The notes under the pieces: generated by a model | Database searches by the model: none | Told to the model about the DNA's origin: nothing | Seen by the model: only the letters and a program-made list of their open reading frames with translations | Part shown: positions 1 through 64,000 of the stretch, piece by piece | Layout: every line of letters starts with the position of its first letter | Numbering within the stretch: position 1 is the first letter of the stretch | Program-made: the position numbers and the translations under genes | Assembly (NCBI GenBank): GCA_021775965.1 | Contig: JAJFGV010000060.1 | Span: forward strand, 1 to 64,000 | Direction: 5' to 3' | Origin: Alphaproteobacteria bacterium | GTDB lineage: Bacteria > Pseudomonadota > Alphaproteobacteria > Micavibrionales > Micavibrionaceae | Length of the DNA stretch: 64,000 nt

Positions 1-79
1 CCTTAAACTTTGTCAATTCTTTAAGTTTTCTATGATACGCTTCGGATACTAAAGCTTTCCATATTACTAAAACCTTCAT
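1..79 (-). CDS. Start of a probable glycosyltransferase, cut by the left window edge
   Basis: An ATG at 79-77 follows the flippase stop codon by only three bases and opens a frame that stays open to the window edge. Its 26 visible codons begin MKVLVIWKALVSEAY and continue with a basic, amphipathic stretch. The hydrophobic beta strand at the very N-terminus looks like the beginning of a GT-B (GT4-type) glycosyltransferase. Tight spacing makes it the next gene of the operon. The family call rests on few residues and is inference; that it is a gene start is better supported. Confidence 0.55.
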   Translation of the reverse strand, partial: MKVLVIWKALVSEAYHRKLKELTKFK

Positions 80-82
80 TTA

Positions 83-1519
83 TTATTTACCCAACAAATG
101 CAAAAGAATCAATTTATCATCTTTTGTAAAAAATCTAAACATCAATAAAAAAGTAAAATAAGTTAAAGCACTTAAAATAATTACAAATGCAAGATTCAAT
201 TTTGCGGTAGTCAGTACTATAAACACTCCCATAATAGTCACACTTATCAACGGTCTTGAAAGTACAGCAACAATGTTGACTTTACAAATATATTTCGTAG
301 CATAATACCAACACATAGCAAATAAAGCAATTTCTGTAATAACGGTTGCATACCCTGCCCCCAAATATCCATAATTTGGTATTAAGCACATATTAAGGGA
401 TATATTTACGAAGAGGCATATTCCAGTCACAATTGCATTAATCTTTTGCTTATCAGCTGCTACAAGGATATTCAATAATATGTAATTAACAAAAATAAAA
501 ATTAACGAACATACAAGTATCCTTAAAGCAGGAATAGCTTTAACGTATTCTTCACCGTAGACTAAATCTATTATGCGGTCAGACAACAGTAATATGCCCA
601 CTACTATTGGCAAGGCAATTACCAAAAGATACTTAAAAGATGTTTTGTATACTTTCCCAAGAGAATCCATGGAATCTTTGTGCAAAATAGAGAAGATAGG
701 GAATATTGCACTTGCAACTACCGCAGGTATAACATGCATTAATTCAATTATCCTTACTGCAGCCGAATACCATCCAATCTCAAGATTATCCCCTTTGATC
801 AAAGAGAGCATAACGATATCTATTTTTACATAGATAACACCAAAAGTTACCGTTAACGCGATTGGTATCGATTCTTTAAGAATAAAATACCAAAACCTAA
901 GATTGAAACATGGACGTATATTCACAATACCTTTGTATACCATAAAACACCCAATAATTGAGCTGCTCAAATAGACTATTAAAAAAACACTAGACAATTC
1001 TAAAAGCCCAAAACCCAACGCCAATACCAGCGCTCCCGATATAAACAAGAGAATATGGTTAATTCCCTTTAAGACCGCTTCTTTGTCCATTTGTTCATGT
1101 GCATTAAAAACAGCGCATGACACTTCTAACAAAGACCTGAAAAACATTGCGCCACCAAAAACCATAACTAAAGTAATTATTTCGCCAGTATAGCCGGCAA
1201 GAACAACAAACAGGCCCATCACAATAACACACATAAACGAAAGAACAATTTTTAATACATAAATATTAGCTACATATTCTTCTGTCAGTTCTTTCTGTCT
1301 GGACACATTTCTTACAAGTAATCTATTCAAACCAAAATCTGCAATAAGAATACACATTCCGGTAAATGAGAAGGCAAATGACAACTTGCCAAAATCTTCA
1401 CCGCCTAATTTCCTGGCGACATATATGAATAATAATGCCGGAAGAACCTTTGTAGATTCAGCCAATATTTTATAAAAAATATTTCGTTTTGCCCTGTTAA
1501 TTAAATTGCCTTTAGACAC
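83..1519 (-). CDS. Wzx-like oligosaccharide flippase (MOP superfamily)
   Basis: A polytopic membrane protein of about 478 residues with roughly 12-14 hydrophobic segments. Near the N-terminus it has the pattern typical of polysaccharide-biosynthesis flippases (NRAKRNIFYKILAES, then YVARKLGGEDFGKLSFAFSF). Such proteins translocate lipid-linked oligosaccharide units across the inner membrane. The frame can start at an ATG at 1576, which would overlap the upstream gene by 76 bases. A GTG at 1519-1517, preceded by AGGGA at about 9 bases, leaves only a 19-base overlap and is preferred. Together with the adjacent O-antigen polymerase/ligase it suggests a Wzx/Wzy-type or lipid-carrier export route. 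Confidence 0.9.
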   Translation of the reverse strand: MSKGNLINRAKRNIFYKILAESTKVLPALLFIYVARKLGGEDFGKLSFAFSFTGMCILIADFGLNRLLVRNVSRQKELTEEYVANIYVLKIVLSFMCVIVMGLFVVLAGYTGEIITLVMVFGGAMFFRSLLEVSCAVFNAHEQMDKEAVLKGINHILLFISGALVLALGFGLLELSSVFLIVYLSSSIIGCFMVYKGIVNIRPCFNLRFWYFILKESIPIALTVTFGVIYVKIDIVMLSLIKGDNLEIGWYSAAVRIIELMHVIPAVVASAIFPIFSILHKDSMDSLGKVYKTSFKYLLVIALPIVVGILLLSDRIIDLVYGEEYVKAIPALRILVCSLIFIFVNYILLNILVAADKQKINAIVTGICLFVNISLNMCLIPNYGYLGAGYATVITEIALFAMCWYYATKYICKVNIVAVLSRPLISVTIMGVFIVLTTAKLNLAFVIILSALTYFTFLLMFRFFTKDDKLILLHLLGK

Positions 1520-3537
1520 GTTTTTGTTTCCCTGAATTGTGTTAATGCCACGGCAAGCCCCAATATTATTCCCCATTGAAGATGAATACCATGGACCACT
1601 AGAACATCTGTAAAATTACCAAACAAATAGACAATTACCCCTCCCACTAAGCCAACGAAAATACCATAGTCTCTGGAATTTCCTAAAGATTTCAAGGTAC
1701 TCGTTAAATACTTGAGCATACATGCTGACCAAAAAACGAATGTACATAAACCCAATATTCCTGCCTCAACAAATATCTGTAAATATAAATTGTGCAGATT
1801 TGTCTTTATAAAAGTTCCTGCTTCTTTGGTACGTACGCCTTTGGCTCTAAACAGCACTACCAGTTTATTCAGGCCTCCTGCAACATTAGCGTGATATTGA
1901 TCGATTACATTATTATCTATTTCAATTGCCCGCTTATAAAAAGCTTCAGCCTTGGTAAATTTGCCTTGAGAGTAATAAAGCAATGCCAGATTGTTCAGAT
2001 CTCCTGCAATATTATTCGGCTCTCCTGTAGAATTAGGATAATAATGATCAAGCACATTTTCGTCTATTTCTAGTGCTCTCATGTAAAGCGGCTCAGCCTT
2101 AGCATATTTACCTTGAGAGTAATAAAACCCTGCCAAGTTATTCAGGGATGTGGCCACACGTGGATGAAAGGTACCAAGTGAGATTTCATCCATTTTCAAT
2201 GACCGTTTGTAAAGGATTTCAGCTTCAACATATTTACCCTGCGAGTAGAAAATTAATGCCAGATTATGCAAGGTAGTAGCCACATCATAACTATTCTGGC
2301 CAAGAGCACTTTCTCTAATCTTCAATGAGCGCTTGTAATGGGTTTCGGCCTCAGAATATCTGCCTTGAACCCGATATAGTTCTGCTAAATTGTACAGGGT
2401 AGCAGCAACATCTAAATGGTCTGGTCCAAGTTCCTTTTCTCTTATTTTCAATGATCGTCTGTATTGAGACTCAGCATCAGAATATCTGCCTTGAACGCTA
2501 TATAATCCTGCTAGATTATTCAGTGTATACGCAACATCTATGTGATCTGATCCAAGGAGACCTTCTCTTGCCTTCAACGATCTCGTGTAACGAGACTCAG
2601 CTGTAATATCAGCATACTTTTCAATTAATAAAGGATAATTACCTGCTCCTATCCCAAAGAATAAATTGTCCCTTATCATATTAAACCCGATCGGATAAGA
2701 CGTTGTTCTATATTCTATAGTCTTATATGTGGCCTTAAGTCTATTTACAAAATCATCTCTAATGTTCGAAGACAGAAAAACAATAGCAAATGATACGGTA
2801 AGAATTATCAAAAGGAACGCAATCCTTTTTCTTTCTTTAGCTAGAAATGAAACAAGTAATAGAGTCATAATCAGAGACAACCATCCTGACTTAGAAAATG
2901 TTAAAAACCAGGTTGCAATCATCAACGCAATAGAACAACCTAATACGATCTTCTTCCTTAATAATGCACACACCATCAACATACCAAAAAGAACCGGTAT
3001 TATTAAATTAACATAACCCGATAAAGCATTTGGATGACCAAAAAACGAGGACGCTCCATGCCTTCCATCTATAGTTACAGCACCTCCAAGATAATTAATG
3101 ATCCCCCATATTGAAACTACAACTGCAGTTAAAACCATTGAATACAAAATTACTGTCATCTTCTTATGATCATTTATCAAATTTATAGTCAAATAATAAA
3201 TTGCAATAAGCTCTAGCCAACGAACAATTTCTTTTAACGTCAAAGATAATTCCATAAATTTAAAAGATGAGAGCAAAATGCACAGCATAAAAGGAAAATA
3301 GTAAAAGACCAATTTTCTATTTCCAAAATATTGCTCTGTCCCCATTATGCGCTTAAGAACACAAACAAGGGTGAGAACAGCCAAAATTGCTTCTATAGGA
3401 TAATTTGAAATGCAATTTAAATTTACTAATCCCTCAAATGGAATGAAAATGACTACAGCTGCAATACCCAAATACGGTTTGTAAAAAATCACACCCGTGA
3501 TTATACATAATATAATTATTGTAATACCCCAGAACAT
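1501..3537 (-). CDS. O-antigen polymerase/ligase (Wzy/WaaL family) with an inserted TPR array
   Basis: The N-terminal half (about residues 1-300) has around ten transmembrane segments with GHPNALSGYVNLIIPVLFG and FSKSGWLS motifs typical of the O-antigen ligase family (PF04932). After the conserved GIGAGNYPLLIEKYADI, where the large periplasmic loop lies, six tandem TPR-like units of 42-49 residues interrupt the protein. The family motif then resumes as TNLHNLYLQIFVEAGILGL with two further membrane helices. Known members polymerise O-units or ligate glycan to lipid A or protein at the periplasmic face. The frame extends upstream to an ATG at 3570, but that codon lies in the loop of an intrinsic terminator. 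The ATG at 3537, with AAGGA 10 bases upstream, is preferred. Polymerase and ligase cannot be told apart from sequence alone. Confidence 0.88.
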   Translation of the reverse strand: MFWGITIIILCIITGVIFYKPYLGIAAVVIFIPFEGLVNLNCISNYPIEAILAVLTLVCVLKRIMGTEQYFGNRKLVFYYFPFMLCILLSSFKFMELSLTLKEIVRWLELIAIYYLTINLINDHKKMTVILYSMVLTAVVVSIWGIINYLGGAVTIDGRHGASSFFGHPNALSGYVNLIIPVLFGMLMVCALLRKKIVLGCSIALMIATWFLTFSKSGWLSLIMTLLLVSFLAKERKRIAFLLIILTVSFAIVFLSSNIRDDFVNRLKATYKTIEYRTTSYPIGFNMIRDNLFFGIGAGNYPLLIEKYADITAESRYTRSLKAREGLLGSDHIDVAYTLNNLAGLYSVQGRYSDAESQYRRSLKIREKELGPDHLDVAATLYNLAELYRVQGRYSEAETHYKRSLKIRESALGQNSYDVATTLHNLALIFYSQGKYVEAEILYKRSLKMDEISLGTFHPRVATSLNNLAGFYYSQGKYAKAEPLYMRALEIDENVLDHYYPNSTGEPNNIAGDLNNLALLYYSQGKFTKAEAFYKRAIEIDNNVIDQYHANVAGGLNKLVVLFRAKGVRTKEAGTFIKTNLHNLYLQIFVEAGILGLCTFVFWSACMLKYLTSTLKSLGNSRDYGIFVGLVGGVIVYLFGNFTDVLVVHGIHLQWGIILGLAVALTQFRETKTCLKAI
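1815..2615 (-). repeat. Tandem TPR-coding repeat, about 126 bp period
   Basis: Six consecutive units encode kinesin-light-chain-type TPRs of the pattern LG..H..VA..L.NLA.LY..QG.Y..AE..Y.RSL.I. Four units are exactly 42 residues; the fifth carries a 7-residue insertion (YPNSTGEPNNI region) and the last is degenerate. The repeat lies wholly inside the O-antigen polymerase/ligase gene and keeps its frame. Units are clearly related but not identical at DNA level, so the array is not a recent slippage product, although recombination between units could change copy number. Confidence 0.9.
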
Positions 3538-3554
3538 AATTCCCATGTCCTTAC

Positions 3555-3583
3555 AAAAAAAAGAAGCCATAAAAAGGCTTCTT
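3555..3583 (-). terminator. Intrinsic terminator after the radical SAM-GT4-GT4 gene
   Basis: On the minus strand an 8-bp perfect stem (AAGAAGCC / GGCTTCTT, plus positions 3561-3568 and 3576-3583) encloses a 7-base loop and runs straight into an unbroken run of eight T residues. This is a textbook rho-independent terminator, placed 49 bases after the stop of the gene ending at 3632. It probably reduces transcription into the polymerase/ligase and flippase genes. Confidence 0.8.
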
Positions 3584-3631
3584 CTAAATTAATTTTGAAA
3601 TATAGTGACTATCAAGTGGCGGTGTTTATCT

Positions 3632-6600
3632 CTAATTGTTATTATTTAATAAAACCTTATCATATATTTCCAATATTCCCTTCGCGGCTTTCTCCCATGT
3701 GAACAATTTAGACCTTTGTAACCCCTTACTACTCATATGTTGCCACAACTCTTTTTTGGTTAGTACATTAGACATGACTTCACACAATGAGTCGACATCA
3801 GTAGGATTCACCATAATTCCCGCATCACCAATTACCTCTGGTAGAGAAGATGTGTTTGATGTAATTACTGGTATGCCACAAGCCATTGCTTCCAAAGGAG
3901 GTAATCCAAACCCTTCATAAAGTGACGGATATACAAATATGTCAGCACAATTATATAACATAGGCAAGTCCTCATCCCTTACCACACCCAAAAACATAAT
4001 TTCCTGCTGCAGATCACTATGGTCAACTTCTTTAAATATTTGTTTATAAAGCCATCCTTTTTCACCGGCTATAACCAATTTACAGTCCTCAAAACCTTTT
4101 TCTCTCAACCTCTTAAATGCTCTTATTAAAGTAACAACATTCTTTCTGGGTTCTAATGTACCTACGTTCAGAATCATTTTTGATGGTAGGTTATTCCTTA
4201 ATCTATATTCTTCCACATTACTAATAGGACGGAACCTGCTCTCAACACCAAGATGTACTACCTTTATTTTCTCTTCCTTAATTCTATAATATTTAATAAT
4301 ATCTCTCTTTGTTGAAAAAGAATCTGCAACAATAATGTCAGCTTTCTCTATTGAAATCTTTAATATATTTTTTTTATAAAACTGCCTTGATTTATTAAGC
4401 AAGTTAGGAAAACGCACATAAGCGATATCATGAACCGTGATAATAGTCGGACGTGTCATTTGAAACAAAGACATAGCATGATCGGTATAATGAAACAATT
4501 CAAGTCTATCCTTCCTCGAATAAATCGGTAAAATTATTTGTTCCCATATGATTCTTAACGTATTATTTTGTTTGATTACCGTTGGTTTTTCTAAATGAGT
4601 TCCTTTTATATCAGCTCTGATAGTATTACCCGTCAGGCCTGGTGTATAAAAATAATAATTATATCTACCATTCATATTTAAGATAGACTTGCGCAAATTA
4701 GACGTATATCGTCCCACCCCCGTATGTATATCACAAACTTTCGATGCATTTATACCGATTCGCATGTTTGCTTTTTTACGTAAGCCAGGTGTAAAAGAAA
4801 GATACAACTCTCTGGTTTCATTTAACATTCTATCCAAATTAAAACGTTTTTTAACATTTTCACGGGCATTTTTTGATAGATATTCATATATTTTCCGATC
4901 ATTTTTTAAAGTCTTAATTTTTTCAACTAATAAAGAAGGTTGATTAAGTGGGAACAACAAACCAGTTTTATTATCATCAACGACATCACTGTTTCCATAA
5001 ACCTTACTGGCCACAACAGGTTTTCCATATTTCATTGCTTCAACAGTTGAAAAACCAAAAGCCTCTCCAAGCGATGTATTTAGATAGATATCAATTGATA
5101 GAAAAAATCGCTTATTATCATTGATAAACCCCAATAGTATTACCTTATCCTGTAGATTGTATTCACTAATAGCACGCTCTATCTCCCGGCGGCCCTCTCC
5201 ATCCCCTCCTATCACTAGAAACACATCATCACTGTTTCTAAGATAGTCTGAAAGATTTTTTATTGCATAAGGTATATTCTTTATTCTATCAAAGCGAGAC
5301 AGCATACCTATTACGAAACTTTCGTTCGTAACTTTCTTTTTGGGAAATTGTAAAACAGAGCTCCTATCTATATCATTGTATATTTCATCATCTGTATGAA
5401 TTCCATTTTCAATTAAAGTGCTTTTTGAAACAGTCGTAATCCCGAGTCCCAAGGCAATTTGTCTCTCAGACTCTGAGACAAATATAAATTTATCAGTCAA
5501 TTTTTTCAAAAGTGACTCAACAATCACCTTGCGATTAATGCTTCTAGAGTGTATACCATGAAAAGTGTGCACCACTTTCAATTTTGTATTAAGCAGTTTT
5601 AAAAATCTAGAATAGATACCTGCCCCTCCACCATGAGAGTGGACGATCGTTATGTCGTTTGCTTTCAGCCATTTTGACAGTTTAAGAAATGTCAAAATTT
5701 TAAATTTTCGATATGGAAGCCTGAATACTAAAATATCCTCATGAACAATCTTATCATAGTAAGGTGGAGTATCAGGTAAAGCACAATAGAAATTGAAGGA
5801 TCCCTTGAGCCTAGTCATAATTTTAAAAAATTGCTCTGCCCCACCACCTTCGCTTCTAGAACTAATGATCAAAATATTTAACTTGCTTGATTTCAGCAAA
5901 GGTTTCGTTGAATTATTTAATGAAGCTTTTGTGTACATACGCTTCAGCTTTCTACGCAAGAAACCATTATGCATTAATTGTGTCTGTACCCAATCGTTTA
6001 TATAAAACTTTGCTATCATTCCGGAAAATGGGCCTAGCTTCTTTTCAAGCTTTCTCTTCATTGCATCATGTCTAATCTCTTTTCTTGCCTGTCTTGTCAA
6101 CACCAAGGCTTTAGCACGTTCCTCTGCCGGGAACTCCGGAGTTGCCAAAACAGGCTTATAGTCCCAGTGAGAAGAGTTGTTAAGATACTCTTCCGGATTC
6201 ATAATCAAGTATTTTTTATTTTTAGCCCATTCATACAGTTCTGTAGCAGGAAAGGGAATCAGATTATAAAATCTGGCATCAAAAACTGGATATTTCTTTG
6301 CAAGCGCAATGGATTCTTTAACTGTAGACAGATCCTCTCCGGGCGCACCAACAATAAAGAACAAGGTTACTGTAAAATCAAGTTCTATTGCCATTTTTAA
6401 GGCATTTTCTATAACGCCAAGATCCTGGCTTTTCTTGATATTTTTAAGAATTTGTTCGTTTCCTGATTCAATACCAAAAGCAAAATACTTAAAACCTGCC
6501 AGTTTCATTGCTGAAAGCATTTCCTTGTCTACTCTATCAGCTCGTATTCCATTGTTGCAGTTTAGCTCAAGATCTTTGAAATTTTTCTTGCAGATTCCAT

Positions 6601-7351
6601 CACATATTTTGAAGACTCTCTCTTTGTTTAAGGTAAAGTTATCATCCAAGATACTTATCTGCTTAAAACCACGGTTGTACCAGTATGTTATTTCATCAAC
6701 AATGCTCTCTGCACTTCTAATCCGATACTGTTGTCCTATGGACGTTTTTACAGGACAGTATGTGCAGTTAAAAGGACATCCTCTCGAAGAAACAATACCT
6801 ATTTCCTCTGTTACGTATTTGCCAAGTGGAAATTTTTCGAATCTTGGGAACGGAAATTCATCAAGATTCTTTTCAAATGACCTGGGCCCTACATAGTTTA
6901 CTTTTCCGTTTTTTCTGTATAAGAGCCCCTGTATACTCTCTACCTCAAAACCCTTACATAATTCCAACAGTGTGTACTCGCCTTCCTGCACAATGCCATA
7001 ATCTAAACCTTTACACTCCTCTAATGCTTTTTCTCTTAATGTAGATATATGAGGACCTCCAGCAACCACTGTGATGCCACTAGATATATCTTTCACACAA
7101 TTGATAATATAATATGATCGTTTGTACATAAAGCTCATAAGGCTTATGGCAACAAGGTCAGGCTTGAAAGACGAAAGTTTTGCCCTAAGAGTACTCAGAT
7201 TACACCCGGTTGCCATATCTAAAACTTCATATTCTACTCCCTCATCTTGAAGCATCTGGGCAAGATATCCGATCCCTGCAGGTGGCCGCAGAGCACCGAA
7301 ATGCCCTCCTGCGTAATCTGGAAATAACAATAAAACTTTTCTATATTTCAT
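3632..7351 (-). CDS. Three-part fusion: B12-binding radical SAM - GT4 - GT4
   Basis: Residues 1 to about 150 form a cobalamin-binding-like domain (AGGPHIS, QEGEYTLLEL). Residues about 180-470 are a radical SAM domain with the 4Fe-4S motif C192-x3-C196-x2-C199. From about 489 a GT-B glycosyltransferase begins (NILIISSRSEGGGAEQFF; donor-site motif SLGEAFGFSTVEAMKYGKP). From residue 863 a second one begins with its own methionine (MRIGINASKVCDIHTGVGRY; YPSLYEGFGLPPLEAMACG). Each part has the normal length of a stand-alone protein. The reading frame is continuous over 3.7 kb, and both linkers look like ordinary interdomain sequence. Family knowledge supports radical methylation, rearrangement or cyclisation for the first domain and sugar transfer for the other two; substrates are unknown. 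A missed stop or assembly error at the joints cannot be excluded. Confidence 0.88.
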   Translation of the reverse strand: MKYRKVLLLFPDYAGGHFGALRPPAGIGYLAQMLQDEGVEYEVLDMATGCNLSTLRAKLSSFKPDLVAISLMSFMYKRSYYIINCVKDISSGITVVAGGPHISTLREKALEECKGLDYGIVQEGEYTLLELCKGFEVESIQGLLYRKNGKVNYVGPRSFEKNLDEFPFPRFEKFPLGKYVTEEIGIVSSRGCPFNCTYCPVKTSIGQQYRIRSAESIVDEITYWYNRGFKQISILDDNFTLNKERVFKICDGICKKNFKDLELNCNNGIRADRVDKEMLSAMKLAGFKYFAFGIESGNEQILKNIKKSQDLGVIENALKMAIELDFTVTLFFIVGAPGEDLSTVKESIALAKKYPVFDARFYNLIPFPATELYEWAKNKKYLIMNPEEYLNNSSHWDYKPVLATPEFPAEERAKALVLTRQARKEIRHDAMKRKLEKKLGPFSGMIAKFYINDWVQTQLMHNGFLRRKLKRMYTKASLNNSTKPLLKSSKLNILIISSRSEGGGAEQFFKIMTRLKGSFNFYCALPDTPPYYDKIVHEDILVFRLPYRKFKILTFLKLSKWLKANDITIVHSHGGGAGIYSRFLKLLNTKLKVVHTFHGIHSRSINRKVIVESLLKKLTDKFIFVSESERQIALGLGITTVSKSTLIENGIHTDDEIYNDIDRSSVLQFPKKKVTNESFVIGMLSRFDRIKNIPYAIKNLSDYLRNSDDVFLVIGGDGEGRREIERAISEYNLQDKVILLGFINDNKRFFLSIDIYLNTSLGEAFGFSTVEAMKYGKPVVASKVYGNSDVVDDNKTGLLFPLNQPSLLVEKIKTLKNDRKIYEYLSKNARENVKKRFNLDRMLNETRELYLSFTPGLRKKANMRIGINASKVCDIHTGVGRYTSNLRKSILNMNGRYNYYFYTPGLTGNTIRADIKGTHLEKPTVIKQNNTLRIIWEQIILPIYSRKDRLELFHYTDHAMSLFQMTRPTIITVHDIAYVRFPNLLNKSRQFYKKNILKISIEKADIIVADSFSTKRDIIKYYRIKEEKIKVVHLGVESRFRPISNVEEYRLRNNLPSKMILNVGTLEPRKNVVTLIRAFKRLREKGFEDCKLVIAGEKGWLYKQIFKEVDHSDLQQEIMFLGVVRDEDLPMLYNCADIFVYPSLYEGFGLPPLEAMACGIPVITSNTSSLPEVIGDAGIMVNPTDVDSLCEVMSNVLTKKELWQHMSSKGLQRSKLFTWEKAAKGILEIYDKVLLNNNN

Positions 7352-7754
7352 TTTATTAAAAGTGTTTTGATAAATTTACATTTTCAATCAAATCATCAAT
7401 TTGATTAAGCGCTGATATTATAAAACCTGAATTCTAGTAATAAGCACAAATCTCAAGAGCAGACAAAATGGGTTAGCTGTAGTACAAGACGATCTCATAA
7501 GTTTGTCAATTCTTGTGATGATGATTTTATGCTATCTTTTTCTCTATAGGCATGCAGTGCAACATATAAACTGGATTTTGATATATGAATAAGCAGTAAC
7601 TAGGGAGAATTGAATTTACTAGGAAACTCTATATTACAGGATTAGTCTATATGGATTATACTCGACATCCGTATAAACATCCCCGGTAAATAGAAGTGCA
7701 GTTTCATTCTTATTGTATGTGCCACAATTTACATGTCCTAATTTATTTTGCATA
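7352..7754. other. 403-bp gap without a recognised gene
   Basis: No coding frame of convincing length or composition is present on either strand. Close to the downstream gene, 7386-7393 and 7399-7406 form an 8-bp perfect but AT-only-plus-one-G/C stem (AATCAAAT / ATTTGATT) with a 5-base loop, which would lie in the leader of the radical SAM-GT4-GT4 gene. A TATAAT hexamer on the minus strand (7422-7417) has no good -35 partner. As one of the two longest gaps in the window, it is a plausible place for an internal promoter, but none is shown. Confidence 0.4.
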
Positions 7755-9221
7755 TTATAATCTGACAATGAGGTATTCATTTGTTGCTCTGATTACCTCG
7801 TATTTATCTTTTATATCATCCAGTACACTTCTATCAATCACATCCAGTTTAGTCGTAACAAAATAATCTGCACCCTTTTGCCTAAGCCTTTCTATAAACT
7901 CTATCGAGCAAGTATTCGCATCCATGATCCAACCTTTTCTATTACTATAGTACAAGAGTTCCGGCCCACCCCAAATACAACCAATTACGAGATCGCTTTC
8001 CAGTGCTGTTTCATCTACTATCTTGCCAGCGATTAGAATAGGGTATTTCTTTTCTAGCCTCTTCGCTTCGTATCTTCCTGTTATTTTGTGATAGCTAATA
8101 AATGGAAGAGATGCAATCATAAACACGAATAGTGCCTGTAAAGTAATTTTCTTAACTCCTGTTATCTTGTACTCAGTTATTAATCTTAGGGAGTTACTGA
8201 TGGCATATCCGATAAATATAGATGCCGGAACTATAATTGGTATGGTGTAGTAAGTGTGCCACTCAACCTCTTTAGCAGCAAGAATAAAGTAGATTAATAT
8301 TGCAAGTAACCAATAATGAATATACCGAAACTCTTTTTTCTTAAGTGTAAAAATTATACCTAAAACAAAAAATACTCCACCAATATATATCAAATCCTTC
8401 TCAAATACTTCGTTATAGAATACCTTCTCATAGAATGGTGGATTTGTTAAAAAGTAGGCTGAATACTTCAGATAATAACTAAAACTCAATGGGTTCAGTT
8501 CAATACCATTTATGCTTCCTACATACGCGGAATGTTTGTACCACAGAAGGGTAAGTGTGAGGCTCAGAACAGCAAAGAGCCATAACTTCCATTGTGTTAG
8601 AAAATTGAGTTTGTATTTTTTTAGACAAAGATACAACAACGGTAATCCTAAACAAATCGTAGGGAGTTTTACAAGAAATGCGAGTGTCGCACATAATGTC
8701 ATTAGAGCAAATCTCCACCACCCTTCTCTGTCTATCCACTCTGAAAAGAAGTAAAGCATGGTAATAGAGAAAAACAACATAGTTGATTCCGGTTGAAAAG
8801 ACCTGGAATAAAAAAATATATAAGGATTGAATGTATAAAAAAGTAAAGTTATCAATCCCGTTGTATTGCCAGCATACTTCCTTGTCAGTTTATATAAAAA
8901 AAATGCCCCTCCACAGAATGCAATTATAGACACCAATCTACCTAAAGATTCATGTACACCAAAAAGGTTATATAATATTGCTACTAGATATGGATATATA
9001 TTGAACTCGCATTTACCGAGATAGCCTTCTGTGTTACCACTATTCAACGTTTGAGGGTAAAAGATATTCATACCGTTGTAATAATAATTCCTTGCAACAG
9101 AAGCAGTCAGACATTGCCTCCACCCCGCAACTTCAAGTATAGGCTGTGTAATGTTTATCAACCTTGTCAGGAAACCAGCAAGTATAATCAGAATAGCGTA
9201 TAGTGTATCTTTTCTTAACAT
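7755..9221 (-). CDS. GT39/PMT-type integral membrane glycosyltransferase
   Basis: A 488-residue protein with about ten hydrophobic helices over residues 8-375 and a soluble C-terminal tail of about 110 residues. The first periplasmic loop contains AGWRQCLTASVARNYYYNG, resembling the W-R-Q loop of one subfamily of ArnT/PMT_2-like glycosyltransferases. A G-S-R-S/F-QPES motif (YSRSFQPESTMLFF) follows a helix, as usual in the family. Such GT-C enzymes use polyprenyl-phosphate sugars as donors at the periplasmic face. A DPM1-like synthase at 34189-34968 could supply the donor. Acceptor and sugar cannot be read from the sequence. Confidence 0.8.
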   Translation of the reverse strand: MLRKDTLYAILIILAGFLTRLINITQPILEVAGWRQCLTASVARNYYYNGMNIFYPQTLNSGNTEGYLGKCEFNIYPYLVAILYNLFGVHESLGRLVSIIAFCGGAFFLYKLTRKYAGNTTGLITLLFYTFNPYIFFYSRSFQPESTMLFFSITMLYFFSEWIDREGWWRFALMTLCATLAFLVKLPTICLGLPLLYLCLKKYKLNFLTQWKLWLFAVLSLTLTLLWYKHSAYVGSINGIELNPLSFSYYLKYSAYFLTNPPFYEKVFYNEVFEKDLIYIGGVFFVLGIIFTLKKKEFRYIHYWLLAILIYFILAAKEVEWHTYYTIPIIVPASIFIGYAISNSLRLITEYKITGVKKITLQALFVFMIASLPFISYHKITGRYEAKRLEKKYPILIAGKIVDETALESDLVIGCIWGGPELLYYSNRKGWIMDANTCSIEFIERLRQKGADYFVTTKLDVIDRSVLDDIKDKYEVIRATNEYLIVRL

Positions 9222-9236
9222 GATTAGATCAATTAT

Positions 9237-10157
9237 CTAGCTACTAATCTCAAGATGTATTTTATAGCTTCCAACATAATCCTCCAGACATTCTTTCCAA
9301 TTCTTCATAAAATCTATCCCTCTTGAAGAAAGCTTGAGGTTAAGTAACTTCTCTGAAAATGGACGTGGTGCAAAATATTCTTCTTTAAAATATTCAGAAT
9401 CTACAATATTAATGTTTATTTTCTTCTCAAGCCCAAGTAATCTTATAAACTCTACTGCCACATCATATCTGGAGCAGCTACCCTCACAGACCATATTATA
9501 AAGCCCATATAATTCGGTTTGTACTATTTCAAACATTGATTCGGCAAAATTAACTGTATAAGTAGGTGTTCCCAGTTTGTCTTCTACAACAAACAATTCT
9601 TTCTTACCTTCCAGGACTTGTTTAAAGATTTTATTTATGAACTTTTTATCCTTTTCGATCCCTCCACCCATCATCCACCCTGCTCTAAAGATAAAATAAT
9701 TATCCAGCATCTTTTCTATAGCAGTTTCACCGTAATACTTAGACTTAGCATAAACGCTTAAAGGATTGGGCTGTTCAAAATCATTATAATATTCTTGCCG
9801 GCCGTCAAATATCCCTGCAGTGCTAATATATATATGAGTGGCATTTAATTTTTTAGAAACAAGCGCCATGTTCTCCGCTCCCAGCGCATTCGTTTTCCAT
9901 GTAATTGCAGGATTTTTCTCACAGTATTCTAGATCGGTTAAGGCAGCAAGATTAATTATTAAATCTGGTTCAAACTTAAGAGCCTTTTCCAATATCTGTT
10001 GATAATCAATAACATCACCATACTCAAGCCAGGACTCATTTAAATCAATGTCTGTTGCAAGCACCTGACAGTGCGGTGCAAATTGCTCGTACACCGCTTT
10101 CCCTAACATGCCACCACATCCTGCAATAAAAACCTTTTTATTTTGAGATATTTTCAT
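9237..10157 (-). CDS. RmlD-like NAD(P)-dependent sugar reductase
   Basis: Short-chain dehydrogenase of 306 residues in the RmlD (dTDP-4-dehydrorhamnose reductase) family. The nucleotide-binding motif is GCGGMLG (residues 13-19), followed by NLAALTDLEYCE, STAGIFDG and the catalytic Y136-x3-K140 (YAKSK). RmlD itself makes dTDP-L-rhamnose, but no RmlA, RmlB or RmlC is present in this window, so the substrate may be another 4-keto sugar. It lies 15 bases upstream of the GT39 gene in the direction of transcription and is probably co-transcribed. Confidence 0.85.
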   Translation of the reverse strand: MKISQNKKVFIAGCGGMLGKAVYEQFAPHCQVLATDIDLNESWLEYGDVIDYQQILEKALKFEPDLIINLAALTDLEYCEKNPAITWKTNALGAENMALVSKKLNATHIYISTAGIFDGRQEYYNDFEQPNPLSVYAKSKYYGETAIEKMLDNYFIFRAGWMMGGGIEKDKKFINKIFKQVLEGKKELFVVEDKLGTPTYTVNFAESMFEIVQTELYGLYNMVCEGSCSRYDVAVEFIRLLGLEKKININIVDSEYFKEEYFAPRPFSEKLLNLKLSSRGIDFMKNWKECLEDYVGSYKIHLEISS

Positions 10158-10187
10158 ATTATTATTTGCTACTACTTAAATGATTGT

Positions 10188-11174
10188 TTAGTCTGCCATT
10201 AGATCTTTAGTATATAACTTATAACAAGGATAATAAATATACTGATAAGATAGATAGGTCAATAGATACAATATCTGATAGGAAATACTATCATGAATAT
10301 AAGTGTAAATCCTTTTCCTTGCCTTCTTTTTATCGCCATTTTCCCAATCTAAAAGTGATAATTGAATATCTCTTCTCCTATTCAAGAGTCGAACTTCTTC
10401 GAAATATTTTTCTTCGAATCCAGAGACGGTCTTATTAAGATTCTCAATAATCAAATCCAATTCAACTGTTATCAGCTCCCTGCCATCCTTCCACGATTTA
10501 CTTTTCCTGTGAACACGATACCTGGCTAGTGGCTTGTCTACATAATCAACTTTCCATCTGTAACTTATTCTAAGATAAGCATCGTAATCACCTGCCATTA
10601 TTAAACGTCCATCAAAAAAAGTGTTCAAACTTTCAAAGGCTTTTCTCCTGATTACTACAGTCTGAGTGTTAATAAAATTCTCCATTAATAGTTCTGAGAA
10701 AATATTACCTCTATGTGGTTTCTTGAATTTGAATGACCTTTTTTCCCTTCCTTTTTCATTAAAAAGACAACAATCACTATAAACCAAACCGACGTCTTCG
10801 TCTTGTTCCAAAAGCGGAATCTGCTCTTCTAATTTCGTAGGCAACCATACATCATCACAGTCCAGAATAGCGATATATTTACCCCTGACTTGCTGCACAG
10901 CAAGGTTCCTAGATCCGTAAAGAGGAAGGGAGACATCTGACCTGAAATATCGCAACTTGTCCCCATAGCTTCTTGCTATATTCTCACTGTCATCCTTTGA
11001 CGCGTTGTCTTCCCAGAAGATAATTTCCCAATCTTCATAGGTCTGAGCAAAGACACTATCTATCGCTTCTCTTAAATATCTCTCACAATTCAAACAATTC
11101 ATAATAACACTCACCGCAGGAACTGTGGATTCATATGTTTCTTTGAACAGGTTATCCGTTGATGCTGACATCAT
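10188..11174 (-). CDS. Family 2 glycosyltransferase
   Basis: A soluble GT-A glycosyltransferase of 328 residues. VSVIMNCLNCERYLREAIDS at residues 21-40 is the nucleotide-binding first strand and helix. WEIIFWEDNASKDDS follows, and DCDD at residues 105-108 (AILDCDDVWLP) is the metal/donor site. AGDYDAYLRISYRWKV further on matches the acceptor-side ED/D-Y-D region. It probably transfers one sugar onto the growing lipid-linked oligosaccharide at the cytoplasmic face. Two adjacent ATGs could start it. Confidence 0.88.
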   Translation of the reverse strand: MMSASTDNLFKETYESTVPAVSVIMNCLNCERYLREAIDSVFAQTYEDWEIIFWEDNASKDDSENIARSYGDKLRYFRSDVSLPLYGSRNLAVQQVRGKYIAILDCDDVWLPTKLEEQIPLLEQDEDVGLVYSDCCLFNEKGREKRSFKFKKPHRGNIFSELLMENFINTQTVVIRRKAFESLNTFFDGRLIMAGDYDAYLRISYRWKVDYVDKPLARYRVHRKSKSWKDGRELITVELDLIIENLNKTVSGFEEKYFEEVRLLNRRRDIQLSLLDWENGDKKKARKRIYTYIHDSISYQILYLLTYLSYQYIYYPCYKLYTKDLMAD

Positions 11175-11284
11175 ATTGCAAATCTCATCCTGACAAAATA
11201 TAAATTCAAGCTAAAGTCGCCAAAGCCTTTGCCCACCCATCAAATTCTGAAATACTCCAAGATCGATATATAACCGCCTCATAC

Positions 11285-13171
11285 TTATATGTTTTTTAAT
11301 GACTCCATGTATATTTGCAATGATTCATTTGTATCTTCACCAAAGAAGTCAACTAAAACTTTGCGTCCTATATCTCTTCTTTCTTCAACAGCTATCGGAT
11401 GGCATAGAGCCCATTCATTTAACCCGGAATCAATATCATCATCTGTAACTGCGAATTTCCACATTGATGAAGGTAAATAGTCAAGCATATTAAAGTCCAA
11501 ACCTATAGGCATTCCAACGGAAACAACTGGTATTCCCAAACAGATAGCTTCCATCGCCACGCTACTTGCAGATGTAAGAACCGCAGATGTCTCAGGCAAA
11601 AGTGATTCCACATCATCATTTGTTAACTCAATAGAATCGTTCTTCATATCATAATCCTTGAGTAATACAACGGTATCACTCTTGGTAAGGGTTGGATGCA
11701 TCTTGATTTTAATATTCCAACCGTTAGCCATAGCATTGTGTATTGCCTTTTTCGATGAAGCAAGCACATACTTAGAAATTGGTTCAGAGTACGGTAAAAA
11801 AATAGAAATGACTCTACGGCTACTGATATCTCCGGAATGGATTTGATTGTTATCTATAAGATACCTTAAGTAACCATGACGAAATGATGGTCCCTCATTA
11901 TAATTTCCTTCTCTGTCATAAATTGAAAATATATTTTTCAATTCCTTGCCACAGGTTATAATCCTGTCTGGAGCATATCCAAAAGTTCTTTCAGTCTCTG
12001 TATTAAATAAATTTAAATTATTGGGAGGAGGAATGAATGGTTTTCCTCCTATCACCTCTGTTTTTGTAGAATATTGGTGGAAGCCTGCGATCATTGCCCT
12101 ATTAATCAGTTGATTTTCACCCCAGTTAATGTAGGATTCAGGGCTCGCTCCATTTTCACGAATCCTCTTCGGCAATTTGTTTATTAATAACGATAGTATA
12201 GAATTAGACGAATTTATTTTGATCCAATTTCCCTCATCTACCAGAGGCTGTATTCTAATTCCTAAGAAGTCTTGCACCCTTTCAAAACGCCATAAACGCT
12301 TTAATGGATAAACAAGGGAGCAGAGATAATCTACAGGTTTTAAATAATCTTCAATTAAGATAAATCTTATATTACCTTGATACATACTTTTGAACGTATG
12401 CTTAAGTTTCTTAAGTGGTACTTTATAAAATACGGCGAAAATACCTACCGAAATTCCGGTATTACATAGAAACTCATGAAGTCCTGAAAAATACCTGTTC
12501 CTGAATTTACCTTCTTTATCAAATGAATCCTCAAAGATATAAGTATCGATAATCACAGATACATTCTGTAAATTATTATTGAGATCAGCTATTCGATAAG
12601 CATGCGCAAGCATATAACGAACAATGAGACGGAGCAAGCTCACATATCCACTGAATATCGAATGTCCAATGTGATAGAGAACGCGTATTCTTTCCTTATT
12701 AAAACCATATTTATAAATTTCGTTGTCACTATCTTCGGATGATATTGCATCTGCAACTGATAATAAGGCATTGCGCTCAGCTATAAAGGCTATGTCTTTC
12801 CCTGGATGTTCATTAAGAAGAGATCTCAGCCATGCAAGATTCATAAAATCGGAAAACAAATTACTCATATACGGATTAGAACTAAAGGTGTCAGACAACC
12901 AATGAGTCAAGTCATGACCGTATTGCGAATGAACCTCTTCACTCCATTCTACAAAAGCATGTCTATTAGAAATGGTAAATTCACGAAATTGTGAAGGTGA
13001 AGCATGGTTCATCTCTTTACCCAGGCATTTCTTGAAGTCATGGAATTTATCCAAGTCTTTACCCGCATAAACCCAAATTCCATCTCGCAAATGAGGTTTT
13101 ATTTTTTCCGGATCTGTTAAATTCGATACCAAGATGATTCGCCTATTCACAACAGAACCATTCTGCAACAT
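11285..13171 (-). CDS. Large GT-B-like surface-carbohydrate protein, function unknown
   Basis: A 628-residue soluble protein without a close family that I can name. The C-terminal part (PETSAVLTSASSVAMEAICLG, then IPVVSVGMPIGLDFN) has the shape of the donor-binding half of GT-B enzymes such as CDP-glycerol transferases and UDP-GlcNAc 2-epimerases. The N-terminal half is poorly recognisable. Two further proteins of similar size in the window (27741-29681 and 47668-49707) share this organisation. It follows the HAD phosphatase by three bases. A glycosyl- or glycerophosphotransferase role is inference. Confidence 0.65.
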   Translation of the reverse strand: MLQNGSVVNRRIILVSNLTDPEKIKPHLRDGIWVYAGKDLDKFHDFKKCLGKEMNHASPSQFREFTISNRHAFVEWSEEVHSQYGHDLTHWLSDTFSSNPYMSNLFSDFMNLAWLRSLLNEHPGKDIAFIAERNALLSVADAISSEDSDNEIYKYGFNKERIRVLYHIGHSIFSGYVSLLRLIVRYMLAHAYRIADLNNNLQNVSVIIDTYIFEDSFDKEGKFRNRYFSGLHEFLCNTGISVGIFAVFYKVPLKKLKHTFKSMYQGNIRFILIEDYLKPVDYLCSLVYPLKRLWRFERVQDFLGIRIQPLVDEGNWIKINSSNSILSLLINKLPKRIRENGASPESYINWGENQLINRAMIAGFHQYSTKTEVIGGKPFIPPPNNLNLFNTETERTFGYAPDRIITCGKELKNIFSIYDREGNYNEGPSFRHGYLRYLIDNNQIHSGDISSRRVISIFLPYSEPISKYVLASSKKAIHNAMANGWNIKIKMHPTLTKSDTVVLLKDYDMKNDSIELTNDDVESLLPETSAVLTSASSVAMEAICLGIPVVSVGMPIGLDFNMLDYLPSSMWKFAVTDDDIDSGLNEWALCHPIAVEERRDIGRKVLVDFFGEDTNESLQIYMESLKNI

Positions 13172-13174
13172 TGG

Positions 13175-13837
13175 TCATACAATATTACCGTTATTAAATC
13201 CCAGTATTATTTCCTCTAAGCCACTCAGATCTTTAACAACTTCAATATCCATTCCTGCGAAAGATGTATCCCCGGCGTCAGCAACTCTACCAATGAATCT
13301 CACACCTGAGTCCTGGGCCCCATTTAAGTCTGTAATAGAATCACCAATGAACACAACTTCATCTGTGCTATAACCATTCTGACTCAAAATCATCCTGGCT
13401 ATATCACCTTTTTGCACTGGAGATCCGAAAACGCCGTTAAAGTATTTGCCCATTTCCCTGCACCTGACAATTTCTATCAGCTCATCCTCAGGCGTACCTG
13501 AAGCAACATATAAATCAATTTTACTATGAACAATATCAAGAAATTCCCTGGCACCCTTAACGTAAGGAGAGTTAATTACTTCATCAACTACTAATCTCGA
13601 AAAAGTATCACAGAGTTCTTGTAGCTTTTCCTCGGAGAGTGAACGTTTCAGAATTTTCTCGTAATAGTATTCAAATTTACGAACTCGCGACACGCCACCA
13701 TTCATTAGATGGTAATCTACTACCTTTTGTACAACATCTTCACCTTCATCATCAAACATCTTGGCAAAGGCCCTGGTTTTCACATCAACAGATTCTACAA
13801 GGACACCATCAAAATCAAATATTATGGCCTTAATCAT
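13175..13837 (-). CDS. HAD-family phosphatase
   Basis: A haloacid-dehalogenase-type phosphohydrolase of 220 residues with all motifs of the phosphoglycolate phosphatase/beta-phosphoglucomutase group: DFDGVLVES at the N-terminus, ASGTPEDEL (motif II), a lysine in SPVQKGD, and FIGDSITDLNGA (motif IV). An in-frame TTG lies at 13855, but the ATG at 13837 gives the canonical N-terminus MIKAIIFDFDG and is preferred. It may dephosphorylate a sugar or ulosonate phosphate, the role GmhB or KdsC plays in classical pathways. The true substrate is unknown. Confidence 0.85.
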   Translation of the reverse strand: MIKAIIFDFDGVLVESVDVKTRAFAKMFDDEGEDVVQKVVDYHLMNGGVSRVRKFEYYYEKILKRSLSEEKLQELCDTFSRLVVDEVINSPYVKGAREFLDIVHSKIDLYVASGTPEDELIEIVRCREMGKYFNGVFGSPVQKGDIARMILSQNGYSTDEVVFIGDSITDLNGAQDSGVRFIGRVADAGDTSFAGMDIEVVKDLSGLEEIILGFNNGNIV

Positions 13838-13896
13838 ATCAGTTTGTAAGATCAAAAAACATTAACATTTTATTACCGTAATTTTTGTGTACCACC

Positions 13897-14820
13897 CTAC
13901 TTCCCTAAGCCCTTCAGCAAGTTCTCTATAGCCTGTTTCTCCATCTCCATTCTTGCCTCCTTCGCATAAGAGCCCACATGGCAAGTCAAGGTAACATTAT
14001 CTAATTCCTTCAATTTTCCCGTATATGGCTCATCTCTATAAACATCCAGACATGCATGAGCAATACTGCCATCTCTCAATGCATCATACAAATCATCTTC
14101 ATCTACTATCTTTCCTCTGGATGTATTAATAAATATTGCGTCATCCTTCATCTGTGAAAAAAGGTTTCTATCAAAAAGACCTTTTGTATCGTTTTCCAAT
14201 GGTAAATGAAGCGTAACAATATCAGATTCTTTCAGCAATTCACCCAAAGAGACGTAATCAACCTTGTTTTTCTCTGCAAACGCGATATCAGGTACATGGT
14301 CACTGGTCATAATCCTGCAATCAAAAGGCTTAATAAGTGTCGTCAGTTTCTTTCCAATTGTCCCCATACCCACTATCCCTATAGTCTTTCCCGTAAGAAG
14401 CCTTCCCATTTTCTTCTCCCACTCACCAGAACATATTTTCTTATGCAAGTACGAAACATGCCTCAAAGAATCGAATATAAGACCCAAAGTTAGCTCTGCC
14501 ACTGCAAGAGCAGGTCCTTCCGGGGTTCTGTAGAATTTAATTCCTCTCTCATTTACAGCTTCAATATCTACATTATCTATTCCAATCCCACACCTCGAAA
14601 CAACTTTGAGATTTTTAGCGCTACAAATAACGCTACGTGTTAGAGGCTCTGTTCCAGCAATTAGTCCATCTACGCCATCTAATAGTTCCGTTATTTCATT
14701 TTCTCTTAATTCCCTTCCATATGGATTTAAGGTAATCACAAACCCTTCACTCTGGAGGATTTCTATTAGAGATGCATCGTATTTACCAAAAGATGATGTA
14801 GATATTAGTATTTTCTTCAT
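13897..14820 (-). CDS. D-2-hydroxyacid dehydrogenase (SerA-like)
   Basis: A 307-residue NAD-dependent D-isomer-specific 2-hydroxyacid dehydrogenase. The cofactor motif is GMGTIG (151-156). Catalytic residues R235 (NTSRGKIVD), E264 (YRDEPY) and H281 (CHVGSY) are in place. It is the short form of phosphoglycerate dehydrogenase without the ACT regulatory domain. GAGAA about 8 bases before the ATG serves as a ribosome-binding site. In a glycan locus it may make or reduce a hydroxyacid such as a glycerate or sugar-acid precursor; that role is inferred only. Confidence 0.87.
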   Translation of the reverse strand: MKKILISTSSFGKYDASLIEILQSEGFVITLNPYGRELRENEITELLDGVDGLIAGTEPLTRSVICSAKNLKVVSRCGIGIDNVDIEAVNERGIKFYRTPEGPALAVAELTLGLIFDSLRHVSYLHKKICSGEWEKKMGRLLTGKTIGIVGMGTIGKKLTTLIKPFDCRIMTSDHVPDIAFAEKNKVDYVSLGELLKESDIVTLHLPLENDTKGLFDRNLFSQMKDDAIFINTSRGKIVDEDDLYDALRDGSIAHACLDVYRDEPYTGKLKELDNVTLTCHVGSYAKEARMEMEKQAIENLLKGLGK

Positions 14821-14868
14821 AATAGTGTTCTCATTTAAATAGAATTATTTACCGAGAAGAACATTATT

Positions 14869-15747
14869 CTAATCCTCCCAATCCTGATAACATTCAGAGA
14901 AAGACGTATCCTTTTCCAGTATCACCCCCCAGAAACCTTCGTAGTCAACCATTCTCCAATATAACCTCAATATCCGACTGATAATGGGCCAATTTCTCGG
15001 ATATTGATAATAGATTTTCTTGTATATAACCCGCCACCCAGAATGCAATAGGAGCAAACTCCAATCCTCCGGGTTCAACTCAAAAACATGTACGTCCTCA
15101 GCAAAAACCGTTTCACTTGAATTATCCTGACGTATATAAAGCAATCCCATTCGGCTTGTTTTAACATAAGGAACAGTTATGACCAACTTGTTGCATACTG
15201 ACATCTTCGCCAAACGCCTGAAAAAGATAGTAGGGTTGTGAAGATGCTCTACCATCTGAAAGGAAACAATCATGTCAAATTTATCCCCTCTCACGCCAAG
15301 ATCTTCTGCTCGACAATGTGCCGCCTTTAGACCTCTCGACTCAATCTTTTTTATCGCTCTTGGATCCAGATTAACGCTGAGGCTATCAATATCATACTCA
15401 TCTCCAGCCAATCTTCGCAAATACAACATATGTGTGCCTGCGGAATCACCTATGTCAGCAACAGCAATCCTGCCAGGAGAAAAATATTCCAGAGCCCTCA
15501 ACATCAATTTGCACTGGAATGACTGTAACGCCCTGCGCTTAAATTCCCAGAAATCGTTAAACGTATCGCGCGTACTTGACTCCTGATCAGAAATATCCGG
15601 CACTATGCCTCTCAGCTTTTGCACAAGAGCATTATATCCATTCCCACACAATGCCATTCTTATAGACCATCCACCCAGTCTTTGATTTAATAACCTTGCA
15701 TCAAAACCCAAGGCTTTCAAAATTTTTCTCACTAACGATGTATGCAT
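14869..15747 (-). CDS. Class I SAM-dependent methyltransferase
   Basis: A 292-residue protein with a Rossmann-type methyltransferase core. VADIGDSAGTHMLYL (about residues 101-115) is motif I, and FDMIVSFQMVEHLHNP is the post-II region of the Methyltransf_11 type. A charged N-terminal extension of about 75 residues precedes the core. GGAG lies 9 bases before the ATG. It could methylate a sugar hydroxyl or a lipid-linked intermediate. A long gap upstream suggests it may begin a transcription unit. Confidence 0.8.
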   Translation of the reverse strand: MHTSLVRKILKALGFDARLLNQRLGGWSIRMALCGNGYNALVQKLRGIVPDISDQESSTRDTFNDFWEFKRRALQSFQCKLMLRALEYFSPGRIAVADIGDSAGTHMLYLRRLAGDEYDIDSLSVNLDPRAIKKIESRGLKAAHCRAEDLGVRGDKFDMIVSFQMVEHLHNPTIFFRRLAKMSVCNKLVITVPYVKTSRMGLLYIRQDNSSETVFAEDVHVFELNPEDWSLLLLHSGWRVIYKKIYYQYPRNWPIISRILRLYWRMVDYEGFWGVILEKDTSFSECYQDWED

Positions 15748-16142
15748 AGCTGTCGCTCCAAATTTTGATGAAATCTTTACTGATTATTCAATGGTTTTTC
15801 ACGAAGGCTTGAAATAAATTTGAGTTGTCCGCTGCATAAATCTATATTCAATACTCAAAATCGACACGAACTCCAAAGATTCGGGCAGGAAACCCCGTGC
15901 CATCTCTTTTCTGACACGTACAGGCCCTCCCGGAGTTCTCTAATATTTTATTGATTTCTACATAGCCCATTCGAACACATAATATGATTGAGCCTTAAAG
16001 CAAAACTAAACTCATATTACTCATATGTGTACAATGGGCTGGATTGATGAAACCAGTATTCACAAAATTATTCTATAAATCATGATACTGTTTTATCCGT
16101 TTAATGACCTGGCGAAGCAGCACAAAGTCCATAATTTAAATT
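15748..16142. other. 395-bp gap without a recognised gene
   Basis: Both strands lack a convincing gene. The only open frame that reaches in (plus strand from 16082) is short and runs into the epimerase coding sequence, so it is treated as a shadow. No clear stem-loop with a T run follows the epimerase stop at 16143, and I found no strong promoter pair. The gap follows the epimerase gene and precedes the methyltransferase in transcription order, so it may hold an internal promoter. Confidence 0.35.
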
Positions 16143-17042
16143 CTAATTCTGCTCTCCCTGGTGCAGTTGTGATTTGTCATGAATTTCCTGCATACACAGT
16201 AAAATCCCCTGTCCCATATCAGTATAGTAATGACTTACCAATTTCCTACCCATCTTGGGAATAAATTTGTATGGTGTTATTGTATAATGGCTCTCCGGAT
16301 CTTCAGATTCAGGATCTTTATATTCTATTATAACGTCTTTACTAAGCATCTCTTTTATCATCTTAAAAAGTTCACTTACCTTCATCGGATGATGACCAGT
16401 GAATATTACATTTTGATTCTTGAATCCATCAGAAAGGATTTCAGTACTATTTCTGGCAGCATCAACGACATTAATGTATTCCCTGATTTCGGACCCATCC
16501 CCATAATATGTTATCTTACCTTCCGTCAGCGCCTGGTTAATATACCGGTAAACACTATTACTAATATTCGCTCTACAACCGTATATAGTTCCATATCTTA
16601 AAATTGTATAATCAAGCCCATACTTCTTTTGATAAGCTTCAACATAGAGCTCACACGCACTTTTACTACATCTATAAAAAGAACCTGAGTCACTGTAGAC
16701 GTATATAGTACTGGCAAATACAAACCTCTTTACCTTATTAGCTTTAGAGGCCTCTAGAATATTAATATTTCCCAAAATATTATATTTAACGGTTTCTACC
16801 GGCTTGCAACTAGCCTCATCTATATCCGCAATTCCTGCAAAATTAAATACAACATCCATACCTTCTACTGCTTTATTGATGTGCTGTTCATCTAAAATAT
16901 CCCCTACAATTATCTTCTGATCTGGTTTTAAATACTCAGATTTCTTCAGGTCATAAATACTAACCGTATGACCTGCCTCACTAAGTGCATCTGCCACATG
17001 GCTTCCCAGAAAGCCAGAACCACCAAAAACTAACACATTCAT
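16143..17042 (-). CDS. NAD-dependent sugar epimerase/dehydratase (extended SDR)
   Basis: A 299-residue extended short-chain dehydrogenase. GGSGFLG (7-13) binds NAD, and Y123-x3-K127 (YRCSK) is the catalytic pair, preceded by the serine/threonine of FASTIYVYS. The C-terminal half (EGKITYYGDGSEIREYINV) matches the substrate domain of nucleotide-sugar epimerases. A strong AAAGGAGGG lies about 5-8 bases before the ATG. It probably converts a nucleotide sugar used downstream. UDP-glucose 4-epimerase-like or 4,6-dehydratase-like chemistry are both possible. Confidence 0.85.
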   Translation of the reverse strand: MNVLVFGGSGFLGSHVADALSEAGHTVSIYDLKKSEYLKPDQKIIVGDILDEQHINKAVEGMDVVFNFAGIADIDEASCKPVETVKYNILGNINILEASKANKVKRFVFASTIYVYSDSGSFYRCSKSACELYVEAYQKKYGLDYTILRYGTIYGCRANISNSVYRYINQALTEGKITYYGDGSEIREYINVVDAARNSTEILSDGFKNQNVIFTGHHPMKVSELFKMIKEMLSKDVIIEYKDPESEDPESHYTITPYKFIPKMGRKLVSHYYTDMGQGILLCMQEIHDKSQLHQGEQN

Positions 17043-17102
17043 TTAATCCCTCCTTTGAAGATAATTCTTCTCATCTCCATCCTCAGTACGACATCTAATT
17101 GT

Positions 17103-18590
17103 TCAGGCATATTTCTCATAATAAATTTCTGACAATTCCTTAAACTTTTTGTCCCCCTCTTCATCAAACGTTTCTGCAATTTTGATATCACCATAGTATT
17201 CCTTTGGAAGTTTTGTATACAAAGTAAACGTTCTTTGTAAGCCTCCTATCTCTTCTTTTGTGATTTGCGGCATAGTCAATCCTGAAGAAAAATGAACGTC
17301 TTCAGCTAAATAATCTTCTGATATATAGCCTTTCTTGACACAATAATCCCTTAAGCTTGTTCCCTGATACGGCTGGAAAATATAAGCGCCAAAACTTTCC
17401 GCATCAACATCTCTACTTAAATCAATAGTTTCAAATATCTGTTCTCTGGTTTCGTCCGGAAAACCGATAATGTTATTTACAGAAACCGAAATATTGTATT
17501 CACTTATAATCTTAAACTTTTCCAGAAAATAACTATTGGAATAATTCCTTTTTAATATCTTCTTTCTAATATATTCACTACCACTTTCCAGGCCAATACT
17601 TATACGGTCACAATTGATACTCTCCAGTTTTTTAAGCCTGTCATGAGTTATTGTTTCAATTCTTGTATTAAACCAGAATGGTATTTTTATAGGCTTATAA
17701 AGTTCAACAAATTCATCTAATTTTTTTTCACCCATACTAAGAAAAGATTCTGATATGAAATAAAAATACTCTATATTATACTCTTTCAAATAGCATTCTA
17801 TTTCTTCAATTATTCTCTTGTTATCCTTTTGCCTAAACCACTTACCACTCTCTTTAAAACTTTCAGTAAGGGCTTGATCTGCACAATAAGTACAGGTATA
17901 TGGACACCCCCTTGAAAATTCAACAGGTGCCATTTTCAGGACCTTCCCTCCCACAGGTTTATAAAAACGCTCTTTCTGATATAATGAAAAGTCTAGATTT
18001 GGCAGTTTGTTTAAATCAGTGAGTGAAGATTTCCTGTTAACAAATACCTGATCATCCTCTTTTATTACCATGTTTTCAAGATTATTCAGGCTTACATTAG
18101 AAGACATATTTCTACAAATATTTACGATTGTTTCTTCGCCTTCTCCGTAACAAACCATATCTACCAATGGATGTTTTATTATTTTATTGTATGCAAATAT
18201 TGAATAAATCCCGCCAAAAACGACCTTAATGTCCCCCTTAATATCCCCAATTGAGTTTAAAAGTCTTTCTGCAATAGGGTAGGTAGGTTCTACAACAGAA
18301 AAACCTATTAGTTGCGGTTGGTAATCGACAATTAGTTTTCTGAAATCATCTAACATATTTGACGTCTTATAATTTATTCCATATTCAGACATATCTACGG
18401 GCTTCACCTGCAGCATTTCTGCTCTTTCATCATCAGAACTCTTTTCTGCTGTTTTATAAAATGTAGTATCAAACAATTTTACCTGTATCCCTTTTTCCTT
18501 TAAACAAGCGATTAAATAGGAAACACTTAATGGTATCAAATTGTCCATCATCGAATTAGCATAAACTAATACCACCTTAAACTCTTTCAT
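17103..18590 (-). CDS. B12-binding radical SAM protein (paralog A)
   Basis: A 495-residue class-B-type radical SAM protein. The N-terminal cobalamin-binding-like domain (about 1-155) contains FGGIYSIFAYN and CYGEGEETIV. The radical SAM domain carries C229-x3-C233-x2-C236 (GCPYTCTYC). The protein is closely similar in layout and sequence to the one at 19755-21248, down to the shared C-terminal pattern I(K/R)IAE.FDEEG..(KF/MY)..L...YYEKY. Only a HisC-like PLP gene separates the two. Family members methylate unactivated carbons or cyclise and rearrange substrates; the substrate here is unknown. AAAGGA precedes the start by about 9 bases. Confidence 0.9.
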   Translation of the reverse strand: MKEFKVVLVYANSMMDNLIPLSVSYLIACLKEKGIQVKLFDTTFYKTAEKSSDDERAEMLQVKPVDMSEYGINYKTSNMLDDFRKLIVDYQPQLIGFSVVEPTYPIAERLLNSIGDIKGDIKVVFGGIYSIFAYNKIIKHPLVDMVCYGEGEETIVNICRNMSSNVSLNNLENMVIKEDDQVFVNRKSSLTDLNKLPNLDFSLYQKERFYKPVGGKVLKMAPVEFSRGCPYTCTYCADQALTESFKESGKWFRQKDNKRIIEEIECYLKEYNIEYFYFISESFLSMGEKKLDEFVELYKPIKIPFWFNTRIETITHDRLKKLESINCDRISIGLESGSEYIRKKILKRNYSNSYFLEKFKIISEYNISVSVNNIIGFPDETREQIFETIDLSRDVDAESFGAYIFQPYQGTSLRDYCVKKGYISEDYLAEDVHFSSGLTMPQITKEEIGGLQRTFTLYTKLPKEYYGDIKIAETFDEEGDKKFKELSEIYYEKYA

Positions 18591-18669
18591 CGTTTATATC
18601 CTTTTATTTTATGTGTTATTATTTTCATTACAAACTGCAACAGAAAAAGAATTTATCCCCAATAATCAA

Positions 18670-19743
18670 TCAGGTTCGATAATTCTGCAATACTTCTCGG
18701 GCGGAATCAATTACCTTTTTCATTTCTTCAATATCTCCAGTAGTAATTCTTATATAATTATCAAATCCACTCACTCCGATCCCTCCCTTGATCAATATGC
18801 CTTTCTCAGAGAAGCAAAGCAACATTTGTTCTTTTGCTGTACTAAAATCCACGTGGATAAAATTGGTCCAGGTATCTATAGTCCTCAAAGAAAGCGCGTT
18901 TAGCTCTTTTATAAGATACCTCTTACCTTCATCAATCTGCTTTATATGCTCATCTACGACACTCCAATTATCAAGGATATTAGATGCAAATAAAATAGCT
19001 ACAGAATTTACCTCATACATTGGCCTGAATTTATACAGTAAAGAGGCAACCTTTTTACTCGAAATAGTATAACCTATTCTTAGCCCGGCCAAACCTGCAG
19101 ATTTTGAAAATGTACGTGTAATTATCAAATTCTCATAAGAGCTCAATAATTCAAACGTAGTGTGAGGACAAAAGCCCCAATATGCCTCGTCTATAAGAAC
19201 AGGGATGGAATACCTTTGTGCTTTTTCTAAAATACGGACAATAGTATTGTTATTTATATAAGTCCCTGTAGGACTATTGGGATTAGCAATTATTACAAGA
19301 GACACCTTTTCACTTATTGCTTCCACTAATTTTTCTATGTCAAGGTTTAGGTTGGAGTCATAGCCTATCTCTGTTTTCCTGGCGTTATAAAGGTCACCGT
19401 ACACATCAACCATAGCAAAAGTTGGAGTTAAAGCAATTACCTCATCTCCAGGATTGACGAACAGCTCAAACACAATTTTTATTGCATAATCAGAACCTGC
19501 AGTTATAACCAAATTTTCTTTTGATACACCAAGAAAACCCGCAAGTTTGGTATAAAAAGGCTCTATCTCCGGATATGCCAGTATATGCTCCTGCTTTATC
19601 TTTAAAAGCAGATCACCCCAGAATTTCTCTCCTAAATGAGATACCCGCTCGTTTTTGTCCAAGCGTACTTTGTCAAGCCTGGTTTCGTCGCCACCTCTTA
19701 CTCGATACACGGTGTCAATCCACTCTTTATGTTTTATTTCCAT
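18670..19743 (-). CDS. HisC-like PLP-dependent aminotransferase or decarboxylase
   Basis: A fold-type I PLP enzyme of 357 residues in the histidinol-phosphate aminotransferase family. ANPNSPTGTY (154-162 region) binds PLP, D185 lies in LIDEAYWGF, and the Schiff-base lysine is K214 in TFSKSAGLAGLRIGY. This family also contains decarboxylases such as the CobD type, so decarboxylation is a real alternative. The gene lies between two paralogous B12 radical SAM genes, 12 bases after one of them. No other histidine-pathway gene is nearby, so a role in histidine synthesis is unlikely. Confidence 0.85.
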   Translation of the reverse strand: MEIKHKEWIDTVYRVRGGDETRLDKVRLDKNERVSHLGEKFWGDLLLKIKQEHILAYPEIEPFYTKLAGFLGVSKENLVITAGSDYAIKIVFELFVNPGDEVIALTPTFAMVDVYGDLYNARKTEIGYDSNLNLDIEKLVEAISEKVSLVIIANPNSPTGTYINNNTIVRILEKAQRYSIPVLIDEAYWGFCPHTTFELLSSYENLIITRTFSKSAGLAGLRIGYTISSKKVASLLYKFRPMYEVNSVAILFASNILDNWSVVDEHIKQIDEGKRYLIKELNALSLRTIDTWTNFIHVDFSTAKEQMLLCFSEKGILIKGGIGVSGFDNYIRITTGDIEEMKKVIDSAREVLQNYRT

Positions 19744-19754
19744 TGTATCAATTA

Positions 19755-21248
19755 CTAAATGTACTTCTCATAATAGTCTTCCTTGAGCCTCTCATACATT
19801 TTGTTACCCTCATCGTCGAATTTCTCAGCAATCCTTATCTGGTCAAACATATCCTCAGGCATCTTAGCATAGAGTGGAAATGTCCTCTGGAGCCCTTTTA
19901 ATTCCTGATAGCTAATAGAATCCATCTTAAGAGGCACTCCATCAAGTAGTTGATGAACCCTATCATCTTTATCAAGATATCCCTTATCGATACAATATTT
20001 ATGCAGCTGTGTACCCTTATACGGAGTAAAGAAATAGACGTTCATTGTCGCCGGGTTTATTTGTCTGTTTATGTTAATAGTATCAAATACCAGTTCCCGT
20101 GTTTCATCCGGGAACCCAATGATATTGTTGACAGTATATGATATCCCATGCTTTTCAACAATCCTGAAGGCCTCCAGCATATGCTCATTGGTATAGCGCC
20201 GTTTTAATACATTTGCCCTGAAATCTTCATTCCCATGCTCTATACCAAACTGTGTATTTTGACAGTTCATTTCCTTGAGTATCCTGATCTTTTCATCTGT
20301 TACGGTTTCAGGCCTGGTCTGGCACCAGAAAGGAAGTCCGATATGTTTTTTGTATGCTTCAGCCAATTCTTTAAGTTTATCAACCGGTTTTGCAAGGAAG
20401 GTCTCTGAATTAAAGTTTACATAGTCTGGATTATACTTCTTCACAAGATGCCTCATCTCATCTATCACTCTATCGACACTCTTGCACCTGTAATATGTCC
20501 CGGCACCTTCATCGCGAAACAGATCTCTCAGATGCGGAGCTTCACAGTAAGTACAGTTATAGGGGCAACCTCTGTCAATCTCAACGTGAACCATTGTGTA
20601 TATCTTTCCCTGCATCGGCCTATAAAGTCTTTTACGTTCGAAGATATCATAGTCTATAAAAGGGATCTTATCTAAATTTGCCAATTGTCTCATCGGGTTT
20701 TTAGTTATTTTGCCATTTTTCTTAACCCACAAATTCTTTGTGTCGGAATAATCTTCATTTCTATTCATCTTCTCGCATAATTCTACAAGGGCCTCTTCGC
20801 CTTCACCAATGCAAACCATATCAACATTTTCATTACTTAAAACCTCATTCGCAGAAAAGGTAGTAAACACACCTCCAGCGATTACAGGTACTTCATAATC
20901 CTTTATTGTGTTTAACAGTGACATGCCAAGTCCAAATGTATCCTCAACCATGGTGATCCCGATAAGATGAGGTCTGAACTCATTTACCTTCTTTATTAAA
21001 TCTTCATGCATGTCAGTATCTTTGTACTCTACACCTTTCTCTTCATAGCTGAATGGCTTCAGCTGAAGAAGGTCTACTTTCTTTTGTTCAAAATTAATCT
21101 CTTCCCATTTGTAGTAAGTGGTATCAAACAAATCCACCTGGAACCCATTCTCCTTCAGGCATGGGGCGAGTACCGACAGGTTTATGGGCACCAATGTTGC
21201 CATCTCAGTATTGGGATATATAAACAAAACTCTGAATTCTTTTGACAT
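19755..21248 (-). CDS. B12-binding radical SAM protein (paralog B)
   Basis: A 497-residue radical SAM protein with cobalamin-binding-like domain (AGGVFTTFSANE, CIGEGEEALVELC) and C228-x3-C232-x2-C235 (GCPYNCTYC). It is a clear paralog of the protein at 17103-18590, matching through the whole length and the C-terminal tail. GGAG lies about 8-10 bases before the ATG. The duplication around a PLP gene suggests that both act on related intermediates of the same branch. Methylation is the default expectation for the family, but nothing in the sequence fixes it. Confidence 0.9.
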   Translation of the reverse strand: MSKEFRVLFIYPNTEMATLVPINLSVLAPCLKENGFQVDLFDTTYYKWEEINFEQKKVDLLQLKPFSYEEKGVEYKDTDMHEDLIKKVNEFRPHLIGITMVEDTFGLGMSLLNTIKDYEVPVIAGGVFTTFSANEVLSNENVDMVCIGEGEEALVELCEKMNRNEDYSDTKNLWVKKNGKITKNPMRQLANLDKIPFIDYDIFERKRLYRPMQGKIYTMVHVEIDRGCPYNCTYCEAPHLRDLFRDEGAGTYYRCKSVDRVIDEMRHLVKKYNPDYVNFNSETFLAKPVDKLKELAEAYKKHIGLPFWCQTRPETVTDEKIRILKEMNCQNTQFGIEHGNEDFRANVLKRRYTNEHMLEAFRIVEKHGISYTVNNIIGFPDETRELVFDTININRQINPATMNVYFFTPYKGTQLHKYCIDKGYLDKDDRVHQLLDGVPLKMDSISYQELKGLQRTFPLYAKMPEDMFDQIRIAEKFDDEGNKMYERLKEDYYEKYI

Positions 21249-21261
21249 TTCCGATACTCCG

Positions 21262-22254
21262 TTAATTTACTTTAGCCTCTTTCTTTTTGATCAATTCACT
21301 CATTCTGAGAGGACACTCTCCACACGCTTCAATATCATGAGCCTGCCCCTTCTTGTGCAGTTTACGTAATGTTTCCAGTGAATCGGTCCAACATTTCTTA
21401 ATAGAAACCGAATCTATATTTCCCATTGCCAGTTTACCGTAATAGTCGTTCTTACATGCAGTCAACGTTCCATCCCACATAACGGTCATTCTTTGATAAG
21501 GAAATGGACAAATCCATGACGATTTGATACTAGTAATATTATTACTAACAGTATCAACTGACGGCTCCATTTCGTTATAAGAAACCTGGTCTACTTTATC
21601 CTTCCAGAAAGAGACATATTCACTTAAACAATCTTTTAACTCTGGAACTAGCACTGCCTGTATACGTATTTTTGGTTTGGTACTGCATGCTTTTTCTCGC
21701 AAATTACGTAGCCTTTCAACATTAGCTACAACCTCCTCAAACTTAGCACCTGTACGATTTTTCTCATATAACGTTTTCTCAAACCCCTCGAAAGACACCG
21801 TCAAACGATCAAGACCAGAATCGATCAACATCTTTGCCTTATCATCTGTCAACAGTACGGCATTGGTATTAAGAAAAACATCAATAACCCCTTTCTTCTT
21901 AGCATATCTTATAAACCTACCGAGTTCTTTATGAAGTAATGGTTCTCCCCGAAAATTAAATTTACACGCATACAGCCCCTCTTCACCAGCTTCATCAAGA
22001 ATCTTTTTTACCGTTTTCCATTCCATGAAACCATTTTCAAATTTCGAATAAGTAGTAGCACAAAATGGACACTTCAGGTTGCATGCGCTTGTTACTTCGA
22101 TATCAAGATGAAGCGGAAATGAACCCGGATTAAGGTTATGAGGGTTTTCATTCCATAAGCGGCGATAAGTACGAAATTTATCATCGTCATTAGCAAAAAG
22201 ATCCTCCCCTGCTATATCGTGATGAATATTATCTTTTTCTGCAGTTTTTACCAT
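21262..22254 (-). CDS. Radical SAM/SPASM protein
   Basis: Residues about 48-250 form a radical SAM domain with C58-x3-C62-x2-C65 (SACNLKCPFCATTY). The C-terminal part holds a SPASM-type auxiliary cluster region (CPFPYQRMTVMWDGTLTAC, later IEACGECPLR). There is no B12 domain. SPASM enzymes dehydrogenate alcohols, epimerise or modify peptides and sugars; substrate unknown. The frame reaches a TTG at 22281, but the ATG at 22254 is preferred; the difference is nine residues. It follows the cytidylyltransferase gene closely and precedes the paralogous B12 radical SAM pair. Confidence 0.87.
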   Translation of the reverse strand: MVKTAEKDNIHHDIAGEDLFANDDDKFRTYRRLWNENPHNLNPGSFPLHLDIEVTSACNLKCPFCATTYSKFENGFMEWKTVKKILDEAGEEGLYACKFNFRGEPLLHKELGRFIRYAKKKGVIDVFLNTNAVLLTDDKAKMLIDSGLDRLTVSFEGFEKTLYEKNRTGAKFEEVVANVERLRNLREKACSTKPKIRIQAVLVPELKDCLSEYVSFWKDKVDQVSYNEMEPSVDTVSNNITSIKSSWICPFPYQRMTVMWDGTLTACKNDYYGKLAMGNIDSVSIKKCWTDSLETLRKLHKKGQAHDIEACGECPLRMSELIKKKEAKVN

Positions 22255-22295
22255 ATTTGTTAAATCCACGGAAGAGTTCAAATCTGATATCAGTC

Positions 22296-23057
22296 CTACT
22301 CATCAGCATTTTCTATGATCTCATTTTCCGTATAGCCATGCTCACGTAGCCAGTATTCTACCTGTGGAATCTGCCATTCGTAATCTACATCACATCCACC
22401 CCATTGTTTGAGTGGATAAATCCTTTGCCCCATCCATTTCTGAGGCAGAAGCCCATCTTCAATATTCTCAAGACATCTCGGTCTCACTATAGACACGCCC
22501 ATGTCCGCAAACCATGCATCACCCTGCGAATCTCTATCACAATTAAGGGTTTTCGGATCACCAAAGGTTTCAAACGGTACGAATGGATGAAGCAATCCAT
22601 CCTCACCAATTTTTCTAGCCCTTAAAGGGCTCCACATATTGTATGCAGATGCAGAGACAGCTGAATCTATCTCCGGATTCTCTCTCAGCACCCTTATGCC
22701 TTCCTCTATCAGTTCATAAGTAACTGTAACAGCATTACAAAACAGGAGAACTATTATTTCTATGTCTTTGCCTGGATTCCTTTTCTTTATTTCTAAATAA
22801 CCATGTACAAAAGCATCCTCTCCCAGGGCTTCTTTGGTACACAATTCAGGAGGTCGCTCAATTACCTCTACATTATTTTGCCTGGCAAGCGCCATCAAAT
22901 CCTTATCATCAGTAGAAATGAACACAGTATCCACATTCTTAGAATTGTTAGCAACTGACATAGGATAAAACGCAAGAGGTTTACCCAATACAGGATATAG
23001 ATTCTTTCCAGGAAAGCCAACGCTACCTTTTCTGCCCAATAAAAGTGCTGAAACCAT
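22296..23057 (-). CDS. Cytidylyltransferase of the acylneuraminate (NeuA) family
   Basis: A 253-residue nucleotidyltransferase. The CTP-binding loop is intact (LLLGRKGSVGFPGKNLYPV, R9 with G-S and P-G-K-N), followed by GKPLAFYPM and FISTDDKDL, as in CMP-sialic-acid synthetases. The remainder diverges from true NeuA (DSQGDAWFADMGV near the C-terminus). It probably activates a ulosonic acid or another acid sugar with CMP. It is one of four NeuA-like modules in the window, three of them within 22296-25301. Confidence 0.83.
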   Translation of the reverse strand: MVSALLLGRKGSVGFPGKNLYPVLGKPLAFYPMSVANNSKNVDTVFISTDDKDLMALARQNNVEVIERPPELCTKEALGEDAFVHGYLEIKKRNPGKDIEIIVLLFCNAVTVTYELIEEGIRVLRENPEIDSAVSASAYNMWSPLRARKIGEDGLLHPFVPFETFGDPKTLNCDRDSQGDAWFADMGVSIVRPRCLENIEDGLLPQKWMGQRIYPLKQWGGCDVDYEWQIPQVEYWLREHGYTENEIIENADE

Positions 23058-23208
23058 AGTTTAATTACCTCAGTAGTTTACAAGTTACATTTAAATTTGT
23101 CTTTTTATATAAAATTATACTTTCCTTATTTAAGCAGTTTAAGATCGCGTATTCTCTATACTTATTCTCATAATTCTTGATGACTTTCACAATAATTATG
23201 AAAATAAA

Positions 23209-24558
23209 TTATTCACTATTTCTCCAAAAGCCTATTAATTTTTCTGCCATCTTAAATTCTTCATCTCCCCTCACTTCTATAGGAGAATAAGGATTGTTCA
23301 CTTCATACACACCTACCCTACTACCCAGGAGAGAGCCTTCTCTAACAAATTCCGGGTGAGTCACACAACACAGACCTTTTAAGCCAATAAAGCAGGGTTC
23401 TTTGTATTTTCTCGGGATATCTCCCTTATCAACCCTTTCTATCCTGCCGTCTTTCTCACTCCAAATCGACATAGACTCCCTTCTCACGGCTAACACACTG
23501 TCAAATCCGTTTTCTACAAGTTGTATAATCATATCGTCTATAAGTTGTTTTGGCCTGAACGGAAATGTTATTTCGAGGTACACAATAATATCCGGAAATA
23601 TTTTCAAATCTTCCATCCTTTCCATTGAATATTGGAGCACTTTTTCAACATCCACAAAATCTTCTGAGAGAGATTCATCTCTCAGGAATGGCGCACTGGC
23701 TCCTAATTTTTCAGAAAGTTTTGCAAGTTCAGGATTATCAGTAGAAACTAAAATCTTATTGATATATTTTGATTGCAATGCCTGTTCAATTGTATAGCCA
23801 ATCAACGGTTTGTCTCTCAGTAAATCATTTTCACCTTTAACTGGAATAACAGCAATAATGTTCAGCTTGTCGATATCGATATGAATATTGTTTTTCGTCT
23901 CAGGCTTAAGAGCTTCAAGAATACGGACAATATTAGCACACCTCTCTTCATTTCCGTGGTGATAAATGCCATGATAGTTATAAACACTTGCCCTTGGTTC
24001 ATAAACTATCTTATATCCCCCATGCAGAACCTTCTCTGCCCATACCCTATCTTCTATATTAGCCAATGTTTCATCAAATGGATTTTCTTCCCATAATTTT
24101 CTGTGTAACATGCTATTCGCATTATGAAAAAAGCTATCTTTATATTGTGTTCTTCTGTCTAGACCAAAGATTATGGAGAGGTCTCTTTTGTCCGAGTCTG
24201 GAGTAAAAGCAAGTGGTTCCTGGCGTCCGTAAACACCTGCGACTTCATCATCATCAAAGTTTTTCAACAAGCTTGAAAGCCACTTGTCATTAACAGGAAT
24301 ACAGTGACCGGAGAGACAAACTATATATTCCCCTTTAGATTCCCTTATACCCATGTTAAGAGCTAAACCCGGCCTGAAATCCTCACATGTTACTACCTTC
24401 TTAATATCAAAATGTAATGCTTTTTCAATAGTCTTATCCGTACTTACGTTATCTACCAGGATAACCTCAAAGTCTTTATAGTCCTGCTTGAAAACACCCA
24501 TTAAACAAGGCGTTATCCACCGTTCCTCATTTTTAGTTCTGATTATGATAGAGATCAT
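23209..24558 (-). CDS. Fusion of GT2 glycosyltransferase and NeuA-like cytidylyltransferase domain
   Basis: Residues 1 to about 230 are a GT-A glycosyltransferase (MISIIIRTKNEERWITPCL, LVDNVSTDKT, CLSGHCIPVNDKWL). Residues about 235-449 are a cytidylyltransferase-like domain (PLIGYTIEQALQSKY, ILVSTDNPELAKLSEKLGA, PDIIVYLEITFPFR). The CTP-binding loop is shortened to PVKGENDLLRDKPL and lacks the usual R-x-G-S-K/R-G...P-K-N residues. The second domain may therefore be regulatory or use another substrate. The start overlaps the upstream gene by ATGA, consistent with translational coupling. Confidence 0.85.
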   Translation of the reverse strand: MISIIIRTKNEERWITPCLMGVFKQDYKDFEVILVDNVSTDKTIEKALHFDIKKVVTCEDFRPGLALNMGIRESKGEYIVCLSGHCIPVNDKWLSSLLKNFDDDEVAGVYGRQEPLAFTPDSDKRDLSIIFGLDRRTQYKDSFFHNANSMLHRKLWEENPFDETLANIEDRVWAEKVLHGGYKIVYEPRASVYNYHGIYHHGNEERCANIVRILEALKPETKNNIHIDIDKLNIIAVIPVKGENDLLRDKPLIGYTIEQALQSKYINKILVSTDNPELAKLSEKLGASAPFLRDESLSEDFVDVEKVLQYSMERMEDLKIFPDIIVYLEITFPFRPKQLIDDMIIQLVENGFDSVLAVRRESMSIWSEKDGRIERVDKGDIPRKYKEPCFIGLKGLCCVTHPEFVREGSLLGSRVGVYEVNNPYSPIEVRGDEEFKMAEKLIGFWRNSE

Positions 24559-25301
24559 TTTTCTCGCACTCCTTCAATATCATAGACAATCTTATCATAT
24601 TTAACCTCTTGCCCTTTATATTGTTTCTCCGCTCTCATTATATAATCAGCAAGCTGAATATCTTCCTCGGTCTTAACAATAAGTGTGGACTTTTTACTTA
24701 CAGGATAGTAACCGACCTTACCACAGAATAGCGCATGCCCGCGCTTCTCGTATGTGTCTATAAATGTCCTGCTTCGCCACATCATTATTGAATATACAAA
24801 TGGTTTAACAGGCTCTAAATCCTGAGTTTGAGCAAATATCTCTTCCATCCTGAAGTTGATGGGATTGTCTTTATAGACACAGTGAACCTGCTCGTTCTTT
24901 GTGGTTATAAGGGTGTCCAGCCTTTCCTTAACAAAGTAGTTTATGACTTCTTTAATCTCATGACCAGTCTGCAAAGGAGACGTCGGGTTAGTCCAGGCAA
25001 GCACATCGGATGGATGTTTCGACATAAAATCGTAGACAACGGTATCTGACTTTGCACTAGAGGAGCCAAGCTCTACGGGTCTTTGATAAAACTCTATATC
25101 ATAACGCCTTGCAATTTCAGCAAAAATCTCATTGTCAGAATTCAAAACAACCCTGTTGAATACACCAGAGGTTTTTGCCGCCTCAATAGTATAGTATATA
25201 AGAGGTTTGCCATCAATAAGTGCAAGGTTCTTCATCTTGAGCCGTGTACTCCCAATCCTTGCAGGAATCATTGCGATTATATTCAAATCTTCATTCACCA
25301 C
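24555..25301 (-). CDS. Cytidylyltransferase of the acylneuraminate family
   Basis: A 248-residue CMP-sugar-synthetase-like enzyme with an intact loop AMIPARIGSTRLKMKNLALI, then GKPLIYYTIEAAK and VVLNSDNEIFAEIARRY. The P-A-R-I-G-S-x-R-L pattern is intermediate between NeuA and KdsB types. Both candidate starts at 25301 and 25298 are GTG codons and no suitable ATG exists upstream. The stop overlaps the next gene by 4 bases. The adjacent fusion gene carries a degenerate version of the same domain, so the two proteins might form a mixed complex; that is inference. Confidence 0.82.
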   Translation of the reverse strand: MVNEDLNIIAMIPARIGSTRLKMKNLALIDGKPLIYYTIEAAKTSGVFNRVVLNSDNEIFAEIARRYDIEFYQRPVELGSSSAKSDTVVYDFMSKHPSDVLAWTNPTSPLQTGHEIKEVINYFVKERLDTLITTKNEQVHCVYKDNPINFRMEEIFAQTQDLEPVKPFVYSIMMWRSRTFIDTYEKRGHALFCGKVGYYPVSKKSTLIVKTEEDIQLADYIMRAEKQYKGQEVKYDKIVYDIEGVREK

Positions 25302-25356
25302 TAAATCTTTTGCTGAAATTTAAAGCTTAAGCAATCCGGATAGATATCACACCTGA

Positions 25357-26418
25357 TTATAGATTAAAATTGACTTTATAATTTTTACCAATTTGAATAA
25401 AATCGTCCTGAAGTTGCTTTGAAACCGGAATTCCTTCTTTTGTCCTGATCTCTGCAATTTTCTTCTCCGGATCGCCAGGTACCTGAACAGGAATATCCAT
25501 GTCCCTTCTCGGCTCAGACCTCAATGCCTTCATCATGCCGGCCATTCTCTGTTTAAAGACTGAAACCTCCTCAAAACAATCAATGCGCAAAGCCGTAAAG
25601 AAATGGCCTAAATACCTTCGCTTAGACATTTCGCCGGAATACATTTCGCTGACATCGTTGCCACAAGGCATCCCAGACAGCAAACTGCAAAAAACATCTA
25701 CCATCATGCTCAGGCCATAACCCTTGTAATCACCAATTGGAAGTAAGTATTTTGCCTTCTCAGGATCTGTGGTTGGATTTCCATTTGCATCAGCAACCGA
25801 ATCAGTCGAAATCTGGGAATTACTCTCCTTGTGCTGCATTACCCTGTTAAAGGTTATGGCACTCGTAGCCATGTCAAGACAAAAGGGTTCCTCTCCATCA
25901 CAGGGCGCCACAAAACATACAGGATTATTGCCGAAGAACGCTCGATTACTCCCTGTTGTCAAAACATGAGGAGTGGCATTTGTAAAACACATTCCTATCA
26001 TGTCTCGCTTTGCTGCTAAGAGAGCAAAAAAAGCTGCCGCCCCAAAATGGCTGGAGTTGTACACAGCAACATGTCCTGTCCCCGCTTCTGTTGCCAATTC
26101 TATAGCCTTATTCATCCCCTCTACTCCCGCTGCATGGCCAAAGGTATGGTCACCATCCAATTTCCCCGTTGAGGCTGAAGTTTTTTCAAATTTATAATCT
26201 GGTTTCTGATTAATCCTGCCACCCTCTACCCCCTTTAAATAATGGGGCAAAAGCCGAATACCGTGAGAATCTATACCCCTCATTGACGCCTGCACAAGGC
26301 CTTCTGAGACATGGCAGGACACATCCTCGCGAACACCGGCTTGTTCAAGAACCTTTTTAATGTATTCTGTTATGCGTCCTGCATCCAATAAAATAAAATC
26401 ATGTGCTATCTTTCCCAT
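25357..26418 (-). CDS. Malate/L-lactate dehydrogenase-type (Ldh2) oxidoreductase
   Basis: A 353-residue NAD(P)-dependent dehydrogenase of the Ldh2 family (malate, L-sulfolactate, ureidoglycolate, 2,3-diketogulonate reductases). The catalytic signature D50-S-H52-G (GIDSHGIRLLPHYL) is present, as are VAVYNSSHFGAAAFF and the C-terminal GDYKGYGLSMMVDVF motif. It differs structurally from the usual malate dehydrogenase fold. Placed next to cytidylyltransferases and a Gfo/Idh enzyme, it may reduce or oxidise a 2-keto acid or ulosonate. Substrate is not inferable from sequence. Confidence 0.85.
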   Translation of the reverse strand: MGKIAHDFILLDAGRITEYIKKVLEQAGVREDVSCHVSEGLVQASMRGIDSHGIRLLPHYLKGVEGGRINQKPDYKFEKTSASTGKLDGDHTFGHAAGVEGMNKAIELATEAGTGHVAVYNSSHFGAAAFFALLAAKRDMIGMCFTNATPHVLTTGSNRAFFGNNPVCFVAPCDGEEPFCLDMATSAITFNRVMQHKESNSQISTDSVADANGNPTTDPEKAKYLLPIGDYKGYGLSMMVDVFCSLLSGMPCGNDVSEMYSGEMSKRRYLGHFFTALRIDCFEEVSVFKQRMAGMMKALRSEPRRDMDIPVQVPGDPEKKIAEIRTKEGIPVSKQLQDDFIQIGKNYKVNFNL

Positions 26419-26519
26419 TGTATATCCCTTCTGACTTCTCGATAAATAGTCAAAAACTCATCGTTTCTTCCTTGAGCGGCTGATTCCACGTATAAGCAAT
26501 GATTATCACCCAATATGCT

Positions 26520-27731
26520 TTACTCAAATCTTGAAAAGCGGCTATTCTCAAACACGGTGTTTACCCATCTCCCATCTTCCACAATGCTCCTGTTTACGGC
26601 TTCAATAATTACGGTTGGAACAATAGACTCTTTGAAAGTAGGTCTTCTATTCTCCAGTTCTTCCACTTTTAACTGTCCACTTTCTATCTGAGTTACGTCC
26701 TTAAGGAATCTGGTAATGCTGTCAATACCATAACCCTGGAAGGATATATCACCATTCCGAGAACCATACATTGAACAGAAATCCGGATTAGGTTCTTCGA
26801 TCCCTTCTTCATCGCTTGTTACGCATATTCCACGCTTTTTCTGGTCTGCCTCATAGCGCCCCTTTGTCCCAACAACTTTTATTCTCTGGTTAGACATAGC
26901 CGATGAACTTTCAGGATCTATCCAGTTAGTAAGGAGCACCGAAGAAAACAGTGCACCTGACGGCATCTCCCACTCGACAACAACTTGAATGGAATCAAAA
27001 TTATCAATCCCTTTGGAAGAAAGGTAATTCTTCTGCCCAATCGCCATTACCCTCCTTGGAATTGCTCCAGTCACAAAATAGATAATGTCCACGTAGTGTA
27101 TACCTAGATATTGAAAAACATTAGTGTCCTCTACCCAACTTTTAAACTTTTCCTCCGGTATACTCTTTCGTTGACTATACTCTACAATAAAATAGAGAGG
27201 ATTCCCAATCTTTCCACTTACTACCGTATCCCTCAGTTTCAAATTAGAACGATCCAGCCTCTTATGAAATTCAACCGCGCAGTAAACTCCGCTTTTTTCC
27301 TGGAGTCCAATGAGTTCAACAACCTCCTTTACAGTCGGAGCCAGAGGTTTTACAACGAGGGTATGGATGTTGTTGCCAACGGCATCACCGGCAATATCTC
27401 TGTGCAGGTGATCAGGGGCCACTACTATTGCACAGGCCGGTCTGGGAATATCACGTATAGCAACCTTATAAGCCTCAGGATCACAATTATCAGAATCAGG
27501 AAAATACTTTGGTTCAATCTCAAGACCAAATAATCTATTAAGCTTCTCGACTTTTCTCTTTACTGTATTTATTCCCTCAATGTGTATCCCAACAATATAT
27601 AGATCTCCCATACATCCACAACGTGCCCATTCATAAACAGCCGGCAAAATAGTTCCATATCCATCGGTACCTCTTCCACATACATACATACCTGTACCTA
27701 CCACAACGATATTCAATGGATTATTGTTCAT
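26520..27731 (-). CDS. Gfo/Idh/MocA-family oxidoreductase
   Basis: A 403-residue NAD(P)-dependent sugar oxidoreductase with an N-terminal Rossmann domain (NIVVVGTGMYVCGRG) and a C-terminal beta-sheet domain. The family E-K-P motif is altered: the region reads LVVKPLAPTVKE, keeping the lysine and proline but with valine in place of glutamate. FQYLGIHYVDIIYF supplies the conserved histidine of the catalytic helix. It is longer than the usual 340-360 residues because of an insertion near the N-terminus (GVHIEGINTVKR region). Likely acts on a nucleotide sugar or cyclitol. Confidence 0.82.
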   Translation of the reverse strand: MNNNPLNIVVVGTGMYVCGRGTDGYGTILPAVYEWARCGCMGDLYIVGIHIEGINTVKRKVEKLNRLFGLEIEPKYFPDSDNCDPEAYKVAIRDIPRPACAIVVAPDHLHRDIAGDAVGNNIHTLVVKPLAPTVKEVVELIGLQEKSGVYCAVEFHKRLDRSNLKLRDTVVSGKIGNPLYFIVEYSQRKSIPEEKFKSWVEDTNVFQYLGIHYVDIIYFVTGAIPRRVMAIGQKNYLSSKGIDNFDSIQVVVEWEMPSGALFSSVLLTNWIDPESSSAMSNQRIKVVGTKGRYEADQKKRGICVTSDEEGIEEPNPDFCSMYGSRNGDISFQGYGIDSITRFLKDVTQIESGQLKVEELENRRPTFKESIVPTVIIEAVNRSIVEDGRWVNTVFENSRFSRFE

Positions 27732-27740
27732 AAGCCTGCT

Positions 27741-29681
27741 TCAATATTTATTGTCCATAAGCAAGTTACCGAAGAATGATGACAACTTTACCGTCTCGTC
27801 AACACTAAAGCTATGTCTTTTCCACATAGACGCGGATATATCGTCTTTGTTAAAATGGTTTTCCATTAACCAATTAAGCCCCCAATCAAGTTTCTTCTCA
27901 GAGTCTATATAATAACAGGAATCAACATTTATGTTTAATGAAGGATCAAGCGCTTGAGCATCTTCAATATGGCAATACTTTCCCTTCCTATCATATAAGA
28001 GAACAGGTACCATATTCTGAAGTGCCTCTTCTATCGTCGTTGAAGAATAACTCACAAGAAGATCAGCAATTGTCAGATACTCTTCAAAAGTACCTTTTGA
28101 ATGGACACTGTAACAGCTTGACTTAACCAATAACTCTTGAAAATCACTTAATGTCAGGTTATCAGAAGGCCTGAATCTCACTATTAAGTGTACCTCTTTC
28201 AGCTTCTCAACGGCTCTAATCAGTGAGTTAATATTCTCGATGTATTCATCAACTGTTTCATACACAACAGGCCTTAGACTTTGAGCTGGTTTTGGTGTGC
28301 CAGCATGAAGGATTATAGTCTTGTCGTAATGTTCTGGAGTAACTTTTTTTTTAATACTTAACTTATAATCTTCATTGCTCTTTGTTTTTGTAAAGAGCAA
28401 TGGGCCTGTTATTATTGGAATGCTATTTGAGGGTCTACTTTTTAAGTAACGCAATGCCCATGGAGACTGAATGGCTATGTATTTGTAATGTGTATTCATC
28501 AAACCTAAACCATGTTCTCCCCACTCTAGATATGCAAATCTATTTGAAGTAGGAACATGAGAACCGTGTGATATCAATACAGAAGGAATATTATAAAGAC
28601 TGGCAAGTTCGCCAAGGTTGTAAAGGAACCCTCTTGCCATCTGAGACAAAACCAATGCAGGGTTCTTATTTCTTAGAAATTTATCTAAATAATAAGTCTG
28701 GCCATACATTGTAAGCAAAAAGGGTATCATGCTTTTTTTAATCTTCAAAAATACCAGTTCCTGAAACCCTATACCCTTATAATTTAAAATTTGTCTATTG
28801 TTTGAGAAATACTCTTTTAACCGAATTATGGTATTTTTTAATTCTTTCAAAAAATCACGCCTCTTAATACCTGGTAAATATGCAGGCAGGCATGAAAGCA
28901 AATTCCAATGTTTATCATCACAAAACATTCTTTTTAAGTCTTTCGCCTTATGATTACTATATATTAAAGCATACATAAGTCTGTCATATTTGCTTATAAG
29001 CGATTGAATTACCTTCGTCAGGTTATAAGATGTTGAAGAATATAAAACATATTTCTTGCCTTTTGATTTATAACCAAAGAAAACCATATTAATCTGGAAA
29101 ATAATTATCTTAATAATTTCTAAAAATAACAGCTTAGTTTTCTCTACTATGGAATTATAATGTTTTTTCTTCCCCGCAAACAGTTCTACTTGCAAGCCTC
29201 TCTTCTCTGCAAACTTTTGAACGATCAAGCCGAGATATCTTTCGTTTCTTGGAATACAATCCATAGCACCTGGAGAACAAACCCATTTAACTGCAATTAT
29301 TTTATCAGGTTTCAACTGTTCAATTGCGTTATGTACAATCTCTATTAACCACAAAAGATATAGTATCGAATAATGTCTTAAATAGAAAACAAAAGCGTTA
29401 TTGTAACCCTCTTTAACACCTAAGCAGTCTCTTATATTCAATAATCTTCTGAAAGGTTCGATTATTTCAGCAGATTTCAAAAGAATGTCTTGATGAGATT
29501 CATTATTAAAGAATTTGATAGTATTATAAAAAAGAATATTATTCCTTTTTAGATAAGCTTGAGTCTCTGGTTGAAGAGCAAGAATACGAGTACTTTTATC
29601 CTTAATTGCATCTATTCCATGGCGAGAAATAAATAATTCTATCTCATCCTCGTATTCAAAAATAATCAAGCGCTTAATCAA
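27741..29681 (-). CDS. Large GT-B-like surface-carbohydrate protein, function unknown
   Basis: A 646-residue protein starting at a TTG; no in-frame ATG occurs in the first quarter. The C-terminal third has GT-B/CDP-glycerol-transferase-like features (KTIILHAGTPKPAQSL, then IADLLVSYSSTTIEEALQN and VPVLLYDRKG). The N-terminal part is not recognisable. One hydrophobic segment near residues 190-215 could be a membrane anchor. It is organised like the proteins at 11285-13171 and 47668-49707. A glycosyl- or phosphosugar-transferase role is inference. Confidence 0.62.
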   Translation of the reverse strand: MIKRLIIFEYEDEIELFISRHGIDAIKDKSTRILALQPETQAYLKRNNILFYNTIKFFNNESHQDILLKSAEIIEPFRRLLNIRDCLGVKEGYNNAFVFYLRHYSILYLLWLIEIVHNAIEQLKPDKIIAVKWVCSPGAMDCIPRNERYLGLIVQKFAEKRGLQVELFAGKKKHYNSIVEKTKLLFLEIIKIIIFQINMVFFGYKSKGKKYVLYSSTSYNLTKVIQSLISKYDRLMYALIYSNHKAKDLKRMFCDDKHWNLLSCLPAYLPGIKRRDFLKELKNTIIRLKEYFSNNRQILNYKGIGFQELVFLKIKKSMIPFLLTMYGQTYYLDKFLRNKNPALVLSQMARGFLYNLGELASLYNIPSVLISHGSHVPTSNRFAYLEWGEHGLGLMNTHYKYIAIQSPWALRYLKSRPSNSIPIITGPLLFTKTKSNEDYKLSIKKKVTPEHYDKTIILHAGTPKPAQSLRPVVYETVDEYIENINSLIRAVEKLKEVHLIVRFRPSDNLTLSDFQELLVKSSCYSVHSKGTFEEYLTIADLLVSYSSTTIEEALQNMVPVLLYDRKGKYCHIEDAQALDPSLNINVDSCYYIDSEKKLDWGLNWLMENHFNKDDISASMWKRHSFSVDETVKLSSFFGNLLMDNKY

Positions 29682-29781
29682 TCTTTTACTATCGGTATCT
29701 TATATTTCTATATTCTTCAGAACAAGATGTATAAACCCACACTCAAATTAAATAGTAGTTGCTCTCTTCCTACTATATTCA

Positions 29782-31395
29782 TCAGTTCTTTCTTAATATT
29801 AGGGCCGCTAATTTGTCTGAGCCGTTTGTAAGGAATACTTTTTCTAATAATTCATAATTTTGCCGTATCAGAGCATTATTATTATATCTTTCGTAAAATT
29901 CATTGACATGTGATAACGTATGTCCGTATTCCCGTAAACCCCAAATACGAATCCCCCACTTCCTTATCCCTAAGGATAAAGGGGTCGGTTCTCCAAATAA
30001 CATTTGCATTCCAGTAACTACAAGTATATCGCCTGAATTGACTGATCCGGGTACAAATAGTTGAGATAAACTGTCAGGTATTTTTCTAACTTTATCAGCC
30101 CATTCCGGAAACTCACTTCGAAGAAGTACCGTTTCTTCACACGGATTCAGTGTTTCATCAAATACTAAATTATTGTTCGGAGACAAATAATATTCTGTCT
30201 CCGAATTTCTTCCGTACAGCAGAATATCCTCTTTATCACTTAGCTGATAAGCTCTTTCTCTAATATATTTATAAGGAATATGATGATATTGAGAAAAAAT
30301 ATAATGCCCATGAGAGAATAACCCCCATATAATGTATAATGCTAAAAATATCACCCCTGAATATGAATATTTTTTTTCTGCGTATTTACTCAGTGGATAC
30401 GCAAAAGCCGCAGAAATCATTACTATGCCTACCTGGAGATATCGAAAAAAAGTACGTCCCTGAAAAAAGAGAAGCAAGAAATATAGTATACTGAATAAAA
30501 GTAGTATTCTAAAAAAATTATTTTTAATCTTTTTAAAGAAGACTGCACAAACTAAAAGAGGAAAAATAACATGTTCAAAATAATATATATACGTCTTAAC
30601 AAAAAATAGCGCTGTCCGAAATGTACTGCTTTTTTCCATACCGGTAGAAACCCATGATGCTGTATTCAAAAATGATGAAAAGAACATTGGTAACTGATCA
30701 ATAAAAAGACAAATAATTATACCCACAATGCTTGCAATGACTATGGCAATATCAACAACTCGCATCTTGAAAAACAGTAGATACAGGAATAGTATCAATG
30801 CAATAAAGATGACTGCGTTGGGTTTGATAAGAAAGCTTAAGGCAAAACAAAGAGAGCCCAACAGAAGGAATCCTATCCTACGCTTCTCAGTATGAAAATC
30901 AACAAACAGCAATCCAGTTAGCATAAAAGTTATTTGAATAGACTCCTGGAAAGTAAATCTATTAAAAGCAATAATAAAAGGATTGAAAGCAACCAGTGCG
31001 AGAGCAATTAACGCTGTTTTCCTGTCAGAATGACGTCTCACCAACCAGAAAACCAGTACACATGAAATGACCCCTCCTATTGCAGAGTGAAGCCGTAAAT
31101 TAAACTCGCTGATCCCTAGAAACCACGCAATGGGCACACGGATTGGAAGAAGAGTAACCATCGGATTGAAATTTATTGGGAATAAGTGCCATAAACGCCA
31201 CATCGCCTCCGGAAAAGTTAATTCCCTTAAACAGGGCAGTAAATATGCAATTTCCTGCCCTGCTTCAGCTTCACCATGAAAGAGCGTGGTATATCCAAGA
31301 AAAGCAAAACGCGAACCAACAGCACCAAGAAGTATAGCTGTGGCAATAAACCAATAATATTTCTCTGTATAACTCAGGTTTGCTTTCGCTATCAC
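29782..31395 (-). CDS. GT39/PMT-type integral membrane glycosyltransferase
   Basis: A 537-residue membrane protein with about 10-12 helices over residues 14-370 and a periplasmic-type C-terminal domain. The first loop reads TTLFHGEAEAGQEIAYLLP, with acidic residues where the catalytic aspartate/glutamate of GT-C enzymes lies; NRFTFQESIQITFM matches the second conserved region. The start codon is GTG. Like the enzyme at 7755-9221, it should use a polyprenyl-phosphate sugar in the periplasm. It lies between a B12 radical SAM gene and a large GT-B-like gene. Confidence 0.8.
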   Translation of the reverse strand: MIAKANLSYTEKYYWFIATAILLGAVGSRFAFLGYTTLFHGEAEAGQEIAYLLPCLRELTFPEAMWRLWHLFPINFNPMVTLLPIRVPIAWFLGISEFNLRLHSAIGGVISCVLVFWLVRRHSDRKTALIALALVAFNPFIIAFNRFTFQESIQITFMLTGLLFVDFHTEKRRIGFLLLGSLCFALSFLIKPNAVIFIALILFLYLLFFKMRVVDIAIVIASIVGIIICLFIDQLPMFFSSFLNTASWVSTGMEKSSTFRTALFFVKTYIYYFEHVIFPLLVCAVFFKKIKNNFFRILLLFSILYFLLLFFQGRTFFRYLQVGIVMISAAFAYPLSKYAEKKYSYSGVIFLALYIIWGLFSHGHYIFSQYHHIPYKYIRERAYQLSDKEDILLYGRNSETEYYLSPNNNLVFDETLNPCEETVLLRSEFPEWADKVRKIPDSLSQLFVPGSVNSGDILVVTGMQMLFGEPTPLSLGIRKWGIRIWGLREYGHTLSHVNEFYERYNNNALIRQNYELLEKVFLTNGSDKLAALILRKN

Positions 31396-31452
31396 TTTAT
31401 GAATAGAAGGATTGTAGGAAATTCAGTAAAGTTGCTTCTAAAAGGAAATGAT

Positions 31453-32970
31453 TTAAAGGTTTTTAAAAAGATTACCAAATGAAATAGAAGTATTTCTTTT
31501 CAATAACATACTTATGAACAAACTTCCAAATTTCACTGAGAGCAAAATACCTAAGAATACTAATGCCGGTATTTTTTTAAAAGTTTCCATCATTTTCTCA
31601 CCCGCCGTAAACCATCCTGCACCTTCACCAGGCGTAGTAAGTATCCTCTTGATCTTTTTAATATCCATGTAGAATATTATATAGCTAAACAAGATATCAT
31701 TTCTTATTTCATTCTCGGTACTCCCTATCGGCACATAAGAAAATGGTATTTTCTTAAAAGGATTTTCAATAAACGTAGACACTGAAAGAAAATTTTCATA
31801 ATTGTTCTGTATATTTAAGGCACCTTCCTTTTTTGCTATTTGATAAAGTTCGGTACCAGGATATGGCGTTGCATTATTGAATCTAGCCATATCTATCTCA
31901 AGTTCTTTACTAAGTTTGGCACAACTTATTCTATCACTGTGAGTTTCAGTAGGAAACCCATATATGAATGCGGCACTAACATGAAAACCTAATTCCTTTG
32001 CCATACGGACCGCATTGATACATTGCTCTACCGTTTCACCCTTTTTTATAAGTTCCATAATTCTATTTGATGCAGTCTCCATACCAAAGAAGACACTTTT
32101 GAATCCGCTGCTGTATAAATCTTTAAATAATGCATAATCGGCATTATCACCCCTTGCCTGAAAGCTGAAAGTCATTTTTTTGTCAAGGCCTCTCTGTCTT
32201 ATCTCATCTATTAATGCATAAATCCGCTTTTTACTAACAAGAAAATTATCATCCAGAAAAAGGATAAAAGTCTTCCCGTGTTTATGATATAACACTTCCA
32301 GATCGTCGACAATAGACATTGAGGATCTGTATCTATACTTCAGCCCCGTTGTAACTCTATTGCTGCAGAATATGCAACCGTACGGACAACCTCTTGAACT
32401 AACTACAAAACCTAGATCATATTTTTTTGATGTAAACCGGTGATAGGGAAATGGAGGCAAACTGTCTAAATCGTTGACAAAGGATGCTATATTATTATGT
32501 ACGATTTTTCCATTCTGTCTGTAAGAAATACTTTCAATGTCATTAAAGCTTCTGCCTTCCTTTATACACTTATATAAACCCGGCAAAATCAACTCACCCT
32601 CACCCCTGACAATAATATCGATATGTTCATTTGACAAAACTTCGTCAGGTATTGCGCTCGCGTGTACCCCTCCAATACATACTATGGAATCAGGATACAA
32701 CTCTTTTAATCTCTTTGAGACAACCATAGCCCTGTTGTATTCAGCTGTCATCACACTGAATCCAAAAATGTAAGGTTTGTCCATCTCTTTAATATAGTCA
32801 GATATCTTCTCAAAGACATTTTCTTCTACCTGTTCATCTATAAACCTAGTTCTAATTCCTGCTCTTTCAGCAATTGCAAGAAGATAGCCAATTCCCACAG
32901 GAACATAAATAGGCAGAAATGGTTGAAATATCTTTAATGCTTCCCTGGTTGACGAATTAATTAAGATCAT
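31453..32970 (-). CDS. B12-binding radical SAM protein
   Basis: A 505-residue protein with a cobalamin-binding-like N-terminus (PVGIGYLLAIAERAG, IGGVHASAIPDE, VRGEGELIL) and radical SAM motif C195-x3-C199-x2-C202 (GCPYGCIFC). The C-terminal region (about 400-505) includes hydrophobic stretches (PALVFLGILLSVKFGSLFIS) that could associate with the membrane. It follows a small membrane-protein gene by five bases, and a GT39 gene lies downstream. Action on a membrane-bound polyprenyl-linked sugar is possible but unproven. Confidence 0.9.
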   Translation of the reverse strand: MILINSSTREALKIFQPFLPIYVPVGIGYLLAIAERAGIRTRFIDEQVEENVFEKISDYIKEMDKPYIFGFSVMTAEYNRAMVVSKRLKELYPDSIVCIGGVHASAIPDEVLSNEHIDIIVRGEGELILPGLYKCIKEGRSFNDIESISYRQNGKIVHNNIASFVNDLDSLPPFPYHRFTSKKYDLGFVVSSRGCPYGCIFCSNRVTTGLKYRYRSSMSIVDDLEVLYHKHGKTFILFLDDNFLVSKKRIYALIDEIRQRGLDKKMTFSFQARGDNADYALFKDLYSSGFKSVFFGMETASNRIMELIKKGETVEQCINAVRMAKELGFHVSAAFIYGFPTETHSDRISCAKLSKELEIDMARFNNATPYPGTELYQIAKKEGALNIQNNYENFLSVSTFIENPFKKIPFSYVPIGSTENEIRNDILFSYIIFYMDIKKIKRILTTPGEGAGWFTAGEKMMETFKKIPALVFLGILLSVKFGSLFISMLLKRNTSISFGNLFKNL

Positions 32971-32975
32971 AACAA

Positions 32976-33503
32976 TTAATCAAACTCACTTTTTTTTCCA
33001 AGAATTAACTGTTTCATTATAAGTATAATCTTAGCCGACCACAGCATGGCAGACCGGCCAATGTAATATCTCTTATTTTTATAAATTACCTGACCACTAT
33101 TTACCAATCGTTCTATCCTGTTCTCTACCATGTCTCTTGAGTTGTATTGCAACAATATTTCATCCATTGTCATTCCGTCCTTAGAATCATGTAGATCTCT
33201 AAGCAGCCTGATCCTCCGAGCAGTTACAGCAAGATTTACGAAGTGAAAATAACAATAACTTAACGACAAATAGATTATAAGATTGCTGATTAAGACAGAA
33301 AAAAAGCTAATTTTTGAAATTGGAAAAATTAAAAATGTAATAGTCTCCATTATAATTAAACCAAAAATACCAAAGACAAATCCTGAGAACTCTGTCTTTA
33401 ACAAACCAATTTTTGGCATAACTCTATAACTAACTACTTGGAATAAGACATTTGCTGTAAAGCAGACAATGGGAATCAGGATTTGTAGTAGACAGAAAAA
33501 CAT
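32976..33503 (-). CDS. Small membrane protein with winged-helix-like C-terminus (copy 1)
   Basis: A 175-residue protein of unknown family. Three hydrophobic segments (about 3-25, 42-62, 64-90) are followed by a soluble stretch with the look of a winged helix (LLRDLHDSKDGMTMDEILL, ENRIERLVNSGQVIYKNKRY) and a hydrophobic tail. The neighbour at 33516-34040 has the same size and topology, so the two are probably tandem paralogs despite low identity. They lie between a DPM1-like GT2 and a B12 radical SAM gene. A role as membrane partner of the GT2 or GT39 enzymes is a guess. Confidence 0.75.
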   Translation of the reverse strand: MFFCLLQILIPIVCFTANVLFQVVSYRVMPKIGLLKTEFSGFVFGIFGLIIMETITFLIFPISKISFFSVLISNLIIYLSLSYCYFHFVNLAVTARRIRLLRDLHDSKDGMTMDEILLQYNSRDMVENRIERLVNSGQVIYKNKRYYIGRSAMLWSAKIILIMKQLILGKKSEFD

Positions 33504-33515
33504 TATAATTTCGCT

Positions 33516-34040
33516 TCAACCACCCTTCAATGTAATACCTAACAACCTCCGATAGAAAATAAACAATCGTGCTAAGATCACACCTTTTGTTGTTATCCTA
33601 TGTTTTTCTCCATCGAGAGTAGCCATTTCATCTCGAACAAGATCTCTAACTCTAGGTTTCACTAGGATATCATCTGGCAAAGACTCATCAAACTCTTCTT
33701 TGGACAATCCCTCTGTGCCTGCAGCTGCAATCTTCATCGTCATCACCAAAGAAGGACTGTCAACCTCCATTCCAGAATATGTAACAATATACACTAATGT
33801 AAGAGAGAGATAAAAAAGAGATATATGAATATACTCAAAGAAGTTTAATGGTTCGAATATCCCTGGTTTTATTGTAAATTTAAATAAACACCATATAATA
33901 AACAAGCAAACAAGCAAGTTGTAAACAAATATCTGCTTTAATACCCTTGTTTGTCTTCTTGGCATTTGTATCTTCCAAACAATCAGATGTATTAAAAAAG
34001 CCAAACAGAATGTAGCTGAACCGCAAAGAAGTATTTTCAT
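33516..34040 (-). CDS. Small membrane protein with winged-helix-like C-terminus (copy 2)
   Basis: A 174-residue protein of unknown family with three hydrophobic segments (about 3-25, 35-57, 66-90). A basic/acidic domain follows (GTEGLSKEEFDESLPDDI, RVRDLVRDEMATLDGEKHR) that resembles a winged helix by pattern, with a hydrophobic end (GVILARLFIFYRRLLG). It is separated from its look-alike by 12 bases. The 148-base gap before its ATG holds no gene. Confidence 0.75.
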   Translation of the reverse strand: MKILLCGSATFCLAFLIHLIVWKIQMPRRQTRVLKQIFVYNLLVCLFIIWCLFKFTIKPGIFEPLNFFEYIHISLFYLSLTLVYIVTYSGMEVDSPSLVMTMKIAAAGTEGLSKEEFDESLPDDILVKPRVRDLVRDEMATLDGEKHRITTKGVILARLFIFYRRLLGITLKGG

Positions 34041-34188
34041 AATGTATTCACCTATAGTTGATAAATATGATGTTCCATAAAAGACGTGAATTCACTCATG
34101 ATTATTTTGTAAACAATAAAGCCAGGAGGCGGGAGCTATTATGATAAATTGACAGGAAAAGACTTATTTCTTTGGATTGTAACTATAA

Positions 34189-34968
34189 TTACTTATGTCT
34201 AGTTGCAGTTACCGTACCATCTAAAAACTCTTCTGTTTCCTTTTCACTCTTTGTGTAATACTGATCTCTGATCAAACGAATGTACCCCTTTATTACATGT
34301 ATTAGAGACGGAAAGCTAACAGCCTTTGAAATACCACCTTTTCTCAAACCCAGTCTATAAGGAACCTCTGCAAAGAGATAGCCCCTCTTAATCAACCTTA
34401 TCAAGATATCCGTTTGAAAAAAAAAGCCTGAACAACGGTATTTCAACTCTTTTAGAATTGATTTTTTGTATAGTACTGTCCCATTTGTATAATTTAGATT
34501 TACCAAAAAAGTACTGTTAACGATAAATCGATAAGCAAATGAAAGCGCACTCCTGTAAAATGGACGTACTTGATTGTTATACACAAAAGGAATAACAATG
34601 TCTACATGCTCAAGCAAATTTAAATAACGAAATATCTCAATGGGATCATTTTCGTTATCTCCCGGAAGCATGCAGATAGTATTTCCTCTTGCATTGTTAA
34701 CACCGTCCCAAAATGAAGCGCCTATTCCCTGTGGCATCTCATGATTCAACAGCCTTAAACATTTAACACTGCCACTTAAATCTCGAACCAGATTTTCTGT
34801 TTTATCAGTACTACCATCATTAACAACTATAATTTCTCCGTTAATATTACAGTGTTCAAAAGCCTCTAATGTATTACTAATTGCTTGTTGAATATTATTT
34901 TCCTCATTAAGGGCCGGCATTATTATTGACATATCTGTCTCTTTTTCTGAAGTATCGTTTATATTCAT
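34189..34968 (-). CDS. DPM1/DPS-like family 2 glycosyltransferase
   Basis: A GT-A enzyme of 259 residues with MSIIMPALNEENNIQQAISN, EIIVVNDGSTDKTENLV and LPGDNENDP, the pattern of polyprenyl-phosphate mannose/glucose synthases. It has no C-terminal transmembrane pair, as in soluble DPM1-type members, although the family normally works at the membrane. It could load a sugar on polyprenyl phosphate for the two GT39 enzymes in this window. The frame extends to a TTG at 34977, but the ATG at 34968 is preferred. Confidence 0.85.
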   Translation of the reverse strand: MNINDTSEKETDMSIIMPALNEENNIQQAISNTLEAFEHCNINGEIIVVNDGSTDKTENLVRDLSGSVKCLRLLNHEMPQGIGASFWDGVNNARGNTICMLPGDNENDPIEIFRYLNLLEHVDIVIPFVYNNQVRPFYRSALSFAYRFIVNSTFLVNLNYTNGTVLYKKSILKELKYRCSGFFFQTDILIRLIKRGYLFAEVPYRLGLRKGGISKAVSFPSLIHVIKGYIRLIRDQYYTKSEKETEEFLDGTVTATRHK

Positions 34969-34982
34969 ATATCTCAATCTAC

Positions 34983-36164
34983 TTAGATAAAATTAATATG
35001 CATTGGAGGAGTGCCTGCTACCTCTTTAAGAATTGTTTCTCCATTTCTTAAATCCCACAAAAACTCATTTACTTTATGCTGAACACACAGGCACCCACAC
35101 ATAGTTCGTGCATCAAACCTGGGAGATGCAATCTCCTCCATAACCTCCCAATAACGATCAGATTCCCATATTTCTCTAAAAGAAGTTTCTACAATGTTCC
35201 CTATCCAATATTTCTTATAGGCATCCCCAAACAACATCCCACACGGCGCAACCAAACCGCTTCCTGACAATTGAATTAAGAATGGCGGCCCATAACACTG
35301 GGTATAACGCCTCTTTCCTTCATCTTGAATCTTGGACCATTTTACCTTTACAAGATAATCATCTGTGCTTAATCCTTCTGCCTCTTTTAGTTTATCGTAT
35401 AGATTCCTATACCCTGAATAATCCACGCCAAGCGTATTATTCTCATCATCAGACGTATGTTTGATAATCAGGTAATCGGGTTTCAGTTCTAAGCCCAACC
35501 TTGTAAGAGGCATAATCTGATCGCCGAATTCCGGCATTAATACCATTTGAAGACCAATAGTCACATCTAAATTATTTTCACGTTTGATTTCCATAGCATC
35601 TTTAATATTCTGGTAAACGCTGTAGAAATGAGACTCAGGAACCCCCATAATTTCAGAATACCTCTTTGGCTCCCCGGCAGAAATATTAAAACGGAAATAA
35701 GTCAAATGAGGAAGTATCTGTTCAAGTTTTTCGCGTGTGGTCAAATATCCATTAGTTGCCATTGCCATTGAGAGTCCATTCTGGCTACCCTTTACTATAA
35801 AGTCCGGATATATTGGCGAAACAGAGCTTTCCCCGTCACTTACCAGTGAGACTCCTTTTACACCTATTTCTGCCACATCATCCAGAAATCTGAACGCAAT
35901 GTCTTTCGTAATCTTCTTTCTCGGATTTTCTTGAAGCTGGCCATAGCAGAAACTGCAATGATAATTGCATGACCGACTCAGAGCCATGTCTATCGTAATT
36001 GGAGCGATTCTCTCACCATCCAACCAGGCCTCAACCCGCTCTTTATGCCAGGCAATCTTTGTTCCATCCAGAACGTATCCTCTCTGCTCATCATGCTTAC
36101 TATCTATATCTGATTTAATTTCCATTCCAGTCTTCCCCAAATACTTAAGTTCTTTACCTGTCAC
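34983..36164 (-). CDS. Radical SAM/SPASM protein with HINFI tail (A)
   Basis: A 393-residue radical SAM protein with C66-x3-C70-x2-C73 (SCNYHCSFCYG) and a SPASM-type C-terminal cluster region (CYGPPFLIQLSGSGLVAPC, CGCLC). It ends in PPMHINFI, nearly the same tail as PPEHVNFI of the protein at 39286-40353. A GTG start at 36164 overlaps the upstream stop by four bases; an ATG at 36125 is an alternative. Together with its relative it brackets the epimerase and E1 alpha/beta genes. Likely a sugar dehydrogenase, epimerase or dehydratase; substrate unknown. Confidence 0.88.
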   Translation of the reverse strand: MTGKELKYLGKTGMEIKSDIDSKHDEQRGYVLDGTKIAWHKERVEAWLDGERIAPITIDMALSRSCNYHCSFCYGQLQENPRKKITKDIAFRFLDDVAEIGVKGVSLVSDGESSVSPIYPDFIVKGSQNGLSMAMATNGYLTTREKLEQILPHLTYFRFNISAGEPKRYSEIMGVPESHFYSVYQNIKDAMEIKRENNLDVTIGLQMVLMPEFGDQIMPLTRLGLELKPDYLIIKHTSDDENNTLGVDYSGYRNLYDKLKEAEGLSTDDYLVKVKWSKIQDEGKRRYTQCYGPPFLIQLSGSGLVAPCGMLFGDAYKKYWIGNIVETSFREIWESDRYWEVMEEIASPRFDARTMCGCLCVQHKVNEFLWDLRNGETILKEVAGTPPMHINFI

Positions 36165-37159
36165 TGCTTATGGATATATTCCATTGGTGTATTGATAAGT
36201 TCGTCATAATATTTCTCAACCCAGGCAATCACCTCACTAATACCATTGTCGAAATCTATGCTCGGTTTCCAACAAAGTTCCTTACGTACCTTTGTTGAAT
36301 TAATTTCATACTCAGCATCCTGGCCAAACCTGTCTTCCGCCATTTCAACACAATCCTCAAGGTTCTTATCCATTTTCCTACAAATCATCCGAACAAGATC
36401 ATAAATACTCATCCCTCCACTTTCAGGAGAGATATGATAAACGTCACCATTTCTGCCGTCTCTCGCAATCTTTAATGTTGCATCACACACATCCCTGATA
36501 TGTATATATGACTTTACCGCCTTACCTCCTCCATGTAGCTGTATCTTTTTGCCTTTTTTAATATAGATAATTGTACGCGGAATAATTCTAAAAAGCTGCT
36601 GGTATGGACCATATACATTGGTAGCCCTGGTGTAAACTAAAGGCAATCCTTTATTTAAAAAAAAAGGGTATAAGCTTATATCGCCACATGCCTTGGAAGC
36701 AGCGTATGGTGTAGAAGGCCTGATAGATGCCTCTTCCTCTTTCAGACCGGAACAGGAACCATAAACCTCTGGAGAAGAAATTTGAACATAACGCTTGAGA
36801 TAGTCTTCACAAACCAAATTGTTTGCAAGGTTCATAATTGCTAAGCAATTTGTCACGAACCATTGATCCGGATTCTGCCAGCTTTGGGCAACCATTCCCT
36901 GTGCAGCAAAATTAACTATATAATCAGGACGGTTATCACGAACCACAGACATAATTTTATCAATCTGGTGGTTTAAGTCCAATTGATAAAACCGGAACCG
37001 ATTACTATCAATTTCCTTATAAGGAAGGAAGAAATCCTTATATTCGGCAGATCTACTTATTCCAATTACTTCGGCTTCAGGATTATCTCTTAAAACATAA
37101 TCTACGAAACTGGCGCCAGAAAAACAGTTGCTACCAATAACTATAAATTTCTCTTTCAT
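36161..37159 (-). CDS. NAD-dependent sugar epimerase/dehydratase
   Basis: An extended SDR of 332 residues. The N-terminal glycine motif is GSNCFSG (9-15) in place of the usual GxxGxxG; the catalytic pair is Y152-x3-K156 (YAASKACGD). SSPEVYGS and TRATNVYGPYQQLFRIIPR match GDP-mannose/dTDP-glucose 4,6-dehydratase-like enzymes, and the AAQGMVAQSW stretch resembles the NAD(P) contacts of the GDP-mannose dehydratase group. The missing second glycine is a mild oddity. It probably provides a 4-keto sugar for the neighbouring SPASM and E1-type enzymes; that is inference. Confidence 0.85.
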   Translation of the reverse strand: MKEKFIVIGSNCFSGASFVDYVLRDNPEAEVIGISRSAEYKDFFLPYKEIDSNRFRFYQLDLNHQIDKIMSVVRDNRPDYIVNFAAQGMVAQSWQNPDQWFVTNCLAIMNLANNLVCEDYLKRYVQISSPEVYGSCSGLKEEEASIRPSTPYAASKACGDISLYPFFLNKGLPLVYTRATNVYGPYQQLFRIIPRTIIYIKKGKKIQLHGGGKAVKSYIHIRDVCDATLKIARDGRNGDVYHISPESGGMSIYDLVRMICRKMDKNLEDCVEMAEDRFGQDAEYEINSTKVRKELCWKPSIDFDNGISEVIAWVEKYYDELINTPMEYIHKQ

Positions 37160-37173
37160 CTATTTGTCGAATT

Positions 37174-38256
37174 CTAAAACGGCCCTTTAAAGTACTCATC
37201 CGGAACATCATTTACAAAATCACTAAGACCAAGTTCTGTAGCCTCAAGATTAGTCTTAAGAATCTCGCAAACAGCATTGCAAATATCAGCCTCACTAGTA
37301 TAATAGCTCTTGCTCAAACTTGGACTTGTAGGAGTTGGTACGTCTGGCAATCCAAGACGCTTAATCTTTGCCTTAAGCAAATCAAATCCTTTTTCTGCAA
37401 CCATAGCAGCAATCTCAGATGAAACACCAAAGGCAACCCAACTGGAGTCTATTATCAAGAGATGGTGAGTTTTAGCTATAGAGCCAAGAATAGCGTCTTC
37501 ATCTAATGGTTTCACCGAACAAATGTCCAACACCTCTATACTAACACCGTTAGGTTCAAGTTTTTCCGCCACATGCACTGCCTCAAGGGCCATTTCCATA
37601 GAAGCAACAACGGTAATGTCTGTGCCTTTACGCAAAATATTTGCCTTTCCCAGTGGAAGAGTATAGTACTCTTGCGGTACATGGGAAACCTGATTGTACA
37701 GCCATCTATGTTCAATAAAAATAACAGGATTGTTATCCTCAATGCTACTTGTTAATAGTCCTTTTGCCCCATAAGGAGTAGTTGGAGCGATTACCTTTAA
37801 ACCCGGGATTTGTGCAAAAACGGCTTGAAAATTTTGAGAGTGTTGAGGCCCTTGCCCCCAACCCCTTCCCACTATAGCACGAATAGTGAGCGGTACGCTT
37901 TTCTGCCCACCATACATATAATACCATTTTGCAGCATTGTTAATTATCTGATCCATAGCCATCAACATAAAATCAGCGCGCTGGTGTACCATTATCGGAC
38001 GCATTCCCTTGATACACGAGCCGACGGCAATTCCCGTCATCGCATTCTCCGACACAGGCATATCAAATACCCTCCTAGGCCCATATTCCCCTTCCAACCC
38101 AATTGTTGTGCCAAACACACCTTTAGGGTCTGTAGCCCCTAGACCCATAACATATGTGCTAGGATCTTTATGCATAACCTGATCTATAGCCTCCCTTATA
38201 GCATCGGCATAAGTTATCTGTCTTAATTTCCCGCTGGTGTCTGTGCTAACTTGCAT
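37174..38256 (-). CDS. Thiamine-diphosphate E1 beta-like subunit
   Basis: Residues match the beta subunit of 2-oxoacid dehydrogenase E1 (transketolase pyrimidine-binding plus C-terminal domain): TYADAIREAIDQVM, FDMPVSENAMTGIAVG, GRGWGQGPQHSQNFQAVFA, ITVVASMEMALEA and LLIIDSSWVAFGVSSEIAA. The frame extends to an ATG at 38319, but the ATG at 38256, with AAAGGGGTG directly upstream, gives a normal N-terminus and only an 11-base overlap with the alpha subunit gene. No lipoyl E2 or E3 gene is seen in the window. The pair may therefore act as a stand-alone ThDP carboligase or decarboxylase on a sugar; this is inference. Confidence 0.87.
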   Translation of the reverse strand: MQVSTDTSGKLRQITYADAIREAIDQVMHKDPSTYVMGLGATDPKGVFGTTIGLEGEYGPRRVFDMPVSENAMTGIAVGSCIKGMRPIMVHQRADFMLMAMDQIINNAAKWYYMYGGQKSVPLTIRAIVGRGWGQGPQHSQNFQAVFAQIPGLKVIAPTTPYGAKGLLTSSIEDNNPVIFIEHRWLYNQVSHVPQEYYTLPLGKANILRKGTDITVVASMEMALEAVHVAEKLEPNGVSIEVLDICSVKPLDEDAILGSIAKTHHLLIIDSSWVAFGVSSEIAAMVAEKGFDLLKAKIKRLGLPDVPTPTSPSLSKSYYTSEADICNAVCEILKTNLEATELGLSDFVNDVPDEYFKGPF

Positions 38257-39244
38257 ACACCCCTTTTGCCAGTTCACTGCTATCCGGAAATGGCAGTCTT
38301 TTGGCATAATCAACAACATCTCTGATCTCTTTCAAAATCTGCTGCCTTGCTGTTCCAATAAACTCTTTCGAAGCACATGTGTCTTTTAGCAATTTTTCTT
38401 CAAATGTTGCAACAGGGTCTTTTTCCCTCCAATTCAAATATTCCTCCTCACTACGATATCCGATGTGATTGTCATAGTTAGGACCACAATGCTCAACCCA
38501 ACGATATGTTGTAGCCTCTATAAGATACGGCCCATTTCCAGAATGAACACTCTCCAACGCACTTTGCGTAGCTAAATATACGGCTTCAACATCGTTCCCA
38601 TCAATTCTGATTGAATCAAGCCCCATACTGGCTGCAACTTTGTAGATATCACGAGAAGAAGGCTGTCGCACAGAGATAGGAGAATAAACAGAATAAAAGT
38701 TGTGTTCACAGACAAACAATACCGGGAGATTATGTAATTCGGCAAAGTTTAAACTTTCATAAAACAATCCCTCCTCTGTCGCACCATCTCCGAAAAATAC
38801 GACCGAAACCGATTGCTCATCTTTGAGCTTATTGGAAAATCCCACACCCACTGCAATTGGGATTGTCCCGGCAACAATGGAAGTTGCTCCCAGAAAGTTT
38901 ACTGAAAGATCAATCAAGTGCATAGAGCCACCCCTGCCTGAAGCACAGCCAGATGATTTACCGTACAACTCAGCAACCATCCCCTTTAAACTTCCACCTT
39001 TTGCCAAATAATGGCCATGACAACGATGGCTACTCATTACCGAGTCATCATGCGCCAAGGCTTGGCACACACCTACCGAAACGGCCTCCTGCCCTACACA
39101 GAAATGAACTGGACATCTCATTTCCTGTTCAGCATAGTAGCGCATCAGTTCCTCTTCAACAATTCTGATACGCAACATCTCTTTATATAGGTTTCTTCGT
39201 TTCTCTAGTTCGACTATAGATGAATTACTAATAATTTCTTTCAA
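38246..39244 (-). CDS. Thiamine-diphosphate E1 alpha-like subunit
   Basis: A 332-residue E1 alpha-type protein. The ThDP-binding motif is complete: GDG at 152-154 (FFGDGATEEGLFYESLNFA) through N182 in CEHNFYSVYSP. HRCHGHYLAKGG and GRGGSMH carry the usual active-site loop residues. The serine phosphorylation-loop region is replaced by PYLIEATTYRWVEHCGPN. The frame begins at a TTG at 39244; a later ATG at 39178 would cut into the conserved first helix. It is coupled by overlap with the beta subunit. Confidence 0.87.
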   Translation of the reverse strand: MKEIISNSSIVELEKRRNLYKEMLRIRIVEEELMRYYAEQEMRCPVHFCVGQEAVSVGVCQALAHDDSVMSSHRCHGHYLAKGGSLKGMVAELYGKSSGCASGRGGSMHLIDLSVNFLGATSIVAGTIPIAVGVGFSNKLKDEQSVSVVFFGDGATEEGLFYESLNFAELHNLPVLFVCEHNFYSVYSPISVRQPSSRDIYKVAASMGLDSIRIDGNDVEAVYLATQSALESVHSGNGPYLIEATTYRWVEHCGPNYDNHIGYRSEEEYLNWREKDPVATFEEKLLKDTCASKEFIGTARQQILKEIRDVVDYAKRLPFPDSSELAKGVYAS

Positions 39245-39285
39245 TCCTTAATAAACATGAAATAGCACATATGCCAGCCAATACT

Positions 39286-40353
39286 TTAAATAAAATTAAC
39301 ATGTTCAGGAGGGTGTTTCAAATTACATAAATATCTATTTACTTCATCCATCCTGCAATTTAATCTGCATTGACAAGTATCAAGCTCACTCTCCACCCAC
39401 CGTAAAGAGTTTTGTCTTTTTTCACTCTCCCATATTTCCTTAAAACAGCTTTCATTTATATTACCATAACAAAACCTTTTATCACTAAGATAAGCGCTGC
39501 ACCCCCATACGTTACCACCGGCATCTATATAAGACCAGAAGGGGAGAGCATGGCAGTTATCGTAACTACGAGTACCTTCATCCCATTTATTCATTGTATT
39601 AACACGGAAGATCACATTGAATTCTTCTGTACTAATCGAAGATAATTCATCTGCCAAATGCGCATAATCATTATACTTAATGCTTCTATACCTATCTGTT
39701 TTGCTGAAAAAATGTTGTGAATATGGCTTTATTACAAGATAATCCATACCAATATCTTTTGCAATCTCAGCTAACAGTACAGCTTCTTTCTGGTTCTCAG
39801 GCAACAGGAGAAACTGCATACCGAGAGCACACTTAAACCCACTCAAGTTTCTTGATTTTACGGCATAAGACATATTCTTGATTACTGTATCAAAATCTGC
39901 CGGTTTTGTTCGATGTATTTTTGCATAGGTATCACATGATGCAGCATCAACACTTACCTTTATCCACTCAACATTACCAAGAATTTTGTCTGTTAATTCT
40001 TCATTTAATAACACTCCATTTGTGGTAATTGCAACATCAATACCTGATTTCTTTGTGTGATCAATTATATTGACAATCTCCTTGTGTACAAGAGGCTCAC
40101 CCTCTCCTGCATACATTATGCTCTTTAACCCGAGGCGTCCCAGTTCCGTAATCCTTTCTTTAAGGATATTTGTATCTAAAAATCGTCTTTGGTACTTCAT
40201 ATAATCGAGAGCGCAATAGATACAACGGTGATTGCATACCCCCGAAGGGCTTATCTCCATATATACAGGATAAACTAATCCCCCCTGTAACCACTCATTA
40301 ACCCTTGTAACATGGTACATGAGTTTATGGCTTTCAATCCTATATTTATCCAT
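39286..40353 (-). CDS. Radical SAM/SPASM protein with HVNFI tail (B)
   Basis: A 355-residue radical SAM protein with C40-x3-C44-x2-C47 (VCNHRCIYCALDY). A SPASM-type region follows (CHALPFWSYIDAGGNVWGC, then CYGNINESCFKEIWES and CQCRLNCRMDEVNRYLC). Cysteine number and spacing suggest one or two auxiliary clusters. It ends in PPEHVNFI, shared with the SPASM protein at 34983-36164. It lies between the GmhA-like and E1 alpha genes, three bases after the former. Confidence 0.88.
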   Translation of the reverse strand: MDKYRIESHKLMYHVTRVNEWLQGGLVYPVYMEISPSGVCNHRCIYCALDYMKYQRRFLDTNILKERITELGRLGLKSIMYAGEGEPLVHKEIVNIIDHTKKSGIDVAITTNGVLLNEELTDKILGNVEWIKVSVDAASCDTYAKIHRTKPADFDTVIKNMSYAVKSRNLSGFKCALGMQFLLLPENQKEAVLLAEIAKDIGMDYLVIKPYSQHFFSKTDRYRSIKYNDYAHLADELSSISTEEFNVIFRVNTMNKWDEGTRSYDNCHALPFWSYIDAGGNVWGCSAYLSDKRFCYGNINESCFKEIWESEKRQNSLRWVESELDTCQCRLNCRMDEVNRYLCNLKHPPEHVNFI

Positions 40354-40356
40354 TCT

Positions 40357-40941
40357 CTAAGTTTGCCTCTTATTGCAATTAATAATAGTATCTAATATAC
40401 AGTGGCAAATAGAGTGGTGAACCACCTCAACAAGCCCATATTTTTCAGAAGGCACATAAAAGTTGACGTCACCCATAGTGCATAACCTATTATCCTCCTT
40501 GAAACCTGACAAGGTTATGACACTGCACTCACTTAGTTTTGCCGCATTGACGCCCATTACAATATTTTTTGACTCTCCGGAACTGCTGATAGCAAATACT
40601 ATGTCTTCCTTTCGTGCAAATATTTCAATCGGTTTCTCAAATACATGTTCATATCCATAATCATTGCTAATACACGTCAGCAACGCACTATCATTAAATG
40701 CCAGAGCCTGCATTCCTCCATTCCTCAAGAAATCTGCTGCCATATGACTAGATATAGACGCACTCGCGCCATTGCCTATGAACATCAATTTATGGCCAAA
40801 TTCTATTCGTGAGTTGATGAGATTGCCAACCACTTCAATTCCGTGAGAAAATCCAATTTCATCCCCCACTTGATTTGTAACCCTGATAGAACTGATCAAG
40901 GATGTTATATTTCTATAATATTCTTCTGCAAGTTTATGCAT
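40357..40941 (-). CDS. SIS-domain isomerase, GmhA-like (sedoheptulose-7-phosphate isomerase family)
   Basis: A 194-residue SIS-domain protein of GmhA length and layout: FIGNGASASISSHMAADFL carries the phosphate-binding serines and H66. The residue that aligns with the GmhA glutamate ligand is aspartate (D70). AISSSGESKNI is the second phosphate site, and VEVVHHSICHCI near the C-terminus supplies the remaining zinc-ligand-type histidines. It probably isomerises a 2-keto sugar phosphate to an aldose phosphate. It is the first step expected of a heptose-type pathway with the two genes upstream. Confidence 0.85.
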   Translation of the reverse strand: MHKLAEEYYRNITSLISSIRVTNQVGDEIGFSHGIEVVGNLINSRIEFGHKLMFIGNGASASISSHMAADFLRNGGMQALAFNDSALLTCISNDYGYEHVFEKPIEIFARKEDIVFAISSSGESKNIVMGVNAAKLSECSVITLSGFKEDNRLCTMGDVNFYVPSEKYGLVEVVHHSICHCILDTIINCNKRQT

Positions 40942-40946
40942 TGTAT

Positions 40947-42479
40947 CTATTTAAGAATGGTGTTTACAAACTCAAATAACTCATATTTTTCCACTGATTT
41001 TTTATTACCTACAATCTGGACGGCCAAAGCACCAACTGCATTTCCAATAAATGAAATCATGTCTAGCGGCATACCTCTAACAGCACATGGTGCGGTAAAT
41101 GCAAAAAATGCATCCCCGGTTCCAACAGTGTCAATAACCTTAGAGGAAAAGATAGGCGTCCTGTTTATTTCATTATTTCTAGTGATTCCAATTGACCCTT
41201 TTTTGCCTAATGTAGTAATAAAGTAATCAGTATTTAAATCCTGTGAAATCTTTCCGGCAATGTCTGTAATATCGGAGAATCTCTCTTGAGCTGCCAATCT
41301 CAGTTCTGACTCGTCCAGACAAACGTAACTTGGGTTGTGATACTTTGTAATCAGGTTATACCCCGCATTGGCTGCGTTTGTTTGAGTGTTAACGGCAACC
41401 TTCTCTGGAAGCGCCATAATAACCTTGATAATTTTATCAGTGATAAAACCATGACCAAAATCTGATATTAACACTAAATCGTATTTGGAAATAATTGGTT
41501 TTATATAATCAATCACACTCAATTCACAATCGTCGCATATGTAATCACCATTCAGATAATTTATTTCAAAAAGTTTTTGATTCAAGTATTGATTAATATA
41601 TCTTTTTTTCACAATGGTAGGGCCGTCATCTCTATAAAAGAATTTCGTATTAATGTTGGGTTTGAGATTCCTCAGGATAAAATCCTCCATCGAAGTCTCT
41701 TTTCCCAATAAAGTTACCAGATGGACATCATTACATAATCCTGCAATATGGTTGGCAATAGCAAAAGCGCCACCAGCAAAGACCTCGTGATTTATATATT
41801 TACTTACTACGAGATGTGCCTTTGCTGATTTACTCAACGAATCACAATAGTGATATTCATCGATAATTCCATCACCTATAAGTAAGACATTCATGTCTTT
41901 TAAACTATTTAGATTCTTCACTATATCATTAAAACTATATTTATTCGAAAATTGCTTCAGAAAGTCTTTTGTTTCTTCAGGGTATATTTCCAGGAAATTA
42001 TTTATTATGTGAGATGAACTGAAATGAAAACCGTCGGTCTCATAAATCCTGCTTTTTCCAAAGTAAAACCCCTTTTCTTCTTCAAATATTTTTTCGTGTA
42101 TATTACGGTCACGTTCCTGATACGCCTGTCCTTTTGCAAACACATCAGGATTTATTCTTCTTACACATTCAAAAGGAGTCTCATCATCTACAAGACAGAC
42201 AAAATCAACCAACTCTAATGAAGCAACATTATCTAATCGCATGTTCTCAGGAAAGATCGGTCTTCCGGGTCCCCTCCTTACGTCCTTATCTTTGATAACT
42301 GTAACAATTAGTATATCGCCCTGATTCTTTGCAGAAATGAGATGCTGTATTATGCCAGGATGGATGAGATCAAAGATGCCATGGCTATGAACAACTACCG
42401 TCCCCGATTGTTGCAACTCCTCAACCTTTCCAACCAGCCTGTCTATCAATAATATTTTGTTCTTATTTTCTTGTTTCAT
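40947..42479 (-). CDS. HldE-like bifunctional protein with swapped domain order
   Basis: Residues 1 to about 165 are a cytidylyltransferase-like (HldE C-domain) module and residues about 190-510 are a PfkB/ribokinase module (GDGIIDEYHYCD, FAGGAFAIANHIAG; catalytic VDTVGTGDAFFAF). Standard HldE has the kinase first and the nucleotidyltransferase second. The transferase signature is broken: HPGI at residues 40-43 (confirmed in the bases, CAT-CCT-GGC-ATA) in place of H-x-G-H. The kinase looks active. The following small gene in the pathway (42487-42972) encodes an intact version of the transferase. The N-terminal domain may therefore be a binding or regulatory relic. Confidence 0.87.
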   Translation of the reverse strand: MKQENKNKILLIDRLVGKVEELQQSGTVVVHSHGIFDLIHPGIIQHLISAKNQGDILIVTVIKDKDVRRGPGRPIFPENMRLDNVASLELVDFVCLVDDETPFECVRRINPDVFAKGQAYQERDRNIHEKIFEEEKGFYFGKSRIYETDGFHFSSSHIINNFLEIYPEETKDFLKQFSNKYSFNDIVKNLNSLKDMNVLLIGDGIIDEYHYCDSLSKSAKAHLVVSKYINHEVFAGGAFAIANHIAGLCNDVHLVTLLGKETSMEDFILRNLKPNINTKFFYRDDGPTIVKKRYINQYLNQKLFEINYLNGDYICDDCELSVIDYIKPIISKYDLVLISDFGHGFITDKIIKVIMALPEKVAVNTQTNAANAGYNLITKYHNPSYVCLDESELRLAAQERFSDITDIAGKISQDLNTDYFITTLGKKGSIGITRNNEINRTPIFSSKVIDTVGTGDAFFAFTAPCAVRGMPLDMISFIGNAVGALAVQIVGNKKSVEKYELFEFVNTILK

Positions 42480-42486
42480 ATTTAAT

Positions 42487-42972
42487 CTACGTATTTTGTG
42501 GATTAAAATGTTTTTTTAGCAAATCAGTTGAAGAAAAAACTATTTCATTTGTAAACTTCATCTGAGAACCAATCTCTTGAATAATTTTATATTCTTTCTG
42601 GAGTTTACCTGTTTCGTCTTCTAAATTTCTAAATTCTTGCCCCTTTACATATATATCCGGCTTCAGCAATCTTAGTGTTTCTTCTGCCGTTGGCCATTTA
42701 TTTATAGCAACATAATCAACACATTCTAAAGCCGCTATGGAGCCTGCCCTTAAATATTGATTAAATACAGGTCTATCCGGGCCTTTGTCTATATAAATGT
42801 CTGGAGTAATTGTCACAACAAGAATATCCCCCATTTTGCTGGAAGCTTGAAAATATTTAATATGCCCAGGATGCATTAAATCAAAACATCCATGGCACAG
42901 AACAATCTTTTTCCCTTTGGATTTCAGATCTCGAAGTAGCTTCTCCAGTTCTTCAAATTTAACAATCTTCAT
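42487..42972 (-). CDS. HldC/RfaE-like nucleotidyltransferase
   Basis: A 161-residue cytidylyltransferase-family enzyme with a complete active site: HGCFDLMHPGHIKYF with HPGH at residues 34-37, then VTITPDIYIDKGPDRPVFN, matching the adenylyltransferase half of HldE and stand-alone HldC. It probably activates a sugar 1-phosphate to an ADP- or other NDP-sugar. With the GmhA-like isomerase and the kinase, only a GmhB-type phosphatase is missing; the HAD protein at 13175 is the only phosphatase candidate in the window. Confidence 0.87.
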   Translation of the reverse strand: MKIVKFEELEKLLRDLKSKGKKIVLCHGCFDLMHPGHIKYFQASSKMGDILVVTITPDIYIDKGPDRPVFNQYLRAGSIAALECVDYVAINKWPTAEETLRLLKPDIYVKGQEFRNLEDETGKLQKEYKIIQEIGSQMKFTNEIVFSSTDLLKKHFNPQNT

Positions 42973-43033
42973 TTAATCTTTTGCTAAGTTCGCTCCGATT
43001 CATTTTTTTGTCCTGTGTCAACTTCCGTTTAAT

Positions 43034-43990
43034 CTACGAACTCTCTTCTTCGTTTATAGCAGTCCAAAGTGCCGGAATTGTTTCCGAATGATGCCCCTTG
43101 ATGTAAAAACTCTCTCCACCGCCAGTCACTGTCCTGACAAGCATAGTCTTCCATGGCCTAAAATAATAAGCGGGGCTCTTCTTGGATGGTTCCTCACTGA
43201 AATCATTTGGAAGATCATGGAGATCACATACCACAGTAGTAAACTGATTCACATTCCGTCCTTCTTGATTCGCAACATTCCTGACCATACTTAGAGCCTT
43301 CAAAAAAACTTCAGGTGCCATAACTGCGCTACCAAAATTCAATAATACTCCACCTTCTAAACCGGAAACAGTCTCTACAAAACGTAAGAAATCAAGATAT
43401 GATGTAGCCCCTGCTGCTGCACCATCAAAATTAGCATGCTCATGAATTATATCGTAACCAATACCAATATGTACTGTACCTGGGATATTTAACCTGTAAC
43501 AGGCAGCTAAAATACTGATATCCTTGTATGGATATTCTCCTTCGCAAATAGCCCTTCCTATTGCCGCTCCCATTCCGATCTCACCCTGCCTGAAAGCACG
43601 GTTTGTAATATCATTTATTTCTCCAGTCTCCTTCCACAAACCAAACTGACCTTCTTTTATATAATGAGCAACGCTTTCAGTTGTCGCACCAATAAGGGCA
43701 AATTCAAAATCGTGTATCATACCACCACCATTTACTGCAATACACGATATATAACCTCTTTCCATCAAATCAATCAGGTATTTCTGGACACCGGCACGGA
43801 TGACATGGGCACCTAGCATCACTATTATCCCTTTTTTCCGTCTTTTGGCCTCCACTGCCCTCAACGCGACTTTTCTATAATCTTTATTGTAATATTCCTT
43901 CTTTTCAAGAGGTTTTATTGCGCTTAAATCAAGATCATGGATCCTTTCATTTAGTGATTTTGTTTTTATCTTTGATCTGTCAAATACCAT
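43034..43990 (-). CDS. Deoxyhypusine synthase-like protein
   Basis: A 318-residue protein with the layout of the deoxyhypusine/homospermidine synthase family: IVMLGAHVIRAGVQKYLIDL, IAVNGGGMIHDFEFALIGAT, NIPGTVHIGIGYDIIHEHAN and GGVLLNFGSAVMAPEVFLKAL resemble its NAD- and substrate-binding stretches. A lysine in RPWKTMLVRTV lies roughly where the active-site lysine is expected, but I cannot confirm the alignment. Bacteria lack hypusinated eIF5A, so bacterial members act on other amines or have unknown roles. Its presence between heptose and radical SAM genes is unexpected; the protein may transfer an aminoalkyl group or simply use NAD. Confidence 0.7.
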   Translation of the reverse strand: MVFDRSKIKTKSLNERIHDLDLSAIKPLEKKEYYNKDYRKVALRAVEAKRRKKGIIVMLGAHVIRAGVQKYLIDLMERGYISCIAVNGGGMIHDFEFALIGATTESVAHYIKEGQFGLWKETGEINDITNRAFRQGEIGMGAAIGRAICEGEYPYKDISILAACYRLNIPGTVHIGIGYDIIHEHANFDGAAAGATSYLDFLRFVETVSGLEGGVLLNFGSAVMAPEVFLKALSMVRNVANQEGRNVNQFTTVVCDLHDLPNDFSEEPSKKSPAYYFRPWKTMLVRTVTGGGESFYIKGHHSETIPALWTAINEEESS

Positions 43991-44005
43991 GGGTTACTTT
44001 AACAC

Positions 44006-45742
44006 TTAATTAAGTTTAGATTGATCTATTCCCATCTCTGCGGCCATGGTTTTAGTAATCTTTCTTAAAGAAACAGAACGCTTAATCTTGTGCCCCTCTC
44101 CATCTTCCTCATTCCTTACCGGTATTAGGGTTGCTTTGTTATTATTATCTTGCTCTCTCCTCCCATCATCTATCGCTTTTTGACTCCTTACCATAGGTAT
44201 TAGCCTATTCAATACTCTCTTGTAAAGATATGGAAATACACCGATAAAGCCTTCCCTTCTTAGGGTTGTTGGCAAGTTCACCAAGTAATATGAAACTAAC
44301 AATTTTGCAACATTAAAGGCCAAATTACCTTTCATCTTGTTTTGAATGTAATGCCGTTCCATTTCGGTAGTCAATAAATTCAGCCAGCTTTTCACAACCT
44401 CATCAGGCTCGTCGGTATAGTTAATGAAACATTTTCTTTTTTCGTCTCTAATGGCCAGCAAAGATGCATTAGTGTCACTCACAGACTCCAGATATTTTTC
44501 TTCATCAGTTATAAATCCACTTAACTTTGCATAATCAAAGAGTGATGATCCCGGCAATGCCAATGGATTGTTAACCATGAATTGGCGCCATCCGATATCT
44601 AACTTTTTCAAGAAATCTATGGATTCTCTTACTGTCTCCGTAGTCTCCCCAGGCATTCCTAATATAATAGCTGGAACCGTAAATATGCCAGCCTCTTTAG
44701 TCCAGCGAGCCACCTTTAGATTCTGTTCTACTGTGGTTCCCTTTTCCATTATATCCAACATCCTTTGTGAGCCACTTTCAAATCCATATTCAATCATCCA
44801 GCAGCCGATTTCTTTAAGCGCAAACAATATATCCCTGTCCACAGTATTCACCCTTGCGCCAGTCACATAAAACAGTATATCCAGCTTACGTTCCTTAACA
44901 CCTTCAATAAAATCCCAGTAAAATCTTTTAATAGGCAAAAATAGCTCAGCACCCAGACTAAAGAACCCAACATTATATTTATCCATTAGCAACTCCAGAT
45001 AATCAAAAAGGTGTTCCATAGAATGCATACGCATACCCTTCATATGTCGTTGGCAAAAAGTACATCGATGTGTGCAACCTCTGGCGGTATGAACTACCAT
45101 CATTTTCTTGCCTTTTCGGTGTTGTTCAAAAAACCTTGGATCAACATCGTCATACCCATTTTGCCTGAAGTGATTAATATATTCAAAAGGGTCAACAAGA
45201 TAATGTCTCATATCCAGCAGGTCATAAGCCGGATAAGGAAGATCATCAATGTTTTTGACCTGTTCCCTGGGCATCGTTGTAATTATTTCGCCTTTCCTGT
45301 TTCTGAATAATATTCCATTTACTTCGGTTAAATCACGGCCATCTTTCAAAGAAGAAACCAACTCTTTAATCGTGATCTCTCCTTCACCCTTAACCACAAC
45401 ATCGATACTGGTGTTATTCATTATTATCTCTGCGGCTGCAGAGATAGATCCACCCACAATCAATTTGGTTTCGGGAAAGCTCTCTCTGATAATCCCGCTC
45501 ATTTCTTTTATATACTTGTATGCAGTTGTAACTATCCCACTAAAACCAATAACGTCTGGATCAAAATCATGTATCCTTTTGATCACCTCGGAGTAATGTA
45601 TTCTCTCCACGTCTACATTAATGATTTGTACTTCGTGCCCATCTTCGATAAGTGAAGCTGCAACATAAAGAGCACCAGAAGGAGGATAATGTGTCGGTTT
45701 CTCCCTGAGAGGTGGTATTATAATCTGTATTCTACTTGGCAT
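44006..45742 (-). CDS. B12-binding radical SAM protein
   Basis: A 578-residue class-B-type radical SAM protein. The N-terminal cobalamin-binding-like domain has PSGALYVAASLIEDGH, VGGSISAAAE and VVKGEGEITI; the Fe-S motif is C223-x3-C227-x2-C230 (GCTHRCTFC). Beyond the radical SAM core is an approximately 150-residue C-terminal extension with helical and charged stretches that its relatives in this window lack. It is followed in the transcript by the deoxyhypusine-synthase-like gene after 15 bases. Substrate unknown. Confidence 0.9.
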   Translation of the reverse strand: MPSRIQIIIPPLREKPTHYPPSGALYVAASLIEDGHEVQIINVDVERIHYSEVIKRIHDFDPDVIGFSGIVTTAYKYIKEMSGIIRESFPETKLIVGGSISAAAEIIMNNTSIDVVVKGEGEITIKELVSSLKDGRDLTEVNGILFRNRKGEIITTMPREQVKNIDDLPYPAYDLLDMRHYLVDPFEYINHFRQNGYDDVDPRFFEQHRKGKKMMVVHTARGCTHRCTFCQRHMKGMRMHSMEHLFDYLELLMDKYNVGFFSLGAELFLPIKRFYWDFIEGVKERKLDILFYVTGARVNTVDRDILFALKEIGCWMIEYGFESGSQRMLDIMEKGTTVEQNLKVARWTKEAGIFTVPAIILGMPGETTETVRESIDFLKKLDIGWRQFMVNNPLALPGSSLFDYAKLSGFITDEEKYLESVSDTNASLLAIRDEKRKCFINYTDEPDEVVKSWLNLLTTEMERHYIQNKMKGNLAFNVAKLLVSYYLVNLPTTLRREGFIGVFPYLYKRVLNRLIPMVRSQKAIDDGRREQDNNNKATLIPVRNEEDGEGHKIKRSVSLRKITKTMAAEMGIDQSKLN

Positions 45743-45824
45743 TTCTTATCTCAAAAATAGTAACTTATAATCTTTCAACTAACTCCAAAAAACGTCAACC
45801 ACAACTACGTTTAAAGATTCTTTA

Positions 45825-47651
45825 TTATCCCCTTAACTCCCCTTCCCATCCCAACTCATATAATTTCTTGAAATACCTGTCTTCCTGATATAATTCTGCA
45901 AAATCACCAACCTCAACAATCCTCCCATTTTTCAGAACAACAATCTCATCCGCATCCATAATGGTAGAGAAACGATGGGCAACGTTAATAATGGTAATCT
46001 GATTGTGAAGCTTTTTTATAGTATCCTTGATATACCTTTCTGTAATGTTATCTACAGCACTAGTCGCTTCGTCAAAGATAAGTATATCAGGCTGGCGAAT
46101 CAATGCACGTGCTATAACAATCCTCTGCCTCTCTCCTCCGGAAAGTTTTGCACCGTTATCTCCTATAATAGTGTCCAGCTTCCTATCACATTTTTCAACA
46201 AATTCTACTGCATTTGCCATTTCCAACGCTTTATATACATCTACATCGTTTCCATCCTGCATGCCGAACAGTACATTCTCTCTGATAGTACCATTAAACA
46301 TGAATACCTCCTGCCCGACATAGCCAATACGATTATACCATTTGTCGTTATTAACGTCCTTTAATGGAACACCATCTAATAATATCTCACCAGACGTTGG
46401 ATCTATGACCTTCAGAAACAAATTTAGTATGCTCGTCTTGCCGGAACCGGACTCACCAACAATAGCGGTCAAGAAGTTCTTTTTAAATGAAAAACTTATA
46501 TTATCTAATGCTTGTTTTTCTCCTTGTTCGTACGTCAAAGAAACCCCTTTAAATAAGACCTCTCTCTCGAAATGGGCCGGCATTGTTCCCGTAGCCACCT
46601 CACTCTTATAACTTTCCTTCATTGCTTCATATGTAGTTTCTCCATATGGCAACATAGACATAAAAAGCAAACTGTTACGCCCTACTGAATTCATAGAAGG
46701 CAAAAGCCTCTGAAGCGCAAGAACAAAAACTCCAAAGATGGGAATGCTACCGGCCATACTATCGTTACCGGATCTATTCACAACCCAACCAATTGCAACA
46801 CACAGTAAACCGAAAGCGACTGTTTCCATTAGTCTCGAAGGCATTGCAGTATAGATTGCATCTTTTCTTGCAAGTTGATAAAACCACCTTAGAGACGAGC
46901 TAAAGAGCTTCTCCCAGAATTTTACAGCCCTGAAAACCCTCAGCACCTTAATACCATTCAGGGCCTGCCCACAATAAACTGCAGCGTCGCTAGACGCTTC
47001 GGTACGGGCTTTACCAGTAAAATATGAGACTCTCGATGCAATATAACGAAAAAGCAGAAAAAATACACCCCCAAAGAATATAAGAAAAAGAGTTGCTTCA
47101 GGAGTAATTATGAACAAGAGTGAAATAATTAGAATACACTTTGAAATGTCAGCTATAAGATCAGGAATTATAGAGACAAGATTATTCATCTGATTTGGTG
47201 CCGTGAGGACTCGGTACTCTAAATCACCTAATCTATGCCTGAGAAAAAAATGATAATCTGCACGCAAAAGACGATGAAAAAGAGTAGTCTGGCAATGTTC
47301 GCGGACCGACAAGCCGAGACATACAGATAGAACCTCTCTGAAATATCCCAAAATGTTCTTTAAAAAAATAGCTATAAAAAAGATTATTAGAATAGAAAAC
47401 AGAGGCGAGATGAAGGTTACACTCTCTGCCACTTTGAATAGAGATGAAACAACTCTGCTCTTTTCACTTATGCTATCCGTGCTATCTACTACTTGAGATA
47501 AAAGAGGAAATAACATTCCAATGCTAAAAGCTTCAGCAAAACTGTATGAAATCCCTAAGAGAATAACAACAATTACCAATTTAAGGCGTTGCCTAAAGAA
47601 ATATATAAGTGCCTCTTTTGATTTTACGGTAAACTTATATTTCTTATCCAT
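45825..47651 (-). CDS. ABC transporter, fused permease and ATPase (MsbA/PglK type)
   Basis: A 608-residue half-transporter. The N-terminal permease has about six transmembrane helices (residues 25-320). The ATPase domain has Walker A GESGSGKTSILNLF, signature LSGGERQR, Walker B ILIFDEATSAVD and H-loop histidine in NVAHRFS. Such proteins flip lipid A (MsbA) or lipid-linked oligosaccharides (PglK) and act as dimers. Within this locus a lipid-linked glycan is the likely cargo, giving a second flippase besides the Wzx-like protein at the left end. Confidence 0.92.
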   Translation of the reverse strand: MDKKYKFTVKSKEALIYFFRQRLKLVIVVILLGISYSFAEAFSIGMLFPLLSQVVDSTDSISEKSRVVSSLFKVAESVTFISPLFSILIIFFIAIFLKNILGYFREVLSVCLGLSVREHCQTTLFHRLLRADYHFFLRHRLGDLEYRVLTAPNQMNNLVSIIPDLIADISKCILIISLLFIITPEATLFLIFFGGVFFLLFRYIASRVSYFTGKARTEASSDAAVYCGQALNGIKVLRVFRAVKFWEKLFSSSLRWFYQLARKDAIYTAMPSRLMETVAFGLLCVAIGWVVNRSGNDSMAGSIPIFGVFVLALQRLLPSMNSVGRNSLLFMSMLPYGETTYEAMKESYKSEVATGTMPAHFEREVLFKGVSLTYEQGEKQALDNISFSFKKNFLTAIVGESGSGKTSILNLFLKVIDPTSGEILLDGVPLKDVNNDKWYNRIGYVGQEVFMFNGTIRENVLFGMQDGNDVDVYKALEMANAVEFVEKCDRKLDTIIGDNGAKLSGGERQRIVIARALIRQPDILIFDEATSAVDNITERYIKDTIKKLHNQITIINVAHRFSTIMDADEIVVLKNGRIVEVGDFAELYQEDRYFKKLYELGWEGELRG

Positions 47652-47667
47652 ACTTTAGTTCCAAACC

Positions 47668-49707
47668 TTAACCAACACCATTTACTTTATTTAAGCTTTC
47701 GGAAGTCATGTCAATCACTTTATCATCACCCCATTGCTCAGCATACCGCTTATTAGCATACTGGATAGCATTATTTCGATTTTTCCCTTCGTCAAAGATT
47801 TTTAGTAACCACCGCATATATGTACCTATCCTTTCACCACCTCTCCCATCACGAAAAGGATCTAAATCATCAATGCGAGATGACCAATCACCCAATTCAG
47901 GCTCATTCTCAGGATTTTCCTTATATAGTTTTAAAGACTTCATCAAACTATCGAGATCATCAAAAATCAGCTTACCATGCCCCCACTGGTAATATAAATG
48001 AGAGCGTAATCCAGGTAGATCACAATGTACGCCCCTACATCCGGCAGCAATTACTGCTTCAGTAACGGCAGAAGAGATTCCAATGCCTACGGCAATATTT
48101 GCACTACGAGCAGCATTAGATGGCAGGCTGCCATATACATCACCCAACTGAATGCATCGACCAGTAGTTTTTGCGCTAGTTAATAGATCATGGATTTCCG
48201 GCAGGGCGTCTAACACCTGTGGTTTCTTTGATTTAATTATCAGACCTACCTCACTATCCTCAATTATCCACTCTAGGAAATTTCTATAAAGTGATAGCAT
48301 CATTGTCTTAGAATAGTGCAAATCGATGCTAAACATGTTATCATAAAGGACGACAAGAAACTGCCCTCCTGCATCCTTAAGTATCTTTTGCAAACAGTAA
48401 CTATCATTACTGTCTTTATCAATAGACGAATTATGTGGGAAACCAGATACTATACAATAATCGTTTCTATTTCTATCCGCCCGTAAAAACGTAGGCATAC
48501 GACTGTTCCACGAAAAAAATATATGGTCCGGATAATACCCAATCATAGCACCAAATGGAATATAGAATTCTGAGCCTTGTTTTCCAACACGCACACCATC
48601 TTCAAAGTCGAGAGCAATGTTCTGCGCAATATTCTGCAATCCACACTCAACTGCATCATGGTGGACTACAACATTAAACCTTCTATAGAATGCCTGCCAA
48701 TATTCAACCTCTTTCAGTAAGTGTGCACCTGCTTTGAAGAGCCATTTTCCTATTCCATCCGTATCTTTTTTACTATGAACCTCCATCTTCTTAAGACCTG
48801 TCAGGAGTGGACCCTTTCCCAAAGATGCTCTCCATACAGTTTTAAGGCCACAGGGAATGTCACGTCTCCAGCAGAGACTTACCCACCGCATTCCCATGGA
48901 TTCAATCTGTTTTATATGTTCCTTTGTTATCGGATGTGTATAAGAACGATCAAAATAGACTATCACCCTTTCAGGACCTATTTGACTGTAAGGATACCAG
49001 AATATATCGGAACGGCGTTTTATATCTATACCTTCCGCATAATGAACCGCTATACAAGGTTTTTTAGCATATGGCGGTTTCAATCTTTCTGGAAGCAAAC
49101 TGGCAAAAACATCCTGGATCAAATCATACAACTTCTTTACAAATGGACGCACCAGGGGAAAAACAAATAAAGGCTTATTTGCAACAAGGGAGACATCCCC
49201 ATCAGGCCAAACACGTTGCAAATCAGAAAAGAAACCATTTTCAGGCCAGACGATGACACCATGATGTTGCCTCTTTTCATTTCTATTTTTCCATTGAATA
49301 ATACATAAAAATCTTAAAATGGGAAATATCTCTTCGTATACACATTTTTCCAGGTATAAGTCGAGTTTATTCTGCGGAAGAAGGGAGGTTAATCCATGAT
49401 ATACCGATAATTCTTTAAGTCTATCTACCACCGCAATGGTTGTCTCTGATGAAATTCTATATGATTCATATAGCAATGATTCACCGGTTGCCAAATGCAT
49501 ATCACCCATATTGTATTCAAACTTTGATACCCTACCTTTAATAATATGAAAGAATCTCAGGCATTTAAAAAACAGCCATCCCGAGTAAGTTATATCTAAG
49601 AAACAGATATCTACACTTCGCCTCATATTATCAAAACTGAGTATTTTCCACATGGTGGAAGGGCAAAGGCAATTAACCCAGAAAACACTAATGTTGTTTT
49701 TGCTCAA
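47668..49707 (-). CDS. Large surface-carbohydrate protein, function unknown
   Basis: A 679-residue soluble protein. No family can be named with confidence. The C-terminal part (ARSANIAVGIGISSAVTEAV, then CDLPGLRSHLYYQWG) resembles the donor-binding half of GT-B enzymes and links it to the 628- and 646-residue proteins elsewhere in the window. The frame starts at a TTG at 49707; internal ATGs at 49653 and further in are alternatives, so the N-terminus is uncertain. It lies 16 bases before the ABC flippase in transcription order. Confidence 0.62.
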   Translation of the reverse strand: MSKNNISVFWVNCLCPSTMWKILSFDNMRRSVDICFLDITYSGWLFFKCLRFFHIIKGRVSKFEYNMGDMHLATGESLLYESYRISSETTIAVVDRLKELSVYHGLTSLLPQNKLDLYLEKCVYEEIFPILRFLCIIQWKNRNEKRQHHGVIVWPENGFFSDLQRVWPDGDVSLVANKPLFVFPLVRPFVKKLYDLIQDVFASLLPERLKPPYAKKPCIAVHYAEGIDIKRRSDIFWYPYSQIGPERVIVYFDRSYTHPITKEHIKQIESMGMRWVSLCWRRDIPCGLKTVWRASLGKGPLLTGLKKMEVHSKKDTDGIGKWLFKAGAHLLKEVEYWQAFYRRFNVVVHHDAVECGLQNIAQNIALDFEDGVRVGKQGSEFYIPFGAMIGYYPDHIFFSWNSRMPTFLRADRNRNDYCIVSGFPHNSSIDKDSNDSYCLQKILKDAGGQFLVVLYDNMFSIDLHYSKTMMLSLYRNFLEWIIEDSEVGLIIKSKKPQVLDALPEIHDLLTSAKTTGRCIQLGDVYGSLPSNAARSANIAVGIGISSAVTEAVIAAGCRGVHCDLPGLRSHLYYQWGHGKLIFDDLDSLMKSLKLYKENPENEPELGDWSSRIDDLDPFRDGRGGERIGTYMRWLLKIFDEGKNRNNAIQYANKRYAEQWGDDKVIDMTSESLNKVNGVG

Positions 49708-49767
49708 CTTAAAAGGCCAGAAACATAAATATCATTTATTTATATGATTTAACGATAAATAACCAAG

Positions 49768-49795
49768 TTACCGCACCAGTTAACTCTTGCGGTAA
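49768..49795 (-). terminator. Possible weak terminator or regulatory stem-loop
   Basis: An 8-bp perfect inverted repeat (TTACCGCA at 49768-49775, TGCGGTAA at 49788-49795) with a 12-base loop lies 40 bases after the stop of the radical SAM gene ending at 49835. The sequence after it on the minus strand is only moderately T-rich, so termination would be partial at best. Confidence 0.35.
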
Positions 49796-49834
49796 ATCTC
49801 TATACAATTAAAGTATCTTCTGCGTAGAAGGTGC

Positions 49835-51361
49835 TCAAATGAAAACCCGCTCTTGATAATAAGAGTACAAATCTGAATCAAGTCGTTCATTGAGTTTGTT
49901 TTCATTGACATGCCCTACTGCTCTGGAGATTGAAGAAATGTCTCCAAGAAGTTGTTGAATTCTGGGATCTGATTCGTAAATATTATACATTTCTTTGTCA
50001 AGGGGCTGGTACGTATTAAATACTAAATTAAACAAAAGCTGGAAATTGTTTAGAAAGCTTACGTCTTCTTCTTTAACCCATGGGCGAAACTTCAGGCTTA
50101 ACTCGCCATACATATCAGTCTGGCACCATTCCTCTAGATTCTCAGGTAGGACCAGGCCGTATTCTCTTTGCATTAAACTTGTAAGAGATGCTCCAGGATA
50201 AGGCATGTATTGGTACAAGCTCATTCTCGATATGGGATTGATTTTTTTAAACTCCCTACATAGATTAACTGTAGCCAAAATATCTTCGTCAGTTTCAAAA
50301 GGAAATGCAAATATAAAATTATGTACCGTGCTCAACCCCATGTCACGCATTTTCGTATTAAATAGCTTCATTTTGCTATAGTCATCCTTTTTGTTAAGAT
50401 ACTCCTGGATCCTCGATGAACCGGTTTCAGGTGAATAAGCAACAAAATCACAAAAGCCGGAAAACTCCTTAACGACTTTATCTTTAAAAGTATTAAATTT
50501 GCTGCGAATAGAACTTATTTTGATCCCTCTATCTTTAAATTCCCTGATTAATTCAATGGCACGGCCAGTATGAAGGATGAAATTTTCATCAGCACTTTCA
50601 AAAATGTCAAATCCGAATTCGCTGTGTAAATAATCAATCTCTTCCATGATGCGCTTAACACTAAACGCCCTCCATATATCACCTTTATTGACACTATCAA
50701 CTTCCCCTTTGTAACAATACGTGCAAACAAAAGGGCATCCTCGTGACGTAGTAATAGTCGCTAAATATGGATACTGTGCAGGATTGAGATATTCTTTAAA
50801 TTGATGCCATGACGGTATTGGTAGGTCATCCAACGGATCAATCTTTCTGGATGGCAGCGTCATCATTGTTTTTCCATTTGTTTTGTAATAAATTCCACTA
50901 ACGTGTTTCAGATGTTTTCCTTCGTTAAGCGCCCTTGCCAATTCAACCACGGTATAATCACCTTCAGCCAACATAATAATATCTACTAGTTCATGTTTTA
51001 TAGTACTTTGCGGATATATTGTCGGATGTACACCACCCCATGCGATAGGAATATCATTTCCATAATTTGAACGAAGCATTCGGGCTATTCTAAGACCATT
51101 ACTAATCTGCGACCCTGTCATGCTGGAAATACCGAAAAAAAGTATTTCCCCCGCCTTGGAAATTTTCTCCGTCATTTCTTCCTCAGTCATCACTCTGTCG
51201 TCAAGCAATATTACGGGAAAACCGGCTTTCTCTAAAGTAGAGGCCAAATACATTATAGAAAGAGGGGCGTACATTCTCCTGATACTATGTATATCTCGTC
51301 TACGCTCTTTCGAATAGCCTCCTGTTGGTCTTGGGTAAATTAAAACAACATGTTTTTTCAT
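49835..51361 (-). CDS. B12-binding radical SAM protein
   Basis: A 508-residue protein with cobalamin-binding-like domain (YAPLSIMYLASTLEKAG, WGGVHPTIYPQST, LAEGDYTVVEL) and C209-x3-C213-x2-C216 (GCPFVCTYC). ESADENFIL and YSPETGSSRIQEYL are the usual SAM-barrel strands. The common GEGE motif is replaced by AEGD. It stands apart from its upstream neighbour by 115 bases and is followed by a stem-loop. Reaction and substrate unknown. Confidence 0.9.
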   Translation of the reverse strand: MKKHVVLIYPRPTGGYSKERRRDIHSIRRMYAPLSIMYLASTLEKAGFPVILLDDRVMTEEEMTEKISKAGEILFFGISSMTGSQISNGLRIARMLRSNYGNDIPIAWGGVHPTIYPQSTIKHELVDIIMLAEGDYTVVELARALNEGKHLKHVSGIYYKTNGKTMMTLPSRKIDPLDDLPIPSWHQFKEYLNPAQYPYLATITTSRGCPFVCTYCYKGEVDSVNKGDIWRAFSVKRIMEEIDYLHSEFGFDIFESADENFILHTGRAIELIREFKDRGIKISSIRSKFNTFKDKVVKEFSGFCDFVAYSPETGSSRIQEYLNKKDDYSKMKLFNTKMRDMGLSTVHNFIFAFPFETDEDILATVNLCREFKKINPISRMSLYQYMPYPGASLTSLMQREYGLVLPENLEEWCQTDMYGELSLKFRPWVKEEDVSFLNNFQLLFNLVFNTYQPLDKEMYNIYESDPRIQQLLGDISSISRAVGHVNENKLNERLDSDLYSYYQERVFI

Positions 51362-51476
51362 TTAATCGCCTCCACTGCAAGAAAGATTACTACTAATACT
51401 TACTATCATGCTTCCAAACTGGCTACTGTAAGAATTAAATATCCTCATATAGCTACCGCAACTCTTATTGAACACG

Positions 51477-52694
51477 TTATTCTTGATTGCTTAATGCACT
51501 CTTAATCAGAGCTGTAATATTTTTCGTCCCATCACCATGTATAATATGCCCGAAATGCAAGTTTCGACTCTTTTCAAAGGCATCTTTTAATTCCATATCA
51601 TGGAGACATTGTTTTATAGTTGAAAGAAGATTAGTACGGTCTTCGACATTCAACGACACACCATACTGATACAGAGGAACTGGATTGGGGTTGCCAGTTA
51701 AGTTTAATTGTATTAGAGGTTTTCCCATCAGAACAGATTCAAAACCAATAGTAGAAAAAATGGTAATGGTTAAGTCCGAACAAAATATCAGTTCCCGTAT
51801 CGGCGCATCCGGTCTAAGGTGAACACCCTTTTTCCCTGAAATCCATTTTTCATGATTTCTAATATCTTCTCCTGGATGTGGTTTTATTATTAATTCATAA
51901 CCATCGAGTTGAGAAACGGCATTAATGGCACTCTCCACCATTACTTGAGAGGTTGGATTGGTCTGAGTGCCCAGCAAGATAAATCGTTTGTTTTCCGGTA
52001 ATTGCCATTTTCCAGGTAAATCAATACTAGGAAATACCTCCATCTCTGCTGGAATCTGGTCAAACACAGGCTGACCGGTAACAACAATTCTTTCACGATC
52101 ATGCCCTGCCTTGACAAGATTTTCTAGTGTTATGTCGCACATAACTGCAATTTTGTCCGCTTCCAATTTGTGCCTTTTTTCAAACCCGAGATAATCATGT
52201 ATTGCAATAGTAGGTATCCCCCTGTTTAAACCCGCTTTCACCGCAGCACGTTCCATACGAGGGACGTTAGTTGTTACGATTAAATCAGGTCCTACATAAT
52301 CTACTATTTTCTGCATGGTATTAACCGGATAAAAAGCCCTTCTGCCTTTTTCGTTAATTTCACGAAAAGCCTCTTCTTCTCCAATCTCCATTACAACGTC
52401 TCTCATCGAACTTCCCAAATAAATTTCCGACTCCTTGCGGTCAATCCCTTTTCCGTCAACATGCCACTTATCGGCTAACTCTTTCCCAAGCCTCCACGCA
52501 AGATCATCCATTATAACACTTTCGAAATCAGCTATAGATTTATATGCTATCCTTTCCTGTTTCAATGATTTCATTGCAATAGACAAGCCCAGGACAGTTG
52601 TTTCATAAAAGTTTTCTTTTCTTAACTCTTTGATTAGTGGTATAGCCAGATTGACATGCCCACCTCCATATACTACAAAGAATATTCTTTTCAT
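51477..52694 (-). CDS. GT-B-fold protein, glycosyltransferase or epimerase-like
   Basis: A 405-residue GT-B-like protein. FFVVYGGGHVNLAIPLIKEL at the N-terminus is the acceptor-domain first strand. VVTGQPVFDQIP, YELIIKPHPGED and SDLTITIFSTIGFESVLMG, followed by KPLIQLNLT, form the donor domain as in CDP-glycerol transferases and UDP-GlcNAc 2-epimerase relatives. Start overlaps the upstream aldolase gene by ATGA. A sugar- or polyol-phosphate transfer is likely; the exact reaction cannot be assigned. Confidence 0.78.
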   Translation of the reverse strand: MKRIFFVVYGGGHVNLAIPLIKELRKENFYETTVLGLSIAMKSLKQERIAYKSIADFESVIMDDLAWRLGKELADKWHVDGKGIDRKESEIYLGSSMRDVVMEIGEEEAFREINEKGRRAFYPVNTMQKIVDYVGPDLIVTTNVPRMERAAVKAGLNRGIPTIAIHDYLGFEKRHKLEADKIAVMCDITLENLVKAGHDRERIVVTGQPVFDQIPAEMEVFPSIDLPGKWQLPENKRFILLGTQTNPTSQVMVESAINAVSQLDGYELIIKPHPGEDIRNHEKWISGKKGVHLRPDAPIRELIFCSDLTITIFSTIGFESVLMGKPLIQLNLTGNPNPVPLYQYGVSLNVEDRTNLLSTIKQCLHDMELKDAFEKSRNLHFGHIIHGDGTKNITALIKSALSNQE

Positions 52695-53470
52695 TGAACG
52701 ATTTCTCTAATTTTGTTTAATAATTGTTCACGATCATGAACGACCTCCTTTTGATTGCGCTTTTTAAGTTTATTATACTCATTTCGTATAGCTGCAATCT
52801 CCAGAGCCCAATTTTTACCTTCTACATCTTTTTTAAAAGCCCTTCTTATTATTACATTTCTACAATCTAATCGGGCCATTTCTGTTAATATAAGCTCAGT
52901 AGAAAGCGGATACCCTCCCCCTGATATAGTTATACCTCCAAATCCAAAATTTCTATCAGGAAACAAATTTCTCATTCTGTCAAGAATATCCGTTTCTATA
53001 ACCTGGTATGCAAATTTTAGCTCCAATGATATGCTGAGGTCGTTAAGGCCTATATACACTTCTTCAAACTCTCTATTTCTCAACTTACTTGCAATCTCAA
53101 TTGCCTCTACGCTTTCAAACAACAAAATAGTTTTGGCCCTCTTGTCGACAAGTGTTATGAATTCATCAACTTCATGAATAGTCTTAAACATCGGAAGCAT
53201 AATTATGTCGGATCCGCTGTTTATTGCGTCTGTTATTTCAACATCACTTTTATCATGAATCGGGTTTATTCTACATACAATTTTTCCTGGAAAAGATTTT
53301 CTTGCTCTTATAAGATCCGATTTCGCTAAATTGTTTTGTTCCAGGTGATATCCGTGCTGTCGTTCGTCCTTCCCTCGTGTCTCCCAATCAACTACAACAC
53401 GTGAGATATCTGCACCCCAAGCTTTTTCCAAGAGAGCTTTTTCGTGTGCAAATAACATAAAATCAAGCAC
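52691..53470 (-). CDS. HpcH/HpaI (CitE-like) aldolase/lyase
   Basis: A TIM-barrel class II aldolase-type protein of about 259 residues. R67 in VCRINPIHD matches the substrate-binding arginine of CitE, E119 (LLFESVEAIE) and D144 (YIGLNDLSISLEL) match the two metal ligands. The family cleaves or forms C-C bonds between pyruvate or acetyl groups and an aldehyde or CoA ester. The frame opens at a GTG at 53470; an ATG at 53458 is an alternative start. Coupled to the GT-B gene and next to a B12 radical SAM gene, it may build an acid-sugar precursor. Confidence 0.83.
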   Translation of the reverse strand: MLDFMLFAHEKALLEKAWGADISRVVVDWETRGKDERQHGYHLEQNNLAKSDLIRARKSFPGKIVCRINPIHDKSDVEITDAINSGSDIIMLPMFKTIHEVDEFITLVDKRAKTILLFESVEAIEIASKLRNREFEEVYIGLNDLSISLELKFAYQVIETDILDRMRNLFPDRNFGFGGITISGGGYPLSTELILTEMARLDCRNVIIRRAFKKDVEGKNWALEIAAIRNEYNKLKKRNQKEVVHDREQLLNKIREIVQ

Positions 53471-53473
53471 CGC

Positions 53474-54988
53474 TTATCTAAAATGAATATTGTGCAAAGG
53501 AAGTTTGCGATTAAACTTTTCCCAAAACTTCCAATAAGCATAAAGCAGGTTCCAATCCCAGCAATATTTAAAATTATCTGAATCTACGCGGTATTTAGCC
53601 ATCTTATGAAAAAACAGATAGATCAGACGAAACATCCCATGGTCAAGCTTCATTTTCAGGCTCTTGGACGGAAAGGCGGCAGGAAGATAATATTTGTCCA
53701 TTTTCAATATAAAGTCCTTATCCTTCGACTTGACCCATGGTGTTGCATCTCCACTTCGCGTATTAAAGAAAGACCAATCTTCAAGTGATTCCGGCCGCTT
53801 AAGCCCTTTCTCAACCGCTTCGTCAAACAAAGGATTTCCTGGAAATGGTACAAAAAAATTTACCGGACAAACATTGTCCGGATCTATCTTTTTCAGTCTT
53901 GCAATAGTCTGAAAGGTTTTCTGTATCAAGTCCTTTGGCTCATTTGGGTAGAATACCATAAAACTATATAGTCCGCGTATTCCTGCCTTAGCTAACTTCT
54001 CCGCGCAAATGTATGTATTTTCATCCTTTTCATCCTTATATATGTGGTCTAGCATTTCCTGACTGGGTGCTTCAACACCCGGATGAATCAGAACACATCC
54101 GGCTTCTGCCATTAAATTTAAATCTTCCTGCTTCATTTTTGCGATCATCCCGGTTCTTGCACAAGCCTGCCATTCAATCCTTAAATTCCTTTCTACCATT
54201 TCCTCACACATATCCCGTACTCTTTTCGGAGAAACGATAAAGGTATCATCTACAAATAACACTTCATTAACTCCATATTTTTCATGAATATATTGTAATT
54301 CGTCGACGATACGGACAGGACTTAACCCTTCCCATCGTCGCCGAAATACCAACGGGTCTGCACAGTATCCGCATCTCCATGGGCAACCCTGACTAGTCCG
54401 GTAAGTTGCAAAAACCCGATTCGACCCTGTTTTCCTACCAGGATACTTCGATAAGTCTACCAAGTGAAAAGGCAGGGGAGGAAATTCCTCCAGGCTAATA
54501 AGCTCTCTTGGAGCATTAAGAACCGGTACTCCATCTCGTTTGTATGCAATTCCATTAATACTAGATATATCTCCATTATTCATCAGGCAATTCCATAACT
54601 CCAACATTGTATTTTCACCCTGACCGATGGCCACGTAGTCTACACATGGATAGGAAACCGTTTGTTCAGGTAGAATCGAACCGTGCCAACCACCCCAAAT
54701 GACTGGAAAGTCAGGTTTTTTCTCTTTAATGGCCTTGCAAACCTGGAGTGCAAATCCTATCTGCGGTCCGGTTTGCACCCCCATTCCTATGGCTTTAGCG
54801 CCATTATCAATCATATTCAATATTTTTTGTTTGTGGTCTTTTTCAATTCGCCCATCAATTATTTGAAATGCAATACCATCTCTTTCCAATACAGACGCAA
54901 TGGCTAGCAAATTAAGTGGAGGGTTAATTCTGTCTAATCCTTCATTCGTATCTGGAAAAAAGAGAATCAAATAATCATCCTTGTTCAT
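53474..54988 (-). CDS. B12-binding radical SAM protein
   Basis: A 504-residue protein with cobalamin-binding-like domain (NPPLNLLAIASVLERDG, WGGWHGSILPEQT, IGQGENTMLEL) and C202-x3-C206-x2-C209 (GCPWRCGYC). The tryptophan inside the cluster loop and the Q-G-E-N motif in place of GEGE set it apart from the others. The start overlaps the CMP-sugar synthetase gene by 14 bases, so the two are probably translated together. It may modify the product or precursor of that enzyme; this is inference. Confidence 0.9.
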   Translation of the reverse strand: MNKDDYLILFFPDTNEGLDRINPPLNLLAIASVLERDGIAFQIIDGRIEKDHKQKILNMIDNGAKAIGMGVQTGPQIGFALQVCKAIKEKKPDFPVIWGGWHGSILPEQTVSYPCVDYVAIGQGENTMLELWNCLMNNGDISSINGIAYKRDGVPVLNAPRELISLEEFPPLPFHLVDLSKYPGRKTGSNRVFATYRTSQGCPWRCGYCADPLVFRRRWEGLSPVRIVDELQYIHEKYGVNEVLFVDDTFIVSPKRVRDMCEEMVERNLRIEWQACARTGMIAKMKQEDLNLMAEAGCVLIHPGVEAPSQEMLDHIYKDEKDENTYICAEKLAKAGIRGLYSFMVFYPNEPKDLIQKTFQTIARLKKIDPDNVCPVNFFVPFPGNPLFDEAVEKGLKRPESLEDWSFFNTRSGDATPWVKSKDKDFILKMDKYYLPAAFPSKSLKMKLDHGMFRLIYLFFHKMAKYRVDSDNFKYCWDWNLLYAYWKFWEKFNRKLPLHNIHFR

Positions 54989-55700
54989 TTTGTTCTCCCA
55001 CTACTTCTGCGACTAAAAAATCTATGGGCTCATCTATATCTATTGACTTTTCAGCACTCATTATATGTATACTCGCCATATCCGAAATCAGCAAATTTTT
55101 TTCAAACAGCACATTCCTGCGTGTAGCATAAACCGCACCGTTGGGTATATATAGATCAGGTAATGATTGTGTAACTCCTCGCTCTCCTTTCATCTCTCCC
55201 TCTAGAAATGATACCGCTCTGTTTTTTTTCAAACTGAACATCCATTCCGGTCTTTCACATATTTTTTTTACAGAAAATGCGGACTCTATTTCCGGATTAT
55301 CTGTTAATTTCTGTATACATGCATCAATATCTTCACTGGAACAAAAAGGGCTTGTTGGCTGCATTGTTACCGCAATATCAACTTTCTCACGAGTTTCTGC
55401 TTCAATAAATGCTACCGCATGCTGAGTAACCAGCTCTGAAGGAACGTCTTCTGCTAAGTCAGCAGGCCTGACAAACGGTACCTCAGCACCAAATTCTTTT
55501 GACAATCTCATTATTTCAGGATGGTCAGAAGATACAATTACCCTATCCAACAACTTACTTCCCAAAGCAGCTTTGATTATATACCCAATAAGGGGAATAC
55601 CATTAAGAAGTTTGATGTTCTTTAATGGAATGCGCCGAGAACCACCCCTGGCATGAATTATTCCAATAATATTAGATTTACCAACAACTCTTTTTACCAT
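54975..55700 (-). CDS. CMP-nonulosonate synthetase (NeuA/LegF-like)
   Basis: A 241-residue acylneuraminate cytidylyltransferase with the full CTP loop (IGIIHARGGSRRIPLKNIKL), GIPLIGYIIKAAL, VIVSSDHPEIMRLSKEFGA and AVTMQPTSPFCSSEDID. It has the normal length and the closest match to true NeuA/LegF of the four such modules here, and it lies in the same block as NeuB-, NeuC- and LegC-like genes. It most likely makes CMP-legionaminic acid or a related CMP-nonulosonate. Confidence 0.88.
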   Translation of the reverse strand: MVKRVVGKSNIIGIIHARGGSRRIPLKNIKLLNGIPLIGYIIKAALGSKLLDRVIVSSDHPEIMRLSKEFGAEVPFVRPADLAEDVPSELVTQHAVAFIEAETREKVDIAVTMQPTSPFCSSEDIDACIQKLTDNPEIESAFSVKKICERPEWMFSLKKNRAVSFLEGEMKGERGVTQSLPDLYIPNGAVYATRRNVLFEKNLLISDMASIHIMSAEKSIDIDEPIDFLVAEVVGEQNEQG

Positions 55701-57064
55701 TTATATCCTATTCTCACATCTATTTCTTTTTTATTTAAGACTTCTATATTCTCAAAAATTTTGTTAAAGGCATCTACTATATCTTTCATGTCATCTATTT
55801 CATTTGGTCGATGAATATGGTACAACCAGATAAATTTTTCCCTTAACAATTTTTCGGCAACGGGACAATCACCAGACTTATATTCCCTCCTGAAATTATA
55901 TAAATGACATGACCATGGACACTGGTCTCTGCCATAAGCAATTTTCTTCAAAAAAATGGGGTTTTCATACATAGTCCTCAAGTAACCAGAACCGGCTGGA
56001 ATACCTTCAGCTCTAAGCACTGCCAATATCTTCTCGCGTTTCACTCCAGTTGCCTGAGAATCATATATTAATGAAAGAATATGAGGCACAACTCCGTCCT
56101 TTAAGACCGGAACTGAAACCCCCGGAAGGTCTTGTAGCGCATCTTGTAAAAAATATGCATTTTCAGTACGGATTCTATTATTTTCATCAAGCTTAGCAAG
56201 TTGGGCTATGCCTAAAGCCGCACTCAACTCTGTCATCCTGAAATTCATTCCAACTATATTAACTAAAGAATCTTCATCCCAGGAATCATCAGGAATTGAT
56301 TCACCATGATTTCTTATCAATCTCGCTTTTCTTGCCAAATTTGGATTATTTGTAACGACCATTCCACCTTCACCTGTTTGCAGGTTTTTTGTTTCCTGAA
56401 AGCTAAAAACTCCCATATCAGCAATTGTACCAACACACTTTCCTTTATATTTCGTCCCGGGAGCCTGGGCACAATCTTCAATTACAACAAGTTTATGTTT
56501 TTCTGCAATCTCCATAATAGCATCCATATCGGCTGTATTTCCCAATAAATGGACAACCAGAATGGCTTTAGTTCTTGGAGTAATAGCTTTTTCCACCTCA
56601 TCAGGGTCTAGACAAAAGCTGTTTTCTTCAACATCAACAAACACGGGGATGGAGTTAAAAAGTAATATACTGCTACCAGTCGCACTAAAAGACATACAAG
56701 TTGTTATTACTTCATCTCCTGGTCCAATTCCGGCAGCACCTAATGCCATAGAAAGACCGGACGTAGCTGAGTTAACTGATATCGCATAAGACACATCAAA
56801 CTTACTTGCAAAATCAGACTCGAATTTCCGCACCATTCTCCCTCCGAGGAAGGTATAATACTGGCTTTTATAATTAACGGCTTCTGCCGAAATCATCAGC
56901 AACTGCTTTTCAATATCATCTGTAGGGCTTCCCATAAAACGAGAAAATTCTTTATTTTCTAAAACCTGTTTTATATATATCCACTCCTGTTCATCTATAA
57001 CAACAGAAGAGTGAAAAGGTTTTTTACGAACAGGAGTTCCTCCAAAGATTGCTAACTTATCCAT
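55694..57064 (-). CDS. DegT/DnrJ/EryC1/StrS-family PLP aminotransferase
   Basis: A sugar aminotransferase of 456 residues, longer than the usual 370-400 because of an N-terminal region and a C-terminal stretch of about 60 residues. The PLP lysine is K226 in FSFQETKNLQTGEGGM, preceded by VVIEDCAQAPGTKYKG. Enzymes with this pattern aminate keto sugars at C3 or C4, or form the scyllo-inosamine type of aminocyclitol. The stop overlaps the CMP-sugar synthetase gene by seven bases. It is the second aminotransferase of this block beside the LegC-like one. Confidence 0.88.
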   Translation of the reverse strand: MDKLAIFGGTPVRKKPFHSSVVIDEQEWIYIKQVLENKEFSRFMGSPTDDIEKQLLMISAEAVNYKSQYYTFLGGRMVRKFESDFASKFDVSYAISVNSATSGLSMALGAAGIGPGDEVITTCMSFSATGSSILLFNSIPVFVDVEENSFCLDPDEVEKAITPRTKAILVVHLLGNTADMDAIMEIAEKHKLVVIEDCAQAPGTKYKGKCVGTIADMGVFSFQETKNLQTGEGGMVVTNNPNLARKARLIRNHGESIPDDSWDEDSLVNIVGMNFRMTELSAALGIAQLAKLDENNRIRTENAYFLQDALQDLPGVSVPVLKDGVVPHILSLIYDSQATGVKREKILAVLRAEGIPAGSGYLRTMYENPIFLKKIAYGRDQCPWSCHLYNFRREYKSGDCPVAEKLLREKFIWLYHIHRPNEIDDMKDIVDAFNKIFENIEVLNKKEIDVRIGYKW

Positions 57065-57069
57065 TTCAG

Positions 57070-57981
57070 CTAATTACCCTTAGTTTTTTTTGCTAAAACA
57101 ATTAATTGATCCGCATTTTCAGTATGCAAAGAATCATTGATTTTACTGTGTAAACTTCCAATTCTATTCAGTATCTTATACAAAAAAGATGGAATCTTTA
57201 CATCATCAAGTAAAAATACCCGAGGAGAGGTGCCTATAACTTTGTGCTGAACTTCAAACCCAGTTTCTTGTAACCAATATCTTATAGAAGCTAAAGTCGG
57301 TATTCCTTGAACATAATCTCCATACCGCTTAAAGTAGGAATTTTTATCTCCTTTGTAATACTTAGATTTTCCCTGGTGACACTTTATCAGGAGAAAACCT
57401 CCAGGATGTAGCATGTCGTTAATTTTGGTTAAGCTTTTCTTTAAATCACTAAAATAATATATTGTCTCCATTACCGTAATCAGAGAAAATCCAATTTGAC
57501 TCAGCTCTGCAGAAATATTATCAGGAAATGAGCTTACAAATACATCTAATCCCTTTTCTGCTGCAAATGCAGAAGCACCTTTATCTTTTTCCAGTCCATA
57601 AGCATTAAAACCCAATGACTTGAGGATATACACAAAACGCCCCGTAAATGCGCCAATATCAAGAGCGTTTCCTTTTGTATCCATACTCCTTCTGATGAAA
57701 TCCATTATGTTCCGATCTGATCCTATTGGCGAGATTAATTTTTTAAAAAAAATGTTTCTTTGACTAACCGGTTTTGTCGGATCACTCTGAGAATATTTTT
57801 CATGTGTATATAACCTGGAATGAAAAGCTTCTATCTCGTTTTCGTCCATTCTAGGACAAGGATAAAAGGTTTTACACTCTTTACACTCAAAAATATCACA
57901 AAAGACACCTTCCCTTAATTCCTCATCATTTTTATATAAAGTTGAGTTCTCATGATGGCAAAAAGGGCAATTATGAAGCAT
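57070..57981 (-). CDS. Class I SAM methyltransferase with N-terminal zinc ribbon
   Basis: An N-terminal Cys-pair domain (CPFCHH, then CKECKTFYPC) precedes a Rossmann methyltransferase core with LDIGAFTGRFVYILKSLGF as motif I. This arrangement is typical of sugar C- and O-methyltransferase relatives. The frame begins at an ATG at 57993, but the ATG at 57981 has GGAG at five to six bases and shortens the overlap with the oxidoreductase gene to 11 bases, so it is preferred. Probably methylates a nucleotide sugar. Confidence 0.82.
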   Translation of the reverse strand: MLHNCPFCHHENSTLYKNDEELREGVFCDIFECKECKTFYPCPRMDENEIEAFHSRLYTHEKYSQSDPTKPVSQRNIFFKKLISPIGSDRNIMDFIRRSMDTKGNALDIGAFTGRFVYILKSLGFNAYGLEKDKGASAFAAEKGLDVFVSSFPDNISAELSQIGFSLITVMETIYYFSDLKKSLTKINDMLHPGGFLLIKCHQGKSKYYKGDKNSYFKRYGDYVQGIPTLASIRYWLQETGFEVQHKVIGTSPRVFLLDDVKIPSFLYKILNRIGSLHSKINDSLHTENADQLIVLAKKTKGN

Positions 57982-58978
57982 TGAATTCTCCAATGTTTAC
58001 TGTCATACCTTTTTCTTTTGCAGATTCAAACAGCGCAACGCTCAGAGCCAATGAATAATAACCATCATTTCCAGTACAGCGAACTGTACTTTCATCACCA
58101 TCTATTACCGAAACAATATCATTAATTGATTCAACAAATCTATCTTTCTTTTGTATAGGATCCATCTGCATTAAAGACAACTCTCTATATCCTGAACATC
58201 TGGTGCTTTCAACGAATACAAACCATTCAACCTTTTCTCCATTCTCGATAATACGCATGCGTCCTTCATCTCCAACGACATCTATCTCAAAAACCAGGTC
58301 TTTTCTTTCTCCAGTTGCAATTACTGTACATAGGATCGATTCATCAAACTCAATCCATCCGGAGACACTTGGATCTTGTGCTTCAATATCGAAAGACACT
58401 CCACTCAGAACGCAAGGATCTTTCTGGATTAACATTCGAACAGCATCAAGCAAATGTGTCCCAATATTAAATAATTGACCGGGATAAAAGGTATTTACCG
58501 CCTTAATTTTACCAATTTTTCCTTTTTCGATCAGCTCTTTTGCAAACTGATAATTACTGTCCCACCGACGAGTATGATTAATTGCTAACACAATGTTTTT
58601 CTCTTTACACAATTTCACCATCTCTTTTGCCTGGCATATATCGGGAGCCAATGGCTTTTCACAAAATATTGCCTTTACCGGATACTCAATTAATTTCTTA
58701 AGAATGGCATAGTGATCTTCAGTGGGAGTACAAATAGATACAATATCAACAGCAGTATTTTCCATTAACTCTTTTATAGACTCAAATGTTAAAACGTTGT
58801 GATGTTGTTTGAAGATATCAATTTTTTCTTTATCAACATCAACAACTCCCACCAACTCAGTCCTCAAGCATTTTATATATGCAGAAACATGACTCCACGT
58901 CTCTTTTCTAAGCGGGTCAAGATCAAAAAAAAATCCGATATTCCCCAAGCCAATAACCGCTGCCTTAAACATATTCAT
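57971..58978 (-). CDS. Gfo/Idh/MocA-family oxidoreductase (possibly PtmF-like)
   Basis: A 335-residue NAD-dependent oxidoreductase: AAVIGLGNIGFFFD at the N-terminus binds the cofactor, IFCEKPLAPD is the conserved E-K-P motif, and FNIGTHLLDAVRML carries the catalytic histidine helix. It directly follows the CBS-nucleotidyltransferase gene. In the Campylobacter legionaminic acid locus an oxidoreductase gene (ptmF) accompanies ptmE, so a role in making the GDP-sugar precursor is plausible. The DegT-type aminotransferase nearby could use its product as well. Confidence 0.83.
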   Translation of the reverse strand: MNMFKAAVIGLGNIGFFFDLDPLRKETWSHVSAYIKCLRTELVGVVDVDKEKIDIFKQHHNVLTFESIKELMENTAVDIVSICTPTEDHYAILKKLIEYPVKAIFCEKPLAPDICQAKEMVKLCKEKNIVLAINHTRRWDSNYQFAKELIEKGKIGKIKAVNTFYPGQLFNIGTHLLDAVRMLIQKDPCVLSGVSFDIEAQDPSVSGWIEFDESILCTVIATGERKDLVFEIDVVGDEGRMRIIENGEKVEWFVFVESTRCSGYRELSLMQMDPIQKKDRFVESINDIVSVIDGDESTVRCTGNDGYYSLALSVALFESAKEKGMTVNIGEFNAS

Positions 58979-58990
58979 TTTATCAAATGG

Positions 58991-60061
58991 TCAGTCATTA
59001 ACTAATTCCTTTATACTTTTTTGAAACTCTTCCCACTGCCCGACATCAACCCATCCATCATGTATTGGGTATACAGAAACCTTCCCTCTCTTTGCAACAT
59101 TTTCTATCAAGGTATTCATGTCCATATATTTATTATCAGGAACCATGTGTAAAATCTCAGGTTCCAGAACATAAACACCTGTGTTGGTAATCACATCATA
59201 ATTAGGCTTTTCAACAAAACTCTTCAGAATCCCATTATCTAACTCTAGAATACCGTAAGGCACTTGAATCTCCTTATGACATCCGACTAGGGTCATAAGA
59301 TTATTATTCTCTTTATGCCACTTCAGGATATCTGCGTAGTTTGCGTTCAAGATTGTATCGCAATTTAATACAAAAAATGTATCCTTAACTTTTCCTTTTA
59401 ACAAGGAAAGACTACCAGATGTACCAAAATAGTCTTTCTCTTCAACCCAATCTATATTGTAAGGAAAGTTGTTTTCCCTCAGAAATAACTTTATATATTC
59501 CTTCTTGTAATTTAGAGTATAGATAAAGTTATGAAAACCACATTTATACAGTTGCTCCATAATTATTTCTATTATTGGGTTTTCTCCGATAGGGATCAAA
59601 GGCTTAGGCAGTATTTTTGTAAAGGGATCAAGCCGCGTACCCCTACCTCCTGCCATAATTACGACATTATTTGTTAATAATTGTTTTTGCTCTGCTGTTT
59701 CCTTTGTACCAAATATATCTACCCATAATATTACATCTGTAATCCTCATGTTTTTATCCAATATGGGAATCTGTTCAATCTGTTTTTCAAGCATTATTTT
59801 TTGAGCCTTTTCCTTTTTGTCTGGCTCATCGCAAAGAATAAATACAAATTGTTGAAACATTATTTTCTTAACTTTATCACCAAATTGAAGCCCAGCAACC
59901 AACCTCCTTCTGATATCTCCATCTGTAACAGTTCCCAGAAGTTTATCATCTTCATTAGTCACAAAGAGTATTTGCTCAGCAGTCTCATTGAGCCTTTGCA
60001 TAGACTCTTTTAGTGTTGTTTCCGGTTGAATCAGAAGGGTCCTCAATTTCACTTTATCCAT
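58991..60061 (-). CDS. ptmE: PtmE-like nucleotidyltransferase with two CBS domains
   Basis: The N-terminal 120 residues form a CBS pair (LLIQPETTLKESMQRLNETA, GTVTDGDIRRRLVAGL); the rest is a sugar-1-phosphate nucleotidyltransferase (VIMAGGRGTRLDPFTKILPK, FVLNCDTILN, VGQWEEFQ). This CBS-NTase architecture is that of PtmE, which makes the GDP-amino sugar that starts legionaminic acid synthesis in Campylobacter. The frame extends to a TTG at 60094; the ATG at 60061 gives the natural N-terminus. The neighbouring NeuB-, NeuC- and LegC-like genes support the assignment. The nucleotide (GTP or other) is not provable from sequence. Confidence 0.83.
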   Translation of the reverse strand: MDKVKLRTLLIQPETTLKESMQRLNETAEQILFVTNEDDKLLGTVTDGDIRRRLVAGLQFGDKVKKIMFQQFVFILCDEPDKKEKAQKIMLEKQIEQIPILDKNMRITDVILWVDIFGTKETAEQKQLLTNNVVIMAGGRGTRLDPFTKILPKPLIPIGENPIIEIIMEQLYKCGFHNFIYTLNYKKEYIKLFLRENNFPYNIDWVEEKDYFGTSGSLSLLKGKVKDTFFVLNCDTILNANYADILKWHKENNNLMTLVGCHKEIQVPYGILELDNGILKSFVEKPNYDVITNTGVYVLEPEILHMVPDNKYMDMNTLIENVAKRGKVSVYPIHDGWVDVGQWEEFQKSIKELVND

Positions 60062-60143
60062 AAAACTACCCACCCCTCCAAGATCAGTCCACAACTATTT
60101 TTTTTAGATATACTAGACAAAACACTTTGACTGTCATTGGGCA

Positions 60144-60950
60144 TCATTTTTTGGTACTTAACTGTTTTTCAAATACTCTAAAAAGAATTGGAGAATAATT
60201 TCCTACTGAATCAGGTAAAGCGAGATCAAAGAACTTTACCAATTCTGTATTTCTCATTGTACTATTTTCAGGTCGTATCACTTCGTGAAACACTCTTGCC
60301 AGAAAATAATGTGTCGACAAAAAGTTTTTCTTTACAGAAGGTTCCAATTCTGCAAAACCTATCATAGACATTGATTCTTTGATACTCTCAGAAAAATACT
60401 TGTTGTGATAAGGCTCGTCGATCTCTTCAAGTAAAAGCTCTTTCCGAGCCTTATTCAGGTTTGCCAATGGTTCATTAAACGACTCAACCATAATGTACCT
60501 TCCTTTTTCTTTCAAGACCCTATGAATATTATTTAAAGCGACAATTTTGTCTTCTTTTTCTAGTAAATTGATTAGAACACGCTCGGTAATAACAACGTCA
60601 AAGAAATCTTCTTCACAGTTTTCTTCTCTGCAGTCTCCGTTTATCAAATTAACATTTTTTAGTTGACGTGACAAAGCAAGCGCATAAAGTTCCTTTGAAA
60701 ATTCTATACCATATAAATCTAACTCCTTATATTTATTGCTTAAAATTGACAAAAGGTAACCATTACCACAGCCTATTTCCAGTATCTTCAGTGATTTATT
60801 ATAATTATAATACCTATCAATTTCATTTATTATAAAAGAAGTCTCGCAATCCCTCACATAACTATCTTGCATCGAACATTCTTTGCTTAGACCCTTTGTA
60901 AATGCCTCTTGTTTATAGTGATTTTGTATTTTTTCTTTGCTTTGCATCAT
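60144..60950 (-). CDS. Class I SAM-dependent methyltransferase
   Basis: A 268-residue methyltransferase with LKILEIGCGNGYLLSILS as motif I, LYGIEFSKELYALAL as motif II and DVVITERVLINLLEKED as the post-II strand. YIMVESFNEPLANLN resembles the pattern of small-molecule O- or N-methyltransferases. It sits between the NeuB-like and PtmE-like genes, so methylation of the nonulosonate or a precursor amine is plausible. The start has two adjacent ATGs. Confidence 0.83.
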   Translation of the reverse strand: MMQSKEKIQNHYKQEAFTKGLSKECSMQDSYVRDCETSFIINEIDRYYNYNKSLKILEIGCGNGYLLSILSNKYKELDLYGIEFSKELYALALSRQLKNVNLINGDCREENCEEDFFDVVITERVLINLLEKEDKIVALNNIHRVLKEKGRYIMVESFNEPLANLNKARKELLLEEIDEPYHNKYFSESIKESMSMIGFAELEPSVKKNFLSTHYFLARVFHEVIRPENSTMRNTELVKFFDLALPDSVGNYSPILFRVFEKQLSTKK

Positions 60951-60968
60951 ATTAATTAAAAGTTAAAA

Positions 60969-62048
60969 TCAATATATTAATTCATCATTTTCATAATCAA
61001 CAGCTGATTTCTTCCCTATCCAGTCCCAATAAAAAAGAGGAGAAATACCATTCCCCGGTCTTTTTACACTTAAATTAGCTTCAGTAAAATACTCTTCTTT
61101 CCTTATTGCACATCCTGCTACAAGGCTTTTTCTGGCAACAGCCATATTCTTGTATTCTGATGCAACCGGTATTTTAATCGGAGAACCAAGAGCGAATTCT
61201 ACTTCACGTATCCCACTAATCAATTTTTTTAATTCTTCTGGTTGTAGAGATGCTTTGTGGTCAGGACCAGGAAGATCTCTATCAAGAGTAAAATGTTTCT
61301 CAATAACACAAGCTCCGCGTGCAGCGGCGGCAAGAGAAACGGAAAGACCTAATGTGTGGTCAGAATAACCAACCGGCAATCCAAATGCAGCCTTTAAGGT
61401 ATCCATTGCCTTTAGATTTACATCATAAAATGGAGTTGGATATTCAGTAGTACAGTGCAGAAGACTTACCTTTTCCTTTAACTCGATACGACCTTTATTG
61501 CTTGAATAAGCATCCCGAAACGCATATTGAGAAGGTCTCGTATTTTCTCCATTTATATATCCAAATGCCAAAATACTAAGAGCGGTTTCTACTTCCGCAA
61601 GCGTAGCCATCCCGGTTGAAAGAATAACAGGTAAACCGGTTTGGCTAATCTTCAACAAAAGAGGGGCATTAGTTATCTCTCCGGAAGGAATTTTAAGCCT
61701 CTTCAATTTAAGTTTTTTTGCCAGCAAATCAACACTTTTCAAGTCAAAAGGAGAAGACAAAAACTCTATGTTCTTATTACAATACTCAATGAGTTCCATA
61801 TGAGCTTCACCATTCAGCTCTAAATTTTTAATCATTTCAAACTGGGTTTCATTCTCATCAGTTGTTTGCTTCTGATATTGGGCTTTCTCAGCCCATTTAC
61901 TTACAATATGCTCTGTCTTGTACGTTTGAAACTTGACTGCATCTGCACCTGCTTCACAGGCAACATCAACCAATTTTTTAGCCATATCCAAAGAACCGTT
62001 ATGATTGACACCTGCTTCTGCAATAATAAATATGTTTTTGCTACCCAT
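60969..62048 (-). CDS. legI: Nonulosonic acid synthase (NeuB/LegI-like)
   Basis: A 359-residue NeuB-family enzyme that condenses phosphoenolpyruvate with a hexosamine-type aldose. IIAEAGVNHNGSLDMAKKLV, AVKFQTYKTEHIVS, KIPSGEITNAPLLL and VGYSDHTLGLSVSLAA are the TIM-barrel motifs. A C-terminal SAF (antifreeze-like) domain is present (ARKSLVAGCAIRKEEYFTE, LSVKRPGNGISP). Neighbouring LegC-, LegG- and PtmE-like genes favour legionaminic over N-acetylneuraminic acid, but a related nonulosonate is possible. Confidence 0.88.
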   Translation of the reverse strand: MGSKNIFIIAEAGVNHNGSLDMAKKLVDVACEAGADAVKFQTYKTEHIVSKWAEKAQYQKQTTDENETQFEMIKNLELNGEAHMELIEYCNKNIEFLSSPFDLKSVDLLAKKLKLKRLKIPSGEITNAPLLLKISQTGLPVILSTGMATLAEVETALSILAFGYINGENTRPSQYAFRDAYSSNKGRIELKEKVSLLHCTTEYPTPFYDVNLKAMDTLKAAFGLPVGYSDHTLGLSVSLAAAARGACVIEKHFTLDRDLPGPDHKASLQPEELKKLISGIREVEFALGSPIKIPVASEYKNMAVARKSLVAGCAIRKEEYFTEANLSVKRPGNGISPLFYWDWIGKKSAVDYENDELIY

Positions 62049-62092
62049 ACTTTTTATTTCTCTCTATAAGAACGAATCAATTAGGAAGTAAA

Positions 62093-63250
62093 TTATAAGT
62101 CATAAAACTTCTTCATTAATAGATTGTCTAACCTGAAACTTTTCAACTTTTCTTTTATCTTTAAAGATGCTCCACCTTTCCCATAGGGATTAACTGTTTG
62201 TGATAATGTTTTTTGGAACTCTTCAGATAACGCTTCTTTTATTGATCTAACAATTGACTCTTCTTCTTCTAAACAATCAATAATAGATGATGCCTTTAAT
62301 CTTCCTCGTTGCCGTTCTCCAAGATTGATGGTAGGTATACAAAACGAAGGTGCTTCCACAATTCCGCTTGAAGAATTTCCAATAACCATGTCAACGTATT
62401 TTAAAGTGCTCAGGTATCTTATCTGGCCTAAGTTGGTAAAAACTACCGCATTGAGATCTTCTACTGTATAACTATTGATCATTTTCATAATTACCCGTCC
62501 GGATGTATCCGAGTTTGGCATTGTAAATATCTTTTTCACTTCTGGAAATTGTTTTAACGCATTTAATAATGCTTTCAGTGGTTTCTCAGGTCCTTGTTTA
62601 TCAAGAGTTACAGGGTGATACGTTATTAAGAAATTAATCTCACCCAATTTAAAATCAATAGACTTTTCTAATTCTTCTCTACTCAACATTTCTAATTTAA
62701 TTATGTTATCCAACCCTGGAGTTCCATAATTAAACACTCTTTCCGGCGACTCTCCCAGTTGGACAACACGCTTTCCATAAGAATCTGTAGCTACAAAATG
62801 TAAATGAGACATTTTAGTAATGGCATGGCGAATGTACTCATCCATTGAACCTTCTGTTGCTTCCCCTCCATGAAGATGCGCAATTGGAACCTTGGCAACC
62901 ATAGCTGCCTGTGCAGAAGCTAGTATTTCATACCTGTCTCCAAACAAAACTATAATATCAGGTTTTAACCTCTCAATAGAATCTGCAAACCCTATTATTC
63001 CCAAACCTAAGGACTTTGTAATAGATACTGGAGTATCACCGGATATAAGCATTTCCACTCTTTCATTTATGTGAAAACCATCTTGCTCTATAATTTTATA
63101 AGTTAATCCGAATTCCGGAGATAGATGCATACCGGTTACAATTATTTGTAACTCCAATCCGGAGTCACTATTAATTTCTTTCATTAACCAATAAAGCTGG
63201 CCATATTCTGCACGAGTTCCGGTAATAACGCATATCTTACGCCGCTGCAT
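62093..63250 (-). CDS. legG: Hydrolysing NDP-sugar 2-epimerase (NeuC/LegG-like)
   Basis: A GT-B-fold 2-epimerase of 385 residues: CVITGTRAEYGQLYWLMKEI is the NeuC-type N-terminus, and HLHGGEATEGSMDEYIRHAI and VIGNSSSGIVEAPSF are hallmarks of the hydrolysing subgroup. It releases the nucleotide and yields the 2-epimerised free sugar for the synthase. The frame begins at a GTG at 63271; the ATG at 63250, five bases after GGGAGA, is preferred and overlaps the aminotransferase gene by 14 bases. Confidence 0.88.
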   Translation of the reverse strand: MQRRKICVITGTRAEYGQLYWLMKEINSDSGLELQIIVTGMHLSPEFGLTYKIIEQDGFHINERVEMLISGDTPVSITKSLGLGIIGFADSIERLKPDIIVLFGDRYEILASAQAAMVAKVPIAHLHGGEATEGSMDEYIRHAITKMSHLHFVATDSYGKRVVQLGESPERVFNYGTPGLDNIIKLEMLSREELEKSIDFKLGEINFLITYHPVTLDKQGPEKPLKALLNALKQFPEVKKIFTMPNSDTSGRVIMKMINSYTVEDLNAVVFTNLGQIRYLSTLKYVDMVIGNSSSGIVEAPSFCIPTINLGERQRGRLKASSIIDCLEEEESIVRSIKEALSEEFQKTLSQTVNPYGKGGASLKIKEKLKSFRLDNLLMKKFYDL

Positions 63251-64000
63251 GGGTCTCTCCCAATTTTGCACTGCTGGGAATATTTATGATCCTTTTTTCA
63301 AGGTTTTCCGCAATGCTCAAATCCATGCTGGGATAATCTTTGAACATGGTTAACTTATGCATTAATCTCCATGCAGGGCGAGTCATAATACCACTACCAT
63401 TCGTTTTTTCCAACAGCAGTTCACTATCACACACAGCCTCATTATCCAGCAGCAACACATTAAGCCAATAGTTACTTTTGGCAAAATTCGGTTCTGTAAA
63501 AAACTTAATTCCGTTAATATCATCAAAGGCGTTATTGTAGTTTTCTGCCAATTTCCTTTTATTTCTTAAGAATGATGGTAACTGCTCTAATTGCGCACAT
63601 CCTAATGCCGCATTGATGTTCGGCATTCGATAATTATATCCCACATAATCATGAACAAACTCCCATTTCCCGTGAATTTTGGCTGTAGTAGTCAAATGTT
63701 TAGCAATTTTACCAAGACTCTCATCATTGGTAACTATTGCCCCTCCACCACCGGTTGTCATAATCTTGTTTCCGTTAAAACTTAATGCAGATAGTTTTCC
63801 ATGGTTCCCTGTATGTTTTCCCTTGTAAAAAGAACCAAGTGACTCTGTAGCATCCTCAATTAATATGATATTGTACCGATTGCATAGCTCTACGAGAGGG
63901 TCCATATCAACCGGATGTCCATATGTATGCATAGGAATACACACCTTTATCTGACGCTTCGTTTTTCTATTCCAACAAGTCCCGTCAGTCTTCACTACAG
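63237..64000 (-). CDS. legC: LegC-like sugar aminotransferase, 5' end beyond the window
   Basis: The C-terminal approximately 254 residues of a DegT-family PLP aminotransferase; the frame is open to the right edge, so the N-terminus is missing. CIPMHTYGHPVDMDPLVELC, LIEDATESLGSFYKGKHTGN and the PLP lysine in LSFNGNKIMTTGGGGAIVTN match the LegC/PseC-like group, which aminates C4 of a UDP-4-keto sugar. It ends inside the epimerase start. The preceding 4,6-dehydratase (LegB) expected for the pathway would lie outside the window. Confidence 0.87.
   Translation of the reverse strand, partial: VVKTDGTCWNRKTKRQIKVCIPMHTYGHPVDMDPLVELCNRYNIILIEDATESLGSFYKGKHTGNHGKLSALSFNGNKIMTTGGGGAIVTNDESLGKIAKHLTTTAKIHGKWEFVHDYVGYNYRMPNINAALGCAQLEQLPSFLRNKRKLAENYNNAFDDINGIKFFTEPNFAKSNYWLNVLLLDNEAVCDSELLLEKTNGSGIMTRPAWRLMHKLTMFKDYPSMDLSIAENLEKRIINIPSSAKLGETHAAA

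Follow-up and report, generated by a model that had tools for sequence, protein, structure and literature searches.

An array of kinesin-light-chain-type TPRs between the active-site loop motifs of a WaaL/Wzy-family membrane glycosyltransferase

Introduction

Little is understood of how enzymes of the WaaL/Wzy family (GT-C, PF04932) select a lipid, a glycan or a protein as acceptor. The reference for the fold is WaaL (PDB entry 7TPG), which has a Wzy_C domain, an invariant Arg, a GxG motif and an invariant His, and a large periplasmic loop in which GxG and His lie ≈25–36 residues apart. In the O-oligosaccharyltransferases PglL and WsfB, Wzy_C is joined to tetratricopeptide repeats (TPRs) at the C-terminus, and these repeats are proposed to bring about protein–protein contact (PMC2943079). 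The repeats of the kinesin light chains (KLC1/KLC2, and bacterial BtubC/Bklc) form a solenoid of 42-aa units, and none of these domains is an insertion within a membrane enzyme.

Here, we describe a gene in a 64,000-nucleotide stretch of a metagenome-derived contig (the window) whose product shares Wzy_C, the invariant residues and, as judged from an ortholog, the fold of WaaL, but in which the GxG and His are separated by 287 residues that hold a KLC-type array. Whereas the TPRs of PglL and WsfB are C-terminal, this array separates the two halves of the active-site loop. The combination of Wzy_C with C-terminal TPRs is already known; the in-loop placement is a variant of it, and we do not claim that it is unique.

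Results

A single frame with a split Wzy_C domain

The enzyme is encoded by one open frame (Table 1), which rules out two separate genes or a frameshift. The original prediction had given the gene as 1501–3537, but position 3537 corresponds to an internal Met (M12); the frame reaches 3570, and comparison with orthologs places the conserved start Met at M9 (nt 3546). Pfam matched positions 3–112 of the 149-position Wzy_C profile to aa 214–317 with 62.9 bits (cut-off 31.7), and a scan of the assembly found the remaining C-terminal part beyond the array. Downstream of the array, the protein continues with an HN motif and more hydrophobic helices, so that a C-terminal TPR domain mistaken for an internal one could also be ruled out.

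Among 21 family members, one Arg, both Gly residues of GxG and the His were invariant, corresponding to R288, G306, G308 and H593 here, and the array separates the Arg/GxG side of the enzyme from the His side. R288 and H593 were matched to WaaL residues by motif and not from a structural alignment, with the undecaprenyl pyrophosphate (Und-PP)-binding Arg residues of WaaL taken from PMC10920833. Profile, conserved residues and the fold of an ortholog (see below) place the enzyme in the WaaL/Wzy family. The sequence fits a polymerase, a ligase and a protein transferase alike, and these activities cannot be told apart from it.

Table 1. Coordinates of the gene, its domains and its neighbor within the window.
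Feature	Position	Strand	Evidence and remarks
Wzx-type flippase (Polysacc_synt), next gene	83..1576	(-)	Pfam; conserved neighbor in all three orthologs
WaaL/Wzy-family (PF04932) membrane glycosyltransferase with internal TPR array	1501..3570	(-)	689 aa; one open frame
Wzy_C, C-terminal part (profile 126–148)	1738..1806	(-)	Same open frame; scan of assembly
LHNLYLQ motif (aa 592–598)	1777..1797	(-)	Contains H593
H593, invariant catalytic-type His	1792..1794	(-)	Ortholog and family comparison
DNA block missing in S. rubra	1810..2615	(-)	806 nt, versus 20 nt in S. rubra; blastn
TPR array, six periods (A324 to K582)	1825..2601	(-)	Pfam TPR_12 3e-52, TPR_10 2.8e-51
Wzy_C, N-terminal part (profile 2–113)	2617..2934	(-)	PF04932, 57.8 bits, cut-off 31.7; scan of assembly
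GIGAGNY motif (aa 306–312)	2635..2655	(-)	Motif search and ortholog comparison
R288, invariant loop Arg	2707..2709	(-)	Invariant in the alignment and in the four orthologs; by motif, counterpart of the second Und-PP-binding Arg of WaaL

Fold of the enzyme and placement of the loop

Sequence searches of the PDB gave no match. The ortholog from Scalindua rubra, which has no TPRs, was modeled with AlphaFold2 from an alignment with 20 relatives (pTM 0.86, mean pLDDT 81.8); mixed alignments that placed distant Wzy halves in the TPR block were left out of the folding. The best structural match of this model was WaaL 7TPG (Z = 25.4 over 367 residues), followed by SEDS proteins with Z of 16.8 or less. 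The GT-C/WaaL fold was thus found in the TPR-free ortholog, whereas the membrane part of the window protein itself had a pLDDT of 25–70, and the model of the two together is confident for the array only. The insertion point corresponds to a poorly ordered linker in the ortholog (residues 318–322, pLDDT < 50), which is preceded by a short helix (305–313) and followed by a helix that starts at residue 326, just after His 324. The array is inserted just after the short helix that follows GxG, ≈10 residues before the catalytic-type His.

The short loops carry 18 Lys and Arg residues on one side of the membrane and 3 on the other, a positive-inside pattern when the protein is taken to have 13 hydrophobic helices (WaaL has one fewer). 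Together with the WaaL fold, this charge pattern argues against a cytoplasmic location of the TPRs, and the large loop with the array is predicted to lie outside the cytoplasm, on the periplasmic (paryphoplasmic) side. The original prediction had assigned the protein to the WaaL/Wzy family, read GIGAGNY and LHNLYLQ as the motifs of the family's loop with the array between them, and put that loop in the periplasm. All three statements held: the membership in the profile, the conserved residues and the ortholog fold, the motifs in the resemblance of the TPR-free ortholog to 7TPG, and the side of the membrane in the charge bias. Neither outcome that had been set to refute it, TPRs on the cytoplasmic side or flanking motifs foreign to the loop of the family, was seen in these predictions.

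The TPR array

The six periods span aa 324–365, 366–407, 408–449, 450–491, 492–540 and 541–582, and are 42, 42, 42, 42, 49 and 42 residues long, the fifth holding seven extra residues (NSTGEPN). Six units had been predicted, and the count stands. Their register is shifted, however, since the array opens with a helix B and closes with a degenerate helix A, making five full helix pairs with half a pair at each end. The “NLA” Asn, a residue that in KLC forms part of the lining of the peptide groove, is present in units 1–5 and absent from unit 6. This sixth unit is degenerate and has lost consensus residues. The units have diverged from each other, with a DNA identity of only 48–75% between them, and silent changes outnumber replacements in most pairs.

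In the AlphaFold2 model of the window protein, the array had a pLDDT of 94–98 for aa 331–500, 95–97 for aa 521–550 and 81–86 for aa 551–580, with a dip at the seven extra residues. The closest folds were the TPR domains of KLC1 and KLC2, several of them with bound cargo peptides, and the structural alignments gave 36–44% identity. The model and the 42-aa TPR_10/TPR_12 units agree on the KLC type, and the array is confidently predicted to form a KLC-like solenoid.

KLC-type arrays are abundant in the Scalindua-related genomes. The other TPR gene of the assembly (C97) was considered as the source of a recent copy and ruled out, as it is only 42% identical in amino acid sequence. The nearest TPR proteins in the order of S. 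rubra are only 55–63% identical over their best stretch, and no donor was therefore assigned.

Orthologs without the array

Three genomes in the S. rubra order contain orthologs (L131, L132 and L133) in frames of 431–440 aa, all of them without TPRs. They are 58–63% identical to the N-terminal part of the window protein and 60–65% identical over the host columns, and in all three the next gene is a Wzx-type flippase that is 65–70% identical to the one in the window. Their Wzy_C domain is one unbroken stretch that scores 61–69 bits. The DNA is collinear with that of S. rubra, and is 73% identical on one side and 76% on the other side of the block that is missing there.

The orthologs have GxG-to-His spacings of 25, 25 and 28 residues. 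Compared with the 28-residue ortholog (G635), the extra length in the window protein is 259 residues, or exactly six summed repeat periods. The spacing from GxG to HN is 23–36 residues in a further 16 family members (two from this assembly, 14 from Brocadiales), and an internal array in a spacing of 287 residues is therefore more than a chance arrangement. The linker between the motifs is variable in the relatives and rich in Lys in the Brocadiales paralogs. The loop of G635 has the residues T-A-E at the join, and A-E also opens helix B of every repeat; plausibly, the array was gained by recombination at this short common A-E stretch. Loss of the array in the relatives would be less economical than gain.

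R170, R277, R288 and H593 are all retained in the window protein. The dN/dS ratio of the host part is 0.21–0.32, whether or not the window protein is one of the pair, and shows no marked acceleration; the window protein is 60% identical to G635, and the other two orthologs are 63–64% identical to it. Together, these observations argue against decay of the enzyme, and the substitution pattern shows the host part to be under purifying selection.

Search for other in-loop arrays

PF04932 matches in 28 genomes (about 100 places) included none that was split around an array. A query built on the junction found no second in-loop array in 392 genomes and none among the matches listed for 44 genomes. 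A search of 150 genomes had none in the best ≈155 rows. Literature searches turned up no description of an in-loop TPR. The survey covers the sampled genomes, and distant cases could be missed. The original remark that some family members have C-terminal TPRs is confirmed by PMC2943079 and by the Brocadiales paralogs.

A Wzy_C protein of ≈850–970 aa with C-terminal TPRs is shared by Brocadiales (L176–L180, L185), and has a long variable stretch ahead of GxG. The large proteins L177, L178 and L185 are from the same order and share the domain and the presence of TPRs with the window protein, but their TPRs are C-terminal and the long loop stretch, which is not TPR, lies before GxG. These long-loop paralogs were considered as a second in-loop case and set aside on that basis, by eye.

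We did not file the window enzyme as a PglL/WsfB-type protein O-transferase, because its array is internal instead of C-terminal and because the only curated O-glycosylation-ligase profile with a match (TIGR03097, exosortase-linked) gave 47.4 bits, far below the cut-off of 188.1. It may nevertheless function like one.

Origin of the contig

The assembly is a bin of 122 contigs, and the window lies on one of them (C78). Neither the three other genomes of the bin's genus nor the 141 genomes of its order contained a detectable relative of the enzyme. The G+C content is 48–52% in contigs C60, C12 and C83, versus 35–38% in C78, C14 and C3. The last 5.2 kb of C78 matched four genomes of the S. rubra order, mostly at 70–85% DNA identity, versus no match in nine sampled genomes of the bin's genus and family. 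The taxonomy of the bin was dropped as a guide to kinship, given the lack of an enzyme relative in its genus and order and the Scalindua-type DNA of the contig. Most likely, judging by these sequence comparisons, C78 is a mis-binned contig of a Ca. Scalindua-like anammox bacterium; horizontal transfer of the whole 84-kb stretch is less likely. C14 and C3 are similarly low in G+C. The end of C78, outside the window, also contains two intergenic elements of ≈100 bp (L152: 18632–18747 and 19378–19503) that have many dispersed copies, 72–92% identical, in Scalindua-type genomes.

The surrounding glycan cluster

The gene is part of a large cluster of glycan genes, in which it adjoins the flippase. 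The cluster makes a complex glycan and includes genes for nonulosonic acids. These sialic-acid-like sugar genes are located at 22296–25301 and 60969–63271 (minus strand), and encode NeuB, a UDP-GlcNAc 2-epimerase and three cytidylyltransferase-type proteins, one of them fused to a GT2 domain. In a single frame of 1239 aa (3632–7351, minus strand), two GT4 glycosyltransferases are fused to a B12-binding radical SAM enzyme, and the two-GT4 arrangement also adjoins the G635 ortholog. Radical SAM genes are unusually numerous in the cluster (17103–18590, 19755–21248, 21262–22281, 31453–32970 and 49835–51361; minus strand), most of them with a B12-binding domain. A Pfam scan of 36 window proteins found no Wzz-type chain-length regulator, no export-type protein and no obvious acceptor protein.

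Discussion

We propose that a Scalindua-type WaaL/Wzy enzyme gained six KLC-type TPRs in the variable linker of its active-site loop. The solenoid would lie above the side of the active site that takes the acceptor, and would bind a protein, most likely an acceptor glycoprotein or a partner that presents the acceptor. The neighboring Wzx would flip the lipid-PP-linked glycan, which would then be delivered to the selected target. This model parallels the one proposed for the C-terminal TPRs of PglL and WsfB. Docking of an acceptor protein or of a partner next to the active site, to which we assign a probability of about 0.5, is suggested by analogy, because the TPRs of PglL and WsfB are described as mediating protein contacts and because Kuenenia, an anammox bacterium, has a heavily O-glycosylated S-layer protein (PMC5088730). 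The acceptor may be an S-layer or a secreted protein. Only one array-bearing protein was found, too few for a measure of how well the array is conserved.

The data do not firmly separate this reading from two others. The array might be a nearly neutral insertion that folds but has no selected role, leaving the enzyme to work like its TPR-free orthologs. Such an event would be easy to accommodate, given that all three orthologs do without the array, that the length of loop from one motif to the other differs naturally among relatives (23–36 residues, with Lys-rich linkers in the Brocadiales paralogs), that KLC-type arrays abound in related genomes and that the last unit is degenerate. However, five units keep the TPR consensus and the frame stays open despite 25–50% DNA difference between units, and silent changes exceed replacements in most unit pairs, part of which may predate the insertion. 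We regard neutrality as unlikely on balance, though it deserves to be kept in mind. The solenoid might instead act as a scaffold for polysaccharide machinery, tethering the enzyme to a partner in the periplasm or outer membrane for chain length control or export. For polysaccharide export, TPR proteins are known as scaffolds (work cited in PMC2943079), and the gene adjoins a flippase in a large cluster of glycan genes, but the scanned window proteins lack a Wzz-type or export-type partner, and the position of the array next to the catalytic His would be an odd site for a mere tether; we consider this explanation rather doubtful.

An artifact of assembly, joining a TPR gene into a Wzy gene, would have to be entertained in a metagenome bin with apparently foreign contigs, for a repetitive sequence in a gene only 1.5 kb from the contig start. 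Against it, collinearity with S. rubra extends over both Wzy halves and the flippase, to each side of the array, the frame is open across both junctions, the added residues make up whole repeat periods, and the units are only 48–75% identical in DNA; the collinear flanking DNA in particular makes an artifact very unlikely.

To return to the docking model, a bolder form of it holds that the docking module turned a glycan ligase or polymerase into a selective protein O-glycosyltransferase, with array-free versions in sister species. This form is speculative, and we think it improbable as it stands. If it is true, insertion of a domain in the active-site loop of a GT-C enzyme would alter acceptor choice. 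The retention of the key residues indicates that the loop can take a solenoid of ≈260 residues. The same enzyme is found with and without a protein-binding domain beside the catalytic His, in close relatives and with a common neighboring gene, and comparing the two forms would be a direct test of whether TPRs control acceptor choice or chain length.
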